Assembly: GCF_005239135.1 (NCBI RefSeq)
Contig: NZ_QKNX01000004.1
Location: 62,001-126,000 of the forward strand
Direction of reading: 5' to 3'
DNA: 64,000 bases
Origin: Natronomonas salsuginis
GTDB lineage: Archaea > Halobacteriota > Halobacteria > Halobacteriales > Haloarculaceae
A program made the translations under genes and the position numbers. Positions 1 to 64,000 of the stretch are shown here, one piece after another. The notes under the pieces are model-generated. The model did no database searches, had not been told where the DNA came from, and saw nothing but the letters and a program-made list of their open reading frames with translations. The stretch's first letter is position 1; every line of letters starts with the position of its first letter.

Positions 1-801
1 GTGATGCCGCTGACCTTCCTCGCGTACCTGCTCGGCGCGGCCTCGATCACGGCCATTCCCGGCACCAACGGCTTCGTCTCGAAGGGGATGATCCTCGACG
101 AGGCCCACCACGTCCACACCCTCGAGCTGGGCATCGAGGGAACCGCGGCCTACGGCGACGTCCTCTGGTGGCTGCTCATCCTCGGTGCGATCGGGACGTT
201 CATGTCGTTCATCAAGCTCGGCTACTACGTCTTCTTCCACGGCGAGAACACCGTCGAGCCGGCGGACGCCACGATCGGCCAGACCGTCGCCATGCTGACC
301 GTCGGCGGCTTCTGTCTGCTCTACGGGCTGGCACCGGGACTCCTCTTCGAGTTGCTCCCTTCGACGGAGCTCCTCGCCGCGGAACTGCACCCCTACAGCG
401 CGAGCCACCTGACGGAGAGTGCCGTCCTGCTCGTCGTCGGCTTCGCGGCGTTCTTCGGGCTGAGGGGGCCGATCACCCGGCTGGCGTGGCTGCCGGACGT
501 CGATCGCGTCCTCTTTCCGGCGGCCTTCTACTCGGGCCGGGGGCTCGTCTGGGTCGTCACCGAACTGTGGGCCGCAGTCGACCGGGCCGTCATGGCGACT
601 GCGGGCGGCGCGATGGCGGTCGGCCGCGATCCAGGTCGGTACGCCTACCGGGCGGCCGAACGGCTGCCGGGCGTCGACCTCGATTCGCTGCCGGCGGATC
701 ACGAAGCCGAAACGGTCCGCCTGAAAGCCTCGTCGGGGACGAGCATCTTCTTGCTCACCGTGGCACTGCTCGGCGCGCTCGTCGTGTTGGTGCTGCTGTA
801 G
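1..801 (+). CDS. Mrp/complex I-like antiporter membrane subunit, C-terminal part
   Basis: The frame is open from the first base of the window, so the N-terminus lies upstream. The visible 266 residues contain several hydrophobic segments; the first includes a TAIPGTNGFVSKG stretch typical of proton-translocating NuoL/M/N and MnhD/MrpD antiporter subunits, where a lysine near such a segment takes part in ion transfer. A long C-terminal region with a cytoplasmic stretch and a last membrane helix ends the protein. In haloarchaea such subunits sit in multi-gene Na+/H+ antiporter operons, and the preceding genes would lie outside this window. The family is clear; whether it is the D subunit or a paralog cannot be decided from the fragment. 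Confidence 0.8.
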   Translation: MMPLTFLAYLLGAASITAIPGTNGFVSKGMILDEAHHVHTLELGIEGTAAYGDVLWWLLILGAIGTFMSFIKLGYYVFFHGENTVEPADATIGQTVAMLTVGGFCLLYGLAPGLLFELLPSTELLAAELHPYSASHLTESAVLLVVGFAAFFGLRGPITRLAWLPDVDRVLFPAAFYSGRGLVWVVTELWAAVDRAVMATAGGAMAVGRDPGRYAYRAAERLPGVDLDSLPADHEAETVRLKASSGTSIFLLTVALLGALVVLVLL

Positions 802-819
802 TGTACCCGTTCGCCGCGC

Positions 820-1485
820 TCAGTAGACGACGAGCGCGAGGTACAGCTGCCCGATCCCGGCGACGATCATCACGACGCCCGCAAGCCGCTTGAGCCACCC
901 CGAGTACGCCGTCAGCCGGCTCGCGTTCGTCACCAGCCCCATCCCGGTCGCGACAGTCGTGGCGACCATCAGCGCGGCGACGCTGCCGGCGTACGTCGCG
1001 AGGACGAGCGCGGCCACGTCGCTCGGCAGCGAGGCGGCGCGGGCCGTGACCGCGATGAATATCGGGGCGACACAGCCCGCCCCGGCGAGCGCGTAGCCCG
1101 CGCCGAACACGCCGAAGCCGAGCACGCTCGCGCGGCGCTTCGGCAGCGGGATCGACAGCGACGGCGCGCGCCCGATCACGACGAGCACGCCGAAGCCGAT
1201 CAACAGCGCCCCGACGAGCGTTTCGAAGAGCGTGATGTTCTGGAGCGTCGAGTGCCCGACGAACAGCGTCGCCCCGGTGAGCGCGCCGAACGTGGCGAGG
1301 ACGCCGATCCCGGCGACGATCCCCCGGACGCCCGCCCCGCCGAGCGACGCCTCGTTCGCCTCCGTCTGGTTCACGTAGAAGCCGACGTAGCCAGGCAACA
1401 GCGGGTACGCGCAGGGCGAAAAGAAGGTCGCCACGCCCGCGGTGAGCGCGAACGACAGGTTCGTCGCGAGCGTGACGTCACTCAT
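820..1485 (-). CDS. ccdA: CcdA/DsbD-type thiol-disulfide transmembrane protein
   Basis: A protein of 221 residues with about six hydrophobic helices. It carries the two conserved cysteine sites of the CcdA family: FFSPCAYPLLPGYVGFY in the first helix and GAGCVAPIF in the fourth. CcdA passes electrons from cytosolic thioredoxin across the membrane to extracytoplasmic thiol carriers used in cytochrome c maturation. The chosen ATG starts MSDVTLATNL and overlaps the stop of the upstream TlpA gene by 8 nt (ATGAGTGA), so the two are translationally coupled. The frame stays open further upstream, but that part is low-complexity antisense of TlpA. Its natural electron acceptor is probably the neighbouring TlpA-like protein. 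Confidence 0.9.
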   Translation of the reverse strand: MSDVTLATNLSFALTAGVATFFSPCAYPLLPGYVGFYVNQTEANEASLGGAGVRGIVAGIGVLATFGALTGATLFVGHSTLQNITLFETLVGALLIGFGVLVVIGRAPSLSIPLPKRRASVLGFGVFGAGYALAGAGCVAPIFIAVTARAASLPSDVAALVLATYAGSVAALMVATTVATGMGLVTNASRLTAYSGWLKRLAGVVMIVAGIGQLYLALVVY

Positions 1486-2041
1486 CGTCGAGGGCACGCT
1501 CGATCCCGGCGACGAGCTCGTCTGTCGTCTTGACGCCCGATTCGGACCACTGGACGGTTCCCGACGCGTCGATCGCGACGGCGGAAGGGTAGCCGCCAGC
1601 GAGATACCGAGCGGCGAGCTCGGCGGTCGAATCGACGCCAACCGTCCAGCTCCCGTCGTGCTCAGCCCACCAGTCAGCGACGTACTGTTCGCTGACGGCC
1701 CCGCCGACATCCTCGGTCGTCACCGAGACGAACCGCACCTCGTCGCCGAGTCGGTCGTGCGCTTCCACGAGCGCCGGCATCTGCTCCTCGCAGGGCGGAC
1801 ACCACGTCCCGAAGAAGTCGACGAACGACGGCTCGCCCGTCGACGGAAGCGAGATCGTCCCCTCGTGGCTGCCCGGGGCGTCGATCGTCTCGATCTCGAT
1901 GGGTTCGCGTGATTCGCCGTCGCCCTCGTTCGCGGTGCCGGATTCGCCGCCCGGCGACGGGAGCCCGCGAATCGCGATCGCGCCCGCCGCGCCGAGCGCG
2001 CCAACGCTCGCGACGCCGGCGAGGAGCTCCCGTCTGCGCAT
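1478..2041 (-). CDS. TlpA/ResA-like extracytoplasmic thioredoxin
   Basis: A 187-residue protein with a short N-terminal membrane anchor (MRRRELLAGVASVGALGAAG) and a thioredoxin fold with WCPPC at residues 80-84. The downstream cis-proline region is GGYPSAVAID. TlpA/ResA proteins reduce disulfides outside the cytoplasm, for example the haem-binding CxxCH cysteines of apocytochrome c or the cysteines of copper chaperones. It starts directly after the SCO1 stop codon and overlaps the CcdA start, so the three genes form one operon for thiol redox and copper/haem protein assembly. The exact client is inferred from this context. Confidence 0.9.
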   Translation of the reverse strand: MRRRELLAGVASVGALGAAGAIAIRGLPSPGGESGTANEGDGESREPIEIETIDAPGSHEGTISLPSTGEPSFVDFFGTWCPPCEEQMPALVEAHDRLGDEVRFVSVTTEDVGGAVSEQYVADWWAEHDGSWTVGVDSTAELAARYLAGGYPSAVAIDASGTVQWSESGVKTTDELVAGIERALDDE

Positions 2042-2722
2042 CTACCCGTTCACCACCGTCACGAAGTCGTCGACGATGCGCTCGACGTCGACCCCGACGG
2101 CGTTCGGGTAGGCGCGCTCGACGACGCCGTCGGCGTTCGCCAGCAGGATGAGGTTGTAGTGCGGGAAGGCGTACTCAAGGTTCTCGTACTCCTCGGCGTC
2201 GGTCTTTTCGATCACGAGTCCGAACTCCTCCTCGTAGAGCTCTTGGCCCGTCTCGTACGTCTCCGGGCGGAGGAAGTGCCAGTTGCCGGCGTCGAGGTCG
2301 ACGCCCTGCTCGCCGGCGTACGTTTCGAGGGCATCGGCGGTGTCGCGCTCGGGGTCGAACGTCGCGGCGAGAAACGCGGCCTCGTCGCCGATGCCGTTCT
2401 CCGCGGCGACCGCCTGCGCGCGGCGCAGCCGGAGGATGAGCGCGGGACACATCCCGTCCGGGCAGTTCGTGTAGAAAAACGTCATCAGTTGGGCGCGCTC
2501 GCCCTCGAGATCGGCCGTCGAGATCGTCTCGCCCGAAATCGGGTCCGGCAGACTGATCTCCGGCATGTCGTCGCCGTGGCTGGGGTGTGTGGACGCGCTC
2601 AAATCGACCTCGGGCTCGCCGAGGATCGTCCGGCTCCCCAGGCCGGGGACGGCGTCGAGACATCCGGCGGTGGCGACGATTCCCGTGGCTGCGATCGATT
2701 GGAGGTACCGGCGGCGTTCCAT
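2042..2722 (-). CDS. SCO1/SenC family copper chaperone lipoprotein
   Basis: A 226-residue protein with a basic N-terminus and a lipobox-like TAGC (Cys21), so it is probably anchored outside the membrane. The SCO fold is shown by FFYTNCPDGMCPA (Cys87 and Cys92) and the downstream AFPHYNLIL histidine. These three residues bind copper in SCO proteins, which deliver Cu to the CuA site of haem-copper oxidases. The cysteines are separated by four residues (CPDGMC) rather than the usual three (CPDVC). It is first in the SCO1-TlpA-CcdA operon. A TATA-like CATATATACG lies about 25 nt upstream of the ATG and GGGGGAG sits just before it. Confidence 0.9.
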   Translation of the reverse strand: MERRRYLQSIAATGIVATAGCLDAVPGLGSRTILGEPEVDLSASTHPSHGDDMPEISLPDPISGETISTADLEGERAQLMTFFYTNCPDGMCPALILRLRRAQAVAAENGIGDEAAFLAATFDPERDTADALETYAGEQGVDLDAGNWHFLRPETYETGQELYEEEFGLVIEKTDAEEYENLEYAFPHYNLILLANADGVVERAYPNAVGVDVERIVDDFVTVVNG

Positions 2723-2737
2723 ATCTCCCCCTTACGA

Positions 2738-2752
2738 AGCGTCGTATATATG
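2738..2752 (-). promoter_or_regulatory. Probable TATA box and Shine-Dalgarno for the SCO1 operon
   Basis: Reading the minus strand toward the SCO1 start at 2722 there is CATATATACG followed about 15 nt later by GGGGGAGAT-ATG. The spacing fits an archaeal TATA element with a very short leader. No other promoter-like element is seen in this 197-bp gap on this strand. Confidence 0.5.
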
Positions 2753-2919
2753 TCGACCGCTGCCGGTCGGGATCGGCGTACGACCCCTCGACCGGTGAGT
2801 GCTCCCTTTGCTCGTCCTCTTAGCTGTTGGAATCGTCGAACTGGACGAATATGTACTCCGACGGTCTTCAGATATCGAAGACACAACCCTTATCGCTCAA
2901 CCGTCAGTAAAGCCTCCGA

Positions 2920-3837
2920 ATGAAGGTCTCCGTCGTCATCTGTACGTATTCATCGGAGATGTATGAGCACTTTGCGGACTGTCTGGAGAGCATCCGCGGG
3001 CAAACGTACGATGACATCGAGACGATAGTCATCGTCGACGGGAACGATGATCTCTACGAGCGTGTCGATTCTGAGTACGGTGACGACCCGGATCTGAAGC
3101 TCCACTGTAATGAACGAAACCTCGGACTGTCCGGGAGCCGCAACGAGGCACTCGAGTACGTCACCGGTGACATGGTCGCGCTCATCGATGACGATGCGGT
3201 CGCCGACGACCGGTGGATCGAGGAACTTGTTTCGGTTTACGAACGTCGCGACGCCATCGCTGCCGGTGGAAAGATGACGCCGATCTGGGTCGCCGGAAAA
3301 CCGGATTTCCTGCCCGAAGAGTTCTATTGGCTCGTCGGCGTCACCCACCGGGGATTCGCCGACCCCGGCGAGGAGGTCCGAAACACCTTCGGTTCGAATA
3401 TCTCCTTCAAAACGGATGTACTTCGTACCCTCGGCGGGTTCGCCACGGAGGTTGGGCGGCAGGGCGAAAAGAACCTGCAGGCCCACGAAACGGAATTTTG
3501 TGCTCGGATGCGGGAGGAGTACGGTCGCGGTGTCGTGTATAACCCGGACGCGACGGTCGGACACAAGGTCTTCGAGTGGCGAACCGACAAACGATGGCTC
3601 CTCGAACGGGCGTTCTGGCAGGGATATTCGAAACGGGCCATGGAGACGCTGGTCTCCGAAGCGTCGAGCGCCGAGGAGTCCGATTTCCTGAAGCGACTGG
3701 TGTTCGAGTTCGTCCCGTCTCGCATCCGGTCGCTCGTCACCGGCCCAACAGTAACCGAGGCCAAACAGCTTCTCGCGCTATTCGTGCTCACTGGGACGGT
3801 CGGGCTTGGATACGTGTACGGTCTCTTGAAGTGGTGA
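2920..3837 (+). CDS. GT2 family glycosyltransferase (AglG/AglE-like)
   Basis: A 305-residue GT-A fold glycosyltransferase. MKVSVVICTY opens the nucleotide-binding Rossmann-like domain, and IDDDAVADDRW at about residues 89-99 holds the metal-binding acidic motif. A C-terminal hydrophobic stretch (LLALFVLTGTVGLGYVYG) suggests attachment to the cytoplasmic face of the membrane. Haloarchaeal proteins of this type add hexoses or hexuronic acids to dolichol-phosphate glycans in the S-layer N-glycosylation pathway; AglG of Haloferax, as I recall its N-terminus, looks similar. It opens the glycan island that ends at the S-layer gene, which supports that role. The donor sugar is unknown. Confidence 0.85.
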   Translation: MKVSVVICTYSSEMYEHFADCLESIRGQTYDDIETIVIVDGNDDLYERVDSEYGDDPDLKLHCNERNLGLSGSRNEALEYVTGDMVALIDDDAVADDRWIEELVSVYERRDAIAAGGKMTPIWVAGKPDFLPEEFYWLVGVTHRGFADPGEEVRNTFGSNISFKTDVLRTLGGFATEVGRQGEKNLQAHETEFCARMREEYGRGVVYNPDATVGHKVFEWRTDKRWLLERAFWQGYSKRAMETLVSEASSAEESDFLKRLVFEFVPSRIRSLVTGPTVTEAKQLLALFVLTGTVGLGYVYGLLKW

Positions 3838-3914
3838 ACACCGACTCGTGCTCAGTTTTTCTGCTCTATCGACAAGCGATGGGCTAAAATTCCCCTGTCT
3901 CGACAGATCAATAT

Positions 3915-5189
3915 ATGAGTTCCCACACGCCTCGCGTCGGCGTCGTCGGATTGGGATACGTCGGTCTCCCACTGGCGCTCGCGATGCACCACGCGGGCCA
4001 CGACGTGATCGGGGTCGATGTCGACCGCGAGACCGTCGAACACCTCAACGACGGTCGGACACGCGTCAGTGACGTTTCTAACTCGGACGTCGAAGACGCC
4101 CTCGCTGAGGGTATCGAATTCACCACCGATTATGCGGCGTTGGGTGCCGTCGACGGTGTGTCGATCTGTGTTCCGACACCGCTTCGGAAAACTGATACGC
4201 CCGATCTCTCCTTCGTGCTCGACGCGGCCGAACAGCTCGCGCCGGTCGTCCCGGAAGGGGCGACCATCGTCCTCGAAAGCACCGTCTATCCCGGTGCGAC
4301 TGAGGAGGTCGTTGGCGAGGCACTCGCGGAAAACGGAGCTACCATCGGCGAAGACATTTACCTCGCGTTCTCCCCCGAACGTATCGATCCCGGAAACGAG
4401 GAGTACGGCCCGACGGATATCCCGAAGGTGTTAGGCGGGGTCACTCCCGCGTGTGGTGATCACGCTGAGGCGCTTTACGAACCGGTCTTCGACGAGGTCG
4501 TCCGCGTCAACTCGGCGACCGAGGCCGAACTGGTCAAACTGCTGGAGAACACGTTCCGAGCGGTCAACATCGGTCTGATCAACGAACTCGCGCAAGTTGC
4601 GCACGAACTCGACGTCAATATCTGGAGTGCGATCGACGCCGCGAAAACGAAGCCGTTCGGTTTCATGCCGTTTTATCCCGGCCCGGGGCTTGGCGGTCAC
4701 TGCATTCCGATCGACCCGTTCTATCTCTCCTGGAAGGCCAACGAGCAGGGGATCGATACACGCTTTATTCACCTCGCCGACGCCGTCAACCGCGAGATGC
4801 CGAGGCACGTTGTCCAGCGGGTCGTCGAACGATTGAACGACAGGGGAGTTGCGCTGTCGACCGCAGATGTACTCGTCGTCGGTGCGGCATACAAGCCCGA
4901 CGTCTCCGACACGAGGGAGTCTCCGGCGATCGACATAATTCAACAACTCGAAGAGTGGAACGCGGCTGTAGCGTACCACGATCCACACGTTCCGGAGCTC
5001 GATATCCTCGGAGAGCTCTACGATTCTGTACCTTTGACGATTGAACGTCTCGAAACGAGCGATTGCGTCGTCATCGTCACTGACCATTCCGACATCAACG
5101 TCGACCGCCTCGTCGAACACGCGCCGTTGGTGTTCGACACGCGAAACGCAACCGGTGATTTCGTTGCGGAGAACGTCGTCCGTCTGTAA
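3915..5189 (+). CDS. Nucleotide-sugar dehydrogenase (UDP-glucose/UDP-ManNAc type)
   Basis: A 424-residue enzyme of the UDP-sugar 6-dehydrogenase family. The NAD site GLGYVG is at residues 12-17, the central domain contains the LLENTFRAVNIGLINE region, and the catalytic cysteine lies in GGHCIPIDP (Cys263). The C-terminal UDP-binding domain contains YKPDVSDTRESP. The enzyme oxidises C6 of a UDP-hexose twice to give a UDP-uronic acid, a donor for glycans like that of the Haloferax S-layer (AglM). The overall pattern is closer to the WecC/UDP-ManNAc dehydrogenase subfamily than to short UDP-glucose dehydrogenases, so the substrate is left open. It follows the GT2 gene on the same strand after 77 nt. 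Confidence 0.9.
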   Translation: MSSHTPRVGVVGLGYVGLPLALAMHHAGHDVIGVDVDRETVEHLNDGRTRVSDVSNSDVEDALAEGIEFTTDYAALGAVDGVSICVPTPLRKTDTPDLSFVLDAAEQLAPVVPEGATIVLESTVYPGATEEVVGEALAENGATIGEDIYLAFSPERIDPGNEEYGPTDIPKVLGGVTPACGDHAEALYEPVFDEVVRVNSATEAELVKLLENTFRAVNIGLINELAQVAHELDVNIWSAIDAAKTKPFGFMPFYPGPGLGGHCIPIDPFYLSWKANEQGIDTRFIHLADAVNREMPRHVVQRVVERLNDRGVALSTADVLVVGAAYKPDVSDTRESPAIDIIQQLEEWNAAVAYHDPHVPELDILGELYDSVPLTIERLETSDCVVIVTDHSDINVDRLVEHAPLVFDTRNATGDFVAENVVRL

Positions 5190-5270
5190 ATTACGTCCCT
5201 TCCGCGCCTCGATCGACCTTCGTTGTCCAGAAGACGATACACTCAACCAATAGCCCTTCTGAGATCCGGT

Positions 5271-6194
5271 ATGCCGACGGCGCTTGTAACAGGTGTTGCG
5301 GGATTTATCGGTTCAAATCTCGCGGACGAACTTCTGGACCGTGGTTATACCGTTCGAGGAATTGACAACCTCGTGACTGGACGGGAATCAAATCTCGAGG
5401 CGATCGCGGATGAACTCAGCTTTCACCAGGGTGACATTCGAGACGCCGAACTGATGGCTGATCTCACCTCCGGTGTAGATTACGTCTTCCATCAGGCAGC
5501 AGTACCATCCGTCCCTCGGAGCGTTGATGACCCTGTAACGTCGACCGATGCCAACTGTACTGGCACGGCAACTGTCCTCGATGCGGCCCGGCGTGCTGAC
5601 GTTGAGTGTGTCGTTGTCGCCTCTTCGTCGTCAGTCTACGGTTCGAGCCAGAAGTTGCCGAAGGTCGAGACGATGCCCGAGAATCCCGAATCACCGTACG
5701 CGCTCTCGAAGTATTTCACCGAAAAACTCGCCCTGCAGTGCAGCGATCTCTACGATATCGACACGGTCGCCCTACGCTACTTCAACATCTTCGGTCCGAG
5801 ACAGGATCCGGCGGGGGATTACGCCGCGGTGATCCCGAAATTCATCGATCTCATGCTTCGGGGCGAACGTCCGGTGATATACGGCGATGGCGAACAGTCG
5901 CGCGATTTCACCTATATCGACAACGCCGTCGAAGCGAATATTCTGGCGGCCGAGCGTGACGTGACCGGAGAAGCGTTCAACGTCGGCTGTGACGACCGCT
6001 TCACGATCAACGAACTCGTTCACCGACTTAACGAACTGTTGGGCACAAATCTGGACCCGATCTACGATGAGCCACGGCCCGGTGACGTACGACACTCACA
6101 CGCTGACATCTCGAAGGCTGCGGAACTGTTGGGGTATGAGCCCGTGGTTGATTTTGATGAAGGATTGACCCACACACTAACATATTACGAGTGA
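5271..6194 (+). CDS. Extended SDR NAD-dependent sugar epimerase/dehydratase
   Basis: A 307-residue extended short-chain dehydrogenase. The NAD motif GVAGFIG is at residues 8-14, the serine-rich active-site strand SSSSVYG at about 118-124, and the catalytic YALSK at 143-147. The segment LRYFNIFGPRQDP is typical of UDP-glucose/UDP-GlcNAc 4-epimerases and UDP-glucuronate-modifying enzymes. The ATG at 5271 is preferred over an earlier TTG at 5223 because the protein then begins directly at the Rossmann strand (MPTALVTG). It is the third + strand gene of the glycan island and would make a modified UDP-sugar donor, possibly acting after the dehydrogenase. Confidence 0.9.
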   Translation: MPTALVTGVAGFIGSNLADELLDRGYTVRGIDNLVTGRESNLEAIADELSFHQGDIRDAELMADLTSGVDYVFHQAAVPSVPRSVDDPVTSTDANCTGTATVLDAARRADVECVVVASSSSVYGSSQKLPKVETMPENPESPYALSKYFTEKLALQCSDLYDIDTVALRYFNIFGPRQDPAGDYAAVIPKFIDLMLRGERPVIYGDGEQSRDFTYIDNAVEANILAAERDVTGEAFNVGCDDRFTINELVHRLNELLGTNLDPIYDEPRPGDVRHSHADISKAAELLGYEPVVDFDEGLTHTLTYYE

Positions 6195-6285
6195 CTCCCG
6201 GACCAATTCGCATCGTAATTCAAGTGTTCTACAATACATAATAAAAGAGCGGGTGAATTTTGTATATGTTTGATAATCGCCTTGT

Positions 6286-7440
6286 TCATCGTCGATCAGG
6301 CTTCGCTCCGGCCGAAAATACGTCTGATTGCTGTTTCCAGTGTTCTCCGATTTCCCGAACAGAACCAAACCACGCTCCTTCTTCTTTTAAATATTCAAGA
6401 ACACGAGTGTAAAGTGATCGCCACTCTCGATTCGAGATCGAGGAAGGGTGCCATAGGAGGGTGAGAACACCGCCAACCGATTTGACCTCAGCCGCTATCT
6501 GCTTGACATACTCGAATGCGGTCTCAACATCTAGACGAAGTCCCTTCGATTGATTCAACAATGCGTTATCCTGAATGACGAGCGGTATCTCGATGAGTGG
6601 CAGTGATTCTTCGGCTTCGAGGTCGTACAGTTGCCACGGATACGACGTTCCGAATCGGAACCCGACGTTGTCATTGAAACCGAGCGTAGAATCATATTGG
6701 AATCCCGCATCGGCGTGTGCTCGTGGTGTCTGCCCGATATCGTAATGAAGGAAGTGCTGACGTACGCTCTTGACTTCGTGATCGAGAACCGACTCGAGAC
6801 GAGACTTTTGCCGTTCGAGTTCTTTCGGATCGTCGTATGATGGCCACGTGGGATGGAGCCCAATCTCCCAGCCACGGTCATCAATCTCTCTTATCATTTC
6901 CCCTACCGTCATCGTCTCTTGGTCGAAGACGACTGTATCGGAAAAGCTGTAGTGTGTGTCTGTATGGTGGCGTGCTGTCCGCTCGTCGGCGATAAAAAAG
7001 AACGTCGACGTTCCCTTAACTGATGATTCGATGTTTAGCCATCGTTCGTACTGATGGAGAGGGTCCGATCCCAGTTGGAGTGACTTGATCGTGTCGTAGC
7101 CGAGCCGGAGAAAACTTTCAGATACTTTTTGAACATACGCGTCAAGAGAAAGTTGCTCTCGACAGCGTGCGGTGTTTACTAGCCGGCGGTACGTCTGCCG
7201 GATCGAGTGCTCGGTAACAGTATCCACGTCATGAGTGAGACAGACTGCGAACGAAGCGTCTCCCGGCCAAGTTGGGCTTTCCCGTTCGGGATCAAGAACT
7301 GGTCTATATAGTGTTTCCGAACGATTGAATGGCGAATAACCGAAATCTGGAACTTTGCTGTCTAAATCGATATCGTCCAGCATCGTGGCCTCCCTTTCGC
7401 CTCGGAGAATGTCTTCGGAAGAGTACGCCCGATCTCTCAT
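6286..7440 (-). CDS. Polysaccharide deacetylase-like protein
   Basis: About 384 residues. LTHDVDTV matches the metal-binding aspartate motif of the polysaccharide deacetylase (NodB, CE4) superfamily, and later pieces EIGLHPTWPSY, VRQHFLHYD and LLWHPSS fit the other metal or catalytic segments of the archaeal/bacterial long subfamily. It probably removes acyl groups from a glycan or sugar intermediate. The start is uncertain. The frame extends to a TTG at 7521. The ATG at 7440 has GAGG 4 nt upstream. The ATG at 7383 has a strong GGGAGG 5 nt upstream and removes about 19 poorly conserved-looking residues. It is divergent from the ATP-grasp gene across a palindrome-bearing gap. Confidence 0.75.
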   Translation of the reverse strand: MRDRAYSSEDILRGEREATMLDDIDLDSKVPDFGYSPFNRSETLYRPVLDPERESPTWPGDASFAVCLTHDVDTVTEHSIRQTYRRLVNTARCREQLSLDAYVQKVSESFLRLGYDTIKSLQLGSDPLHQYERWLNIESSVKGTSTFFFIADERTARHHTDTHYSFSDTVVFDQETMTVGEMIREIDDRGWEIGLHPTWPSYDDPKELERQKSRLESVLDHEVKSVRQHFLHYDIGQTPRAHADAGFQYDSTLGFNDNVGFRFGTSYPWQLYDLEAEESLPLIEIPLVIQDNALLNQSKGLRLDVETAFEYVKQIAAEVKSVGGVLTLLWHPSSISNREWRSLYTRVLEYLKEEGAWFGSVREIGEHWKQQSDVFSAGAKPDRR

Positions 7441-7587
7441 CGTTCCTCGTATTTGAATTACTGCACACGAAACAGTATCGGTTGTTAACGCGCTTCGTAT
7501 GCCGGTTAGTAGTCCCCTCAATCAACCCTGTGAACTGTTCTTTATTCTGTATAATCCATCCTCACCGATGTAACGATAGTCACAATT

Positions 7588-7605
7588 TAACAGTCGCGAC
7601 TGTTA
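7588..7605. promoter_or_regulatory. 18-bp perfect palindrome in a divergent intergenic region
   Basis: The sequence TAACAGTCGCGACTGTTA is identical to its reverse complement. It ends 11 nt before the ATG of the ATP-grasp gene and lies in the 176-bp gap shared with the divergent deacetylase gene. It could be an operator for a dimeric regulator, or form a hairpin in the ATP-grasp leader. A TATA-like TTTATTCTGTATAATCC lies about 35-50 nt upstream of it on the + strand, which places the palindrome near or after the expected transcription start. Confidence 0.6.
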
Positions 7606-7616
7606 TTCAGAATTAT

Positions 7617-8786
7617 ATGTGCCTCTCGGTATTGGTTACAAACGCTCAATCGAAGCAGACTCTCGCCATTGTTCGAGGCCTTTCGAATTTCGGCTACGAC
7701 ATTATCACCGTTGGCGCCCATCCTCGTTCTCAATCATTTTACTCTAAACACTGTCTTGCAGGGATACAGGTAGCTGACTCCGAAACGAACCCCCGACGAT
7801 TCACGGCCGACGTGAACAAAGCGGTTCAAGATTACAATATCGACGTTGTATTGCCCGTGTCGTCGTCTGATACGATGGCTATCGCGCGGTACAGAGAGGA
7901 GTTTGGTGACCGTGTGCAGATTCCGATCGCAGATTACGAGATTTTAGTCGCAGCCTTTGACAAAGAATTGACCTTTGACCATGCACGTGAGCAGGACATC
8001 CCAATTCCGGAGACGTACTGTCCGACCGATCGAGCGGAGCTTGAGGACCTTGCCGACGATCTCTCGTACCCCGTAGTCGTCAAACTTCGCCAGACGTCTG
8101 CATCGGAAGGGCTACGGTACGCACATTCACGGGACGAACTGCTTTCAGTTTATGAGCTTGATGGTCCCGATGGTGTGTCAACGGAATACGAGCGACCACT
8201 CGTTCAAGAGTATATCGAAGGTGACATCCACGATGTCTGTGTTCTCTTTCAGGACGGCGAACTGAAGCGAGCTCTGACCCAGAAGCGACTTCGTATGTAT
8301 CCCGCATCGGGTGGAGGTGGCGTGGTGAATGTCACTACTGACCGTCCTGAACTAATTGAGCTAGCTGAGGATCTTCTCTCTACGCTTGACTATCACGGTG
8401 TAGCGCAGGTTGAGTTTATGATCGAGGAGGGAACTGGTGATCCGTATCTCATCGAAGTTAATCCGAAGCTCTGGGGAACGTCGGGACTGTCGATCGCAGC
8501 CGGCGTGAACTTCCCAAAATATCTGGTCGAGGTGTCGCAGGGTAAGACGCTTGAGCGGAATCTCTCGGATTACGAAGTTGGTCTAACGTATGTCTGGCTC
8601 AGTCCTGGATTATTGGGCAACGTAGAACAGTCGGACGGTGTAGTAGAGGCACTAATTGATATACGGCGAGTACACGCCTCGAACGGACAGACGGACCTCG
8701 ACTTTTCCGACCCGATTCCTCATCTCGTTCGGATGCCACAGATCGCTTGGATCGTTTTTCGGTCGCTCTTTTCACGTCTATCGTAG
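7617..8786 (+). CDS. ATP-grasp carboxylate-amine ligase-like protein
   Basis: A 389-residue ATP-grasp protein. It has an N-terminal Rossmann-like region (LSVLVTNAQSKQTLAIVRGL), the ATP-binding lysine strand PVVVKLRQTSASEGL, a PLVQEYIEGD hinge strand and the Mg-binding acidic motif QVEFMIE...YLIEVNPKLWGTSG. The family makes acyl-phosphate intermediates and joins carboxylates to amines; PylC, CarB and D-alanine ligases are relatives. The C-terminus PHLVRMPQIAWIVFRSLF is hydrophobic and could touch the membrane. The ATG at 7617 is chosen because the preceding in-frame residues come from the promoter region. Inside a glycan island it may attach an amino acid to a hexuronic acid, but that is inference. 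Confidence 0.75.
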   Translation: MCLSVLVTNAQSKQTLAIVRGLSNFGYDIITVGAHPRSQSFYSKHCLAGIQVADSETNPRRFTADVNKAVQDYNIDVVLPVSSSDTMAIARYREEFGDRVQIPIADYEILVAAFDKELTFDHAREQDIPIPETYCPTDRAELEDLADDLSYPVVVKLRQTSASEGLRYAHSRDELLSVYELDGPDGVSTEYERPLVQEYIEGDIHDVCVLFQDGELKRALTQKRLRMYPASGGGGVVNVTTDRPELIELAEDLLSTLDYHGVAQVEFMIEEGTGDPYLIEVNPKLWGTSGLSIAAGVNFPKYLVEVSQGKTLERNLSDYEVGLTYVWLSPGLLGNVEQSDGVVEALIDIRRVHASNGQTDLDFSDPIPHLVRMPQIAWIVFRSLFSRLS

Positions 8787-8961
8787 GATCGTGGTAAAAT
8801 ATCTTCCCGCAATTGGGGTTTGACGGTTTGGTACACTGTTCTGTGGGATTTCAGCATTCTAAATAATCGGAACGTTGGTAACGCCCGCGTTGAAACCCGA
8901 CTGATAGAGCAATGATCAGCGGGTTCAGAGTGCCGGACGCTACAGCGGATCGTATAAAACA

Positions 8962-9999
8962 ATGAGTACAGGCCGTGAGTCGATTCGAGTCCTCTGGCTG
9001 CGTCCCACCGTCGGAACGCACATCAGCACCCGTCGAGAGCGTATCAAAGAGGGATTGACAGACCGCGGTGTGACCGTTGATATCGTCGATACGAGCGGTA
9101 CGGAAGCCATCGGTGCGATCAAACAGGCGTTTTCCGAAGAGTACGATCTCATCGCGGGGACCGTCCGCGTGGGCGTATATTACGGGTACTTACTCGCCCG
9201 GGTGAAGGGGGTGCCGTTCGTGGCCGAAGTCACCGAACCGATCGAACGCGTCCGGGAGGATCTGCCGTGGCCGGTTTTCCGCTTTTTCAAGTGGTACGAA
9301 TGGAACGTACTCGAACGCGCGGATGCGCGCTTCTTCGTCGAGGAGGACGTCCTCGAACGGGTTCGCCGCCGCGGGATGGACGGTCACCTCGCAAGGAACT
9401 CCGTGTGGTACGAAAAATTCGCCGATCCGGATCCGACTGTCGTCACGTCTGCTCGGGATCACCTTGAGGCGATAGGGGTAGATTTCGACTCGCCGGTGGC
9501 GATATACCTCGGTGGATTCACCCGACAACAACATATCCCGGAGATACTCGACGCGATACCGAAGTGTCCCGAATGGGACTTCCTGTTCCTCGGTGAAGAT
9601 GGTCAACACGCCGGTGCCGTCGAGGAGGCCGCAGAAACGCACGAAAATGCGTATTTCGGTGGAGTCGTTCCACACGACGAGGTCCCCGGCTATCTGTCCG
9701 TTGGGGATGTCGGATTCTCGCTGTCTTTGGGCGAGCGTCCGCTTAAGTTGCTCGAGTACGGGGCCGCAGGACTAACCGTGCTCGGAATTCCCGGCCGTCG
9801 GCAACGCATTTTTTCGGATGATCAGGTCCACTTTATCGAGCCGACTCCGGATCGGATTGCCGAAACTCTCGAGAAGATCCGTCTTGATCCCGAGGCCGTT
9901 CCGGCTACCGGAAGTGCGCTGCAAACGTACGCGAAACATAATTCGTGGGACGATATCGCTCAATTGTATTACGATGTCTTTTGTGAATCAATCGACTGA
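8962..9999 (+). CDS. Group 1 / GT4-like glycosyltransferase
   Basis: A 345-residue GT-B type glycosyltransferase. It begins IRVLWLRPTVGTHISTRRERI, a typical N-terminal strand plus glycine loop, and has a C-terminal donor domain with AIYLGGFTRQQHIPEIL, FLFLGEDG, YFGGVVPHDEVPGYLSVGDVGFS and PLKLLEYGAAGLTVLG. The last contains the conserved glutamate of GT4 enzymes that contacts the donor sugar. It would transfer a sugar from a nucleotide-sugar to the lipid-linked glycan. It lies downstream of the ATP-grasp gene on the same strand after a 175-bp gap with nothing recognisable. The donor is unknown. Confidence 0.8.
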   Translation: MSTGRESIRVLWLRPTVGTHISTRRERIKEGLTDRGVTVDIVDTSGTEAIGAIKQAFSEEYDLIAGTVRVGVYYGYLLARVKGVPFVAEVTEPIERVREDLPWPVFRFFKWYEWNVLERADARFFVEEDVLERVRRRGMDGHLARNSVWYEKFADPDPTVVTSARDHLEAIGVDFDSPVAIYLGGFTRQQHIPEILDAIPKCPEWDFLFLGEDGQHAGAVEEAAETHENAYFGGVVPHDEVPGYLSVGDVGFSLSLGERPLKLLEYGAAGLTVLGIPGRRQRIFSDDQVHFIEPTPDRIAETLEKIRLDPEAVPATGSALQTYAKHNSWDDIAQLYYDVFCESID

Positions 10000-10077
10000 A
10001 TGATTTATAAAATTCTTTATATACGAGCTATTGCTGAGAGACCGTAGCATCTAACGTGAATTAGGTGGATCTTCTCT

Positions 10078-10240
10078 ATGGATAAATTCCAACATGAGTA
10101 CTGGAGTTCTGCCGGATAGATTCGCTGGCTTGAGGAGCTTCAGTACCCATAATGTTGGTCTGGATCAGTACCCAAGCTTAGTTATCACCGAGAATACCAG
10201 TGGTGTCCTACTAGTGATTGTTTTGCACGCTTCCATAATT
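10078..10240 (+). pseudogene. Possible relic of a transposase N-terminus (zinc ribbon)
   Basis: The gap between the GT4 gene and the acetyltransferase is AT-rich. From the ATG at 10078 one frame reads MDKFQHEYWSSAG, stop, IRWLEELQYP, stop, then CWSGSVPKLSYHREYQWC and CFARF. This resembles the start of IS1595-like transposases (WLEELxYP plus a CxxC zinc ribbon), interrupted by two stops. The match is by eye only. A different frame gives an open stretch starting MSTGVLPDRF that runs into the antisense of the acetyltransferase; I do not consider that a gene. Confidence 0.25.
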
Positions 10241-10293
10241 TATACTCAATATATTTTCAAAAACGATGTTTTCAACAGAAAATGTATAATAAG

Positions 10294-10980
10294 CTATTCA
10301 ATTAATGAATATATGTCGGATGTCTCACGAAGATCACTTTCAAAAAATTCGATATTTTTCTTTTGTCTCTCCTCATCCCAATCCCACCAAGCAATCTCTT
10401 GGAGGGCCTCCCTTGTGGACTCATCAAACCTGTAGCCTTTGTGAGTCGCAGGATTTCCAGCCACGATGGAATACGGCTTAACATCGTCTACTACAACTGA
10501 ATCCGCTGCAATTACGGCTCCATTTTCGATGGTAACATCCGACAAAATTTTTGTATCTGAGCCGATCCAGACATCATTCTCAATTTTAATTGGACCTTTT
10601 GAAATATGTGGTAACTCTGAGCCTATCTTATTATAAAATCCCATCGACATACTTGGTTTGTACGTTGGGTGGTCTAGGGTTCTCATCCGTGCACGTGCAG
10701 CAATAGGACAGTATTTGCCAATACTTACTTCACCTATTATCGAATTATTTCCCATTAATCCAGTATGATCTCCTATATTTACATCCCCCATAATTTTAAC
10801 ATCTTTTTTGATTGAGACATTTTTCCCAATCTCGATATTGCCATAAAGCTCTGACCCCCGCCCAAGAGTGGCCGACTCACTTATGTTAATCGAGCTGTCT
10901 GAGAATTTATTTATAATTACGTTAAATAATTTTGGATGGCCAAAAAATTTAGAATAAAGTTTATATGCTCTCTCCTTCAT
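10294..10980 (-). CDS. Hexapeptide-repeat (LbH) O-acetyltransferase
   Basis: A 228-residue left-handed beta-helix acyltransferase. Many hexapeptide turns are visible: ATLGRGSELYGNIEIGKNVSI, DVNIGDHTGLMGNNSIIGEVSIG, IKIENDVWIGSDTKIL and VTIENGAVIAADSVVV. The C-terminal AGNPATHKGYRF and IAWWDWDEE segments match xenobiotic/virginiamycin-type and sugar O-acetyltransferases. The active-site histidine would be in ARARMRTLDHPT. It transfers an acetyl group from acetyl-CoA, here probably to a glycan sugar. The gene is very AT-rich with codons such as AAA, ATT and TTT, unlike nearly all other genes in the window, so it looks recently acquired. It stands alone on the minus strand inside the island. Confidence 0.85.
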   Translation of the reverse strand: MKERAYKLYSKFFGHPKLFNVIINKFSDSSINISESATLGRGSELYGNIEIGKNVSIKKDVKIMGDVNIGDHTGLMGNNSIIGEVSIGKYCPIAARARMRTLDHPTYKPSMSMGFYNKIGSELPHISKGPIKIENDVWIGSDTKILSDVTIENGAVIAADSVVVDDVKPYSIVAGNPATHKGYRFDESTREALQEIAWWDWDEERQKKNIEFFESDLRETSDIYSLIE

Positions 10981-11424
10981 ATACCATAGAACTATGCTGT
11001 ATTTAATAAATATTCTCGTCTATTACGTGGACATTGGATAGATCCATATGATCGTGGTTCTGAAGTTAATTAAATAGTTATTCTGATAAGGTCACACGAA
11101 TCAACCGTCCCTACTGAGCGTTCAGCTCTAGTGAACTACATCCTACCAGCGGGATGTATTGGCCGATATAACGAAATGAATCGATACTTCAGTCTGCTGG
11201 TTCGTCTATAACATCGGGCGCGACGTGGAACAGTATATCCTATCGCTCGTACCGTTCAATATCGCCAGTTAAACTGACTTTCACATTGAACAATTAACTC
11301 CGTAAATTTCATGTCCATGAGTGTTCAAAATCACCACCCCCACTACCTAAATTAATAAGTAAATGGATGGAGTATTCTGGTCTGCCGCTGTATTTCGATC
11401 ACAAACCACTACGATTATTTTAGT
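10981..11424. other. AT-rich intergenic region, no gene
   Basis: 444 bp with no plausible reading frame on either strand. It is AT-rich like the flanking acetyltransferase gene. It contains the tandem hairpins at 11120-11158 and, just before the flippase ATG, a weak TATA-like GATTATTTTAG. It may be debris from insertion and deletion. Confidence 0.5.
11120..11158. repeat. Two tandem hairpins, possible mobile element end
   Basis: GTTCA (11120-11124) pairs with TGAAC (11132-11136), and TACATCC (11137-11143) pairs with GGATGTA (11152-11158), with no gap between the two stems. Adjacent small imperfect hairpins in non-coding DNA are found at ends of IS200/IS605-type elements, common in haloarchaea. 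No tnpA or tnpB remains are visible, so this is only a possible relic. Confidence 0.25.
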
Positions 11425-12882
11425 ATGAATATCGGACAGACCTCAATAATCGTATATTTATCTCTGCTGTTCGCCTCTGCGCTCGGGTTTTTATCCACAC
11501 TATATTTTGCTCGAAAACTAGGGCCAGAAATAATTGGTATTTTCTCTTTGTTGATGGCTGTTATAACCTGGTTATCTCTAGCTAATGTGGGCCTTGGTGA
11601 GGCGATGAAAAAGAGAATTAGCGAGGGGAATGATCAAGGTGAATTTCTTTCTGCAACAATTTTATGCATCATTCCGATTGCAGTTATCGTCGCGATTCTT
11701 GCAGTAGCCTTCCAACCAACCTTACAAAATTATGTGGATGGATTTGACAAATATGTAAATATTTCAATCGTTTGGTTCGTTATGGGAGTCTTTTTGATTC
11801 GTACGTTTTTCCAATCAGTATTCAGGACTTTGACCTCTCAACGAATGGTCCACATTCGCGGGCTACTCGATCCGGTGAGTATTGGCGGCAAGAGCCTATT
11901 CCAGATCATTCTCGTCGCCGGTGGATACGGTCTCTTGGGAATGCTCGTCGGGTGGATGCTGGGCGGACTCCTCGTCGGCGTGATCGGGCTGTACTGGGTG
12001 CGAATCCGTCCCGCGCGACCCAGCAAACGCCACTTCAAAAGCCTGTTCGAGTATGCCAAATTCTCCTGGCTGACCGGCCTGAAATCGCGCGCGTTCAATC
12101 AGGTCGATATCCTCCTTCTCGGTGCCTTCGTCTCCTCGTCGCTCGTCGGCGTGTACGCCGTCGCGTGGTCGATCGCGAAGTTCCTCGAACTGTTCGGGAA
12201 CTCGATCGGTCAAACGATGTTTCCGGAGATCAGTCACACGTCGGCGCAAGACTCCACCGAAGCTGCGGCCGGATTACTCGAGGATTCACTGGCGTTCAAC
12301 GGACTCATCGCCATCCCCGGTCTGATCGGCGGTCTCGTTCTCGCCGAGCGTCTCATGCGCCTGTACGGGCCCGATTTCACGCGGGGCGGGGCTGTACTCG
12401 CACTCCTCATCCTCGCGACGCTCGTGTACTCCTATCAGAACCAGCTCCTCAACACGCTGAATGCGATCGACCGCCCGGATATCGCCTTCCGGATCAACGT
12501 CGTGTTTATCGCCCTCAACGCCGTGCTGAACGTCGTACTCATCTCGCAGTACGGCATCGAGGGTGCCGCGGCCGCGACCGTAATCTCGGCGGCTGTCGGC
12601 CTCGGTCTTTCCTACTATGCGTTGGACAGCCTGATCGATTTCGAAACGCCGGTCCGCGAACCCACTCGTCAGATCGCCGCCGCGCTCCTCATGGGCGGCG
12701 TCATCTGGGTCGCGCTCGAATCGATCGAAACCACCGGGCTGATAACGCACAACGCGATCATCGTCGTCAGTCTCGTCACGAGCGGCGCTGGGGTGTACTT
12801 TCTCACTTTGCTCGGTATCTCGCCACAGTTCAGAGCGACCGTCAATCGGAACCTCCCTTTTGAGGTCCCGTTCTTAGGGTAA
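11425..12882 (+). CDS. Polysaccharide/lipid-linked oligosaccharide flippase (MATE-like, AglR/Wzx type)
   Basis: A 485-residue protein with about 12-14 hydrophobic helices, starting MNIGQTSIIVYLSLLFASALGFLSTLYFARKLGPEIIGIFSL, the standard opening of the polysaccharide biosynthesis (Wzx/RfbX) flippase family. It would move lipid-linked glycans across the membrane for transfer to S-layer protein. It is the last glycan gene before the S-layer gene. The first ~430 nt use AT-rich codons (ATA, TTA, AAA, AAT) while the rest, from about 11,850, use normal GC-rich haloarchaeal codons. The gene looks like a chimera made by recombination, but the reading frame is intact. Confidence 0.9.
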   Translation: MNIGQTSIIVYLSLLFASALGFLSTLYFARKLGPEIIGIFSLLMAVITWLSLANVGLGEAMKKRISEGNDQGEFLSATILCIIPIAVIVAILAVAFQPTLQNYVDGFDKYVNISIVWFVMGVFLIRTFFQSVFRTLTSQRMVHIRGLLDPVSIGGKSLFQIILVAGGYGLLGMLVGWMLGGLLVGVIGLYWVRIRPARPSKRHFKSLFEYAKFSWLTGLKSRAFNQVDILLLGAFVSSSLVGVYAVAWSIAKFLELFGNSIGQTMFPEISHTSAQDSTEAAAGLLEDSLAFNGLIAIPGLIGGLVLAERLMRLYGPDFTRGGAVLALLILATLVYSYQNQLLNTLNAIDRPDIAFRINVVFIALNAVLNVVLISQYGIEGAAAATVISAAVGLGLSYYALDSLIDFETPVREPTRQIAAALLMGGVIWVALESIETTGLITHNAIIVVSLVTSGAGVYFLTLLGISPQFRATVNRNLPFEVPFLG

Positions 12883-12894
12883 CGAATCGGGATC

Positions 12895-12912
12895 CCGCTC
12901 GACCCCGAGCGG
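12895..12912 (+). terminator. Hairpin just downstream of the flippase gene
   Basis: CCGCTCG (12895-12901) and CGAGCGG (12906-12912) form a 7-bp perfect stem with an ACCC loop, 13 nt after the flippase stop. No T-tract follows. Archaeal termination usually depends on T-runs rather than hairpins, so it may be a 3' end processing or stability element. Confidence 0.35.
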
Positions 12913-13029
12913 AGGAGCGTTCTGTGGCCTTTGACTCCGAACACACGCGCGAAGATGGACGAATACCGCCGGCGATCGCTGAGGTGCGTGAATAAGCGTT
13001 TTCATACGTCGATTTCTCTCTCGACTTCG

Positions 13030-13037
13030 TTTATATA
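13030..13037 (+). promoter_or_regulatory. Upstream TATA-like element of the S-layer gene
   Basis: TTTATATA occurs about 240 nt before the S-layer ATG in a gap with no gene (12883-13271). It would give a longer alternative transcript than the proximal box at 13143. Two promoters have been described for some haloarchaeal S-layer genes, which makes this plausible. Confidence 0.35.
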
Positions 13038-13142
13038 CTCATACGTCCGACGTTCGCACGACGCCAAAACCACGAAACGGCCTCTCCCCGCTGATATCGC
13101 GCCCGACAAGCGTTATCACACCCCGCCCTGCCCCACAAAGCA

Positions 13143-13150
13143 TTTATACT
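13143..13150 (+). promoter_or_regulatory. Probable main TATA box of the S-layer gene
   Basis: TTTATACT lies 122 nt upstream of the chosen ATG. A start about 25 nt downstream would leave a leader of roughly 95-105 nt. Haloarchaeal S-layer (csg) mRNAs are known for an unusually long leader of that size, in contrast to the leaderless transcripts common in these organisms. Confidence 0.55.
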
Positions 13151-13202
13151 GAGCGATAGAGTTTGAAATCGTACCCCTACCCATGGTGGCAGTGCGGAGT
13201 AT

Positions 13203-13230
13203 CGATGTGGCCGGCGATCGCGCCACATCG
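13203..13230 (+). promoter_or_regulatory. Stem-loop in the S-layer mRNA leader
   Basis: CGATGTGGC (13203-13211) pairs perfectly with GCCACATCG (13222-13230), a 9-bp stem around a 10-nt loop which itself contains the palindrome GCGATCGC. It falls within the predicted transcribed leader, 42 nt before the ATG. It could stabilise the abundant S-layer mRNA or control translation. Confidence 0.55.
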
Positions 13231-13271
13231 TACGCGACGTGCGGCCGCCGATTGCGACAACGAAACACAAC

Positions 13272-15590
13272 ATGACACGAAACAATAACGACAAGCTGCG
13301 TGCGGTAGTCCTCGCGGCGCTGATGGTCCTGTGGGTCTTCGCAGGCTCCGTCGCGCTCGCGGGCAGTGCTGCAGCGGCTGATGCAACAACCAACACAGCT
13401 CAAATCGACGGTGATGAGTTCTATCAAGGCCAAGAAGTGAATATCTCTACGGGCCTTGGTTCAGGCACTAGCATCCAAGTCCGAGAGGTAACAGGACGTG
13501 ACAGTGGCGGCAACGCGACCACGTCGGCAACTCGCGTCACCAACGAGGTTGACGCTAACGGCAACCTTACTATCGACTCTGCAAACTTGCCAGAAGGCCA
13601 GTTTGTGCTCCAAAGAGTTGATACTAACGAGTTCTTGGATACTGCTAACACTTGGCAGACCACAAGCCTCCGGGACATGGATCCCCGTGCCGCAGAATTC
13701 TCTGTTGTCGTTCAAACACTAGCTGTCGAGTTTGACGACGGCGACGGCGGAAGTGAAGTTCGCGCTGGGGAATCCATCGAACTTGACTTTAGCTCACCGG
13801 AGCGTGCTAGTGGATACAACGTTAATGTCACTGCTGATGGCGATATCAGCACGAGTGAACTGAACAGTACGTTCTACGACCTCGTCGGTGAGGAAGTCGA
13901 AGACATTAGTGAACACCCGGATGACGACACGATCACTCTCGAGGGTGTCAACAGCTCGTTCACACACGATGTCACATTCGACTCCGACATCGACCCCGAT
14001 GACTACGAAATTGAGTTCTCGGTTACGGACACGACCGCTGAAGCCACCGCAGATGTGACGGTGCTTGAAAAGATCGAAGCAGACGCATCCTTCGACGAAC
14101 CGCAGTTCGTAGAGAACCGCGGTGACGTCGCATCGATCAATGCGACCGTCGATGGTGGCGTTGATCAGGTTGACATCGTTATCGGTGACTTCGACGATGT
14201 CGGCTACGAGATGAACCTCACCGTCGAACCGAATGGCGACGGCGAGATCGCTCTGCTGTTCAATACATACGAAGCCGGTCAGGGCCCCGATACGACCCCC
14301 GATAACGCTGCAAACAACGTCATTGAGGCTCGTGACGACTACGGAAACGTCGTCGACACTCATGAGAAAACTAGTGGCGACCAATCTCTTGGTACTGTCC
14401 TTGAGGCAGGTCTCTACGATATTAGCATCCGTGAGAACACGTACGATACAGGCGATGGATCGGTTGATGCCAATGCCGAAGAGTACGATGTCTCTACGCT
14501 GGATCTGACCGAACGGTCCACCGATGGCATCACGCTCTGGCGTGCACCGAACGGAGCTAGTATTAGCGACGTTGATGATGTTCAGGCAGGTATCGAAGCA
14601 GGAAACATCACGCAGACTAATTCAGTCGCTATCCAAGACTCCGATCGCGGTAGCACCGCAGATATCATCGTTCACCAGATTGAAGTCTCTGGTGTCTACG
14701 GTCAAGGTACGAGCGCCGCCGCCCTGCTCAACAACACGGGCAATCTGACGCTCGAATATGAAGAGACCGATGCATCTGCAAACCGCGCGCCACTGATGCT
14801 CAATATGAGCAACTCTCACGCGACGGCTGAGGGTGACTTCGGTGTTATCGTCGACGAAGAGAACAACATGATTTTCGCGGCCATCCCGGCCAACCTAATC
14901 GAAGTCTCGCGTGGAAACGGTGCTGCGGAACGACTCCCGACTGGGAACGACTTCGAGGTCCGGTACAACGTCACCGCTAACTACCTGAACAACTTCGATA
15001 GTGATGGTGACCTCGGGAGTCCGGATGACGACGAAGTCGTCTCCGACAGCTTCTCGACGGTCGACCGCGAACTCACATTCGACACGGCAGAGGATGGCAA
15101 CGTGACCGTTCCGCCGACCGCTGATGCGGAAGTCACGGGTACGACTACGATCGCTCCTGGTACGGAGATCACCGTCCGCACCCGTGCGACCGGTGACAAC
15201 GCGTTCCTCCGCACCAGCGACACGGAAGTCGACGCTGACGGCATGTTCAATGCTGCTGGCTTCGACTTCAGCGACATCCCGGCTGGCACGGAGTTCACCG
15301 CGAGCGTCCGACAGCAAGGCTTCGAGAACAACGCCGAAACGGACGGCATAGTCAGCGAAGACGCTGGCGCGCCGGAACCGACGCCGGAACCGACGCCGGA
15401 ACCGACGCCGGAACCGACGCCGGAACCGACGCCGGAACCGACGCCGGAACCGACGCCCGAGCCGACTGACGAACCCGAACCCGAACCGACCGAAGCGCCT
15501 GAGGATCAGGCCGGATTCGGAGCCGTCATCGCGCTCATCGCGCTCATCGGCGCTGCGCTGCTGGCAGCCCGACGGAACGCGTTCAACTAA
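13272..15590 (+). CDS. csg: S-layer (major cell surface) glycoprotein
   Basis: A 772-residue precursor. Residues 1-35 (MTRNNNDKLRAVVLAALMVL then WVFAGSVALAGSAAA) match the conserved haloarchaeal surface-glycoprotein signal peptide, with cleavage expected near residue 35. The mature chain is very acidic and has about 14 N-x-S/T sequons, such as NIS, NAT, NST, NSS, NNT and NMS. A PEPT repeat spacer of eight units, normally O-glycosylated, precedes QAGFGAVIALIALIGAALLAARR, the C-terminal membrane segment and basic tail of PGF-CTERM proteins. The motif here is AGF, not PGF. The protein forms the S-layer lattice. The neighbouring glycan genes probably build its N-glycan. An ATG in a longer frame at 13239 is rejected because the signal peptide family starts at MTRNNND. 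Confidence 0.93.
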   Translation: MTRNNNDKLRAVVLAALMVLWVFAGSVALAGSAAAADATTNTAQIDGDEFYQGQEVNISTGLGSGTSIQVREVTGRDSGGNATTSATRVTNEVDANGNLTIDSANLPEGQFVLQRVDTNEFLDTANTWQTTSLRDMDPRAAEFSVVVQTLAVEFDDGDGGSEVRAGESIELDFSSPERASGYNVNVTADGDISTSELNSTFYDLVGEEVEDISEHPDDDTITLEGVNSSFTHDVTFDSDIDPDDYEIEFSVTDTTAEATADVTVLEKIEADASFDEPQFVENRGDVASINATVDGGVDQVDIVIGDFDDVGYEMNLTVEPNGDGEIALLFNTYEAGQGPDTTPDNAANNVIEARDDYGNVVDTHEKTSGDQSLGTVLEAGLYDISIRENTYDTGDGSVDANAEEYDVSTLDLTERSTDGITLWRAPNGASISDVDDVQAGIEAGNITQTNSVAIQDSDRGSTADIIVHQIEVSGVYGQGTSAAALLNNTGNLTLEYEETDASANRAPLMLNMSNSHATAEGDFGVIVDEENNMIFAAIPANLIEVSRGNGAAERLPTGNDFEVRYNVTANYLNNFDSDGDLGSPDDDEVVSDSFSTVDRELTFDTAEDGNVTVPPTADAEVTGTTTIAPGTEITVRTRATGDNAFLRTSDTEVDADGMFNAAGFDFSDIPAGTEFTASVRQQGFENNAETDGIVSEDAGAPEPTPEPTPEPTPEPTPEPTPEPTPEPTPEPTDEPEPEPTEAPEDQAGFGAVIALIALIGAALLAARRNAFN
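15372..15467 (+). repeat. 12-bp tandem repeat encoding PEPT units
   Basis: Seven exact copies of CCGGAACCGACG run from 15372 to 15455, followed by a variant CCCGAGCCGACT to 15467. They encode eight PEPT units, the Thr/Pro/Glu-rich spacer that holds the S-layer lattice away from the membrane. Exact identity of the copies points to recent slippage expansion, so the copy number is likely to vary between strains. Confidence 0.95.
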
Positions 15591-15627
15591 CTGACGACGA
15601 CCCACGCGGGTCCGACTCGGTCTCGCG

Positions 15628-15650
15628 GTTTGCGGTTTTCATTTTTCGAC
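15628..15650 (+). terminator. T-rich terminator after the S-layer gene
   Basis: A run reading GCGGTTTTCATTTTTCG begins about 38 nt after the S-layer stop codon. Oligo-T stretches are the main archaeal transcription termination signal. This is the only clear T-tract between the S-layer gene and the debris region that follows. Confidence 0.5.
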
Positions 15651-15830
15651 GACGCTGCGACGGACAGCGATAGCTGCGGCTGTCAATCGTTGTTCGATGT
15701 CGCTATTCGAGTCGAGAATTTCGTTCTCCGATAGCTGTCGAGTCAACTCCGCATGGAAACAGTTCTCGCCGTTCGACCTCTTCAAGCGTTCTGGCTCTGG
15801 CTGACGTCCGCCACGACGACCGATCGTCAC
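15639..15830 (-). pseudogene. Unidentified ORF fragment in a degraded region
   Basis: A minus-strand frame of about 60 codons ends QLSENEILDSNSDIEQRLTA then AAIAVRRSVVEK. The last 35 residues have normal helical protein composition, unlike typical antisense frames here, but no credible start or full domain exists. It may be the C-terminus of a lost gene from the MoxR cluster. I cannot assign a family. Confidence 0.25.
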
Positions 15831-16107
15831 CGTTCGACGCGTTCGGTCGACGTTCTCGATGGCCTCTCCGCGATGTTTCGAACGGGGTCGGAGACTTCGG
15901 CGGCCATCTCACGCGACACGGCGGCGCTGTTGATAAACCCGCGTCTGACTGTCAGGCGTGTGCCCCACTCGACGGCTATGGTGGTGGATCGCAGACGATA
16001 CACACTCCATCGGTACGGCACCAACACGATTGGTGAGTTGTTACCGCACCAAGAGCTGAACGCCCCGACTTCTCTGGACGAGGCAAGCGTTTTATCCCAT
16101 CATAGAT

Positions 16108-16304
16108 CGGAAAACCGTCTTTCAAACTCAACCGCGGTGAAGAACTCACGCTCACTGCCGACGACAGGGGGCGGGCAACGCTCCTCAAAGAAGTTCGCGA
16201 CCATTCTGGGTGTCAATCGCCTCGGTATCGACGGGATACCGTTCGCGGCGCTCCTCGCGCTCGTGATCGGTGGTATCGCGCTCTCGCTCGTCTACCACTG
16301 GTGA
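16108..16304 (+). pseudogene. Frameshifted remnant ending in a membrane anchor
   Basis: One + frame reads KLNRGEELTLTADDRGRATL then LKEVRDHSG. A frame shifted by one then gives GVNRLGIDGIPFAALLALVI followed by GGIALSLVYHW and a stop at 16304. Joined, they look like the C-terminus of a protein with one transmembrane helix, separated by a single-base frameshift near 16,205. No intact start is present. It converges with the MoxR pseudogene. Confidence 0.4.
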
Positions 16305-16329
16305 GCGCCGCGCTACTTTCGTTCGGACC

Positions 16330-17260
16330 GAGACCGGCATACGCGCTCGGCTGTGGGACGCGAACGTCCGAGAGGACCTCCACGAGGATATCGGTCGCTA
16401 CCGCCCCATCGACTCGGGTGTCGAGTATCAACACGGGCCAGTGAGACAACACTGGCGGGGCCATCGTCTTGACGCCATCCGGCGTCGCGAAGGGTCGTCT
16501 TCCGAGCGCGATCCGCGTTCGGACGGCCTCGAAAAACCGCTGTACTCCGAGGTACTCGCGAACCGTGGGCTCGAAGCGGATCGAATCCGACACGCCGGGG
16601 GGTCGATCGAGCGACCCGAGCCTACAGACTCACTCGACCGGCCGCGACTCCTGCGCGCGGGCGGCCCGTTGATTGATCAGTTCGGGGTCGCTCGCGCGGT
16701 CGGGGTAGTCGAGGCTCGTCCTGGCGATGAACCGATCCAGTTGGGCGACCGGGAGACCGAACGTGACGTCTATCTCGACTGGGTTCTACCTATCGATGAC
16801 GACGAAGGGGTCCGGAAGCGGATACGAGTCGCCGTCGACCGTGACCTGGCCCTCCTCCGTCGCCTCCAACAGCGCCGATTGGGTCTTCGGAGGAGCGCGA
16901 TTGATCTCGTCGGCCAACACGATGTTCGCAAAGATCGGTCCGGGTTGGAACTCGAACTCTCGGGTCGCCTCAACGGGGACGTTCGAGGGTAACAGATCGG
17001 GCGTGAACTGAATGCGTTTGAACAGACGCCGACCACGTCCGCAAAGGAGCGCGATGCGTGTCTTTCCCGTCCCCGGAACGTCTCCCGACAGCCCGTAGCC
17101 GTCGGAGACGATACCGGCGTGTACCGTCTCCAGCGTCGCTCAGTCGGTCACGACCGCGCCCGCGATTTGATCAATGATTCGGGCACACTGCGCTCGAACC
17201 CCGCCGGGTTGCATACCGGACAGTTCGATGACACCGTGATCGTAAAGCGCTACATAGCGA
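16330..17260 (-). pseudogene. MoxR-type AAA+ ATPase pseudogene
   Basis: Read on the minus strand this is a recognisable MoxR ATPase broken by stops and losses. It has GVRAQCARIIDQIAGAVVTD, a stop, [18 protein letters not shown] (Walker A), [33 protein letters not shown] (Walker B), [20 protein letters not shown] then [11 protein letters not shown], a stop, NPVEIDVTFGLPVAQLDRFI then a further stop, VREYLGVQRFFEAVRTRIAL and VKTMAPPVLSH. There are at least three in-frame stops and missing residues after DLLPSNV. MoxR ATPases are chaperones usually beside DUF58 genes, which are absent here. The level of decay suggests long-standing inactivity. Confidence 0.85.
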
Positions 17261-17374
17261 ACTGTTCTAACCGGTTGCGAACGAATTACGCCGGCGCGCT
17301 TTGATCGTCTGTCGACACCAGTCGATCGATCCGACACGGCCGCCTCTTTGTCCCGCCGTATCGTCGACCCGTAT

Positions 17375-17521
17375 ATGAGCGAACGCGACGACGCGACCGA
17401 GCGATTCCTTCGGAGGGCCGGGGACGGTTACGGCGAGTACGAGCAGGGGTACGCCGACGCGGACGCGACGCTTCGACGCCTGAAACGACACATCGAGGCG
17501 CTCCGGGAGGGGACCAAGTGA
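17375..17521 (+). CDS. Small acidic/basic hypothetical protein (48 aa)
   Basis: An ATG at 17375 opens a 48-residue frame starting MSERDDATERFLRRAGDGYG and ending RLKRHIEALREGTK. The composition (charged, helical, no low-complexity Arg/Ser runs) and third-position GC bias look like a real gene. It ends just before the convergent ABC ATPase gene (stop at 17544). The N-terminal ERFLRRAGDGYG followed by a C-terminal helix suggests a small structured or regulatory protein. I do not recognise a named family. Confidence 0.6.
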   Translation: MSERDDATERFLRRAGDGYGEYEQGYADADATLRRLKRHIEALREGTK

Positions 17522-17543
17522 GCGGGGGTGTCGCCGGCCGCCG

Positions 17544-18311
17544 TCACTCCCGGATGAGGTCCAATACACGCTCGTAGTGCGCCCCAAACTCGGGGTCGGA
17601 ACGAGAGCGTGGCCGCTCGAGGTCGACGTCGAGTACCTCTCGAATGTGTCCCGGCGACTTCGACAGCACGACGATACGGTCGGCGAGTTTGAGCGCCTCC
17701 TCGACGTCGTGAGTGACGAACAGCACCGTTTTCCCGGTTTCTGTCCAGATGTCGAGCAGTTCCCGTTGGAGCATCTCGCGGGTTTGGGCGTCAACGGCCC
17801 CGAATGGCTCGTCCATGAGCAACAGATCCGGATCGACCGCGAGCGCCCTCGCGATGGCGACGCGCTGTTTCATGCCGCCCGAGAGGTCCTTCGGATAGCT
17901 GTCGCCGAACCCGTCGAGGCCGACGAGGTCGACGAGCTCACCGACGCGGCGGCGACGTTCGGCGTCCCCATCGCTGTTTTCGAGGCCGAAGCCGACGTTA
18001 CCCCGGACCGTCCGCCACGGAAAGAGGTGGTACTCCTGGAAGACGACGCCCGTGTCCGGGGTCGGTCCGTCGACGCGGGTCCCGTTCAACAGGACGTCTC
18101 CCTCCGTCGCCGACTCCAGTCCGGCGATGATCCGAAAGAGCGTCGTTTTCCCACAGCCGGAGCTACCGACAATACAGACGAACTCGCCATCGGACACGTC
18201 GAAGCTGACGTCATCGAGCGCCTGCACCGGCCCCTCCGCGCCGTCGTAGCGCTTCTGAACGCCGTCGATGCTGACGCGCGCGCCGAACGCCCCGTCCGAA
18301 CGTCCGTTCAT
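17544..18311 (-). CDS. NitT/TauT-type ABC transporter ATP-binding protein
   Basis: A 255-residue ABC ATPase. Walker A is GSSGCGKTT, the Q-loop region is VVFQEYHLFPWRTV, the signature LSGGMKQR, Walker B LLLMDEP and the H-loop VTHDVEEAL. FPWRTV and the overall length are typical of SsuB/TauB/NrtD ATPases. It hydrolyses ATP to drive import by the partner permease and lipoprotein. The ATG at 18311 overlaps the permease stop by 4 nt (ATGA). The frame is open far upstream only as an antisense-like extension through the permease gene, which is rejected. It is the last gene of the SBP-permease-ATPase operon. Confidence 0.93.
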   Translation of the reverse strand: MNGRSDGAFGARVSIDGVQKRYDGAEGPVQALDDVSFDVSDGEFVCIVGSSGCGKTTLFRIIAGLESATEGDVLLNGTRVDGPTPDTGVVFQEYHLFPWRTVRGNVGFGLENSDGDAERRRRVGELVDLVGLDGFGDSYPKDLSGGMKQRVAIARALAVDPDLLLMDEPFGAVDAQTREMLQRELLDIWTETGKTVLFVTHDVEEALKLADRIVVLSKSPGHIREVLDVDLERPRSRSDPEFGAHYERVLDLIRE

Positions 18312-19111
18312 CGCCACGCGAGCACCCTCCGTTGAACCGTTCGGAATGCCACATCGACGACGAGGAACATGAGGCTCAACACGAGAATGTACGCGATGAC
18401 AACGTCGACCTGCAGGTTGTTTGAGGCGCGCAGTATTCGCCGACCGATCCCCGGGACCCCGAAGATCTCCGAGGCGACGACGAGCATCCAACAGCGCCCG
18501 ATCCCGGTTCGAACCCCCGTCAGGATCTCCGGCGACGCCGCGGGGACGACGACGGATCGAAGCAGGTTGACGTCGCGGTCGACGCCGAGACTCCGCGCCA
18601 CGTCGAGGAGGTCCTCCGAAACCCCCTCGACGCCACCGTACGCGGCGTAGAAGTTGATCCAGAACGCGCCGACAGCGATGATGAACGCCGCGCCGGCGTG
18701 GTTGATCCCGAACCACGCGATCGCGAAGCCAATAAGCGCCAGCGGCGGCACCGGGCGGAGGGTCCGAACGATCGGTGCCGACACGTCGTCGGCGATCGAA
18801 CTCCACGCCAGCACGACGCCAGCCGCGACGCCAAGCGCGGTGCCGATCGCCGCGCCAGGGACCCAGTGTCGGACGCTGTGGCCGATGGCAATCGCCATCT
18901 CGCCGCTCGCCGCCTCCGCGTAGAACGTCTCGCCGACGGCGATTGGCGATGGCAACACGAACTCCGGTTGAGAGAGCGACGCCGCCCACCACATGGCGAG
19001 GAAGCCAGCGATCCCGGCAGTACCCAACACCGCCCGGCGCGGATCGAACTCGAAGATCGAGCCGTTGACCCGGCCCTCGAACTCCCCGTCTACGCCCGTT
19101 TCGGTTGCCAT
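18308..19111 (-). CDS. NitT/TauT-type ABC transporter permease
   Basis: A 267-residue membrane protein with about six helices. The EAA-like coupling loop region is DVARSLGVDRDVNLLRSVVV followed by PAASPEILTGVRTGIG, characteristic of SsuC/TauC/NrtB permeases. It forms the channel for a small anion such as a sulfonate, nitrate, nitrile or thiamine-precursor-like substrate; the sequence does not say which. It lies between the lipoprotein gene (25 nt upstream) and the ATPase gene (4-nt overlap). Confidence 0.92.
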   Translation of the reverse strand: MATETGVDGEFEGRVNGSIFEFDPRRAVLGTAGIAGFLAMWWAASLSQPEFVLPSPIAVGETFYAEAASGEMAIAIGHSVRHWVPGAAIGTALGVAAGVVLAWSSIADDVSAPIVRTLRPVPPLALIGFAIAWFGINHAGAAFIIAVGAFWINFYAAYGGVEGVSEDLLDVARSLGVDRDVNLLRSVVVPAASPEILTGVRTGIGRCWMLVVASEIFGVPGIGRRILRASNNLQVDVVIAYILVLSLMFLVVDVAFRTVQRRVLAWR

Positions 19112-19135
19112 CCGTTCCCTCCGAATCGGTCGGTG

Positions 19136-20170
19136 TTACAGCGCATCGTACACGTCGTAATGGAAAATGTGGTCGATCGATAGCTGTTGATCAATCTGTT
19201 CGTTCTCGTAGGCGAACTCGGCGAAGATCTCCGCCCCGCTCTCGATCGCTCGCGGATCGGTGACGAAGTTCGAGAGCGGCGAGTCGAGCGCGCGACGGGC
19301 GCGCTCGGCCGGCATTCCGATCCCGCTCTCGACGTGCTCGGCCGTCCGATCGGGGTTCTCGGCGATGAATTCCGTCGCGCGGACGTGCTGTTCGAGGAAC
19401 TGCCCGGCGAGCGACGAGTCGCGCACTTCGTCGCTCATGAGGGTCACGGCTGCAGGCTGGCCGGGCATGATCTCACTCGCCGGCAGGAACATCGTCACCG
19501 ACGACTCCTCCTCCTCGGCGATCGTCGGCACGGGTTCCATGATCGACGTGCCGTCGATCTCGGCGCTGGCGATCGCTTGCCAGACGGCGTTCGCCCCGTT
19601 GATCTCGATGATTTCGACGTCGGACTCGGGATCGACGCCGATCTCTCCCAGCCAGTATCGCAGGAGGACGTCCGGCACGGATCCCTGCGGGAACGTGCCG
19701 AACCGGAACGGTTCGCCGCGTTCGTCCTCCCAGATGCCGAACGCATCGGCGCCGTGTTCGGCCCACAGCTCTTGGAACGCCTCGTCGGCCATGATTCCCA
19801 TCGGTTCGACGATGTTCGCGGCGGTCACCATCGCCGGGATGCCCCGGTCGATGACGATCATAGCCGGGACAATCCCGAACATCGCGATATCGATCTCACC
19901 GCCACCGTATGCCTGGATGATCGCCGGGCCATCGGTGAACTCCCTGCCGTCAATTGTGGCGTCGATCCTGTCGAAGTAGCCCTCGCCGTCCATGACGAAA
20001 TACTGCAGATCCGGGTAGATCGGCATATAGGCGACCGTAAGCTCGTCCAACGAGCCGCCGTTGCCGCTGCCGATCCCGAGCCCGCCGCTGAGACAGCCGG
20101 CTAGCCCGCCTGCTATGGCCGCGCCGGCTCCGCCGAGATACGCACGTCGAGAGAATCTGCCGTCCGTCAT
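19136..20170 (-). CDS. NitT/TauT-type ABC transporter substrate-binding lipoprotein
   Basis: A 344-residue lipoprotein. A twin-arginine SRRAYLGG sequence and the lipobox LAGC (Cys26) indicate Tat export and lipid anchoring, standard for haloarchaea. The mature domain (LTVAYMPIYPDLQYFVMDGE, then EIDIAMFGIVPAMIVIDRGI) has the fold pattern of the NMT1/THI5-like, SsuA/NrtA family. It captures the substrate for the permease and ATPase encoded downstream. A TATA-like GCATAAGTA lies about 20-30 nt upstream. The substrate is unknown: aliphatic sulfonates, taurine, nitrate or a pyrimidine precursor are all possible. Confidence 0.9.
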   Translation of the reverse strand: MTDGRFSRRAYLGGAGAAIAGGLAGCLSGGLGIGSGNGGSLDELTVAYMPIYPDLQYFVMDGEGYFDRIDATIDGREFTDGPAIIQAYGGGEIDIAMFGIVPAMIVIDRGIPAMVTAANIVEPMGIMADEAFQELWAEHGADAFGIWEDERGEPFRFGTFPQGSVPDVLLRYWLGEIGVDPESDVEIIEINGANAVWQAIASAEIDGTSIMEPVPTIAEEEESSVTMFLPASEIMPGQPAAVTLMSDEVRDSSLAGQFLEQHVRATEFIAENPDRTAEHVESGIGMPAERARRALDSPLSNFVTDPRAIESGAEIFAEFAYENEQIDQQLSIDHIFHYDVYDAL

Positions 20171-20403
20171 TGGCCACTCTACGACTCGAGTACTTATGCC
20201 CGGACAGGTCGCGGTAGCGTTTGACTCGACATGGGACGCCGCTGATGTGCGTATTCGGCCGATCTGGGCGTCAGATATTCTTATTTGTTTCCCTCAGCTG
20301 AAATCCGATCGTAGTGTGTGTCGGCAAAAATAACTGATACTTCGAACGGACGGCCGCCGATCGACACGGCAGAATTATTGCGTCGCCGGACGCCCCCTCT
20401 CGC

Positions 20404-21525
20404 ATGAGTGGTTTTTCAGCCCGCGTCGAGCGGATCTCGATCAGCGGCATCCGCGAAGTGTTCGAAGCGGCCGGCGAGGACGCGATCAACCTCGGCTTGG
20501 GACAGCCCGACTTCCCGACGCCCGAGAACGCGCGAAACGCGGCGATCGAGGCGATCGAATCCGGGGAGACCGACGCGTACACGTCGAACAAGGGGACCGA
20601 AGCGCTCCGGGAGGCCATCGCGGCCAAGCACGACCGGGACAACGACTTCTCGGTCGACCCCGCGAACGTCATCGCCACGGCGGGCGGCAGCGAGGCGCTG
20701 CACATCGCCATCGAGGCCCACGTCGATGCCGGCGAGGAGGTCATCTTCCCCGATCCGGGCTTCGTCTCCTACGAGGCGTTGACGCATCTGGCCGGCGGGA
20801 CGCCGAAGCCGGTCGAGTTGCGTGAGGACCTCACGATGGCTCCCGAGGCCGTCGAGGCTGCGATCACCGACGACACCGCGATGTTCGTCGTCAACAGCCC
20901 GGCCAATCCGACGGGTGCGGTCCAAAGCGAGGCTGATATGCGCGCCTTCGCCCAGATTGCCGACGAGCACGACGTGGTCTGTCTCTCCGACGAGGTGTAC
21001 GAACCGTTCGTCTTCGACGGCGACCACCACTCGCCGGCCGATTTCACCGACTGGGAGAACGTCGTCGTCGTCAACGCCTGCTCGAAGGCGTACTCGATGA
21101 CCGGCTGGCGTCTCGGCTGGGTGGCCGCCTCCCACGAACGAACCGAGCGGATGCTCAGGGTCCACCAGTACGCTCAGGCCTGCGCGTCCGCGCCCGCCCA
21201 GTACGCCGCCGAGGCCGCCCTGTCGGGGCCGCAGGACCGCGTCGACGAGATGCGCGCGGCCTTCGAGGAGCGCCGCGACGTGTTGCTCGACGGTCTCGAA
21301 GGGATGAGTCTCGACGTGCCGACGCCGCAAGGGGCGTTCTACGCGATGCCGCGGGTGCCGGACGGCTGGGTCGACGAGGCCATCGACCGCGGGGTCGTCG
21401 TCGTCCCCGGCGAAGCGTTCGGCAAGCGCGGGGCGGGCCACGCCCGCATCTCCTACGCAGTCGATATCGAGACGCTGCAGGAGGCGCTCGAAATCATGCG
21501 CGAGGCGACGGCCGCCGTCCGGTGA
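20404..21525 (+). CDS. Class I/II pyridoxal-phosphate aminotransferase
   Basis: A 373-residue fold-type I aminotransferase of the archaeal aspartate/aromatic group. Visible landmarks are LGLGQPDFPTPE, YTSNKGTEALREAI, the PLP-contacting NSPANPTGAV and SDEVYEPF, the Schiff-base lysine in NACSKAYSMTGWRLGW, and the C-terminal ARISYAV arginine that binds the substrate carboxylate. It transfers amino groups between amino acids and 2-oxo acids; aspartate or a broad range of substrates is likely. It stands alone. A TATA-like AGAATTATTG lies about 30 nt upstream of the ATG. Confidence 0.93.
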   Translation: MSGFSARVERISISGIREVFEAAGEDAINLGLGQPDFPTPENARNAAIEAIESGETDAYTSNKGTEALREAIAAKHDRDNDFSVDPANVIATAGGSEALHIAIEAHVDAGEEVIFPDPGFVSYEALTHLAGGTPKPVELREDLTMAPEAVEAAITDDTAMFVVNSPANPTGAVQSEADMRAFAQIADEHDVVCLSDEVYEPFVFDGDHHSPADFTDWENVVVVNACSKAYSMTGWRLGWVAASHERTERMLRVHQYAQACASAPAQYAAEAALSGPQDRVDEMRAAFEERRDVLLDGLEGMSLDVPTPQGAFYAMPRVPDGWVDEAIDRGVVVVPGEAFGKRGAGHARISYAVDIETLQEALEIMREATAAVR

Positions 21526-21587
21526 GCGCTCGACGACCGGTCCGGTAGCCGCCGGGTACTTATCCGACGCGTCGCGCTATCGCCGGT

Positions 21588-21953
21588 ATGAACGGACGAA
21601 CACTTCTCGCGGCGATCGGTGCGGGGATCGCGACGTTTCTTCTCGTCACCGTCGCGGTCATCGAACTCCTCGACTTCGAGTTCTCGGCGATCGTCGCGCT
21701 CCCGATCGGACTCCTCGCCGGTGTCGTCGTGCTGATCGGCGTGGGCGTCTCGATGAGCGTCTTGAGCGCCGGGGTTCGCCGATTCGTGAGCGCATACGCC
21801 GCCTTTGGCCTCACTGTCATCGCACTGCTCGGGCTTCGCTACGTGAACGTCGGGCGAAGTGTCCTGTCGACCGATCTGATCGTTGGTGCGGGCTTCGCAG
21901 TCGCGGTCGTCGCGTACGTCGCGCTGTTCGTCGGCTCGCGGTCCGCGTCGTAG
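21588..21953 (+). CDS. Small membrane protein of unknown function
   Basis: 121 residues with four clear hydrophobic helices: LLAAIGAGIATFLLVTVAVI, FSAIVALPIGLLAGVVVLIG, FVSAYAAFGLTVIALLGLRY and LIVGAGFAVAVVAYVALFVG. No catalytic motif is visible. It starts MNGRTLLAAIGAG 62 nt after the aminotransferase stop on the same strand and is followed by the convergent thermosome gene. It looks like a conserved haloarchaeal four-helix membrane protein; no function is proposed. Confidence 0.75.
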   Translation: MNGRTLLAAIGAGIATFLLVTVAVIELLDFEFSAIVALPIGLLAGVVVLIGVGVSMSVLSAGVRRFVSAYAAFGLTVIALLGLRYVNVGRSVLSTDLIVGAGFAVAVVAYVALFVGSRSAS

Positions 21954-22084
21954 CGACTCGCGTCGGCGCGGCGTTGCGGATCGCGCGCCCGTCGCTATCG
22001 GCTTCGTCGAAAAATCGAGAATGTTCGTCGGTCGAGCGGCGATTCGGATGGTCGGTCGGGATGGATGGTGCGCGCTGTCGCGGG

Positions 22085-23773
22085 TTACATCATGCCGCCC
22101 ATGCCGCCGCCCATACCGCCCATGCCGCCCATGCCGCCGCCCATACCGCCGGCGCCACCGGCAGGCATGTCCTCGCCGTCGTCGTCGTCGCTGGCACCGC
22201 CCTTCAGGTCGCCCGCGGCGATGACGTCGTCGATGCGGAGGATCATCACGGCCGCCTCGGTGGCCGCCTCGATGGCCTGCGTCTTCACGCGGAGCGGCTC
22301 GACGACACCCTCGGACTCCATGTCGATGACGTCGCCCGTGTACGCGTCGAGGCCGAAGCTGCTGTCTTTGGTGTGCTGGCTGCGGAGCTCGACGAGCGAG
22401 TCGATCGGATCGAGGCCGGCGTTCTCCGCGAGCGTGCGCGGGATCACGTCGACGGCGTCGGCGAACGCCTCGATGGCGAGCTGTTCGCGCCCCTCGACGG
22501 AGTCGGCGAAGTCACGCAGACCGAGCGCCAGCGCGATCTCGGGCGCGCCGCCGCCGGGGAGCACCTGTCCGTCCTGAAGCGTGGTGCGAACGACGCCGAG
22601 GGAGTCCTCGACCGCGCGCTCGACCTCGTCGACGACGTGTTCGGTGCCGCCGCGGAGGATGAGCGTGACCGCGCGGGCCTGCTCGACGTCCTCGACGAAG
22701 ATCTTCTCGTCGCCGGCGATCGGTTTCTGGCCGACGGAGCCGGCGAAGCCGAGGTCGTCCTCGGTGATGTCGTCGATGTTCGAGACGACGCGGCCGCCCG
22801 TCGAGCGGGCCAGCGCCTTCATGTCGGACTTCTTCGCGCGGCGGACCGCGAGGATGCCCTCCTGGGCGAGGTAGTGTTGGGCCATATCGTCGATGCCCTT
22901 CTGGCAGAAGACGACGTCCGCGCCGACGTCGGCGAGTGTGTCGACCATCTCGCGGAGCTGTTTCTCCTCTTGCTCGAGGAACTGTTCGAGCTGGTCGGGA
23001 TCGGTGACGTTGACCTCGGCGTCGATCTCGGTCTCTTTGACCTCGATCGGCGTGTCGATCAGGGCGATGTTCGCGTCCTCGACCAGGGCGGGCATGTTGT
23101 CGTGCACGCGCTCCTTGCCGACGATAACGCCCTCGACGAGTTCGGACTCGTCGACCGCGCCGCCGACGACCTTCTCGACTTTGATGTTGTCCGTGTCGAT
23201 CTCGTCGTCGTCCGCGACCGCGCGGACCGCGTCGACGACGAGGCCGGAGAGCAGGTCCTTCGAGTTCTCCGCGCCCTTGCCGGTCATCGCCGTCGCGGCG
23301 ATGGCTTCGAGGACCTCGGTGTCGTCCGCATCGACGTCGATCGCGATCTCTTCAAGGATCTCCTTGGCCTCGGCGGCGGCCTGGCGGTACCCCTGTGCGA
23401 GGACCGTCGCGTGGATGTCCTGCTCGAGGAGGTCTTCGGCCTGCGAGAGCAGTTCACCGGCGACGACGACCGATGTCGTCGTGCCGTCACCGACCTCTTC
23501 CTCTTGGGTCTCGGCGACCTCGACGATCATGTTGGCTGCGGGGTGTTCGATGTCCATCTCGCTGAGGATGGTGACGCCGTCGTTCGTGACGACGACGTTC
23601 CCCGTCGAGTCGACGAGCATCTTGTCCATCCCCTTGGGGCCGAGCGTAGTGCGTACGGACTCAGCGACCGCTTTCCCCGCGGTGATGTTCATCGACTGTG
23701 CGTCCCGTCCGGAGGTTCGCTGGCTCTCCTCGGAAAGGACGATCATCGGCTGGTTGCCCATCTGTTGTGCCAT
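22085..23773 (-). CDS. thsA: Thermosome (group II chaperonin) subunit
   Basis: A 562-residue group II chaperonin. [20 protein letters not shown] is the typical start; [34 protein letters not shown] and LPGGGAPEI are the ATP-binding motifs. The C-terminus is a GGM-rich tail ([21 protein letters not shown]), the unstructured tail that projects into the folding cavity. It builds the double-ring thermosome that folds cytosolic proteins. An in-frame extension upstream of the ATG runs through the promoter and is rejected. The TATA box TTTATATA lies about 30 nt upstream. Haloarchaea usually have two or three paralogs, so which subunit this is remains unclear. Confidence 0.97.
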
Positions 23774-23799
23774 AGTCGTCCGAATGATTGTCTGTGGTT

Positions 23800-23808
23800 C
23801 TATATAAA
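23800..23808 (-). promoter_or_regulatory. TATA box of the thermosome gene
   Basis: On the minus strand GATTTATATAGA is centred about 30 nt before the thermosome ATG, preceded by GTTTCAGCAA where a BRE is expected. This resembles haloarchaeal heat-inducible chaperonin promoters. The rest of the 314-bp gap (23774-24087) contains a second TATA-like CATATAAAAGC about 110 nt upstream, but no gene. Confidence 0.6.
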
Positions 23809-24087
23809 TCTTGCTGAAACGGTGGGGACGAAACCGCCCGACGTGCCCCGAATGGTCGTGGTAATGCCTTTCACAAAACGCTTTTATATGCTGTTTTGCT
23901 GGTTCGCAAACTCCGTCGTCGTCGGACGGTTTTTGCGCCAGCCCCGTTTCCGGTATCGCGTCCCGATCGATGGCGTCTGCTCCCATGTAGTTCCGCCTTG
24001 ATGATATCTATCTCCGCTACGGCGGCTTTCCGTTTCTCTAGCGGCTGATTCCGCAAAACGGTAGCCCGTCGCGACGATCGACCCCGC

Positions 24088-24651
24088 TCAGGCCGACCGC
24101 GATCCGTCCGAAAACTGGTGGTACTGGATGTCGTTCGATCGCATCTCGTTGTGGCGGCGCTCGAGGAACGAGTAGACCGCGCCGTGCGGCGCGCCGTCGA
24201 GGATCATCTCCGCGGCGCTGCGGACCGCGTCGACCTGTTCGGGCGAGCCGATGGTCCCGAGCGTCGTCCCGTAGATGACGACCTCCGCGCCGCTGAGTTC
24301 GGCCATCAGCTCGCGAGTCCGGCCGTTTTCGCCAATAAGCCGCCCCTTCTTCCGACGGAGATCCTTCTTGTTTCGTGTCGCGGCCTCGATGTCGATGAGG
24401 TCGAACATCTGCATGTCGTCTTCGAGCAGTCGGAGGGCATCCTCGGGGGGGAATCCGCGGCCGATCGCCTTGACGATGTCGGGACCGTTCATCGCGACGA
24501 TCGGGTCGCCGACGGATTCGACGCGGACCGAACCCGTCTCGGAGTCGATGTCGAGGCGAACCTCCGCGCGGGCCTCGATCTCGCGCATCGTCTCACCCCC
24601 CGCACCGATCAGCACACCGATCCGGTCTTTCGGTACCGTGACGTGTTTCAT
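24088..24651 (-). CDS. KH-domain RNA-processing protein (Pno1/Dim2-like)
   Basis: A 187-residue protein with two KH domains. The first contains VPKDRIGVLIGAGGETMREI (GxxG loop) and the second RRKKGRLIGENGRTRELMAE. This is the universal archaeal KH protein related to eukaryotic Pno1/Dim2, which acts in small ribosomal subunit maturation and contacts pre-rRNA near the 3' end of 16S. The ATG at 24651 (MKHVTVPKDR) is preferred to a GTG two codons upstream. It is followed by a small gene on the same strand only after the photolyase group, so it probably has its own transcript. Confidence 0.9.
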   Translation of the reverse strand: MKHVTVPKDRIGVLIGAGGETMREIEARAEVRLDIDSETGSVRVESVGDPIVAMNGPDIVKAIGRGFPPEDALRLLEDDMQMFDLIDIEAATRNKKDLRRKKGRLIGENGRTRELMAELSGAEVVIYGTTLGTIGSPEQVDAVRSAAEMILDGAPHGAVYSFLERRHNEMRSNDIQYHQFSDGSRSA

Positions 24652-24697
24652 ACCCACGTTTCGTGACGCGGACTTTTAAGGATACGCTTCGGTGCCG

Positions 24698-25030
24698 CTA
24701 CCACTCGAGGGTCCCGTCGTAGCGGTGCGTCCCGTCGACGGTCGCTCCGTACCGATAGGCCTCCGGCGTCTCGATCCCCCACGCCGCCAACCGGTCGTCG
24801 ACCCCGTCGACGATCGTCCGGACGAACGACCCGCGCTCCCGAAGCGTGGCCGGCGTCCGTGCGTGCTCGGTCTCGAACTGACACGGCGCGCTCCGGCCGC
24901 CGTCAGGGGCTGATATCCGGAGCCGGAGATCCGACCGGAGGCGCTCGCGAACCGGCGGCGGCGCCCCGTAGAGGATCCCCTCGCCGAAGGCGTCGATCGC
25001 GTCGAGCGCGTCGTTCGGCACGTGGTTCAC
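24698..25030 (-). CDS. Conserved hypothetical protein downstream of photolyase
   Basis: 110 residues starting with GTG (MNHVPNDALDAIDAFGEGIL). The GTG overlaps the photolyase stop by 4 nt (GTGA), so the genes are coupled. The protein is soluble and mixed charged (ERLRSDLRLRISAPDGGRSA, PCQFETEHARTPATLRERGS, AWGIETPEAYRYGATVDG). No catalytic motif is recognised. A long in-frame extension through the photolyase gene is antisense-like and rejected. Its coupling to the photolyase gene hints at a role beside it, but the function is unknown. Confidence 0.7.
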   Translation of the reverse strand: MNHVPNDALDAIDAFGEGILYGAPPPVRERLRSDLRLRISAPDGGRSAPCQFETEHARTPATLRERGSFVRTIVDGVDDRLAAWGIETPEAYRYGATVDGTHRYDGTLEW

Positions 25031-26412
25031 CGTTTCCCGAGCGCGTGCTCGAAGACCCGCTGTGCCCGCTCGTACCCCTCGTTGCGGTCGACGATCGGGT
25101 CGGCGTACTCGGGGGCTAACGACGCCCGTTCCTCCCGAGCGAGCGTCGGCCACTCGATCACTTTCCGCGTCGGCACCCCCTCGAGTTCCGGGACGTACTC
25201 GCGGATGTACGTCGCCCCCTCGTCGTACTTGCTCGCCTGGCTCACGGGGTCGAAGATCCGCACGTCGACGGAGTCGGTGCCGGTGGAGGCGACCCACTGC
25301 CACCCACCGTGGTTCGAAGCATAGTCGTGATCGAGCAACTGGTTCGTGAAGTACCGCGCGCCGCGGCGCCAGTCGATCTGGAGGTGTTTCGTCAGAAAGC
25401 TCGCCACGACCTGCCGCGGGCGGTTGTGGACGTACCCCTCCCGGTTCAGTTGCCGCATGCCGGCGTCGACGAGCGGGTACCCGGTCTCGCCGCGGGTCCA
25501 CGCCTCGAAGGCCGCGTCGTCGTCGCGCCACTCGATGTCGTTCGGGAACGACTTGTAGTTCGACACCGCGAGATCCGGGTTGTAGTACAGCAGGTGATAC
25601 ATCTGCTCGCGCCAGGACAGTTCGTATCTGTACTTGTCGACGTTCCGGCGCTCGCTGCCGTGGACGGCATCGTAGACGTCGCTCGCGGTCGCCCACACCT
25701 CCCGGATCCCGATGGCCCCGGTCGCGAGGTACGGCGACAGTCGCGAGACGGCGTGGGTCGGCTCCTCGACGGCCGCCCGCAGGTCGTCCCGGGTGTCGTT
25801 GTACGAGGTGATCCCGTGGTCGACGAACGTATCGAGGCGGTCGCGGGCGCCGCGGTAGCCGGCCGCCGGCAACTCGACTTCGACTTCCGGCTCCGGGACC
25901 GTCTTCCCGTCGCTGACCGCCGCGAGGGCCTCGGCGTCGGGTTCGGCGTACGGCCCCCGCTTCGGGACCGCCTCCCAGTCGCCGTGGAACTGGCTGTGGT
26001 TCGGGTAGGACCGCTCTAGTTCCTCGGGGCCGACCAACACGAGGTCCGTCCGCACGTCGGTCCTAACGCCCTCGGCCCCGAGCGCGTCCTCGACGGCCCG
26101 CTGTCGGTTCCGCCGCGCCGCGCGGTAGTGCGTGTTGTAGAAGACGGTGTCAACGTCGTACTCCGCCGCGAGGTCGACGAGGACCTCGTCGGGGTCGCCC
26201 GCCCGGACGAGGAGGTCGCTGTCGAGTTCGCGGTAGCGGCGTTCGAGCGCCTTGACGTGTCGGAGGTACAACGCCCGCTGTCTGGCCCCCATCGTCTTCA
26301 GGAGGCCGCTGTCGTACACGAACACCGGAACGACCGTTCCCGCCCGCGCGGCGGCCGCGAGCCCGGCGTTGTCGCGCGTTCTCAGGTCCCGGCGGTGCCA
26401 AAACAACTGCAT
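25027..26412 (-). CDS. phr: Deoxyribodipyrimidine photolyase (CPD, class I-like)
   Basis: A 461-residue photolyase/cryptochrome. The N-terminal DNA-photolyase domain starts MQLFWHRRDLRTRDNAGLAA and the C-terminal FAD domain has SRLSPYLATGAIGIREVW, WREQMYHLLYYNP, TGYPLVDAGMRQLNREGYVH, NRPRQVVASFLTKHLQIDWR and DYASNHGGWQWVASTGTD. These match the flavin and lesion contacts of light-dependent pyrimidine dimer repair. Photolyases are important in haloarchaea because they live under strong sunlight. It is coupled to the small gene that follows. The antenna chromophore cannot be told from sequence. Confidence 0.95.
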   Translation of the reverse strand: MQLFWHRRDLRTRDNAGLAAAARAGTVVPVFVYDSGLLKTMGARQRALYLRHVKALERRYRELDSDLLVRAGDPDEVLVDLAAEYDVDTVFYNTHYRAARRNRQRAVEDALGAEGVRTDVRTDLVLVGPEELERSYPNHSQFHGDWEAVPKRGPYAEPDAEALAAVSDGKTVPEPEVEVELPAAGYRGARDRLDTFVDHGITSYNDTRDDLRAAVEEPTHAVSRLSPYLATGAIGIREVWATASDVYDAVHGSERRNVDKYRYELSWREQMYHLLYYNPDLAVSNYKSFPNDIEWRDDDAAFEAWTRGETGYPLVDAGMRQLNREGYVHNRPRQVVASFLTKHLQIDWRRGARYFTNQLLDHDYASNHGGWQWVASTGTDSVDVRIFDPVSQASKYDEGATYIREYVPELEGVPTRKVIEWPTLAREERASLAPEYADPIVDRNEGYERAQRVFEHALGKR

Positions 26413-26459
26413 ACGATCCGTTCGTCCGGCGGCGGCTAAGGCCTTCGGCAGGCGGCAGC

Positions 26460-26963
26460 CTACGTTTCCCGGAGGTCGTACTCGTACTCGTACTCCTCGT
26501 GGGTCGCCCCGACGATCTCGGCGTCCGCCCGCCGCCCCCGCCGGAATCCGACCGCCTCGAAGAAGCCGATCCCGATCGCGTTGTCGCCGAGGACGCCGCA
26601 GGTGATCCGGTCGACGCCCGCCTCACGGGCCCACTCGGTGACCCGATCGAGGAGCGCCGAGCCGATCCCCTCGCCCCAGCGGTCCGGGTGGACGTACAGC
26701 GTGTGGAGTTCGACCTCGTCGGCCCACGTCTGTTCGGCGCTCGCGAACCCGACGACCGCCCCGTCGACTTCGGCGACGTAGAACGCGATCGCGTCGTGGT
26801 CGATCCCCGCCTCGATGAGTTCGGGGTCGTAGTACTCCACCAGGGCCGCCGCGATCGTCGAGGGGTCGAGCGCCCCGCCGTAGGCGGCGTACCACGCGGC
26901 CTCGGCCACATCGAGTATAGCACCCACGTCGTCGTCGGCCGCCTCCCGAACGCGGACCGTCAT
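26460..26963 (-). CDS. GNAT family N-acetyltransferase
   Basis: A 167-residue Gcn5-related acetyltransferase. VREAADDDVGAILDVAEAAW opens the fold and LHTLYVHPDRWGEGIGSALL carries the acetyl-CoA pyrophosphate loop (R-x-x-G-x-G/A type). Later, GDNAIGIGFFEAVGFRRGRR is the usual C-terminal signature. It acetylates an amine; the substrate is unknown. Its ATG overlaps the stop of the phosphoesterase gene upstream by 4 nt (ATGA), so the two are co-transcribed. Confidence 0.9.
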   Translation of the reverse strand: MTVRVREAADDDVGAILDVAEAAWYAAYGGALDPSTIAAALVEYYDPELIEAGIDHDAIAFYVAEVDGAVVGFASAEQTWADEVELHTLYVHPDRWGEGIGSALLDRVTEWAREAGVDRITCGVLGDNAIGIGFFEAVGFRRGRRADAEIVGATHEEYEYEYDLRET

Positions 26964-27469
26964 TCGCCGTCGATCTCGTGGAAGACGACCGTGTCCCCGT
27001 CCGTCTCGATCACCGCGACCGTGCGGCTGTCCTCGGGCACGGTCGGAAAGTGCGCGCCCGGATTGACGACGATCGTATCGCCGACCGCCCGCTGTTCGCG
27101 GACGTGCCAGTGGCCGTGACAGACGTAGTCGTACTCCCCGGTCGCCGCGAGCGCCTCGATCACCGGCTTCTGCTCGCCGTGGAGGATCGCGAACGATCGC
27201 CCATCGAACGTCAACTCCGCGAACCGGCCGTGGAGCGTCCCGCCGTCGAGGGCGTCGAAGGCGTCGACGAGGCCCTCGCGCTCGCCGTCGTTGTTGCCGC
27301 GGACGGCGTGGACCTCGAGCCCCTCGCGGTCGAGAAACGGGACGAGCGGCGGCGCGATGAAGTCACCGCAGTGGCACACCGTCTCGACCCCCTCGCGCTC
27401 GAAGCGATCCATCGCGGCCGCCGTCGCCGCCACGTTGTCGTGCGTATCGGAGATGACGCCGATTTTCAT
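26960..27469 (-). CDS. YfcE/MJ0936-type metallophosphoesterase
   Basis: A 169-residue calcineurin-like phosphoesterase of the small archaeal type. MKIGVISDTHDN and CHCGDFIAP supply the first metal ligands, VRGNNDGE the GNxD/E motif, ILHGEQ and CHGHWHVRE the histidines of the second metal site. MJ0936-like enzymes are Mn/Ni phosphodiesterases with broad activity. The start at 27469 is chosen since the family begins directly at this strand; the frame extends upstream only into the promoter region. It is transcribed together with the GNAT gene. Confidence 0.92.
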   Translation of the reverse strand: MKIGVISDTHDNVAATAAAMDRFEREGVETVCHCGDFIAPPLVPFLDREGLEVHAVRGNNDGEREGLVDAFDALDGGTLHGRFAELTFDGRSFAILHGEQKPVIEALAATGEYDYVCHGHWHVREQRAVGDTIVVNPGAHFPTVPEDSRTVAVIETDGDTVVFHEIDGE

Positions 27470-27554
27470 GTGTGGTGGTACGGGCGTCGTCGAAAAGAAG
27501 CCTCGGTGTCTGCCGGACGCCGGGACTTTTGCCCTCTCGATCCCTCTGAAGCGT

Positions 27555-27947
27555 ATGCCCGAACGGAACGTCCTCGGCGAGGAACTGAAACCCTGTAGTA
27601 CCGATCCGCTCACCGGCTTCGAACGCGATGGCTGCTGTGGCACTCACCCCGATGACCGGGGACGACACGAACTCTGTGCGGTGCTGACGGAGGAGTTCCT
27701 CCAGTTCAGCCGGACGCGGGGGAACGATCTCATCACGCCGCGGCCCGAACTGCAGTTCCCGGGCCTCGATCCGGGCGATCGGTGGTGTCTCTGTCTCGGG
27801 CGGTGGCTCGAAGCGCTCGAGGCCACGCGTGGGCAGCGACTCGCAGAAACCACGGTTCCGTCGGTCGTCCTCGAGGCGACGAACGAGTCCGTGCTGGACG
27901 CGGTCGACCGAGAGACGCTCGAACTGCACGCGTACGACCCGACGTGA
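27555..27947 (+). CDS. DUF2237 family protein
   Basis: 130 residues (MPERNVLGEELKPCSTDPLT, GFERDGCCGTHPDDRGRHEL, LCAVLTEEFLQFSRTRGNDL). NVLG.L..C...P.TGF.RDG.C......D.G.H..CA..T..FL.F....GNDL and the later DRWCLC match DUF2237, small proteins of unknown function found in bacteria and archaea. Several conserved cysteines could bind a metal. It is divergent from the phosphoesterase gene and convergent with the NCS2 permease gene. Confidence 0.88.
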   Translation: MPERNVLGEELKPCSTDPLTGFERDGCCGTHPDDRGRHELCAVLTEEFLQFSRTRGNDLITPRPELQFPGLDPGDRWCLCLGRWLEALEATRGQRLAETTVPSVVLEATNESVLDAVDRETLELHAYDPT

Positions 27948-27969
27948 CGAATCGGAAAACTGCTCGGCG

Positions 27970-29418
27970 TCAGAACGCGACGAACCCGCCGTCCGCGAGG
28001 AAAAAGAGGACGTAGTAGCCGACGAGCGCGAGCGCCAACAGCCACTGGCCGGGCGTGACCTCCCGACCCCGGCCGACCGCGACGTTGACCAGCGGGTAGC
28101 TGAGGATCCCGGCGGCGAGCCCGTTCGCGATCGAGGCCGTCAGCGGCATCACGGTGATGGTGAGCGCGGCCGGGATGGCCCAGGCCGGATCGTTCCAATT
28201 GACGTCGGCGACTCCCTGCAGCATGATGATCCCGACGATGACGAGTGCGATGTAGGTCGCATACAGCGGGAGTAGGCTGATGAGCGGCACCACGGCGAGC
28301 GAGAGGAGAAAGAGGAGTCCGACGACGAGCGCGGTGAAGCCGGTCCGGCCGCCCTCCTCGACACCAGTCGACGACTCGATGTACGTCGTCACCGTCGAGG
28401 TGCCCATCATCGCGCCGACGGTCGTCCCGATCGCGTCGGCCATGAGCGGTTTGTCCATCTCCGGGAGGTCGCCGTCCTCGTCGAGAAACCCCGCGATGCC
28501 GGAGACGCCGATCAGCGTCCCGGCGGTGTCGAAGAAGTCGACGACGAAGAAAGTGAACACGACGAGCAAAAAGACGAGCGGTTCGTCGGCGATCTGGCCG
28601 AGCCCCTGGACGAACCCCTCGACGAGCGGGAGGAAGTTGTACTGCACGTCCGTGAGGAACGCCACGAAGCCGACGTCCTGAATGACGCCGACGGTGTTCG
28701 GCGGCGCGAAGGTCGTCTGCTGGCCGGGCACGAACAGCGCGATGAGCCAGCCAACGACCGCCGTCGAGAGGATCCCGATGACGATCGACCCCGTGACGCC
28801 GCGGGCGTACAGGAACAGAGTCAATGCGAGGCCGGCGACGGCGACGATCGCCGTCGGATCGAGGAAGAAGTTACCCAACTGGACGAGCGTCCCGTCCGGG
28901 TACTCGACGATGACGCCCATCTCCTGCAGTCCGAGAAACAGCAAGAACACACCGATACCGGCACCGACCGCGAACTTGACCGGCTCGGGAAACAGCTCGA
29001 TGACGTAGCGGCGCGCGCCGACGGCGCTCAGGATGATGAACAGTATCCCCTCGACGAACACGGCGGCCAGCGCGACCTGCCAGGGGACGCCCAGCCCGAG
29101 GACGACGGTGAACGCGAAGAAGGCGTTGAGCCCCATCCCTGGGGCGAGCCCGAACGGCCGCTTCGCGTACAGCGCCATCACGGCGATCCCGGCCACGGAG
29201 GCGAGGATCGTCACGACCGCGAGCATCTGGAGCACCTGCGCCTCGCCCATCCCCGCCGGCGGATCCGTCATGATCGCCGGCGTGAGGATCACCGGATTGA
29301 CGACGATGATGTACGCCATCGCGAGGAACGTCGTCGCGCCGGCTAGCGTCTCCGTTCGGAAGTCCGTGTCGCACGCCTCGAAGTCGAAGTAGTCAGCCAG
29401 TGAGTCAGCTACGCCCAT
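27970..29418 (-). CDS. NCS2 family permease (AzgA/PbuG-like purine uptake)
   Basis: A 482-residue transporter with about 14 hydrophobic helices. ETLAGATTFLAMAYIIVVNP is typical of the AzgA-like (guanine/hypoxanthine/adenine:H+ symport) branch, with GMGLNAFFAFTVV and a later TFFVVDFFDTAGTLIGVSG as substrate and proton-coupling segments. It probably imports purine bases. The next gene upstream on the same strand encodes an HTH-phosphoribosyltransferase, which fits uptake followed by salvage and regulation. A TATA box TTTTATAT lies about 35 nt before the ATG, giving a short leader. Confidence 0.92.
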   Translation of the reverse strand: MGVADSLADYFDFEACDTDFRTETLAGATTFLAMAYIIVVNPVILTPAIMTDPPAGMGEAQVLQMLAVVTILASVAGIAVMALYAKRPFGLAPGMGLNAFFAFTVVLGLGVPWQVALAAVFVEGILFIILSAVGARRYVIELFPEPVKFAVGAGIGVFLLFLGLQEMGVIVEYPDGTLVQLGNFFLDPTAIVAVAGLALTLFLYARGVTGSIVIGILSTAVVGWLIALFVPGQQTTFAPPNTVGVIQDVGFVAFLTDVQYNFLPLVEGFVQGLGQIADEPLVFLLVVFTFFVVDFFDTAGTLIGVSGIAGFLDEDGDLPEMDKPLMADAIGTTVGAMMGTSTVTTYIESSTGVEEGGRTGFTALVVGLLFLLSLAVVPLISLLPLYATYIALVIVGIIMLQGVADVNWNDPAWAIPAALTITVMPLTASIANGLAAGILSYPLVNVAVGRGREVTPGQWLLALALVGYYVLFFLADGGFVAF

Positions 29419-29450
29419 ATTTCACGTTTGAGCACACCGTCGGAGGCGGA

Positions 29451-29459
29451 TATAAAAGT
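29451..29459 (-). promoter_or_regulatory. TATA box of the NCS2 permease gene
   Basis: On the minus strand ACTTTTATAT ends about 33 nt upstream of the permease ATG at 29418. A second AT-rich block, with ATATTTTTACG on the minus strand, lies just upstream of it and would be where a regulator could bind. The spacing predicts a leader of under 10 nt. Confidence 0.5.
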
Positions 29460-29507
29460 TTTCGTCAGACGAGCGTAAAAATATACACGTTCGTGGATGC
29501 CGTGGTG

Positions 29508-30221
29508 CTATCCGAGTTTGACGAGTGCGTCGACCGGCGCGTCGGTGCGCGAGCGCGCGCGTTCGATTCCCTCGTCGCCGACCGCGATGAGCGCGAACAC
29601 GCCGCCTACCTCAGCGTCGGCCGCGGCGGCGATCTCGAGGAGGAGTTCTTGGGTCTCCCCCGATCGGATCAGGTCGTCGACGACCAACACGGAATCGCCC
29701 GCTGAGATCGCGTTCGCCGGCAGGTAGTAGTCGATCTCGATACCCGAGGAGAGACGCTGTCGAACCTCGATGAACTCATCGACGGCCGTCTCTCTCGACT
29801 TCTTCGCGTAGGCGCATCGTGCGCCGAAGTGTCTGGCCATCGCTGCCGCCAGCGTGATCCCGTCGGTCGCCGCCGTCAACACGATGTCCGGTGGTTCGAT
29901 GGCCAGCAGCTCGGCGGCGACGGGCGGGACGAGCGACAACAGCGCCTGATCGAAGACCAGCCGGGAGTTGTCGACGTACCCCTCCTCGTCGACGACGATG
30001 CGGGCGTCGAGTTCGTCCATCAGGAGCTCGGCCCCGACGTCGGCGACGATCTCGCGGGCGCGACGCTCGCCCGGCAGGACGTGCCCGTTCACGTAGCGAT
30101 TCAGATCGCCCGCCGGCAGGCCCGTCTCGGCGGCGAGTTCCTCGTAGGTGTGCGTCTCCTTCAGCGTCCGCAACACGTCGACCGCGCGCAACTGGAGGGC
30201 CGCCTTCTCCGAACGGTTCAT
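29508..30221 (-). CDS. HTH-phosphoribosyltransferase fusion (purine salvage or regulator)
   Basis: A 237-residue two-domain protein. Residues ~15-45 (LRTLKETHTYEELAAETGLP then AGDLNRYVNGH) form a helix-turn-helix, and the rest is a type I phosphoribosyltransferase with the PRPP motif SVLVVDDLIRSGET. The fusion resembles archaeal GfcR-type and bacterial PurR-type regulators, where a PRTase domain senses PRPP or purines and the HTH binds DNA. It precedes the purine permease on the same strand with an 89-bp gap, so it may control or accompany it. Catalytic salvage activity remains possible. Confidence 0.85.
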   Translation of the reverse strand: MNRSEKAALQLRAVDVLRTLKETHTYEELAAETGLPAGDLNRYVNGHVLPGERRAREIVADVGAELLMDELDARIVVDEEGYVDNSRLVFDQALLSLVPPVAAELLAIEPPDIVLTAATDGITLAAAMARHFGARCAYAKKSRETAVDEFIEVRQRLSSGIEIDYYLPANAISAGDSVLVVDDLIRSGETQELLLEIAAAADAEVGGVFALIAVGDEGIERARSRTDAPVDALVKLG

Positions 30222-30297
30222 ACGTTCCAGTGGGTTACCGCACGTGCTTGAATACTTTGGTGTCGATCGACGACTGGATAAGCACTAAATTGTGTAT

Positions 30298-30825
30298 CTA
30301 TCGGTCTCGATCGGCCAGCAGTTCCGTCGCCGTCAACAGCGACTCCAGTTCGATGTCGCGTTCGGCGAGGTTCTCGCGAGCGCCCTCCTCGCGGTCGACG
30401 ACGACGAGCACGCGCTCGACGACCGCGCCCGCATCCCGGAGCGCCTCGACGGCGTCGATGGCGCTTTGACCCGTCGTGGCGATGTCCTCGAGGACGGCGA
30501 CCTCCTCACCGGCCTCGAACTCGCCCTCGATTCGGTTGCCCGTGCCATACTCCTTGGCCTGCTTTCTGACGATGACGTAGGGGCGATCCGTCTCGACGGC
30601 CGTCGCCGCCACCAGCGGCACCGCACCCAGTGCGACGCCGGCGAGTCGCTCGTCACCGATCCGGTCGGCGAAGGCCGCGGCGATGAGCCGCAGACAGCGC
30701 GGATCCGTCTCGAAGACGTACTTGTCGACGTAGTAATCGGACGTCCCGCCGTGTGAGAGCTCGAAATCGCCGAACTTCACCGCCTCGGCGTCGCGGAGCG
30801 CGTCGATGAGTTCCCGGTTGACCAT
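30298..30825 (-). CDS. pyrE: Orotate phosphoribosyltransferase
   Basis: A 175-residue type I PRTase. [20 protein letters not shown] then [18 protein letters not shown] is the orotate-specific N-terminus, and [20 protein letters not shown] the PRPP-binding motif. [20 protein letters not shown] contains the conserved flexible-loop lysine region. It converts orotate and PRPP to OMP in de novo pyrimidine synthesis. It is on the same strand as and upstream of the HTH-PRTase gene (76 bp apart) and follows aIF1A. Confidence 0.95.
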
Positions 30826-30891
30826 ACCGGACTCTCACCCGTCGGGGGCAAAAACGGCGCGGAATCGAGCCGCCGGCCAAACCGCGCGGCG

Positions 30892-31179
30892 CTAGCCCGT
30901 GATGTGGCCTTCCTGGCGGAGTTGGTCGGCTTCCTGTTTCTCGTATCGCCAGACGACGTCGGCTTTCTCGTCCTGCCAGTCCCACGGTTCGACGAGGACG
31001 ACATCGTCCTCGCGGATCCAGATGCGCTTTTGCATCCGACCCGGAATCCGCGCGGTCCGCTCAGTGCCGTCCATACACCTGACCTTCACCCGGTTCGCAC
31101 CGAGCATGTTCGTGACGACGGCGAACACCTCGTCGCCCTCGGGCATTCGGAGGTTCTTTCGTCCCTCGTTGTCGCTCAT
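30892..31179 (-). CDS. eif1A: Translation initiation factor aIF1A
   Basis: A 95-residue OB-fold protein: [40 protein letters not shown] and [20 protein letters not shown] are the conserved strands of eIF1A. It binds the A-site region of the small ribosomal subunit during initiation and helps scanning and subunit joining. The C-terminal tail seen in eukaryotes is absent, as usual in archaea. On the minus strand GGATTAAAAGG lies about 25-30 nt before the ATG, so the mRNA is probably leaderless or nearly so. Confidence 0.97.
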
Positions 31180-31323
31180 ACTCGTCGGTTGGATAGCTGG
31201 CCTTTTAATCCTTTATCGCCCCGCTAGGTGGGGTACGCGGCCGCTCGGCCGCCCGAAAGCGACACACGGCACGGCTGCGGTGTGGCAAGCGTTATACCGG
31301 TCGGTCGAGTGTGTCCCGGTATC

Positions 31324-32397
31324 ATGTCGATGCGCGCGGTCGTCTTTGAGGAGGTCGGCGAACCGATGGCGGTACAGGAGATCGAACGTCCCGAACCGGG
31401 CCCCGACGAGGTCGTCGTCGAGACGGAGGCCTGCGGCATCTGCCGCTCCGACTGGCACGCCTGGCAGGGCGACTGGGACTGGGTCGGCGTCGCGCCGACG
31501 CCGGGGCTCGTCTTCGGCCACGAACCCGTCGGGACCGTCACATCCGTCGGCGAGGACGTCGAGACGCTCGCGGTCGGCGACCGGGTCTGCGTGCCGTTCA
31601 ACCTCAGCGACGGCACCTGCCGGTACTGCAAACAGGGCAGAGCGAACATCTGCGAGCGCGTCGTCCCCCTCGGATTCGTCCCGTTCCAGCAGGGCGCGTT
31701 CGCCGAGGAGTTCCCCGTTCGGAACGCCGACCACAACGCGGTCAAACTCCCCGACGGCGTCGATCCGGTCGACGTCGCCGGCCTCGGCTGCCGATTCGCG
31801 ACCGCCTTCCACGGGCTCGTCCACCGCGTCGACGTCACGCCCGGCGATTGGGTCGCCGTCCACGGCTGCGGTGGCGTCGGCCTCTCGGCGGTCCACATCG
31901 CGGACGCCCTCGGCGCGAACGTCGTCGCCGTCGATCTGTCGACGGACAAACTCGAGAAGGCCGTCGAACTCGGCGCGGACGCGACGGTCGACGTGCGCGA
32001 GGTCGACGACGTGCCCGTCGCCATAAAAAAGGAGACGCCCGGTCGCCGCGGCGCGCAGGTCAGCGTCGACGCGCTGGGCGTCGCCGAGACGTGTCGAAAC
32101 TCCGTCAAGTCTCTGTGCAAGGGCGGCCAGAACCTCCAGATCGGGCTCACGACGAGCGAGGAGGAGGGCGAGGTGTCGCTCCCCGTTGACTCGATCGTCA
32201 TGGACGAGCGGGAGTTCGTCGGCTCGTTCGGCATGCCGCCCCACGAGTACGAGGAGATCTTCTCGATGATGGAGCAGGGGAAGATCGATCCCGGCAAGAT
32301 CGTCTCGAAGACCGTCTCGCTCGAGGAGGTCCCCGAAGTCATCGCCTCGATGGACGACTACGAGACGGTTGGCATCCCGGTCTGCGACGAGTTCTGA
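31324..32397 (+). CDS. Zinc-dependent medium-chain alcohol dehydrogenase
   Basis: A 357-residue MDR enzyme. ACGICRSDWHAWQG and GHEPVG hold catalytic zinc ligands (Cys and His-Glu), and GCGGVGLSAVHIADALGANV is the NAD(P) Rossmann motif. The structural zinc loop DGTCRYCKQGRANIC shows three cysteines where the family usually has four, so the structural zinc site may be altered. It oxidises an alcohol or reduces an aldehyde; substrate unknown. The ATG at 31324 is preferred over upstream frame extension because MSMRAVVFEEVGEP is the normal family start. Confidence 0.9.
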   Translation: MSMRAVVFEEVGEPMAVQEIERPEPGPDEVVVETEACGICRSDWHAWQGDWDWVGVAPTPGLVFGHEPVGTVTSVGEDVETLAVGDRVCVPFNLSDGTCRYCKQGRANICERVVPLGFVPFQQGAFAEEFPVRNADHNAVKLPDGVDPVDVAGLGCRFATAFHGLVHRVDVTPGDWVAVHGCGGVGLSAVHIADALGANVVAVDLSTDKLEKAVELGADATVDVREVDDVPVAIKKETPGRRGAQVSVDALGVAETCRNSVKSLCKGGQNLQIGLTTSEEEGEVSLPVDSIVMDEREFVGSFGMPPHEYEEIFSMMEQGKIDPGKIVSKTVSLEEVPEVIASMDDYETVGIPVCDEF

Positions 32398-32450
32398 GCA
32401 CGTCGAATCGTTTCACCGGATTTAATCGCCCCGTCCCGAAATCACCGCGC

Positions 32451-32657
32451 ATGGACACCGCCGAACTGCGCGAGACGCTCGGTGACACGGGCATCGCGGG
32501 AGCCGTCCTGTTGCTCGTCGGCCTGCTGATCGTGGGTCGCGAAAACCGCCGCGCCGGCCTCGGGGCCGCCGCCGTCGTCGCCGGACTCGGACTGATCGGA
32601 CACGGGATCGTCGGCTCCTTCCTGGCGTCGATGGGGATGAGCTACGACGATCTGTGA
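32451..32657 (+). CDS. Small two-helix membrane protein
   Basis: 68 residues (MDTAELRETLGDTGIAGAVL, LLVGLLIVGRENRRAGLGAA, AVVAGLGLIGHGIVGSFLAS) with two transmembrane helices joined by a short basic loop. No motif is recognised. It begins 53 nt after the alcohol dehydrogenase and is followed by an AT-rich gap and a convergent small membrane gene. It looks like a conserved small haloarchaeal membrane protein of unknown role. Confidence 0.7.
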   Translation: MDTAELRETLGDTGIAGAVLLLVGLLIVGRENRRAGLGAAAVVAGLGLIGHGIVGSFLASMGMSYDDL

Positions 32658-32756
32658 GCGGTCGGCTCGCGACGTATTTAAATAATCGCGTGGGGGGAGG
32701 AGCGCTCGGTATTTATATACTGCACTCGGATTCGAACGGCGATTTTCGGCGCGGTG

Positions 32757-32777
32757 GTTTATAAATAGTTTATAAAC
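32757..32777. repeat. Inverted repeat of two TATA-like sequences between convergent genes
   Basis: GTTTATAAA (32757-32765) and TTTATAAAC (32769-32777) are exact inverted copies separated by TAG. Each contains the self-complementary TTTATAAA. It sits in the 193-bp AT-rich gap between two convergent genes, where promoters are not expected. Other TATA-like sequences nearby are ATTTAAATAA (about 32678) and ATTTATATAC (about 32711). Confidence 0.55.
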
Positions 32778-32850
32778 GATCGCGGGTGGTTGATAAACTC
32801 CTCCTCGCAATCTATCTGACAGCGTTCGTCGGGATATCTATAAGTGGCTC

Positions 32851-33084
32851 TCACTCCCGCTGCCAGATGTACACCGCGAGGGCGACGAAGCCGCCGAAGA
32901 ACGTAGTGACCGTCAGCCCGCCGACCGCCAGCGCCCACAGGGCGGCGTTGTCGTCACCTCGCCCCTCGGCGTCCTTGTACGTCCAGTACGCGAGCACGAA
33001 CGGCAACACGACGAGGAGCGCGAAGATGAGCAGGAGGATCAACAGCTCGGGACCACCCGGTACACCGAATTGGAGGGGCGACAT
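32851..33084 (-). CDS. Small two-helix membrane protein
   Basis: 77 residues (MSPLQFGVPGGPELLILLLI, FALLVVLPFVLAYWTYKDAE, then NAALWALAVGGLTVTTFFGG). PGGPELLILLLI followed by a WTYKDAEGRGDDN loop and a second helix is a pattern common to small haloarchaeal membrane proteins (SdpI/PLDc_N-like arrangement). No function is proposed. A much longer open frame continues upstream antisense to CetZ and is rejected. The gene is convergent with 32451-32657. Confidence 0.75.
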   Translation of the reverse strand: MSPLQFGVPGGPELLILLLIFALLVVLPFVLAYWTYKDAEGRGDDNAALWALAVGGLTVTTFFGGFVALAVYIWQRE

Positions 33085-33161
33085 GCGTCCGATTTCACCC
33101 GCCAGAAAAATAAACCCTCCCGCGCCGAAGCGACTTTCCCCGCGGCGACCCTCCAGCCGGT

Positions 33162-33494
33162 ATGGAGCAACCGAAACCCGCAGAAGGGTGGCCCGACAGA
33201 CCGCTCTCGGAGGACGAGGCTGCGGACCGTCTCGGCGAGAACGGCCGCGCGGTCTGGGTGATGGACGCCGACAGCGCTGTCCGGTCCGCGACCGTTCCGC
33301 CGGACGCGCCCGAGGATCCCGTCGTCGATCTCGTCGTCGAAACCGACGAGGCCTTCGAGATGTACAGCTACTCGCGGGGTCGGTGGATGGACTACGGAAC
33401 CCAGCGGAAAGACGACGACGAAGCGCCGTCGATGGCCGGCACGCTCGCGAGCTATCGGGTCCTCGTCGGCGAGAGCGACCTCGATCTCGACTAG
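33162..33494 (+). CDS. Conserved hypothetical protein
   Basis: 110 residues (MEQPKPAEGWPDRPLSEDEA, ADRLGENGRAVWVMDADSAV, then DLVVETDEAFEMYSYSRGRW). It is acidic, soluble and has no obvious motif. It is divergent from the small membrane gene and lies 133 bp upstream of CetZ on the same strand. Composition and codon bias look like a genuine haloarchaeal gene; no function is visible. Confidence 0.7.
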   Translation: MEQPKPAEGWPDRPLSEDEAADRLGENGRAVWVMDADSAVRSATVPPDAPEDPVVDLVVETDEAFEMYSYSRGRWMDYGTQRKDDDEAPSMAGTLASYRVLVGESDLDLD

Positions 33495-33627
33495 CGCTCG
33501 TTTCACTCACCCGAAGATTGAATATTACGCCGTCGGTCTTGTTTAACATGTTGCCCTCCATTGCAGGTCGAACCGCGACGGAACCGTTCGATGTCGAGCC
33601 CCGACCGGACGGTCGGGGGGGTACGCG

Positions 33628-34803
33628 ATGAAACTCGCCATCGTCGGCGTCGGGCAGGCGGGCGGCAAGATCCTCGATCGGCTCCTCGAATACGACGCGA
33701 CCCGGAACACCGGGTTCGTCGGCCACGCAGTCGCCGTCAACTCCGCAACCACGGACCTCGACGGGCTTGCGCACGTCCCCGAGCGCGACCGGTTGCTCGT
33801 CGGGAGCGCGATCGTCAACGGCCACGGAACCGGCACCGATCCCGAGGTCGGCGAACGGTGCGTTCGCGAGGAACTCAGCGAGATCGAAAGCGCCGTCGGA
33901 CGAGCCACCACGAGCCACACCGACGCGTTTCTGGTCATCGCGGGACTCGGCGGCGGAACCGGCAGCGGCGGCGCGCCAATCGTCGCCGAACGTCTCGGCG
34001 AGATCTACGCGGAACCGGTCTACGGGCTCGGTATCCTCCCCTCCGAAGACGAGGGCGGCATCTACAGCCGAAACGCCGCCGATTCCCTGCAGCGTTTCGT
34101 CGCCGCCACGAACAACGTCTTGCTTTTCGACAACGGAGCCGCGAAGAGCGCCGGCGAGACGCTGTCGGGCGGCTACGCGGACATCAATCAAGAGATCGCC
34201 ACCCGGTTCGGCACCCTCTTTTCGGCCGGCGAGATCGACGCTCTCGGCGACGACGTGGCCGAGAGCGTCGTCGACTCCTCGGAGATCATCAACACCCTCG
34301 GCGAGCGTGGGCTCACGAGCATCGGGTACGCCTCCGAGCAGCTCCCCCAAGCGGAGCGCGGGGGTGGCGGCGGGCTGCTCAGCCGGTTTCTGGGCGGGGA
34401 CGACGAGCCGGAGTTCGCCTCGTCGGGCGACGCGACGAATCGGATCACCTCGCTCACGCGGCGGGCGACGCTCGGCCAGCTCACCCTGCCCTGCGAGCGA
34501 TCGAGCACGTCCAGAGCGCTCGTGATCGTCTCCGGACCGCCCGACGCGCTCAACCGCAAGGGGATCGACGCCGCCCGGCGGTGGCTCGAGGAGACGACCG
34601 AGTGTCGAGCGGTCCGCGCCGGCGACTATCCGCTCGCAGACGAGGACCGCGTGGCCGTGTTGGTCGTCCTCTCGGGCGTCACGGACGTCCCACGCATCGA
34701 GCGGCTCCAACAGCAGGCGGCCGACAGCGAGGCCGAAGCCGAGGCGCGCGAGGCGACCTCCGAAGAGAAGACGCGCGACCTCCTCGAGTACGACGAGGAG
34801 TGA
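33628..34803 (+). CDS. cetZ: CetZ tubulin-like cell-shape protein
   Basis: A 391-residue tubulin/FtsZ superfamily GTPase. The N-terminal MKLAIVGVGQAGGKILDRLL and the GTP-binding tubulin signature GGGTGSGGAP (residues 108-117) identify it; LFDNGAAKSAGETLSGGYAD and NQEIATRFGTLFSAGEID are typical of CetZ rather than FtsZ. CetZ proteins control cell shape and motility in Haloferax. The acidic C-terminal tail (SEAEAEAREATSEEKTRDLL) varies between paralogs. GGGGGGG lies 7 nt before the ATG and may act as Shine-Dalgarno. Which CetZ paralog it is cannot be told here. Confidence 0.93.
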   Translation: MKLAIVGVGQAGGKILDRLLEYDATRNTGFVGHAVAVNSATTDLDGLAHVPERDRLLVGSAIVNGHGTGTDPEVGERCVREELSEIESAVGRATTSHTDAFLVIAGLGGGTGSGGAPIVAERLGEIYAEPVYGLGILPSEDEGGIYSRNAADSLQRFVAATNNVLLFDNGAAKSAGETLSGGYADINQEIATRFGTLFSAGEIDALGDDVAESVVDSSEIINTLGERGLTSIGYASEQLPQAERGGGGGLLSRFLGGDDEPEFASSGDATNRITSLTRRATLGQLTLPCERSSTSRALVIVSGPPDALNRKGIDAARRWLEETTECRAVRAGDYPLADEDRVAVLVVLSGVTDVPRIERLQQQAADSEAEAEAREATSEEKTRDLLEYDEE

Positions 34804-35910
34804 TCACCGCCCGAACGTCGCGAGCACCGACCGCCGCCCCCGTTCGAGCGCGACGCCCGCGACGATGAGGATCGTCCCGGCGACGACGAGCGCGATCGAC
34901 CCCGACAGCGCATCGACGACGGTCGCCGCCACGAACGACAGCGTTTGGACCAGTGCGCCGACGGCGGCCACGTCGACGAACGCCCGCGAGCTCGTCCGGT
35001 AGCCGTAGTACCCGGTCGCGGCGACCGCGGCCAGCGCCGTCAGGTGAACGACAGCCAGAGCGGCCGCGTTCGGGATCGGCTCGGGTGCGAGCACCGCCGC
35101 CACCGTCCCGACCGCGACTGCGACCGTCGCCGCCGTCGCCCACGCCGCTTCGGCTCGTTCCGCTCGCCACCACGCAATCACGACGCCCGCAATCGCCCCG
35201 AGCGCGAGCGCCGCGAGCGTCGCCGACGCCTCGAGTTCGAACCACTCGAACCGGCCGTCGAGCCTCGTCAGCGCGATCGTCCCCGTGAGGACGAACGCCG
35301 CGCCGACGACCCGGTAGGTCCACCTGACGCGCGCTGTCCTCGCGACCGCGACACAGAACAGCGCCACGCCCAACAGCGCGGCCGGGACGGGCGGATCGCT
35401 GGGCGAGGCGAGATCGAGGACGACGGCCGCGAGCACGAGCAGGCCGAACCCGGTCCCGACGCGCGACCCGATCGCGTGGCCCGTCGGCAGCGCGATCGCC
35501 GTCCACGCGAACAGGATCCACACCGAGTCGATCGTCACCGCCGCGAGATCGGCGAGCAAGAACAGCGACGGTCCGGCCAACGCCGCTCCGAGGAGCGTCA
35601 ACGCCAGCCCGGCGCGCGGCACGGATCGCCGGTACGCGGTCGCGCCCGCGGCGTAGGCGAGCCCCGGTCCCGCGAGCAGGACGGCGATCTGTCCGGCCAT
35701 CGGGAGGTCGTCCCAGTTGGTCGCGAGAAACAGCGTCACGCCGACGAGGACGAGCGCCGACCCGACGACCGACAGCGCGAGCACCGTCCGTGACCGTCCC
35801 GCGTCGTCACCGTCGTCGTAGCGAGCGAGGATCGCCTCGGCCTGTTCTTCGGTGATGATACCGTCTCGAACCCACTCGTCGACTTCCGCTTGGAGGGCGT
35901 CGGGGTCCAT
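34804..35910 (-). CDS. DUF2157-like multi-helix membrane protein
   Basis: 368 residues. A cytoplasmic N-terminal segment (MDPDALQAEVDEWVRDGIIT then EEQAEAILARYDD) with the WVRDGIITEEQAEAIL helix is typical of DUF2157, followed by about 12 hydrophobic helices. No catalytic residues are visible and the family has no known function. The gene converges with CetZ with no spacing (stops adjacent). The + strand complement is also open over much of its length but is rejected as antisense. Confidence 0.85.
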   Translation of the reverse strand: MDPDALQAEVDEWVRDGIITEEQAEAILARYDDGDDAGRSRTVLALSVVGSALVLVGVTLFLATNWDDLPMAGQIAVLLAGPGLAYAAGATAYRRSVPRAGLALTLLGAALAGPSLFLLADLAAVTIDSVWILFAWTAIALPTGHAIGSRVGTGFGLLVLAAVVLDLASPSDPPVPAALLGVALFCVAVARTARVRWTYRVVGAAFVLTGTIALTRLDGRFEWFELEASATLAALALGAIAGVVIAWWRAERAEAAWATAATVAVAVGTVAAVLAPEPIPNAAALAVVHLTALAAVAATGYYGYRTSSRAFVDVAAVGALVQTLSFVAATVVDALSGSIALVVAGTILIVAGVALERGRRSVLATFGR

Positions 35911-35934
35911 ATGCCGCGGTTATCGGCCGTCCGA

Positions 35935-37299
35935 TTATAGCTTTGGTCCGTCCGAATCGCGCCGTCGGTTCCCGCCCTCTCGCTCGTATGCGCCGCGTTT
36001 CTCGAACTCCCCTCGCTGTTTCAAGACTGCCGGCGTCCGACAGACGCCCGGTTCGCCGACGGCTTGCGGCGGCACGCAGTTGTTGCAGCTCTCACAGACG
36101 GCCGTCGCGTCGGACTCGGCGAGCAGTCTCGCTGCCAGTCGCGGTTCGGCGTAAAACGGCCTCGCCATGCCGACCATCGAGCAGGCGTCCCCGAGCAGCC
36201 GATCCGCTTCGGATCGGCCCCTGATCCCCCCGACGCAGAGGACCGGCACGTCGACGACTGCGCGAACCCGCCGGCAGAGATCGGCGTTCCAGGCGGCCTC
36301 GAAGGGGGTCGTCGCGGCGTCGATCCGCGCGGCGAGTTCGACGAGCCGGCGACGCCACGGTCCGCCGAACGCGGCCTCGAACCCCCGCGAAACCCGATCG
36401 TCGAACCCCCGCGAGCCGAACTCACCGCGGATGATCGCGTGATCCCAAAACGGCGACGATCCCACAGGAACGACGGCGTCGTAGCCGATCTCGGCGAGGC
36501 GTCGGCAGGCCTCGATCGCCTCCTCGGCGTCGATCGACTCGCGGACGAACCACGGCGTCTCGGTTTCGGCGGGGACCTTGGTGACGAGCGGAACGTCCGT
36601 CCGCGCGCGGATCTCCTCGTGGACGACCTCGAAGAATCGAAGCCGATCGTCGAGCGCCCCGCCGAACTCGTCGTCCCGACGGTTGTAAAACGGCGAGAGG
36701 AACTGCTGGAAGATTCCCATCGTCGCTCCGGCGAGGTGGACGCCGTGGTAGCCGGCGGCCGCGGCGCGGTCGGCGGCTCGCCCGAAGTCGGCCGCGAGTT
36801 CGTACACCTCGTCGGTCGACAGCGGGTCGGCGTCGATCGAGAGGATGCCGAGCCGGTCGGCGAGCCTGAGTGGGAGCGGCGGTTTCGAGACGACGCGCTG
36901 TCTGAGTCCGGGATTGCGCCGGCGGTAGCCCGCGTGCCAGACCTCCATCGACCGGAGCCCGCCGTGGGCGAGCTGGGCGAAGATCCGGCTTCCGTGCGCG
37001 TCGATCCGGTCCGTGAGCCGGGACATGCTGGCGACCCGATCGGGATCCTCGAAGCCGGTCATGCCCGGAGCTGCTCGGCCCTCCCGCCCACGGATCGGCG
37101 TCGCGCCCTGCATGAGCAGGCCGACGCCGGCTTCCGCACACGGTTCAAGTTCGTCGAGCAAGCGATCGACGGGATCGTCGTCGCCCGCGTGTTCCAACAG
37201 CGGCGCGCGGTAGAGCCGATTGGGAAGTTCGAGCCCGCCGATCGAAACCGGGATCTCGAGGGTCACGTCGTAGTCCGTCGAGCCGTCGAACGCGGCCAT
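35935..37299 (-). CDS. NADH:flavin oxidoreductase (old yellow enzyme family)
   Basis: A 454-residue FMN-dependent TIM-barrel enzyme. VSIGGLELPNRLYRAPLLEH starts the barrel, FAQLAHGG and GYHGVHLAGATMGIFQQFLS then PFYNRRDDEFGG are conserved OYE active-site and FMN segments, and CVGGIRGRSEADRLLGD with CSMVGMARPF the phosphate-binding end. CESCNNCVPP then CRTP near the C-terminus has the cysteine spacing of 2,4-dienoyl-CoA reductase-like members that bind a 4Fe-4S cluster, although the flavoprotein extension is absent. It probably reduces an activated alkene. It overlaps nothing and lies just downstream of the small membrane gene. Confidence 0.88.
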   Translation of the reverse strand: MAAFDGSTDYDVTLEIPVSIGGLELPNRLYRAPLLEHAGDDDPVDRLLDELEPCAEAGVGLLMQGATPIRGREGRAAPGMTGFEDPDRVASMSRLTDRIDAHGSRIFAQLAHGGLRSMEVWHAGYRRRNPGLRQRVVSKPPLPLRLADRLGILSIDADPLSTDEVYELAADFGRAADRAAAAGYHGVHLAGATMGIFQQFLSPFYNRRDDEFGGALDDRLRFFEVVHEEIRARTDVPLVTKVPAETETPWFVRESIDAEEAIEACRRLAEIGYDAVVPVGSSPFWDHAIIRGEFGSRGFDDRVSRGFEAAFGGPWRRRLVELAARIDAATTPFEAAWNADLCRRVRAVVDVPVLCVGGIRGRSEADRLLGDACSMVGMARPFYAEPRLAARLLAESDATAVCESCNNCVPPQAVGEPGVCRTPAVLKQRGEFEKRGAYEREGGNRRRDSDGPKL

Positions 37300-37300
37300 C

Positions 37301-37738
37301 TCAGTCGGTCGCCGTCCGAACGCGGACGCCGGTCAGAACGACGACGCAGACGACCGCTGTCGTGACGTGCATCGCGCCGAGAATCCCGCCAGCGGCGAGG
37401 TTCCCGCCGGGCTGGTTCGGAATGACGGTGACGTCGGGAATCAACGACAGCACGAGGACGACGGCGGCGACGATGGTGAACATCCGGTCTGGATTCGACG
37501 AGACCCGTGCGAGAACGCCGTAAACGAGCGTTGCGCCGACGACCCCGACGGTCGTCAAGAACGTCACCGAACCGTACTGCAACGCGTTCAACTCCGGCGC
37601 GACGGCGGCCGAGATCGCGCCGAAGGTGATGAGCCAGTTGATCACGAGAGAGAGGGCGAGCGCCGCGACCCCCCGGCGGAGGAGGACGACTCCCGAAGCC
37701 CCCCCGGTGGCGCGGCCGCGCTCGGTCGCTGTCGACAT
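37301..37738 (-). CDS. Four-helix membrane protein (DUF6069-like)
   Basis: 145 residues with four helices: LLRRGVAALALSLVINWLIT, VTFLTTVGVVGATLVYGVLA, MFTIVAAVVLVLSLIPDVTV and AAGGILGAMHVTTAVVCVVV. PDVTVIPNQPGGNLAAG between helices 3 and 4, and HVTTAVV, resemble the DUF6069 family of unknown function. It starts immediately upstream of the OYE-family gene and the two are separated by a single base, so they are co-transcribed. Confidence 0.8.
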   Translation of the reverse strand: MSTATERGRATGGASGVVLLRRGVAALALSLVINWLITFGAISAAVAPELNALQYGSVTFLTTVGVVGATLVYGVLARVSSNPDRMFTIVAAVVLVLSLIPDVTVIPNQPGGNLAAGGILGAMHVTTAVVCVVVLTGVRVRTATD

Positions 37739-37840
37739 ACTCGTATATCGGCGTACCTCCTGAAATACGTTTTGTCAAATACTGTCACAGTTGGGGGCTG
37801 AAACGTGTTGGCTACCTCGGACGGGCGTCGATCGCCTCCG

Positions 37841-38380
37841 TCACCACGGCTCGTCTTTCAGGCCGAACGCGTACGCGATCGCGTTCGTCGAGACGTGCAA
37901 AAGCGGCGTTAACACCACCACCGCGACGAGCACGGGGAGCGTGAACGTGTCGAGAAACCACTCGGTCGCGACGATCGCCGTCAGCAGGAGTGACACGACG
38001 ACGAAATCGAGTTGATCCACGCCTGGAAACGCCGCGCCGCGCTGTCGCCCGGTACGACGTTTCAGAAACGAGGCGAGGATGTCGCCCACCATCGCTCCGA
38101 ACGCCAACGAGAGCGCGGCGAGGAGCGGAAACGGATCGGCGAACACGACGTCGCTCACGAACGGATGCAGTCGATTGAGCGCGAGCGCGACGGCGACGCC
38201 GGCCGCGGTCCCGAACGCCGTCCCGCGCCAGGTCTTCCCGTCGCCAAGGAGCCGTGCTCCGTCGCCGAGTGTCCGCCCCCCGTCGATCGGTCGGCCGCCG
38301 CCGGCGAGCACGGCGACGTTGTTCGGGATATAGGCCGGTAGCATGGCCCATATCGCCACCACGACCGTCTCGAATATCAT
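37841..38380 (-). CDS. carS: CDP-archaeol synthase
   Basis: A 179-residue membrane enzyme with about five helices. [20 protein letters not shown] and the conserved [10 protein letters not shown]...[20 protein letters not shown] then [10 protein letters not shown] are typical CarS motifs (CTP transfer to 2,3-di-O-geranylgeranylglyceryl phosphate). It makes CDP-archaeol, the last common precursor of archaeal phospholipids, at the cytoplasmic membrane. It stands alone on the minus strand, 64 bp downstream of the DUF502 gene. Confidence 0.95.
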
Positions 38381-38444
38381 ACCGCGTGTGCGATCGGCCG
38401 TCGTATAAAAAGCGTGGTTCGCCGGACGCGCGTTCCGTCGACGA

Positions 38445-39086
38445 TCAGCCCTCGTCGGCCGTCGAGCGCTCCGACATCGTCGACAGCGACGCCTCCGTGA
38501 CGTCGATGTCGACCCCTCGATCCCTGTTCTCTCCGAAGCCGGCGCTCAGAATGCGGGTCAGCGAATCTTCGACGGACTCGTCGATCTCGGTGTAGCGATC
38601 CGATTCGACCTCGACGACGAACCCGGTCGTGATGTTCGGTGCGGTCGGCAAAAAGAGCACCTCGCGCCCGTCTTGGGTCGTCTTCCCGGTCTTGAACGCG
38701 GTCATCCGAAGTCCGTTCCACGTTTCGAGTTTGACCGGCGTTTGGAGCTCTTCGGGACCGCTGACGGCTGTTTCGACCGCCATCTTCGAAGCGTTGTAGA
38801 CCACTCGGAGTCCGGGGAGATAATTCATCAATCCGTCGAGCGTCGCTTCGAGAATATCGCCGACGGTCGTTCGCATCAGATAGCCGACGGCGAGGATGAG
38901 GAGTCCGAACAGCACGAGCGTGATGAGCACCCGAACGACGACCGGGAGGTCGCCGAGCGTCGTCTCGAGGAACGGGAGATTGGCGATTGCCTGATAGATG
39001 AAGGCGACGACGTACGCCGTGATAAGGAGGGGGACGAGGACGATGAGCCCGCTTGCGATGTCTCGCTTCCAGGAGGACGGCAGCAT
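38445..39086 (-). CDS. DUF502 family membrane protein
   Basis: 213 residues. [20 protein letters not shown] is the usual DUF502 opening, followed by a second helix and the conserved [20 protein letters not shown] then [20 protein letters not shown] and [11 protein letters not shown]. The family is widespread, with two membrane helices and a large soluble domain, and has no firmly assigned role; plant and bacterial members have been linked to envelope biology. It is divergent from the UbiA prenyltransferase. Confidence 0.9.
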
Positions 39087-39222
39087 TCATCCGTACGTCG
39101 GGCCGGCGTGTAATCAGCGCTTCGACTCCCTCAGCCGCCCTGGTATCGGGATCGCGTCGTGCGCTCGCCCCGACGCAAAGAGTCAACCGACTCGCCCACG
39201 TACTTACTGCATCCGCCTTCGG

Positions 39223-40083
39223 ATGCGAGGCTCAATCGTCGACCAAACGCCGGTAAAAGCGCCGCTCGGAGCCGCGCTCGCGTTTCTCGTCCACAGCAAT
39301 CTGTTCATCTCGGCCGCGGCGACGGGCGTCGCCCTCTCGACGACGTTGCTCGTGGAGTTGCCCCCGGATCCGATCGCGCTCTTTATCGTCTTCGCCGCGA
39401 CGCTGTTCGTCTACAGTCTCAACCGGATCACGGACCTCGACGAGGACCGGACGAACGTCCCGAACCGCGCCGACTTCACGGAGCGATACGGACGGCCCCT
39501 GTTCGTCGCTGGCGTGACGCTGTATCTCGCCGCTATCGGCGGCGCGCTCGTCCTCGGCCTCCCCGGAGCGCCGTTTCTCGTCCTGCCGGCCGTCGCCGCG
39601 GCGCTGTACTCGCTGTTTCGCGTGAAACGGCTCCTCCTCGTGAAGAACCTCATCGTCGGAATCTCGTGGGGGATCATCCCGCTCGGCGTCGCCGTCTACT
39701 ACGGAATCGGCCTCACGACGCAAATCGCTGTCCTCTCGGCGTTTTTCACCGTCATGTTGACGGTGGCTGCGGCCGTCTTCGACATCAAGGACATCGAGGG
39801 CGACCGCGCGGAGGACATTCGGACGGTTCCCATCGCCTTCGGGCCTCGAAAGACGCGGCTCGGTGCCCTCGTCGTGACCGCTCTCGTCGCCGTCTGTGTC
39901 GGCGTCCTCGTTGCGGTCGGCGTCGTTCCCCGACGGTTCCTCGTTCTCCTCGCCTTCCTTGCGTACGTCGCGGCCTACGTTCCCTTCGCGACGCAGGACC
40001 GTGGCTCGCTGTTTTACGGGTTCGTCATCGACGGCGAACACGTGTTCCTCGCCGCGCTGGTGATCGCGATGCAGTTGGTGTGA
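39223..40083 (+). CDS. UbiA family prenyltransferase
   Basis: A 286-residue membrane protein with about eight helices. The first aspartate-rich motif is NRITDLDEDRTNVPNR (N-x-x-x-D-x-x-x-D type) and the second FDIKDIEGDRAEDIRT, the Mg-pyrophosphate binding sites of the UbiA superfamily. These enzymes attach polyprenyl chains to aromatic acceptors, as in menaquinone or lipid biosynthesis. Haloarchaea have several UbiA paralogs (MenA, geranylgeranylglyceryl phosphate transferase, carotenoid enzymes); this one cannot be assigned with confidence. The ATG at 39223 starts at the first helix; longer frames are rejected. Confidence 0.85.
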   Translation: MRGSIVDQTPVKAPLGAALAFLVHSNLFISAAATGVALSTTLLVELPPDPIALFIVFAATLFVYSLNRITDLDEDRTNVPNRADFTERYGRPLFVAGVTLYLAAIGGALVLGLPGAPFLVLPAVAAALYSLFRVKRLLLVKNLIVGISWGIIPLGVAVYYGIGLTTQIAVLSAFFTVMLTVAAAVFDIKDIEGDRAEDIRTVPIAFGPRKTRLGALVVTALVAVCVGVLVAVGVVPRRFLVLLAFLAYVAAYVPFATQDRGSLFYGFVIDGEHVFLAALVIAMQLV

Positions 40084-40106
40084 ACCGCCTCGGCCGTCGC
40101 GAACGT

Positions 40107-40352
40107 CTACAGGTCGGCCCCGAGTCGAACTTCATCGTCGGTTATCGTGTCGATACGACCTCTCTCGAGGACGTAGTCGTCCTCGTCGGCGTCTCCCCAG
40201 CCGAGCTTGGATCTGATCTTGTCCGCGATCCCCGGGTCCGGATCGACGTACGCCTTCCCGGCTTTAAGCTCGGTCACCATGCCGATCTCGTCACCGTCCG
40301 CGTTGACCACTCGTTTCCCCTCGTCGTCTTCGGTTACGTTGGTTCGCGCCAT
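40107..40352 (-). CDS. PRC-barrel domain protein
   Basis: 81 residues (MARTNVTEDDEGKRVVNADG, DEIGMVTELKAGKAYVDPDP). GKRVVNADGDEIGMVTELKAGKA is a PRC-barrel signature, as in small archaeal proteins thought to act with RNA or cell division factors. The remainder contains DKIRSKLGWGDADEDDYVLE. The gene converges with the UbiA gene. A TATA-like CTTCCTAAAGCC lies about 25-30 nt before the ATG. Longer in-frame starts are in the promoter region. Confidence 0.88.
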   Translation of the reverse strand: MARTNVTEDDEGKRVVNADGDEIGMVTELKAGKAYVDPDPGIADKIRSKLGWGDADEDDYVLERGRIDTITDDEVRLGADL

Positions 40353-40714
40353 CGCGGATCGGGTTAAACGGGTTGAGGGCTTTAGGAAGTGCAAGGCGAA
40401 AACCCACCCGTTTACTACGTGCTCGACGGCCTGGACGAATCCGCCTCGGCGATGAAACCCTGACGGTCGAGACGGGGACGACGCTTCGCGCCCCGCCGGA
40501 GACGCCCCGCCGACCAGTCGGGTTCCTCGGGTCCGTCTGTTAACTAGCTGGTTCCTAACCGACGCGTAATCGGTCGTCATCGGTGTCCGTACTCCGCCGA
40601 GACACGCTATCTCATACCGTCCCCCCCGTTCGGAGCGGAGCCGTGACTGCCCACCTGTTCCCACTAGTTACAAGTTTCATTACTATTAACAAATAGGCCC
40701 CACCCTAATCTACG
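40353..40714. other. Intergenic region, no gene seen
   Basis: 362 bp separating two divergent small genes. It contains TATA-like elements near each end: about 40375 for the PRC-barrel gene, and TACTATTAAC about 30 nt before 40715. I looked for a tRNA or C/D-box RNA and found none; a GATGA and a CTGA occur close together near 40450 but are too close to be a guide RNA. Confidence 0.5.
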
Positions 40715-40894
40715 ATGATTCCGACGGGTGAACCGAGCGAACGGGGACAGCTGATCCGGGCGACGATCGTCGAGTACGACGACAAAGTGGACGAGTGTAC
40801 GCTCCATCCGGTCGCCCCCGACGACGACAAACGGATCACCGAGTGGATCACGGCCCAACAGGGGTCGTACAGCTCCCTCGACGCGTGGCGGTGA
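40715..40894 (+). CDS. Small conserved haloarchaeal protein (59 aa, DUF7511-like)
   Basis: The 59 residues begin MIPTGEPSERGQLIRATIVE and continue YDDKVDECTLHPVAPDDDKR and ITEWITAQQGSYSSLDAWR. The core IVEYDD..DECTL.P......ITEWITA..GSY.SL matches what I remember of a small family found next to or within haloarchaeal genomes (DUF7511). It is preceded by an AT-rich TATA-like element that predicts a leaderless mRNA. Function unknown; the protein is soluble. Confidence 0.7.
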   Translation: MIPTGEPSERGQLIRATIVEYDDKVDECTLHPVAPDDDKRITEWITAQQGSYSSLDAWR

Positions 40895-41054
40895 GCGCGA
40901 CTCGTCGGTCCGTCTCGGTACCGGCGGGCATGTCGAGCCAGTATCGATAGAGCCCGCGCCGAACCGCCCGTCGCGTCGCTGCCCCTCGACGCGTACGTCG
41001 GCGAGTTTTCGGGTGGAGCCAACATCTAATACCCCCTCGCCCGTTCCGAACGGT

Positions 41055-41786
41055 ATGGAAACGTCCGAGCGGCCGACCTTCGAGACCGAGGCCGGCGAGG
41101 AGATCTACCGGTACGTCGAGCGCCACGGCACGGCGGCCCGCCATCGAGTTCGCGAGGTGACGTCGCTGGACCCGGACGAGTTTCAGGACGCGCTCTCGGA
41201 GCTAAAAGAACGCGGCTACCTCGAAGACGACGGCGGGACGCTCCAGATCGCCCTCGATGTCGGCTCGGTCGAGGCGTACTCGACGGACGATCTCGAGTAC
41301 GTCATCCGACCGGCGGGGCAGTCCGACTTCGACGGGCTCATCGACACGATCCGTGACGTGACGGCGGAGGACACCTACATCGTCGCCGAGTCGATCGCCG
41401 AACAGCTGCTGTACGAGGACGCCGTCAACCGCCACAACGCCGCCGAATCGCGCGTCTTCTTCGTCGCGACCGTCGACGGCGAGGTCGTCGGCTGGGTCCA
41501 CCTCGATCTGCCGCAGCTCGACAAACTCCAGAGCACGGCGCAGTTGACCGTCGGCGTCCGCCGCGACTACCAGCGACGCGGCATCGGCGGCAAGCTCGTC
41601 GATCGCGCGCTGGGGTGGGCCGAAGCGAACGGCTATCGGAAGGTGTACAACAGCGTTCCGATCACCAACGACGAGGCGATCGCCTTCCTCGAATCCCGCG
41701 GCTGGGAGACCGAGGGCGTCCGAAAGGAGCACTACACGATCGGCGACGAGTTCGTCGACGAAGTGATGCTCGCGTACGCTTTCTGA
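41055..41786 (+). CDS. HTH-GNAT N-acetyltransferase
   Basis: 243 residues with two parts. Residues ~10-75 ([40 protein letters not shown]) look like a winged helix. The rest is a GNAT domain with [35 protein letters not shown] (acetyl-CoA loop QRRGIGGKL), and [20 protein letters not shown]. The fusion could be a regulator or an acetyltransferase with a DNA-binding or dimerising N-terminus. The ATG at 41055 is used instead of an upstream ATG at 41013, whose residues are Pro/Ser-rich. It precedes hisB on the same strand, 67 nt away. Confidence 0.85.
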
Positions 41787-41853
41787 GCGTCGGCCCGGAT
41801 CTCGCCGCCGCCGGAGGCCAATGACTGATGTACGTGCGCGAAAAGAGAGTGGT

Positions 41854-42441
41854 ATGACCGACCGAACGGCGGCCCGGACCCGCAACACGGCCGAGACCGA
41901 GATCGAGGTGACGATCGACCTCGACGGCGATGGCGACAGCACGGTCGACACCGGCGTCGGCTTCTTCGACCACATGCTCGAGGCGTTCGCGAAGCACGGC
42001 CTCTTCGACCTCACCGTCCGTTGTGACGGCGATCTCGACATCGACGATCACCACACCGTTGAGGACGTCGCCATCACGCTCGGGGCGGCGATCGCTGAGG
42101 CCACCGGCGACAAACGCGGCATCGTCAGGTACGCCGACCGTCGGGTGCCGCTCGACGAGGCCGTCGCGAGCGTCGTCCTCGACCTCTCGGGTCGCCCCCG
42201 GTTTTACTTCGATGGCGAGTTCTCCCAGCCGACCGTCGGCGCGTTCACGAGCGACATGGCGCGGCACTTCGCCGAATCGCTGGCGCTCAACGCCGGGATG
42301 ACGCTGCACGTCGAGGTGACCGGCGAGAACGCCCACCACGAGATCGAGGCGCTGTTCAAATCGCTGGCGCGATCGCTGGACGACGCGACTCGGATCGACG
42401 AGCGCCGGGGCGACACGCCGAGTACGAAGGGGACGCTTTGA
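41854..42441 (+). CDS. hisB: Imidazoleglycerol-phosphate dehydratase
   Basis: 195 residues. [53 protein letters not shown] and [16 protein letters not shown] are the metal-binding and substrate motifs of HisB dehydratase (Mn2+ cluster histidines). It converts imidazole glycerol phosphate to imidazole acetol phosphate in histidine synthesis. The ATG at 41854 ([11 protein letters not shown]) follows the typical R-T-x-E-T-x-I-x-V pattern; an ATG at 41821 would add an odd lead. No other his gene is nearby, as usual in haloarchaea. Confidence 0.96.
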
Positions 42442-42459
42442 TCGAGCCCCAACGAGCGC

Positions 42460-42681
42460 TCATCGAACCTGTTCTCTGTCGTCGATCTCGCGGTAGACCA
42501 CCATCGCGATAAAGTACACCGCGATGAAGCCGACGAAGCCGGCGCTGAGCGTGAGCACCGTTCCCGTGGTGAGCTCGATCGCCGTGCGGCTGACGACGAA
42601 GGCGATCGCCGCGACGAAGACGGCGAGTGCGAAGAGACCGGAAACGACGTACACTCCCGTATCGGTTTCCGGCAGTACCAT
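42460..42681 (-). CDS. Small two-helix membrane protein
   Basis: 73 residues (MVLPETDTGVYVVSGLFALA, VFVAAIAFVVSRTAIELTTG, TVLTLSAGFVGFIAVYFIAM). Two hydrophobic segments and a charged C-terminus (YREIDDREQVR). No motif is recognised. It is convergent with hisB. Confidence 0.65.
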   Translation of the reverse strand: MVLPETDTGVYVVSGLFALAVFVAAIAFVVSRTAIELTTGTVLTLSAGFVGFIAVYFIAMVVYREIDDREQVR

Positions 42682-42742
42682 ATCGGCTCATCGACCGCCT
42701 CTGTAAAAATACTGTCGTGCCGGCGGCGGCCCCTCGTGGCGA

Positions 42743-42891
42743 CTACGACGAGGGCGATCGAACCGTGAGGAGTATGACCACGACCATGACGAGCGAGAGC
42801 GCGAGGTAGCCCTCGTCGAAGCGGCCGGCATCGGCGACGACGCCGAATACGACCGGTCCGGCCGAGCCGAGCGTCGCCGAGCGCACATTAG
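42743..42891 (-). pseudogene. C-terminal remnant of an MFS transporter
   Basis: Between the small membrane gene and the peroxiredoxin gene one minus-strand frame reads NVRSATLGSAGPVVFGVVAD then AGRFDEGYLALSLVMVVVIL and LTVRSPSS with a stop at 42743. RSATLGSAGPVVFGVVAD..GF...YLALS.VM is typical of the last two helices of major facilitator transporters in haloarchaea. There is no start and no earlier helices. The sequence runs straight into the peroxiredoxin stop region, so a deletion removed most of the gene. Confidence 0.6.
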
Positions 42892-43382
42892 GGCCGCAGT
42901 CCCGCGACCGCCGACTCGATCTCGTCGACCAGCTCCGCGAAGTCCGGGTTGTCCCCGTCGCGGACCCATCTGTACGCGACCGTGCCGTCGGTATCGAGGA
43001 CGAAGACGCTTCGCTCGGCCACTTCGATCATCCCGTACATGTCCTCGAGCACCACGTCGTAGGCGTGGATGACCTCGTGGTTCCAATCGGCCAGCATCGG
43101 GACGTTCAATTCCTCCTCGCGGATCCAGACGTTCTGTGCGAACGGGAGATCGACGCTGACGCCGTAGACGCTCGCGTCGAGGTCGTCGAAGGCGTCCATC
43201 GAATCGCGGAACGCACACATCTCCTCCGTACAGCCGCTCGTGAAGGCGGCGGGGTAGAACGCGAGCACGATTGGACCGTCGCCGACGGCGTCGGAGAGGG
43301 TGAACGGTTCGATGTCGTTGTAGGCGTCGCCGCCCGCTTTCGGGACGGTGAAGTCAGGGGCGTCGCGTCCGACAGGTATCAT
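42888..43382 (-). CDS. Peroxiredoxin (AhpC/TSA, Bcp-like)
   Basis: 164 residues. The thioredoxin-fold peroxidatic site is FYPAAFTSGCTEEMCAFRD (Cys51, with Cys56 a candidate resolving cysteine, as in Bcp/PrxQ). VYGVSVDLPFAQNVWIREE and later SVFVLDTDGTVAYRWV are conserved. It reduces hydrogen peroxide and organic hydroperoxides using thioredoxin-type donors. It stands just upstream of the MFS remnant and downstream of the thiolase gene on the same strand, 63 bp from it. Confidence 0.93.
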   Translation of the reverse strand: MIPVGRDAPDFTVPKAGGDAYNDIEPFTLSDAVGDGPIVLAFYPAAFTSGCTEEMCAFRDSMDAFDDLDASVYGVSVDLPFAQNVWIREEELNVPMLADWNHEVIHAYDVVLEDMYGMIEVAERSVFVLDTDGTVAYRWVRDGDNPDFAELVDEIESAVAGLRP

Positions 43383-43445
43383 GTGGTGGTTGCGCCTCGG
43401 TGTGACCTAATTGTTCCGCCGGTCGCCGTCGAATCCCGCGTCGGC

Positions 43446-44597
<1,152 letters not shown>

Positions 44598-44713
44598 GCA
44601 GGTAGATGCTCGGTCCGATACGTTAAACCCCTTGCTCAAACCGCAGTTCCCTGTAACGTATTTACCCGAAATGGGCGTCGGATGTTAAGCTCCTACTACC
44701 CGCCAGCCACCGA

Positions 44714-46594
44714 TCACGCCAAGAAGACGTGTCGCGGCCGGTCGGCGAGCACCTCGCGGCCGTACTGGACCGTCTCTCTGAACGCGTCCGACCGGAAGAA
44801 CGCCATCGCGTCCTCGCGGCGCTCCCACTGACTCGCGATGAACATGTCGTTCTCGTCGTCGAGGTTCGTCATGAGATCGGTTTCGAGATGGCCGTCCATC
44901 CCGGCGAGCAGCTCGCCGACCTCCTCGAACGTCTCGACGAAGTCCTCGCGGTACTCGGGCTGGACGGTGTAGAACATCCCCATCGTCCCAAACCCACCAC
45001 TCTCGTCCGCGCCCGCGCGGGCGACGACGCCGGGGAGCTCGGCGAGGAAGCCGCTCGCGGTGTCCGCGGCCTCCTTCGTCTCCCAAAGAGAGACGACCGC
45101 CGAGCGCTCGCCGCCGTGTTCGTTCGCGTACACCGCCGACTTGACGTGCGTGTCGTAGTGGCCGAACCGCTCGGCGAGCGGCGCGAGTTCCTCCCGCACC
45201 GTCTCGACGTCCGCCTCCGAGTACAACACCATCGCGTAGACGTCCTCGCCGTGCGGCTTGCCGGCGTAGATGTTCAGGTCGTCGAGCTCGCCCCGGATGT
45301 CGTCGTCCGCGTCGGTACCGTGCGAGCTCGCCGCCGCGCCGCGATCCGCTTCGCCATCGCCGTCGAGCGACGCACCGACGCCCGAACTCACACCCTGGAG
45401 GTCCGCGAGGAAGCCGCTCGCCGTGTTTGCCGCGCGCTCGTTTTTCCACAGCGAGATGACGGCCGTCGTTCCGGAGTCGGCCCGAACGGCGGTCAACACG
45501 TGCGTGTCGTAATGCTCGAAGTTCCCGCGAAGGCCCTCGACCGCCTCTGTCAGCGCCTCGGCATCCGCGTCGGCGGTGAAGAGCAGTCCGTAGCCCGCCT
45601 CCACGTGTTCGTCGAGGTCGATCCCGAACCGGCCGAGCCGCCCGGCGAGCGTCTCCGTGTCGACCTCCTCGTGGGCGGGGCTGGTGTCGGGTCGTCCGGA
45701 CGATCCGCCCCCGTGGCTCGTCTCATCGTCGTGGTGCTCCGCGTTGCCGTCGTGGTCCGCGTCCGCGCTGGCTCCGGATTCCGATCCACTCGCCGAGTCC
45801 GTCCCGTCCGTCGGCACCGCCTCGCCCGCCAGCAGCGCGGGGAGGTCCTCGGGTTGGAACTGTCGCCCGACGTAGAAGGGGCCGAACTCCGCGAACTTCG
45901 AGGATGAGGGGTCGAAGCGCATCTCGTAGAGGAGGTGTTTGATATCGGTCGCGTCGTTCGCGAACAGCGTCACGCCCCACTCGTAGTCGTCGAGGCCGAC
46001 GCTGCCGGTGATGATCTGGCTCACCTTGCCGGCGTACTGCCGGCCGATGTCGCCGTGGGCGGACATGTACTCGGCGCGTTTGTCGAAGGGGAGGTCGTAC
46101 CAGTTGTACTCCGGCTCGCGGCGCTTGTCCATCGGGTAGAAACAGACGTGCTTGGCGTCGGGGATCGTCGGGTAGATGCGCTGTTGCATGTAGTTTCGCA
46201 TCCCCGCGTCCTCGATGTCTTCGATCCCGTCGACGAGCTCCTCGTGCATGTACCCAGACACCTCTGTCACGGAGACGTACGAACTCGCCCGTTCGGTGAA
46301 CTCGGCGAAGGCCGTCGCCTCGAACCGTCGCTCCGCTCGATCGAGCGCTTCGAGCGTCGGCCGGAGGTGGAGGATCATGATATCCGCCTTGTGGCCGACG
46401 ATCGAGAAGACCGCCGAGCCGCCCTCCTCGGCCTCGGCGAGGTCGACGTGCGATCTGAGGTGCCCGATCCCCTCCTCGAGCGCCCGCTCGCGCTCGCGGT
46501 CGGGGGCCGCCCGCCAGGCGTCCCAGTCGATCCGTCGGAGGTCGTGCAACGCGTACCATCCTTCCTCGGTCCCCGGTGGCTTCCGTCGCTCCAT
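44714..46594 (-). CDS. hemQ: HemQ-type coproheme decarboxylase domain fused to ABM-like domains (PitA-like)
   Basis: 626 residues. Residues 1-250 form a chlorite dismutase/HemQ domain: EYNWYDLPFDKRAEYMSAHG, RQYAGKVSQIITGSVGLDDY and EWGVTLFANDATDIKHLLYE match Gram-positive HemQ closely, with the catalytic-type Tyr166 and the proximal haem His180. Residues 250-305 are an acidic, low-complexity linker. Then come two repeats with the core HYDTHV...SA...SLW...AA.TASGFLA.L.GV (about 330-400 and 440-520), and a C-terminal antibiotic-biosynthesis-monooxygenase-like domain (GMFYTVQPEYREDFVETFEE). Haloarchaeal Cld-ABM fusions (PitA) are known. The HemQ part decarboxylates Fe-coproporphyrin III to haem b by family inference. 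The extra repeat may bind haem or mediate oligomerisation. Confidence 0.88.
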   Translation of the reverse strand: MERRKPPGTEEGWYALHDLRRIDWDAWRAAPDRERERALEEGIGHLRSHVDLAEAEEGGSAVFSIVGHKADIMILHLRPTLEALDRAERRFEATAFAEFTERASSYVSVTEVSGYMHEELVDGIEDIEDAGMRNYMQQRIYPTIPDAKHVCFYPMDKRREPEYNWYDLPFDKRAEYMSAHGDIGRQYAGKVSQIITGSVGLDDYEWGVTLFANDATDIKHLLYEMRFDPSSSKFAEFGPFYVGRQFQPEDLPALLAGEAVPTDGTDSASGSESGASADADHDGNAEHHDDETSHGGGSSGRPDTSPAHEEVDTETLAGRLGRFGIDLDEHVEAGYGLLFTADADAEALTEAVEGLRGNFEHYDTHVLTAVRADSGTTAVISLWKNERAANTASGFLADLQGVSSGVGASLDGDGEADRGAAASSHGTDADDDIRGELDDLNIYAGKPHGEDVYAMVLYSEADVETVREELAPLAERFGHYDTHVKSAVYANEHGGERSAVVSLWETKEAADTASGFLAELPGVVARAGADESGGFGTMGMFYTVQPEYREDFVETFEEVGELLAGMDGHLETDLMTNLDDENDMFIASQWERREDAMAFFRSDAFRETVQYGREVLADRPRHVFLA

Positions 46595-46748
46595 GCCGAC
46601 CGGTTCGGTCGCGTGAGTAAAGGAGCTTGTGAGTCGCGCGCGACGATGGCATCGCCGTAAACTGCGCCGATTCGGGGCCGCGAACTCCGTTTCGGAGCGG
46701 ATCCCTCGTGCGCCGCGCGTCGATGTGATCGCCGGAGATACGGCGTCT

Positions 46749-46793
46749 AAAAGCGTTATAAAATCTAAAAAAGTCGCTAAAAACGTCGTTAAA
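46749..46793. promoter_or_regulatory. Phased A-tracts (probable curved DNA)
   Basis: A-runs occur at 46749-46752, 46760-46763, 46767-46772, 46779-46783 and 46791-46793. Spacing between centres is about 11, 8, 11.5 and 11 bp, near the helical repeat. Such phasing gives intrinsic curvature. They lie in the 314-bp divergent region between hemQ and the gene at 46909, about 70 bp upstream of that gene's TATA box. Confidence 0.5.
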
Positions 46794-46862
46794 CGAATCA
46801 GGAATACGCTAAATCGCCGCGAATTCGGTGAACGATCCTGAACCGACGCGAAGGCTCTGCGG

Positions 46863-46869
46863 TTTATAT
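46863..46869 (+). promoter_or_regulatory. TATA box of the small operon 46909-47420
   Basis: TTTATAT with a predicted start about 25 nt downstream, near 46,890. That start lies at or after the ATG at 46888, which argues that translation begins at the second ATG (46909), where GAGGAG is placed 7 nt upstream. Confidence 0.6.
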
Positions 46870-46908
46870 GCAGGTCGCGGCGCATAGATGGAATCGAGGA
46901 GATCACCG

Positions 46909-47166
46909 ATGTCGAGCGCCACCCAATCCCAGCCCCACTCCGCCCCTCCCGTGACTGATGAACAGCGTCGCGTCATCGCGTGGGGCGACCGTCTGCTTGA
47001 CGGCGTCCGCGCGACCGCGTTCTGGGCCACCGCCACCCTTCCACTTTTGCTCCTCGCCGGACTCGCCACCGGCGTGGCCGGTCAGTACCCGCTCGCGCTC
47101 GCCGCAGTATTGGCGATCAACGTCGTCTGCGCCGTCGTCGGGCACGGTCACTCGCCGGAACGATGA
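46909..47166 (+). CDS. Small membrane protein
   Basis: 85 residues starting MSSATQSQPHSAPPVTDEQR. Two hydrophobic helices (RATAFWATATLPLLLLAGLA and YPLALAAVLAINVVCAVVGH) follow a short charged segment. The second ATG is preferred over 46888 from promoter spacing and a GAGGAG ribosome-binding site. Its stop overlaps the start of the next gene by 4 nt (ATGA), so they are expressed together. No function is recognised. Confidence 0.7.
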   Translation: MSSATQSQPHSAPPVTDEQRRVIAWGDRLLDGVRATAFWATATLPLLLLAGLATGVAGQYPLALAAVLAINVVCAVVGHGHSPER

Positions 47167-47420
47167 CGCGAACCGATCCCTCGAATCGGTTCGCGTACCG
47201 CTCTCACGACTCCAAGCGATTGGCGACGTACCTGCGAGCCGAAGCCGAACGAACGAGCGGTGATCTCTACGTCAACGGCGATCGGCTCACGGACCGCTTC
47301 GGACGCGCCCCCGCAGAGATCGACCGTCTGCTTCGGGAGCTATCCGGCTCGGTTCCGGGGCTCAGACTCTCGCTCGCTACCAACTCTCGACGAGTGCTTT
47401 GGCGCGTCTCGCGACCCTGA
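47163..47420 (+). CDS. Small winged-helix-like protein (DUF7123-like)
   Basis: 85 residues (MTRTDPSNRFAYRSHDSKRL, ATYLRAEAERTSGDLYVNGD, RLTDRFGRAPAEIDRLLREL). The pattern LYVNGDRLTDRFGRAPAEIDRLLREL..S.PGL....A..SRRVLWRVSR is clearly the same as in 52743-52982: a short winged helix with a wing ending WRVxR. These are small haloarchaeal proteins likely to bind DNA or RNA. It is translationally coupled to the membrane gene upstream, and convergent with the site-2 protease gene. Confidence 0.75.
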   Translation: MTRTDPSNRFAYRSHDSKRLATYLRAEAERTSGDLYVNGDRLTDRFGRAPAEIDRLLRELSGSVPGLRLSLATNSRRVLWRVSRP

Positions 47421-47433
47421 CTTCACGGACGTT

Positions 47434-49218
47434 TCAGCTCAGGAGCCACGGCACGAACAGCATCGCGAGCAGACTCACGATCATCGTCGCGCTTATCGCC
47501 GTGGTGATCAGCCCGACGGTGACCGAGCTGATGTCGCCCGGCAGCCGCGAGACGATCGCCTCAACGCTGGAGCGGAGGATGTGGCCGCCGTCGAGCGGGT
47601 ACGACGGGATGCAGTTGAAGATTCCGAGGTTGATGTTGACCCAGCCGGTCCAAAACAGCGCGTTCACGAGCCCGAAGACGACGCCGGCGCTCAGTGGGCC
47701 CGACACCGTGTAGAAGTTCGTTATCTCGCCGTTGAACCCCGCGAAGTTGTAGCTGACGGCCGGATCGACCATGCTCATAAAGGGCAACACGAGCACGGCG
47801 AACGTCCGGGTGACGAACGTCGTGATCGGATCCTCGCCGCCACTCGTGCCGCCCAACATCGCGTAGTACTGATCGGCCGGATACGTGTCGATGCCGAAGT
47901 CGTCGACGACGATGCCGCTCGTCCCCGTCTGAATCCCGCCGACGCCGAGGAAGCCGTGGTCGTCGTTCGGGTGCTCATCGAGCGTCACCTCGTAGACGTG
48001 TCGCTCGCCGCTCCAGGGGTCGTCGTCGCCGTGATACGCGACAATCTTGACGGTTTCGCCGGGGTCGGTCTCCGAGAGCACCGCCGAGAGCGACTCGTGG
48101 TCTGGAGTCGGTTCGCCGCCGACGCTGTGGACGATCATCGCCGTGTCGGGTGCGCCCTCGGATCCGAGCGGCCCATCGCTCGGCACCGTGCTCACGAACG
48201 TCCCGACCGGGACGGAGACGCTCTCGTCGTCGCTCCCGTTACCGGCGTTGACTCCGAACTCGACGACTTCCCTCCCGGAGAGCGCCGTCTGAAACGCCGA
48301 TTCGGTGAACACCGCCTCGCCGTCGACGCGCTCGATCCGACTCCCCGTCCCGATCGGCCCGTCGACGACCGCCCGGGTGACGATGAGGCTCCGCTCGACC
48401 GTCACCGGATCGCCGTCCTTTCGATCCACGGTGACCTGTCTGTCGGCGTCGGCGAGGGCGGCGTTGAACTCGCTCTCGCCGTCGATCGCCTCGCCGTCGA
48501 CGCCGACGAGCACGTCGCCGCGGTCGATCCCGGCCTGTTCGGCCGCGGACCCGGGGAGCGCGCCGCCGATCGCGACGCCGGGCGCGACGGTGACGAGGCT
48601 CGTGACGATGCCGAAGAGCAGTGCGAAACTGATCGCGGTCACGAGGAAGTTGTTGGTGACGCCCGCCGCGAACATCCGGGTCTTACCGCCGCGATCGGCG
48701 GCTTCCTGACTCTCCTCGTCGGGTTGGACGAACGCGCCCATCGGGATGAACGCGAGGAAGGCGACGCCCATGGATTCGATGTCGATGTCCTCGACCCGAC
48801 ACAGTAGGCCGTGGCCGCCCTCGTGGACGACCAACCCGACGAGCAGTCCGATCACGATGTCGATCGCCGCCTCCCACGGCAGGAACTGGTTGACACCAGG
48901 AATCACGAGGGCGTCCTGCGGGCGGACGAAGCCGGCCGACTGCGGCGCAGAGAGCGTCGCGAGCGCCGACAACAGCACCGCGAGAAACGAGCCGACCATG
49001 ATGACGAGCGCGATGCCGACGCCGAGGTTCCCCCACGCGCGCCAGAGGCGTTTCGGCGTCGCGAGCCACTCGAGGAACGCCCGCCCCCGCTTCGTGTGGA
49101 TCGTCACGATCGGCCCAGACACCTTGAACGACGTCGGCAACAGCCCGCGCGATTGGAGCGACACCACGACGGCGGTGTAGAGCAAGATCCCGACGACGAC
49201 CCAAAGCAGCGTACTCAT
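47434..49218 (-). CDS. Site-2 protease (M50) with tandem PDZ-like regions
   Basis: A 594-residue membrane metalloprotease. The zinc motif HEGGH is at residues 132-136 and the distal aspartate motif PSYPLDGGHIL near residues 538-548. Between them are PDZ-like regions, VAIGGALPGSAAEQAGIDRG then DVLVGVDGEAIDGESEFNAA, and a second one around GSRIERVDGEAVFTESAFQT with MIVHSVGGEPTPDHESLSAV. The large loop probably lies outside the membrane and gates access. Site-2 proteases cut transmembrane helices of regulatory proteins. The client is unknown. It is convergent with the DUF7123-like gene. Confidence 0.93.
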   Translation of the reverse strand: MSTLLWVVVGILLYTAVVVSLQSRGLLPTSFKVSGPIVTIHTKRGRAFLEWLATPKRLWRAWGNLGVGIALVIMVGSFLAVLLSALATLSAPQSAGFVRPQDALVIPGVNQFLPWEAAIDIVIGLLVGLVVHEGGHGLLCRVEDIDIESMGVAFLAFIPMGAFVQPDEESQEAADRGGKTRMFAAGVTNNFLVTAISFALLFGIVTSLVTVAPGVAIGGALPGSAAEQAGIDRGDVLVGVDGEAIDGESEFNAALADADRQVTVDRKDGDPVTVERSLIVTRAVVDGPIGTGSRIERVDGEAVFTESAFQTALSGREVVEFGVNAGNGSDDESVSVPVGTFVSTVPSDGPLGSEGAPDTAMIVHSVGGEPTPDHESLSAVLSETDPGETVKIVAYHGDDDPWSGERHVYEVTLDEHPNDDHGFLGVGGIQTGTSGIVVDDFGIDTYPADQYYAMLGGTSGGEDPITTFVTRTFAVLVLPFMSMVDPAVSYNFAGFNGEITNFYTVSGPLSAGVVFGLVNALFWTGWVNINLGIFNCIPSYPLDGGHILRSSVEAIVSRLPGDISSVTVGLITTAISATMIVSLLAMLFVPWLLS

Positions 49219-49278
49219 TGGCTACCCGTAGGGCTTCGGGGACTGATAGGTATTGTCGTCACCGCCCATCGATTTTCG

Positions 49279-50913
49279 CTACCCCTCGCGCCTGAGTCGC
49301 CGAACGACGAACGCATCGTCCATCGCCGCGAGGAACGGCCCGAGCCGCGGCCCCTCGTCCTCGTCGAGGAACAGCCGATAGCCGGCCCCGAAGAACTCGC
49401 CGACGGGGACGTCGTTTCGCCGGGCCGTCTCGTAGATCTCCTCTTGCAGGGCGTCCTCGTCGGGCGCGTCCGATTCGATGGCTTCGGCGAGCTCGTCGAG
49501 CGCGGTCGCCGTGGCGTCGTCGAACTCGACCTCCGGGAGGGCTTCGGCGAGCCGGTAGTTGAACTCGTTGTCGGTGCGGACCGCCCACGTACGCGCGTTC
49601 TCGATGCGATCTAACGCGGCGTCGATCTCGGCGTCCGCCGCCCCCTCCGGGAGGTGGCCCGAACGCTGGGCCATCTGCACGCGAAGTTCTCGGTCGTCGG
49701 TCATACCGAGGACAGCAGCGAAGGTGTAGGGGATCCGGATGGGCCGCGTCTCCGAGTCGTCGACGACCATCGGATACGCCCGCTCGGCCAGTTCCGCTTT
49801 CCGCTCCTCGGCGTCCTCCTCGCCGAAGTAGATCCGCTCGAACCGGTCGAACTCGTCGACGAGCCGGTCGAGGCGTCGGATATCGAAATCGCGCTGTTTC
49901 TTCGGATTCTTCGTGAAGAAGTACCGCAGCACCTCGACCTCGAGGAGTTCGAGGACCTCCTCGACGGTGATGAGGTTTCCGGCGGACGACGAGAGGGCGT
50001 CGCCGTTGAGCGTGAACCACTCGTAGGTCATCGGGACTGGGGGTTCGAAGCCGAACACCTCGCGGGCGATCGCCTCCCCGGACGGCCACGATCCCTCGGC
50101 GTGGTCCTTGCCGAACGGCTCGAAATCGACGCCCAGCGTCAGCCACTGGGCCGGCCACTCGAAACGCCACGGGAGCTTCCCCTCCCGGAACGTCGCCGTC
50201 CCCTCGTGGCCACAGCCCTCGATGACGTCGTCGCCAGCCTCGACGTCCTCGCAGACGTAGTCGACGGTTCCCGCGTCGAGATCGATCGCGGTTATCGTCT
50301 CCGTGAGGTTGCCACACTCGTGACACTGGGCGAAGAAAGGGACGTACGCCTCGTCGACCTTGTCCTGGAACTCGGCGAGGACGTGTTGGGCCGTCTCGCG
50401 GTGTTCGAGGACGTGTCTGACCGCGTCGTCGAAGCGCCCGGACTCGTACAGCTCCGTGTTCGAGACGATCTCGATGGGGACGCCGACGGCCGCCGCCGAC
50501 CGCCGCAGGAGTTCGGTGAAGTGCGCGCCGTAGGAGTCACAGCAGCCGAACGGGTCCGGAATGTCCGTGTACGGCTTACCGAGGTTCCGGCCCAGCGCGC
50601 CCGCGTCGACCTCGCCGAGGCCGACGACGTTCCACTCCAGATCGGCGAGTTTGCGCGGCAGCTTCCGCAGGCGATCCTTGTCGTCGGTGGTGAACACCTG
50701 TCGGACCTCGTGTCCCCGGTCCCGGAGCGCCTCGGCGACGAAGTACCCCCGCATGATCTCGTTGAAGTGCCCAAGGTGCGGGACGCCGGAGGGCGAGACG
50801 CCGCCTTTGATAACGATCGGCTCCTCCGGATCGCGCGCCTCGATCTCGTCGGCGACGGCGTCGGCCCAGAAGGCGCGATGCCCCTGGTCACCGGTGCCGT
50901 AGGGGTCACTCAT
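49279..50913 (-). CDS. lysS: Class I lysyl-tRNA synthetase
   Basis: A 544-residue class I LysRS. The HIGH-type motif is HLGH at residues 46-49 within GGVSPSGVPHLGHFNEIMRG; CHECGNLTETITAIDLDAGT is the zinc-binding insertion, and ALSSSAGNLI is the KMSKS-type loop (here LSSSAGN). The unusual class I enzyme charges tRNA-Lys in many archaea instead of the class II form. It overlaps the stop of pyrH by 8 nt, so pyrH and lysS are co-transcribed with pyrH first. Confidence 0.96.
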   Translation of the reverse strand: MSDPYGTGDQGHRAFWADAVADEIEARDPEEPIVIKGGVSPSGVPHLGHFNEIMRGYFVAEALRDRGHEVRQVFTTDDKDRLRKLPRKLADLEWNVVGLGEVDAGALGRNLGKPYTDIPDPFGCCDSYGAHFTELLRRSAAAVGVPIEIVSNTELYESGRFDDAVRHVLEHRETAQHVLAEFQDKVDEAYVPFFAQCHECGNLTETITAIDLDAGTVDYVCEDVEAGDDVIEGCGHEGTATFREGKLPWRFEWPAQWLTLGVDFEPFGKDHAEGSWPSGEAIAREVFGFEPPVPMTYEWFTLNGDALSSSAGNLITVEEVLELLEVEVLRYFFTKNPKKQRDFDIRRLDRLVDEFDRFERIYFGEEDAEERKAELAERAYPMVVDDSETRPIRIPYTFAAVLGMTDDRELRVQMAQRSGHLPEGAADAEIDAALDRIENARTWAVRTDNEFNYRLAEALPEVEFDDATATALDELAEAIESDAPDEDALQEEIYETARRNDVPVGEFFGAGYRLFLDEDEGPRLGPFLAAMDDAFVVRRLRREG

Positions 50914-51589
50914 CCGGGCGGACCTCCGTCCCGTGGACGTCGCCCGCGACGGCCGCCGCGACTCGGGACGGTTCGGAGCCGTCCAACACGACCGCGTGGA
51001 GCCCGGAGCGCTCGATGATCTTCGCGGCGAGCAGGTCGACGGGCGCGTTCGATCCCGCCGCCGTCTCGATGGAGGCGATGACGTCGACGAGTTCAGACGC
51101 AGTCAGGCGATCGTAGCGCTCGGCATCGGGGTCGGCGTTCGGGTCCGCCGAGAAGACACCGGGGACGCTCGTCGCGAAGACGAGCAGGTCCGCGTCGACC
51201 ATCTCCGCCAGCAGCGCCGCGACGGCGTCGGTCGTGTGGCCCGGCGTCGTCCCGCCCATCACGGCGACCTCCCCGCGACGGAGCGAGGCGCGGGCCGCCT
51301 CGTGGGACTCGGCCGGTTCCGGCGTCGCCGCGTGGTCGAGAGCGGCGATCAGGAGGCGGGCGTTCAACCGCGTGACGTCGATGCCGAACGAGTCGAGGTC
51401 GTACTCGGTCGCTCCGAGCTCGCGCGCCGTTCCGATGTACCGCCGCGCCACGCCACCGCCGCCGACGACAGTCGCGACCTCGTGGCCCTCCTCGACCAAG
51501 CCGTCGATGACGCCAGCGTGAGCGTCGACGCGGTCGGCTTCGAGGTCGGGGGCGAGGACGCTCCCGCCGATAGAAACGATAACTCTCAT
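50906..51589 (-). CDS. pyrH: UMP kinase (archaeal type)
   Basis: A 227-residue amino-acid kinase-fold protein. MRVIVSIGGSVLAPDLEADR begins the phosphate-binding loop, VVGGGGVARRYIGTARELGA is the UMP-binding region and GGTTPGHTTDAVAALLAEMV is typical of archaeal PyrH. It phosphorylates UMP to UDP. The ATG at 51589 is followed by the family start. It is cotranscribed with lysS downstream. Confidence 0.95.
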   Translation of the reverse strand: MRVIVSIGGSVLAPDLEADRVDAHAGVIDGLVEEGHEVATVVGGGGVARRYIGTARELGATEYDLDSFGIDVTRLNARLLIAALDHAATPEPAESHEAARASLRRGEVAVMGGTTPGHTTDAVAALLAEMVDADLLVFATSVPGVFSADPNADPDAERYDRLTASELVDVIASIETAAGSNAPVDLLAAKIIERSGLHAVVLDGSEPSRVAAAVAGDVHGTEVRPDE

Positions 51590-51671
51590 TACCGAACGGT
51601 TGCCGTGTTTCGCTCTTAAGGGTTATCAAGCCCTCCGACACCTACAAGCGCCCGGAGGCGTACGATCGAGT

Positions 51672-52454
51672 ATGTACACCGCAGCAGTACTCGGTTCGGA
51701 CGCCGAGGCCGCAGCCTCGCGGCTCGCGGACGCGGCCGACGGACGCGTCGGAATCGTGCGCGTCGACGCCTCGACGGCGGACGGCGGTCGAACGCTCGCC
51801 CGCGCGTTGACTGAGTACGTCGTCGACGGCGACTGGTACGCGAGCGGTAACGGGCTGTCGGCCGCCGACGCCGTCGACCGACTCGCGCCGGATCACGACT
51901 ACGCCTTCGTCCTCGGGACGTCGGACGTGCGGTTTCCCGCGATCCTCGTCGGTGACGGCGACGCCCCGAGTACTCTCGTCTCCGCGGCGAGCACGGCCGA
52001 TCTCGATGTCGAGGCCACGATCGACGCGATTCACGACACGGAGCCGCACGAGACGCTCGAATCGCTGGTCGCCGCGGTGAAGCGATCGGACGCGGCGGTG
52101 TATTCGGGCGCGATCGCCACGTTCACCGGGCGTGTCCGCGCGAAGGAGGACGCCGAGGACGACCGGACCCACTACCTCGAGTTCGAAAAGTACGAGGGCG
52201 TCGCGGAGGAGAAGATGGCGACGATCGAGGCCGAACTCGAGGGCCGTGACGGCGTGTTGGACGTCCGACTCCACCACCGAACCGGCCGCATCCCCGGCGG
52301 CGAGGACATCGTGTTCGTCGTCGTCCTCGCCGGGCATCGCGAGGAGGCGTTCGACACGGTTCGAGACGGGATCAACCGCCTGAAGGACGAAGTCCCGTTA
52401 TTTAAAAAGGAGGTCACGGATACCGAGGAGTTCTGGGTCCACGAACGGGAGTAA
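51672..52454 (+). CDS. moaE: Molybdopterin synthase large subunit MoaE with N-terminal extension
   Basis: 260 residues. Residues ~130-260 are MoaE: TFTGRVRAKEDAEDDRTHYL, EFEKYEGVAEEKMATIEAEL, HHRTGRIPGGEDIVFVVVLA and LKDEVPLFKKEVTDTEEFWV. MoaE with MoaD converts precursor Z (cPMP) to molybdopterin. The first ~125 residues (MYTAAVLGSDAEAAASRLAD, LTEYVVDGDWYASGNGLSAA) resemble a MobB-like fold but without a visible P-loop, so the extra domain is probably structural or regulatory. The start at 51672 is an ATG 24 codons after the frame opens. Confidence 0.88.
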   Translation: MYTAAVLGSDAEAAASRLADAADGRVGIVRVDASTADGGRTLARALTEYVVDGDWYASGNGLSAADAVDRLAPDHDYAFVLGTSDVRFPAILVGDGDAPSTLVSAASTADLDVEATIDAIHDTEPHETLESLVAAVKRSDAAVYSGAIATFTGRVRAKEDAEDDRTHYLEFEKYEGVAEEKMATIEAELEGRDGVLDVRLHHRTGRIPGGEDIVFVVVLAGHREEAFDTVRDGINRLKDEVPLFKKEVTDTEEFWVHERE

Positions 52455-52698
52455 CTCCGCATCCCTGCCCGCGATTTCGACTGGAGATCCTCCGTTAAAC
52501 GCGGCCGTTTTTGCCGACGAACGCGTTTTTACAGACGATACGCTGCTGGATATTTCGAGTATATTTACCGTCTATATAAACAAAAGAAAGCCTGTGAAAA
52601 GATTTTAAACTGTTTAAGCGATTCTGAGCAATTTGTAAAACGTCGAAACATCGTCGATTTTTGGCAAATCGATCCGAAGGCATCCGAAGTTTCTGTCC

Positions 52699-52706
52699 TT
52701 TATATA
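52699..52706 (+). promoter_or_regulatory. TATA box of the DUF7123-like gene
   Basis: TTTATATA lies 37 nt before the ATG, predicting a leader of about 12-15 nt. GAGGTG precedes the ATG by 6 nt. The 288-bp upstream gap (52455-52742) is AT-rich and otherwise empty; it contains the hairpin TCGATTT (52654-52660) with AAATCGA (52666-52672). Confidence 0.55.
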
Positions 52707-52742
52707 CCGCTTCAGGGATAAGAAGGGGATGAGGTGTCAGAA

Positions 52743-52982
52743 ATGAGCGCCACAACGACCCCCGCGACCGAGAGCAAAGAGACGCGACTTCGCCGGTATC
52801 TCAGCCAGCGCGTCGAGGACGGCGAGGTGTATATAAAGGGAAAGTTCATCGCCGACGACGTGGGGCTCTCCCCGAAGGAGATCGGAGCCCTGATGGTGAA
52901 ACTCCGCGATTCCGCACCCGATCTCGAGATCGAGAAGTGGTCCTACACGTCCGCGACCACCTGGCGCGTCACGCGAGGATAA
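52743..52982 (+). CDS. Small winged-helix-like protein (DUF7123-like)
   Basis: 79 residues (MSATTTPATESKETRLRRYL, SQRVEDGEVYIKGKFIADDV, GLSPKEIGALMVKLRDSAPD). It shares with 47163-47420 the arrangement EVYIKGKFIADDVGLSPKEIGALM..L.....L....W..TSATTWRVTRG, a short winged helix ending in a WRVxR wing. Small haloarchaeal regulators of this type are widespread. The ATG at 52743 is chosen over a GTG at 52734 because it follows a better ribosome-binding site. It stands alone with its own promoter. Confidence 0.8.
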   Translation: MSATTTPATESKETRLRRYLSQRVEDGEVYIKGKFIADDVGLSPKEIGALMVKLRDSAPDLEIEKWSYTSATTWRVTRG

Positions 52983-53158
52983 GCCGCAGTCCGTGTAGGT
53001 ACAACGTTCGACCGCGCGAGTTGTAGGACGCTCGCGATCACCGTTGCCAACTGACACCGGCCGTCCGCCGGTTCCCGCTGTTTTCCCCCTTCTGTCGACG
53101 CCCCATAGCCTCGCCGTCGTCAGGGGATTTATCTCCGTCAGACACGTGCCTTCGGTCG

Positions 53159-54331
53159 ATGGACGTCCCCCACCGGTCGCCGGACCACGCCGGACCGCCG
53201 CCGGAGTCGCTTCTGCCGGCGTTTCGGACCACCGACATCGCCGTCGAAGAGGACGGTCGGCTCGTCTACTACGGCCATCCCCAGACGGGAATACAACGGC
53301 TCGAACGCGAGGTCTGGCCGCTGTTTCGCGAGCACGGCTACGAGGTCCGCCTAGACACGGTTCGCGACAGCGAACCCGACCCGATAACCGGCGTCGAGGT
53401 CGGCGAGACGCGCCGCGCGCTCGTCGCGGAGCCCCGCCGACTCGGCGTCGACGGGATCCCGTGGACCAATCTCGTGATGCTTTTCGCGACCGTGCTGACG
53501 ACGCTGTACGCCGGCTCGATCTGGTACTACGAACCGATCGACGGGCCGCTCGATCTCCTCGCCGGGTGGCCGTTCGCCCTCTCCGTGCTCGGCGTCCTCG
53601 CCGTCCACGAACTGGGCCACTACGCGCTCTCTCGGTACCACGGCGTCGACGCGAGCCTCCCGTACTTCATCCCGGTCCCGAGCTTCATCGGCACGTTCGG
53701 CGCGCTGATATCGATGCGGGGACGGATCCCCGATCGGAAGGCGCTGTTCGACATCGGCGTGTCGGGGCCGCTCGCGGGGCTCGCCGCGGCGATCTGTGTC
53801 GCGGTGATCGGCCTGCACCTCGATCCGATACAGGTGCCGACGTACGTCCAAGAGAGCGAGACGGCGGTCGAGCTCCAGCTCGGCTACCCGCCGCTGCTCG
53901 AGTTCCTCGCGTGGGCGACGGGCGGCCAGCTCACCTACGAGGACCCGAATCTTGTCGCCAGCCCCGTCATCTTCGGCGCGTGGGTCGGCCTCTTCGTGAC
54001 GTTTCTGAACCTGCTTCCGGTCGGCCAACTCGACGGCGGGCACATCGTCCGCTCTATGATCGGCGAGCGCGCCGAGACGATCGCCTCGCTCGTCCCCGGC
54101 GCGCTGTTCGGGCTGGCGGCGTACCTAGCCTTTTTCACCGACGCGAGCTACAACGCCTCGTTCCTGTGGGGCTTTTGGGGTCTCATCACGTTGCTCTTGG
54201 CCTACGTCGGTCTCGCGACGCCGATCTTCGACGAGCCGCTCGACCCGACGCGGATGGCGATCGGCGCGTTGACGTTCGTCCTCGGAATCCTCTGTTTCAC
54301 GCCCGTTCCGATCGAGATCATCGGTCCGTAG
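53159..54331 (+). CDS. Site-2 protease family membrane metalloprotease
   Basis: 390 residues. An N-terminal soluble part (residues 1-95, with REVWPLFREHGYEVRLDTVR) precedes about eight membrane helices. The zinc site is HELGH at 150-154 with YALSRYHGVDASLPYFIPVP following, and the second conserved segment is LNLLPVGQLDGGHIV near 285-298. Unlike the protein at 47434-49218 it has no PDZ domain. It probably cleaves intramembrane substrates. The two site-2 proteases are unrelated in architecture. Confidence 0.93.
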   Translation: MDVPHRSPDHAGPPPESLLPAFRTTDIAVEEDGRLVYYGHPQTGIQRLEREVWPLFREHGYEVRLDTVRDSEPDPITGVEVGETRRALVAEPRRLGVDGIPWTNLVMLFATVLTTLYAGSIWYYEPIDGPLDLLAGWPFALSVLGVLAVHELGHYALSRYHGVDASLPYFIPVPSFIGTFGALISMRGRIPDRKALFDIGVSGPLAGLAAAICVAVIGLHLDPIQVPTYVQESETAVELQLGYPPLLEFLAWATGGQLTYEDPNLVASPVIFGAWVGLFVTFLNLLPVGQLDGGHIVRSMIGERAETIASLVPGALFGLAAYLAFFTDASYNASFLWGFWGLITLLLAYVGLATPIFDEPLDPTRMAIGALTFVLGILCFTPVPIEIIGP

Positions 54332-54340
54332 CAGACCACG

Positions 54341-55231
54341 TCATCGGCCCGCAGCCGACGATCGGTGGGTAAATCCGCGGTCAGACAGCGCTTCACCGTC
54401 CATCCGAACGCCATCATCGGTGACGGTCCCGATCGGCGTCAGCGCGACCGGGCTCGTCTCGACGGCCGCCGCGAGCGATTCCTCGGGAACGGTGCAGACG
54501 AGTTCGAAGTCCTCGCCGAAGTGGATCGCCAACTCCCGAATATCGGCGGGATTGGTCGCGACCGCTTCGACGGCGTCGTCGACCGGCACGTCGGCGTACG
54601 CGACCGACATCCCGCAGTCGCTCGCCTCCGAAAGCTGGTGCAGCGACCGCGCCAGCCCGTCGCTCGAATCCATCATCGAACTCGCGTGCGGTGCGAGCGC
54701 CCGCCCCGCGGCGATCCGAGGCTCGAACCGGAACAGTTCGTTTGCCCGCTCCGCCTCGCCGGCCTCGAAGCGTCGTATCGCCGCCCCGCTCCGCCCGAGC
54801 GTTCCGGTCACGCAGATCGCGTCGCCCGGCGTCGCTCCCGACCGGTAGACCGGCGCGTCCGTCCGGCCGATGGCGGTCGTCGAGACGGTGAACTCGTCGT
54901 GACCGTCGAGGTCGCCGCCGACGTACTCGCAGTCGACGGCGGCACACACGTCCAGACAGCCGTCGAGGAACGCCTCGATCTCCGCGGCTTCGAACGACGG
55001 CGAGGCGTAGATCGCCAGCGCCGCCGTCGCTTCGGCACCCATCGCGGCCACGTCCGAGAGCGACGCGCCCACGGCACGCCAGCCGGCGGTGTACCTGGTC
55101 GTCCCGTCGGGGAAATCGGTCGTCTCGTGGAGCATGTCCGTGGTCGCGACGAGGCCGTCGATCACGGCGCAGTCGTCGCCGGCTGCCGAAACCGCGTCGC
55201 CCACGACCGAGAGGGCCGCCCGCTCGTCCAT
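54341..55231 (-). CDS. thiL: Thiamine-monophosphate kinase
   Basis: A 296-residue ThiL-like kinase of the PurM/SelD fold. GDDCAVIDGLVATTDMLHET provides the N-terminal acidic cluster, GWRAVGASLSDVAAMGAEAT the Mg and ATP-binding helix, GGDLDGHDEFTVSTTAIGRT the glycine-rich turn, and SMMDSSDGLARSLHQL the substrate loop. It phosphorylates TMP to thiamine diphosphate. The ATG at 55231 (MDERAALSVVGD) lacks the usual FELI segment seen in bacterial ThiL, as is common in archaea. It is convergent with the site-2 protease. Confidence 0.92.
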   Translation of the reverse strand: MDERAALSVVGDAVSAAGDDCAVIDGLVATTDMLHETTDFPDGTTRYTAGWRAVGASLSDVAAMGAEATAALAIYASPSFEAAEIEAFLDGCLDVCAAVDCEYVGGDLDGHDEFTVSTTAIGRTDAPVYRSGATPGDAICVTGTLGRSGAAIRRFEAGEAERANELFRFEPRIAAGRALAPHASSMMDSSDGLARSLHQLSEASDCGMSVAYADVPVDDAVEAVATNPADIRELAIHFGEDFELVCTVPEESLAAAVETSPVALTPIGTVTDDGVRMDGEALSDRGFTHRSSAAGR

Positions 55232-55351
55232 ACGGGACGATCGATCGGCCGGACAATAGGGCCATCGGTGCGACCGGGGCGGCGTGGTACGAACAACCGG
55301 AGCCACCGGAGACCAACAGCGTTAAACGCGACCGACGGGAACCGAGACGCA

Positions 55352-55807
55352 ATGACGACGCTCTACGACGTGCCCGCCGACGACCTCATCGAGGCGGTCG
55401 CAGAGAAGCTCGAAGACGACCTCGAAGCGCCCGAGTGGATCGAATTCGCCAAGACCGGCACCAGCCGCGAACTCCCGCCCGAGCAGGAGAACTTCTGGAG
55501 CCGCCGCGCAGCCAGCCTGCTTCGCAAGGTCGCCATCGACGGTCCCGTCGGCGTCGAGCGACTCCGCTCGGCCTACGGCGACGCCGCCAACGGCTCGACA
55601 CGCTACCGCGTCCGTCCGAACAAGAAGCGCGAGGGCTCCGGCAACGTCATCCGAACCGCCCTCCAGCAGCTCGAAGACGCCGGCTACGTCGAAAACTCCG
55701 AAGCGCGCGGCCGGACGGTCAGCGGCGAGGGCCGCGCCCTCCTCGACGAGACTGCCGGTGAGCTCATCGAGGAACTCGACCGCCCCGAACTCGAACGCTA
55801 CGCGTAA
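55352..55807 (+). CDS. rps19e: Ribosomal protein S19e
   Basis: 151 residues, full length. YDVPADDLIEAVAEKLEDDL, PEWIEFAKTGTSRELPPEQE, NFWSRRAASLLRKVAIDGPV and GNVIRTALQQLEDAGYVENS match eukaryotic/archaeal S19e, a winged-helix protein of the small subunit needed for 18S/16S maturation. It is divergent from thiL over 120 bp. No bacterial homolog exists, so it confirms the archaeal origin. Confidence 0.97.
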   Translation: MTTLYDVPADDLIEAVAEKLEDDLEAPEWIEFAKTGTSRELPPEQENFWSRRAASLLRKVAIDGPVGVERLRSAYGDAANGSTRYRVRPNKKREGSGNVIRTALQQLEDAGYVENSEARGRTVSGEGRALLDETAGELIEELDRPELERYA

Positions 55808-55890
55808 GCGCCGGCTCGGTCCGCATTTTGCCGCTCGATCCGCGTCCGATACCGGAAGGATTCTAACCGTCCCCCGACTGTCCCCGATCG

Positions 55891-57636
55891 ATGACGCTCA
55901 GCGATCAGCTCCGGGATCGAACCGTCGGCGCGGTCGTCGCCTTGACCGCCCTCTCGCTGGCGCTCCGGCTGGTCGACCTCGGCGGCCGAATCGCCCACTG
56001 GGACGAGGGCCGCGTCGCCTACTGGATCGTCGAGTACGGCGAAACGGGCGTCCTGTTCTATCGGCCGATCGTCCACGGCCCGCTGTTGAAGCTGGTGAAC
56101 GCGCCGCTTTTCGATCTGTTCGGCGCGACCGACGCCGTGATGCGGCTCTTTCCTGCGCTCGTCGGCGGCCTGCTTCCCCTCGTCGCGCTCGCGTTCCGCC
56201 ACCGCCTCCGCGACGCCGCCGTCGTCGCGCTCGCGGGACTCCTGGCGCTCGACCCCGCCCTCCTCTACTACTCGCGGTTCGTGCGCAACGACATCCTCGT
56301 CGCCGTCTTCTGTTTCGTCGCATTCGCCGCGCTCGTCCGCGCGATCGACTTCGACGACGGGCGATATCTCGTGATCGCGGCGGTCGCGCTAGCGGTCGGC
56401 TTCGGGGCCAAGGAGAACGCGTTGGCGTATCTGTTCGCCTTCGTCGGCGCGGCCGGCCTGCTCGCGATCCACCGGCTCGCCTTCGCATACTTCGACGACC
56501 GATCGCCGATCTCGGAACTGAAAGGGCTGTTGCGGCGGGGGTTCGACGGCGTCCGACGACGCGCCCGCGCGATCGTCGGCAGCGTCGTCGCGTTCGTCGC
56601 CGTCGTCGTGTACGTCTACGCTCCCCGCGGACAACTTCCATCCAAGGGGACCTACTACCGATCCTGTAGCGGCTACGATCCGATCGTCGGCATCGGGGGC
56701 GCGCCGACGCTCGGTGAGGCGCTCGCGAACCCGCTCGCGCTCCCGCGGCTCGCATGGTTCACCCTCGGCTCGACCGCCGAACTGTACGCCTGCCAGTGGG
56801 TGACACCGCGGACCGACGACCCGAACCCCTACGTCGAGTACTTCGCCGAACTGGCGACGATCACCGGCGAGGCCTCCGCCGCGCTCGTCGGCCTCGCGGT
56901 GGTCGGCTTCGCGATAGCGCTGTACCGACCGGGGCTTCCCGACGATCTCGTCTCCTTCTGTTTCTACTGGGGGGCCGCCTCGATGGTCGGCTACCCGCTG
57001 ATCACCGACATTGGCGGCGCGGCCTGGCTCGTCGTTCATATCGTGCTCCCGCTCGCGGTGCCCGCCGCGTTCGCCGCCGCCGTCCTCTACGACGCGGGGC
57101 AGGACGCCCGAGCGCACGAAGATACGGTGAGCGTCGCGGTGTCGGTGCTGCTCACCGCGTTGCTCGTCGGCAGCGTCGTCTCGACCGGCTACGCGACGAG
57201 TTTCGATCGGCCGACCGCTGACGAGAATCCGCTCGTCCAGTACGCCCAACCCTCGGCAGAGACGCAGGCGACGCTGCTCGATATGCGGACGCTCGCTGAT
57301 CGTGCCGACGGCACCGACGTCGTCCTCGCTGGCGCGAACCTCTCGGAGCTTACCGGCGGCGGGGAGTTGGATCGCCGCCCGCACTGTGCCGATTGGTTCG
57401 AGCTGCTTCCGCTGCCGTGGTACTTCGAGGCCGGCGACATGGAGACCGAGTGCGCGCCCGACGAGGCCGACCTCGAAGCCGCGCTTGGCGACGAGCCACC
57501 GGTCGTCATCGCCAAACAGGCAGACAGCGCGCTCGTCGACGGCCGGATCGACGACCGATACGACCGGCGGGTCCACCGGATGCGGACCACCGGCAACGAG
57601 TACGTATACTACGTCGATACGTCGCGGCTTGAATGA
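55891..57636 (+). CDS. Agl23-type flippase-associated multi-helix protein
   Basis: 581 residues with about 12 membrane helices. LVDLGGRIAHWDEGRVAYWI, ETGVLFYRPIVHGPLLKLVN and LYYSRFVRNDILVAVFCFVA have the form of a GT-C family glycosyltransferase (first-loop DEG acidic motif). The family has been named flippase activity-associated Agl23 in haloarchaea. A C-terminal soluble region (ADWFELLPLPWYFEAGDMET) follows. It may transfer a sugar from dolichol-phosphate or help flip the lipid-linked glycan. It lies 83 bp after rps19e and is not close to the glycan island. Confidence 0.82.
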   Translation: MTLSDQLRDRTVGAVVALTALSLALRLVDLGGRIAHWDEGRVAYWIVEYGETGVLFYRPIVHGPLLKLVNAPLFDLFGATDAVMRLFPALVGGLLPLVALAFRHRLRDAAVVALAGLLALDPALLYYSRFVRNDILVAVFCFVAFAALVRAIDFDDGRYLVIAAVALAVGFGAKENALAYLFAFVGAAGLLAIHRLAFAYFDDRSPISELKGLLRRGFDGVRRRARAIVGSVVAFVAVVVYVYAPRGQLPSKGTYYRSCSGYDPIVGIGGAPTLGEALANPLALPRLAWFTLGSTAELYACQWVTPRTDDPNPYVEYFAELATITGEASAALVGLAVVGFAIALYRPGLPDDLVSFCFYWGAASMVGYPLITDIGGAAWLVVHIVLPLAVPAAFAAAVLYDAGQDARAHEDTVSVAVSVLLTALLVGSVVSTGYATSFDRPTADENPLVQYAQPSAETQATLLDMRTLADRADGTDVVLAGANLSELTGGGELDRRPHCADWFELLPLPWYFEAGDMETECAPDEADLEAALGDEPPVVIAKQADSALVDGRIDDRYDRRVHRMRTTGNEYVYYVDTSRLE

Positions 57637-57710
57637 CCGCGAACGGGAGCTCCGTCCCGACGAGTTCCCGAATAGCAACCTTCTCAACGAGTCGGGCACG
57701 AGAGGCCAGC

Positions 57711-58862
57711 ATGAACCACCGCACTCCAGCCGCGACCGTGGGCGTCGTCGGCGGGGGCCAACTCGGCCGCATGATGGGCGAGGCCGCGGGTCCGCTCGGG
57801 ATCGAACTCCTCGTTTCGGACCCAACGCCGGACTGTCCCGCCGCTCCCATCGTCCGCGAGCAGATCGTCGGCGAGTTCGACGACTACGACGCGATCCGAG
57901 AACTCGCCGAACGCGCCGACGTGCTCACCTTCGAAATCGAACTCGCCGACCCCGACGAGATGGCGCGCGTCGGCGAGGAGACGGACACGCCGGTCCACCC
58001 CGACCCCGACACGCTGCGGACGATCCAGGACAAGCTCGTCCAGAACCGCGCGCTCGCCGAGACCGGCGTTCCGCTCCCCGCTTTCCGACGGGTCGACGAT
58101 GCCGACGACCTCCGCGACGCTGGCGAGGAGTTGGGCTGGCCGCTGATGCTCAAGGCCCGCGAAGGCGGCTACGACGGGCGCGGCAACCGCCCCGTCGACG
58201 CCCCCGAGGAGATCGACGAGGCACTCGACGAGATCGGCGGCCCCGCCCTCGCCGAGGAGCTCGTTGATTTCGAGCGCGAGCTCGCGATCATGGGTGCGGT
58301 CGGCGACGGCGAGACGGACGCGTACCCGGTGACGGAGACGATCCAGCGCGAGGAGATCCTCAGGGAGTCGGTCGCGCCGGCTCGAATCGACGACGCGGTC
58401 CGGGACCGCGCCCGCAAGGTCGCCTTCGACGTGTTGGACCTCCTCGACGGCCGCGGCGTCTACGGGATTGAACTGTTCGAGACGGACGACGGGGATATCC
58501 TCGTCAACGAGATCGCGCCGCGTCCACACAACTCCGGCCACTGGACGATCGAGGGGACGCGCTGCTCGCAGTTCGAACAGCACCTCCGAGCCGTTCTAGG
58601 GTGGCCGCTCGGCGATACGGCGCTTCGTTCCCCCGCGGTGACGGCGAACCTGCTCGGCGACGTCGAGAGTCCCCGACCGGCCGAACTCGTCGGGACCGAT
58701 TCGATACTCGAGACGCCCGAGGCGTCGCTGCACTGGTACGGCAAACGCGAGGTGAGGCCGTTGCGAAAAATGGGTCACGTCACCCTCGCCGACGACGAGC
58801 ACGGACGTGACGCGTTGCTCTCGCGGGCGCGGGAGCTGGTCGACGACGTGACGTTCGAGTAG
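57711..58862 (+). CDS. purK: 5-(Carboxyamino)imidazole ribonucleotide synthase
   Basis: A 383-residue ATP-grasp enzyme. TVGVVGGGQLGRMMGEAAGP is the N-terminal nucleotide loop, WPLMLKAREGGYDGRGNRPV the ATP-binding segment, and VYGIELFETDDGDILVNEIA with RPHNSGHWTIEGTRCSQFEQ the catalytic end typical of PurK. It joins bicarbonate to AIR in purine synthesis. The ATG at 57711 starts MNHRTPAATVGVVGGG. purE is 912 bp downstream on the opposite strand with a nosL gene between them. Confidence 0.96.
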   Translation: MNHRTPAATVGVVGGGQLGRMMGEAAGPLGIELLVSDPTPDCPAAPIVREQIVGEFDDYDAIRELAERADVLTFEIELADPDEMARVGEETDTPVHPDPDTLRTIQDKLVQNRALAETGVPLPAFRRVDDADDLRDAGEELGWPLMLKAREGGYDGRGNRPVDAPEEIDEALDEIGGPALAEELVDFERELAIMGAVGDGETDAYPVTETIQREEILRESVAPARIDDAVRDRARKVAFDVLDLLDGRGVYGIELFETDDGDILVNEIAPRPHNSGHWTIEGTRCSQFEQHLRAVLGWPLGDTALRSPAVTANLLGDVESPRPAELVGTDSILETPEASLHWYGKREVRPLRKMGHVTLADDEHGRDALLSRARELVDDVTFE

Positions 58863-58937
58863 CCGACGAAGTGCGGTTGTGCGCCACCTGCGACCGCAAC
58901 CGCTCGCGTTTTGATCCCACGCTCCAATCGATCGGTA

Positions 58938-59624
58938 ATGAAACGATCCCGTAGAGTCCGATCGGGCCGACGCCCGCTGCTCGCCGCGATCGCCTCGGGG
59001 GCGAGCGCCGCTGCCGCTGGCTGCTTGGGTGGCACCGCCGAACCGACCAGCGACGAGGCCGCCGGCGACGCCGAGGAGCCGACCTTTCCCGAGCACCCGG
59101 TCGACGAGCCTCGCGATCCGCCCGCGGGACGACGCTGTGACGGCCCCTGTGGGATGGAACCCGCTGACTATCCCGACTCGAACGCGCAGATCGCCCACGC
59201 CGGCGGCGAGGGCGTCTTCTTCGACAGCGTCGGCTGTCTCGTCGCCTATCACCACGACCCGACGTTTTACGACGGCCCCGAATCGGACGTCGAGAACGCG
59301 TGGGTTCGCGATTTCGGCACGAAAGAACTGCTCGACGCGACGGCGGCGTTTTACGTCCTCGATTACGACAAGGAGCGCCACGAAGAGGTGATGGCGCACA
59401 ATCCTAAACCGTTCGCCACCCGCGAAGATGCGGTCGCGTACGTCGATTCATACGACGATCTCGACGAGGGCGATATCGTCAGATTCGACGCGTTCGGGGC
59501 CGAAGAGGCGCACCGGTATCGGGATTATCCACTTTCGGATGACAGGTACCCCTCGACATCTCGGGCTTTACCAGTCAAAACGTTAAACAGGACTTTCTTC
59601 GATTCAACTCAACTGAAGCGGTAG
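58938..59624 (+). CDS. NosL-like copper lipoprotein
   Basis: 228 residues. The lipobox-like AAGC is at Cys29, and the copper motif CDGPCGMEP (Cys67, Cys71, Met73) is the NosL signature; AQIAHAGGEGVFFDSVGCLV is also conserved. NosL delivers Cu(I) to nitrous oxide reductase or other copper enzymes. No nos genes are adjacent. The last ~25 residues (ending TLNRTFFDSTQLKR) are less convincing and may be a run-on after a lost stop codon. It separates purK from the convergent purE gene. Confidence 0.82.
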   Translation: MKRSRRVRSGRRPLLAAIASGASAAAAGCLGGTAEPTSDEAAGDAEEPTFPEHPVDEPRDPPAGRRCDGPCGMEPADYPDSNAQIAHAGGEGVFFDSVGCLVAYHHDPTFYDGPESDVENAWVRDFGTKELLDATAAFYVLDYDKERHEEVMAHNPKPFATREDAVAYVDSYDDLDEGDIVRFDAFGAEEAHRYRDYPLSDDRYPSTSRALPVKTLNRTFFDSTQLKR

Positions 59625-59774
59625 CGCGGAGTCCCTTTTCTCAAGGAGCGACCAGAAGGGGCGAGTAGGGAGGAGAGGAGCGCGTTCTGACAGGGAACAA
59701 ACAGCAGTCTATCCCGAGGTGACCATCGGTATCGAGCCGCCAGCGTCGGACATTCACGTGACGCTTCCGTCGTC
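59625..59774. other. Short intergenic stretch with possible coding debris
   Basis: 150 bp between nosL and the convergent purE stop. One + frame ends VYPEVTIGIEPPASDIHVTL and PSS then a stop near purE, resembling a protein C-terminus, but it lacks a start and is only about 50 codons. I would not call a gene. Confidence 0.3.
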
Positions 59775-60404
59775 CTAACGGTCGTCTCGCTCCTCGCGAA
59801 ACCGAGCCGTCCCCAGCTCGTGCAACCGCTTCGAGACGCTCCCAACGTCGTCCTGCAACTCGTCGTGATAGTCGTCGAGTCGGCCCTCCAGTTCGGGGTG
59901 TGCTCGCGAGAGGATCTGGACGGCCGACAGCGCCGCGTTGAACGACTTGCCGGCGTCGACGGTGACGATGGGTGCACCGGTCGGCATCCCGATCACCGAA
60001 CTGACGGATTCCTCTTGGACCGGGACGCCGATCACGGGGAGCGGGTAGGCGATGGAGGCCGTCATGTTCGGCAGATCCGCCGACTTACCGCCCGCTCCGG
60101 CGATGATGACGTCGAGGCCGCGCTCGCGGGCCGTCTCGCCGTAGACGTACAGCAACTCGGGCGTTCTGTGTGCGGAGACGACGAACGTCTCGAAGGCGAA
60201 CCGACTCGACGGCGGATCGTCGTAGTCAGTCACCTCCCCGAAGCCGAGCTCAGTCAGCGCCTCGTGGGCACCGTACATCGTGTCGAGATCCGAGTCAGAG
60301 CCCATGATGATCCCGATTTCAGGGGTCTCGTCGTCCGGACGGTCACGGTCGGCTTCAGCTTCGAACAGGTCGATGAGGTCCTGTACTTCGGCGGAACGGG
60401 TCAT
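59775..60404 (-). CDS. purE: N5-CAIR mutase
   Basis: A 209-residue PurE class protein. IGIIMGSDSDLDTMYGAHEA is the CAIR-binding loop, VVSAHRTPELLYVYGETARE the conserved histidine, and IIAGAGGKSADLPNMTASIA with PLPVIGVPVQEESVSSV the rest of the active site. It rearranges N5-CAIR to CAIR after PurK. The first ~28 residues (MTRSAEVQDLIDLFEAEADR) are an extension over bacterial PurE. The start is an ATG 134 bp from divergent nuoA. Confidence 0.95.
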   Translation of the reverse strand: MTRSAEVQDLIDLFEAEADRDRPDDETPEIGIIMGSDSDLDTMYGAHEALTELGFGEVTDYDDPPSSRFAFETFVVSAHRTPELLYVYGETARERGLDVIIAGAGGKSADLPNMTASIAYPLPVIGVPVQEESVSSVIGMPTGAPIVTVDAGKSFNAALSAVQILSRAHPELEGRLDDYHDELQDDVGSVSKRLHELGTARFREERDDR

Positions 60405-60538
60405 ACGAACAATCCCGTTCGCGGCCGCTTGGACGTTGTGGTTGTCTCGGACCTGCGCGAGATGTCACACCGAGGGTTGCGCGCGACTCAACAACCCTTA
60501 ATACGCTGACTTCCGAATTAACGCACGATATAGACCGC

Positions 60539-60943
60539 ATGAGTGATCCATGGATCGCCGTCGGCGCGCTGGCGCTCGTGGGGCTCGCCATACCCCTCTC
60601 GATGATCGTCGTCTCGAGTCTCCTCCGCCCCAGCGTGCCCGAACAAGGAAAGCGCGCCACCTACGAGTCCGGTGAGATTCCGACCGGGGACACGCGCATC
60701 CGTTTCAACATCCAGTACTATATGGTCGCGTTGCTGTTCGTCGTCTTCGACATCGAGACGGTGCTCATCTTCCCGTGGGCGCTGATCTACGGCGACGCGG
60801 TCGCCCAGTTCGGCCCGGGACCGGTGTTGGGACCGATGCTCGTCTTCCTCGCGATCCTCGCGATCGGTCTCGGGTGGGCGTGGCGTAACGGTGCCGTTCG
60901 CTGGATCAAGAGCGAACGTGCGGAGATCAAATCCCAACTATGA
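60539..60943 (+). CDS. nuoA: NADH dehydrogenase-like complex subunit A
   Basis: 134 residues with three helices. RPSVPEQGKRATYESGEIPT and FNIQYYMVALLFVVFDIETV, with LIFPWALIYG, are the conserved NuoA loop and second helix. It is a membrane subunit of complex I. CTTAATACG at about 60496 is a likely TATA box, 40 nt upstream. It is the first gene of a complex I operon that runs off the window; the next genes overlap by 4 nt each. Confidence 0.96.
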   Translation: MSDPWIAVGALALVGLAIPLSMIVVSSLLRPSVPEQGKRATYESGEIPTGDTRIRFNIQYYMVALLFVVFDIETVLIFPWALIYGDAVAQFGPGPVLGPMLVFLAILAIGLGWAWRNGAVRWIKSERAEIKSQL

Positions 60944-61629
60944 GCAGCGAAAGCGAGAAACTCCACGACACGGTCTCGACGCAAGAGGCCCGGATGGGCG
61001 ACGGCGTCGACACGCGATTCAACTCGAAACTCCGGGAGGCGTTCGGCTCGACTCCCTTCATCCTCACCAAGTTCGACCAGTTCATGAACTGGGTGCGGGG
61101 GAACTCGATGTTCATGTTGCAGTTCGGGATCGCCTGCTGCAGCATCGAGATGATCCACAGCTACGCGATCAAACACGATCTGGACCGGTTCGGGGCGGGC
61201 GTCCCCCGCGCTTCACCGCGACAGGCCGACGTGATCATCGTCCCCGGTACGATCGTCTCGAAGTTCGCCCCCCGGATGAAGCGCGTCTACGACCAGATGC
61301 CGGAGCCGAAGTTCGTCGTCGGCATGGGTTCGTGCACCATCTCCGGCGGCCCGTTCCAGGAGGGCTACAACGTGATCAAGGGCGCGGAGGAAGTCATCCC
61401 GGTCGACATCCACGTGCCGGGCTGTCCGCCGCGGCCGGAGGCGTTGATCTACGGGATCGCCAAGCTCCAAGAGCGGATCAAGCACGGGGAGACGTCACCG
61501 GTGACCGTCAAACCCTACGAACTCGAGCAGTTCGGTGATCTCGAACGCGACGAGCTGGTCCAACATCTGGCCGATGAGATCGACGAGGAGGATCTCGTCA
61601 TGCGGTACAACTGGGCCGATTCGCCATGA
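60940..61629 (+). CDS. nuoB: NADH dehydrogenase-like complex subunit B
   Basis: 229 residues. FGIACCSIEMIHSYAIKHDL holds the adjacent cysteines of cluster N2, with VGMGSCTISGGPFQEGYNVI and YIPGCPPRPEA-type GCPPRPEALIYGIAKLQERI the other two ligands. It sits at the junction with NuoD and passes electrons to quinone. The ATG overlaps the nuoA stop by 4 nt (ATGA). A ~60-residue N-terminal extension precedes the core. Confidence 0.97.
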   Translation: MSSESEKLHDTVSTQEARMGDGVDTRFNSKLREAFGSTPFILTKFDQFMNWVRGNSMFMLQFGIACCSIEMIHSYAIKHDLDRFGAGVPRASPRQADVIIVPGTIVSKFAPRMKRVYDQMPEPKFVVGMGSCTISGGPFQEGYNVIKGAEEVIPVDIHVPGCPPRPEALIYGIAKLQERIKHGETSPVTVKPYELEQFGDLERDELVQHLADEIDEEDLVMRYNWADSP

Positions 61630-63305
61630 GTTTGGAAGAACCGAGCCCCCTCGATGTCGGCGAAACCGCGGACGGAACCGTCGATTACGACGCGCTCGAA
61701 GCGCTGCTCGGCGACGCGGTCGTCGACCGCGAAGAGCACACGAACGCCCCGGCGTTCGTCGTCCGGGCCGACGCGGTCCAGACGGCGCTGTCGGCGCTCA
61801 AGAGCGAGGCCGGCTTCGATTACCTCTCCTCGGTCACCGCCCAGCAGTACGAGGATCGGTTCGAGTCGATCTACCACCTGAAGAAGTACGACGACCCAAC
61901 GCAGGAGGTCGGCGTCGTCGTTCCAACCCCGACCGACGAACCGGTCAGCCAGACGGCCGAACCGGTCTACCGGACGGCCGACTGGCACGAGCGCGAGGCG
62001 TACGATCTGGTGGGCATCGAGTACGAGGGCCACCCGGACATGCGCCGAATCCTCCTGCCCGAAACGTGGCAGGGCCATCCGCTCGGCACGGACTACAACC
62101 CGGAGAAACCGCAGGTCGTTCCCTTCCAGAAACACGCCAACCCGCTCCAGCCGGACAGCCGACTCGACGGTGCCGAGTCCGACACGATGTTGCTCAACAT
62201 CGGGCCGCACCACCCGGCGACCCACGGCGTTCTCCACGTCAAAGCGGTGCTCGACGGCGAGCAAATCGCCGACGTGGAGCCGGACATCGGCTACCTCCAC
62301 CGCTGTGAGGAGCAGATGTGCCAGCAGTCGACGTACCGCCACCAGATCATGCCCTACCCCGACCGGTGGGACTACGTCTCCGCCGGCATCCTCAACGAGT
62401 GGGCCTACGCCCGCGCAGCCGAGGACATGGCCGACATCGAGGTGCCGGAGTACGCGCAAGTCATCCGGACGATGTCCGCCGAGCTGTGCCGGATCGCGAG
62501 TCACATGCTCGCCCTGGGGACGTTCGCGCTGGACGTATTCGGCGATTTCACCGCCGTCTTCCAGTACGCCTTCCGAGACCGCGAGGTCGTCCAGAACATC
62601 CTCGAGGATCTGACCGGCCAGCGGCTCATGTTCAACTATCTCCGACTCGGCGGTGTCGCGTGGGACCTCCCCGAGCCCCGCGAGGAGTTCTTCGAGAAGA
62701 CCCGCGACTTTCTCGACGGGCTGCCGGAGAAACTCACCGAGTACCACAACCTCATTACCGCCAACGAGATCTTCCAGGTCCGCTGCGTCGGCACCGGCGA
62801 ACTCCCGCCCGAAGTGGCGAAGCAGTACGGCGCGACCGGCCCAGTCGCCCGTGGCTCCGGGGTCGACATCGACCTCCGACGCGACGACCCCTACGGCTAC
62901 TACGAGCATCTCGATTGGGATGTCGTCACCGAGGACGGCTGCGACAACTACAGCCGCGTACTCGTCCGGATGCGCGAGGTCGAGGAGTCCGCCAAGATCA
63001 TCGAACAGTGCGTCGACTTACTCGAGGAGTGGCCAGAGGACGACCGCGAGATCCAATCGAACGTCCCGCGGACGCTGAAGCCGGACGCTGACACCGAGGT
63101 CTACCGCGGCGTCGAGGCCGCGAAGGGCGAACTCGGGATCTACATGCGATCGGACGGGACCGACAAACCGGCGCGCTTCAAGATCCGCAGCCCATGTTTC
63201 TGTAACCTGCACACGCTGCGCGAGATGGCCGAGGGCGAGTATATCCCCGACCTGATCGCCTCACTCGGCAGCCTCGATATCGTCCTCGGGGAGGTCGATC
63301 GATGA
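61626..63305 (+). CDS. nuoCD: Fused NADH dehydrogenase-like complex subunits C and D
   Basis: 559 residues. Residues 1-~165 are NuoC (FDYLSSVTAQQYEDRFESIY, WHEREAYDLVGIEYEGHPDM then RRILLPETWQGHPLGTDY) and ~190-559 NuoD (LLNIGPHHPATHGVLHVKAV, GYLHRCEEQMCQQSTYRHQI, ICSPCFCNLHT-type RSPCFCNLHTLREMAEGEYI). NuoD forms the quinone site with NuoB. Fusion of C and D is known in haloarchaea and some bacteria. The ATG overlaps the nuoB stop by 4 nt. Confidence 0.97.
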   Translation: MSLEEPSPLDVGETADGTVDYDALEALLGDAVVDREEHTNAPAFVVRADAVQTALSALKSEAGFDYLSSVTAQQYEDRFESIYHLKKYDDPTQEVGVVVPTPTDEPVSQTAEPVYRTADWHEREAYDLVGIEYEGHPDMRRILLPETWQGHPLGTDYNPEKPQVVPFQKHANPLQPDSRLDGAESDTMLLNIGPHHPATHGVLHVKAVLDGEQIADVEPDIGYLHRCEEQMCQQSTYRHQIMPYPDRWDYVSAGILNEWAYARAAEDMADIEVPEYAQVIRTMSAELCRIASHMLALGTFALDVFGDFTAVFQYAFRDREVVQNILEDLTGQRLMFNYLRLGGVAWDLPEPREEFFEKTRDFLDGLPEKLTEYHNLITANEIFQVRCVGTGELPPEVAKQYGATGPVARGSGVDIDLRRDDPYGYYEHLDWDVVTEDGCDNYSRVLVRMREVEESAKIIEQCVDLLEEWPEDDREIQSNVPRTLKPDADTEVYRGVEAAKGELGIYMRSDGTDKPARFKIRSPCFCNLHTLREMAEGEYIPDLIASLGSLDIVLGEVDR

Positions 63306-64000
63306 CGCTGCAGGGCGCGCCACTACCGGATCGACTCGTCGAGATCCTCCCGTTCGGGTCGGGGCCGCTCGGGACGGCTATCGCGGCGATACTCGGCGCG
63401 GCGCTGATCGGCACGCTGATGATGACGATGACGGCCGTCGCCGGTCCGTGGGCCAAACGGAAGGTCACCGCGGCGTTCACCGATCGGTACGCCGTCAACC
63501 GACTCGGCCCGTTCGGGATCGGCATCATCGTCGCCGACGCGGTCCGGCTCCTCTCGAAGGAGCTCATCGTCCCGGACGGCGTCGACCGCCCGGCGTGGGA
63601 CCTCGCGCCGATCGTGTTAGCCGCCTCGGCGCTGTTGGGCTTCGCCGTCATCCCGATGGGGAGCGGGATCCATCTGGCGGACCCGGAGGTCGGCCTCGTC
63701 TACGTCTTTGCAATTTCCTCGATCGCCTCGCTCGGCTTGGTGATGGCCGGCTACGCGTCGAACAACAAATACTCCATGCTCGGCGGGCTCCGGGCGGTCG
63801 CACAGAACCTCGCCTACGAGATTCCGCTGGTGTTGATCGCCGCGTCGGTCGTCCTCTTTTCGGGATCGCTGCAGATGAGCGAGATCGTCGCCACGCAGGC
63901 CCAACCGCTCGTCGAACTCGGCGCGGTGTCGATCCCGACGTGGTACGCCTTCGTCAACCCCTTCGCGTTCGTGCTCTTTCTCATCGCGAACCTGATGGAG
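63302..64000 (+). CDS. nuoH: NADH dehydrogenase-like complex subunit H (partial)
   Basis: The gene is cut by the window end after 233 codons. ADAVRLLSKELIVPDGVDRP and the later LGGLRAVAQNLAYEIPLVLI match NuoH, the membrane subunit closest to the quinone pocket; in most NuoH the first has the form QPxADxxKLxxKE. About five helices are visible. The ATG overlaps the nuoCD stop by 4 nt. Other nuo genes presumably follow. Haloarchaeal complexes usually lack the NADH-binding E/F/G module, so the donor is probably not NADH directly, but this cannot be checked here. Confidence 0.96.
   Translation, partial: MTLQGAPLPDRLVEILPFGSGPLGTAIAAILGAALIGTLMMTMTAVAGPWAKRKVTAAFTDRYAVNRLGPFGIGIIVADAVRLLSKELIVPDGVDRPAWDLAPIVLAASALLGFAVIPMGSGIHLADPEVGLVYVFAISSIASLGLVMAGYASNNKYSMLGGLRAVAQNLAYEIPLVLIAASVVLFSGSLQMSEIVATQAQPLVELGAVSIPTWYAFVNPFAFVLFLIANLME

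Follow-up and report, generated by a model that had tools for sequence, protein, structure and literature searches.

A composition step inside an oligosaccharide flippase gene suggests recombination at the edge of a haloarchaeal N-glycosylation island

Introduction

Haloarchaeal genes for surface glycoproteins and their glycosylation have been described as sites of homologous recombination, including exchange within single genes. In Haloferax, within-gene recombination has been reported for SLG, aglD and aglB, mostly between members of the same clade, and aglB has been called laterally transferred (PMC5867893). The cell-wall island GI1 of Haloquadratum walsbyi is likewise S-layer-linked and diversified by homologous recombination, with events that reach the S-layer gene and pass beyond the island edges, a process that has been likened to capsular switching (PMC4535781). 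In the N-glycosylation pathway of Haloferax volcanii, AglR and Agl15 are predicted or implicated in the transfer of dolichol-phosphate-linked sugars across the membrane (PMC5867893).

The locus described here lies in a stretch of 64,000 nucleotides from Natronomonas salsuginis, referred to below as the window, which belongs to contig C4 (245,853 bases) of a 2.9 Mb genome assembled in 12 contigs and stated to be 99.94% complete and 0.35% contaminated. It contains a flippase gene whose composition changes sharply within an intact reading frame. The change is probably the mark of recombination between flippases of the same clade, in which an AT-rich segment of 1.9 kb was imported with its right crossover near codon 140.

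The flippase gene and the surrounding island

The open reading frame at 11425-12882 (+) is unbroken and encodes 485 amino acids. Its sequence and predicted structure identify it as an oligosaccharide flippase of the MOP superfamily (MurJ/Wzx-like), with a predicted role in the transport of lipid-linked glycans. The protein scores above the curated cutoffs of both PF01943 (62.6 bits, cutoff 28.2) and PF03023 (58.8 bits, cutoff 27.4), and its AlphaFold2 model (pLDDT 84, pTM 0.85) has a multi-helix MOP fold that continues unbroken across the composition junction. When this model was compared with the PDB by Foldseek, the best matches were MurJ (6nc6, E 6.5e-13, TM 0.72) and WzxE (9g9n).

Judged by the predicted functions of its neighbours, the gene lies at one edge of an N-glycosylation island that is linked to the S-layer (Table 1). 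The S-layer glycoprotein-like gene on its 3' side scores below the cutoff of the S-layer equivalog NF041335. Within the island, a 411-aa open reading frame at 6286-7521 (-) has no Pfam match, overlaps the start of the ATP-grasp gene (7329) and may be spurious. No RNA families were found near the junction, and a mobile-element check found no second copy of 10,980-11,430 elsewhere in the genome.

Table 1. Features of the flippase locus, in window coordinates
Feature	Position	Strand	Basis and remarks
AglG-type glucosyl-dolichyl phosphate glucuronosyltransferase	2920..3837	+	NF041394, 503.5 bits (above cutoff of 440)
Nucleotide-sugar dehydrogenase	3915..5189	+	TIGR03026, 429 bits, above cutoff
NAD-dependent sugar epimerase/dehydratase	5271..6194	+	PF01370
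ATP-grasp protein of the island	7329..8786	+	PF02655, PF15632
Glycosyltransferase (group 1/4 type)	8962..9999	+	PF13692; last ~60 bases hold the left edge of the AT-rich block
Hexapeptide-repeat O-acetyltransferase (CatB/Vat-like)	10294..10980	-	PF00132 and sub-threshold NCBIfam matches; divergent from the flippase
Flippase codons 1-140	11425..11844	+	AT-rich; GC1/2/3 0.44/0.36/0.37
Inferred crossover interval	11811..11866 (codons about 129-148)	within flippase	GC3/GC changepoints, model helices, junction alignment
Flippase codons 141-485 and stop	11845..12882	+	Genome-typical; GC1/2/3 0.61/0.42/0.78
S-layer glycoprotein-like gene, directly 3' of the flippase	13239..15590	+	halo_sig_pep, BGTF and PGF-CTERM above cutoffs

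The compositional step

Within the flippase gene, GC3 rises from 0.37 in codons 1-140 to 0.78 in codons 141-485, and GC1 and GC2 move as well. The best GC3 changepoint falls at 11845 (codon 140) with an LR of 72.4, whereas 1000 shuffles gave no value above 17.8, and an alternative at 11884 is nearly equal (LR 71.4). The original prediction had placed the switch at 11,850-11,890; the step is real and the alternative changepoint lies in that range, but the best estimate is slightly to its left. The second part agrees with the genome median GC3 of 0.79, as expected from the claim that the frame turns genome-typical.

The same boundary emerges from raw GC. A two-changepoint scan of 8800-13200 delimits a block at 9936-11845 with a GC of 0.387, flanked by DNA of 0.576 on the left and 0.594 on the right; the 2-unit support intervals of its edges are 9906-9966 and 11811-11866. 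This block holds the end of the glycosyltransferase gene, two intergenic stretches (GC 0.37 and 0.40), the whole acetyltransferase gene and flippase codons 1-140. The acetyltransferase, with GC1/2/3 of 0.44/0.36/0.36, matches the first part of the flippase at all three codon positions, so that the two belong to a single compositional block, which ends on the right inside the flippase gene. Both the likeness of the first ~430 nt to the acetyltransferase and the position of the block's right edge had been predicted, and both are borne out.

In the model, helices 115-138 and 142-189 leave codon 140 in a short predicted inter-helix loop. Directly after it comes VHIRGLLDPV, which is well conserved between relatives (motif VHIxGLLDPV) and would for this reason supply a homologous stretch for a crossover. 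The sequence at the step is conserved between alleles, which would also be expected of an assembly artefact in which two alleles or strains were joined. Such an error is highly improbable here, given the long contig, the small number of contigs and the stated completeness and contamination of the genome, together with a reading frame that is intact and conserved flippase residues that are retained on either side of the junction.

Rarity of the step

None of 51 full-length orthologs equals this LR: the runner-up, G425, reaches 39.8, and the majority stay below 15. The comparison within the genome itself, for which about 800 kb were sampled, took in 337 open reading frames with 300 codons or more; when no segment was allowed to be shorter than 60 codons, 13 of them exceed the LR of the flippase. 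In 7 of the 13, all Pfam domains begin after the step, which indicates that these frames have been extended too far at the N terminus, over the low-GC3 part. One other, L072:8952-9854, is a less clear case of this kind and has its sole domain in the right part, some way past the step, and another, L104:779-2107, has no Pfam domain. The gene for AglB is the only clearly real gene among the 13. Separately, two open reading frames in the window, at 17544-18992 and 44714-46906 (-), have GC3 steps with an LR of 62 each and may carry false N-terminal extensions, like many frames of this sort in other parts of the genome.

Similar steps in related loci

Steps of the same kind occur in related loci. 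The flippase of G425 passes from a GC3 of 0.45 to 0.82 at codon 75, on the boundary of an AT-rich cluster in that genome, and its identity to the flippases of G317 and G433 steps at residues 85-100. The latter two genomes provide an independent example of exchange within this gene, which was spotted post hoc, outside any planned test. Their loci (L181 and L179, the flippase and about 4 kb upstream of it) have outer flanks that are 94-96% identical and carry non-homologous DNA on either side of the flippase. Within the gene, DNA identity amounts to 74% in residues 1-140 and 91% in residues 141-420, synonymous third-position identity rises from 0.52 to 0.80, and the step is placed at residue 151 (permutation p<0.01). 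Five of seven further control pairs are without a significant step and another shows a codon step of marginal significance (p 0.04); in the control pair G189/G352 a step near residues 40-69 runs in the opposite direction. DNA-identity steps at gene positions 416-423 also separate the window flippase from those of G425, G317 and G433, and these are not counted as proof because the high GC3 shared in the second part inflates them. The middle of the flippase shared by G317 and G433 (residues 201-240) is 100% identical at the DNA level. An apparent truncation of the G102 flippase (L111, about 660 bases in) proved to be an assembly gap, a run of Ns.

More broadly, 51 flippase loci were compared for the GC of the DNA on the two sides of the gene: in 18 the 5' side is poorer than the 3' side by 0.05 or more, and in 4 it is richer (Wilcoxon p 0.0007). 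This asymmetry indicates that the flippase often stands between AT-rich DNA, which holds glycan genes where examined, and ordinary DNA. The AglB gene of the same genome (L099:5312-7741; G000:C3:45312-47741, -) is the edge gene of a second AT-rich glycosylation island, on contig C3, and at codon 643 its GC3 falls from 0.77 to 0.38. Comparable steps occur in the AglB homologs of G090 (codon 524) and G078 (codon 262), the AT-rich side always being the 3' one; some of these ORFs have a start or end that is a predicted one.

Phylogeny and divergence of the two parts

Maximum-likelihood trees of 42 sequences were built separately for residues 1-140 and 141-485. In both, the window protein is sister to that of G098, with support of 99/94 for the first part and 100/97 for the second, within one clade of 7 rows. 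The best matches are common to the two parts (G425, G317, G433 and G098, followed by G107, G195 and G166), and the flippases of its own genus (G131, G117, G120, G121) are more distant for either part. A protein model with free trees split at residue 140 was not favoured, with a dAIC of -4.0 with the window sequence and -5.2 without it, and a free-tree breakpoint scan of the proteins gave no peak at 140; the scan rises near 180-220 and 340-440, and these rises mostly persist when the window sequence is removed.

These results bear on the original prediction of an in-frame recombination between a foreign and a resident flippase, whose N- and C-terminal parts would place with different relatives. 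Recombination remains the best reading of the locus, but the two parts have the same sister and the same clade, and under the refuting condition set with the prediction, one phylogeny for both halves, its distant-donor form fails. Joining of two flippases from distinct phylogenetic lineages, one foreign and one resident, would explain the composition step, yet it is very unlikely in view of the common nearest relatives, the strong sister relationship of both parts to G098 and the greater distance of the own-genus proteins; a distant donor in particular is disfavoured by the agreement of the trees and of the top matches. Such a comparison of two trees can miss exchange between alleles of one clade, and the agreement leaves room for recombination of that kind.

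The two parts do differ in how far they have diverged. The window protein is 43-52% identical to its relatives over the N part and 61-68% over the C part, and its N part is too divergent for its C part, with a mean residual of -11.0 identity points that is the lowest of all (next, -6.0). The terminal branch leading to the window sequence measures 0.57 in the N tree and 0.22 in the C tree, compared with 0.37 and 0.43 for G098. Relative-rate contrasts between the N and C parts gave p values of 0.0025-0.022 over five outgroups with G098 as partner and weaker ones with other partners (0.009-0.27), while seven control trios without the window gave 0.2-1; these tests share data and their effects are modest. 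The excess of FYMINK over GARP residues in the N part relative to the C part is 0.171, the largest of 52 sequences (next, 0.111). This strongest relative AT bias in amino acids suggests that the N part probably evolved for a long time in an AT-rich background.

Divergence and amino-acid effects support, but do not prove, recombination, as AT drift alone could also yield them. Under such an account no recombination took place, and the 5' third drifted AT-rich in place through local mutation bias or relaxed selection beside the AT-rich intergenic region. Lower-GC 5' ends do recur in related flippases (7 of the 8 orthologs with an LR above 17), and the trees of the two parts agree. Drift is nevertheless improbable as the cause: a GC3 jump of 0.41 within some 20 codons, to a composition equal to that of a separate gene on the opposite strand, would be hard to reach in this way, most orthologs are without a step, and the G317/G433 pair steps in sequence identity, beyond composition.

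Donor and polarity of the exchange

Searches of family or order genomes (one per species), plasmids, phages and viral contigs turned up neither a donor nor a parental allele; the best relatives at the DNA level are only about 65-72% identical. Plasmids hold distant relatives only, and phages and viral contigs yielded no viral source for the flippase or the acetyltransferase. The nearest relative of the acetyltransferase (G257, 59%) is a GC-rich gene that does not adjoin a flippase of the window type. A divergent CatB/Vat-like acetyltransferase upstream of a homologous flippase also occurs in G156, G386 and G326 (L222, L223 and L224), which marks the two genes as recurrent neighbours across families.

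Because the second part of the flippase matches the genome median GC3, the AT-rich part was probably the incoming one. The same recombination with opposite polarity would make the AT-rich flippase and acetyltransferase the older state and the GC-rich 3' part the later arrival, either alone or together with DNA downstream of it. Several features fit that order: the remaining island is also GC-poor (0.52-0.58 over 2796-9933), the downstream S-layer-like gene has a GC3 of 0.63, below the genome average, and the flippases of G098 and G107 have low GC3 throughout (0.5-0.6), the sister gene of G098 being near 0.55 along its length and without a step (LR 10.9). Against it stand the genome-typical composition of codons 141-485 and the short terminal branch of the window sequence in the C tree, which makes the AT-rich piece the odd one out. 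The reversed order is accordingly regarded as unlikely.

Discussion

Import of the AT-rich segment into a resident flippase gene of the same clade is the reading that we infer for this locus. Codons 1-140 and the upstream acetyltransferase would have entered together, as a segment of 1.9 kb, by homologous recombination from a low-GC lineage whose flippase belonged to this clade. The right crossover would have fallen near codon 140, in the conserved VHIxGLLDPV stretch just past the short loop between two transmembrane helices, a position that would keep both reading frame and fold. The flippase may thereby act as an anchor gene, one side of which faces variable, often AT-rich glycan genes, and the sequence shared within it would let blocks be swapped and so alter the surface glycan.

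The recurrence of steps in flippase and AglB genes hints at recurrent crossover sites, which adds modest value to the single case. It is a tentative possibility that island edge genes such as the MOP flippase and AglB serve generally as recombination anchors, with flippase crossovers often at residues 85-150, near the loop and VHIxGLLDPV, and that they allow glycan cassettes to be swapped, possibly between genera, while the gene for the transport or transfer step stays in frame. If so, exchange of islands could be mapped from the composition steps that AglB and flippase genes contain, a matter that touches both virus resistance and mating compatibility of haloarchaea. The window flippase is in any case a candidate, at the level of single bases, for where surface-glycan islands of these organisms recombine.

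The locus resembles described systems to different degrees. With MurJ and WzxE, which are MOP flippases for lipid-linked oligosaccharides, the window protein has its fold in common, but it is only 15-18% identical to them, is archaeal and would be expected to use a dolichol carrier. AglR and Agl15 have a predicted or implicated role like that proposed for the window protein, whose putative function is read from family and neighbourhood. Recombination inside haloarchaeal genes of this sort has been published before, and, on the recombination reading, the window is a new instance, here in a flippase gene. As in Haloferax, glycosylation or surface genes of haloarchaea are concerned and homologous recombination would act inside genes (PMC5867893); there, however, events were detected with RDP among close strains, whereas the present case is read from composition, in a MOP flippase beside an S-layer gene and without a close strain or donor. 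In GI1 of Haloquadratum walsbyi, exchange takes place within one species and in events of about 250 bp to 25 kb (PMC4535781), whereas the window has a block of 1.9 kb with a putative crossover in the flippase.
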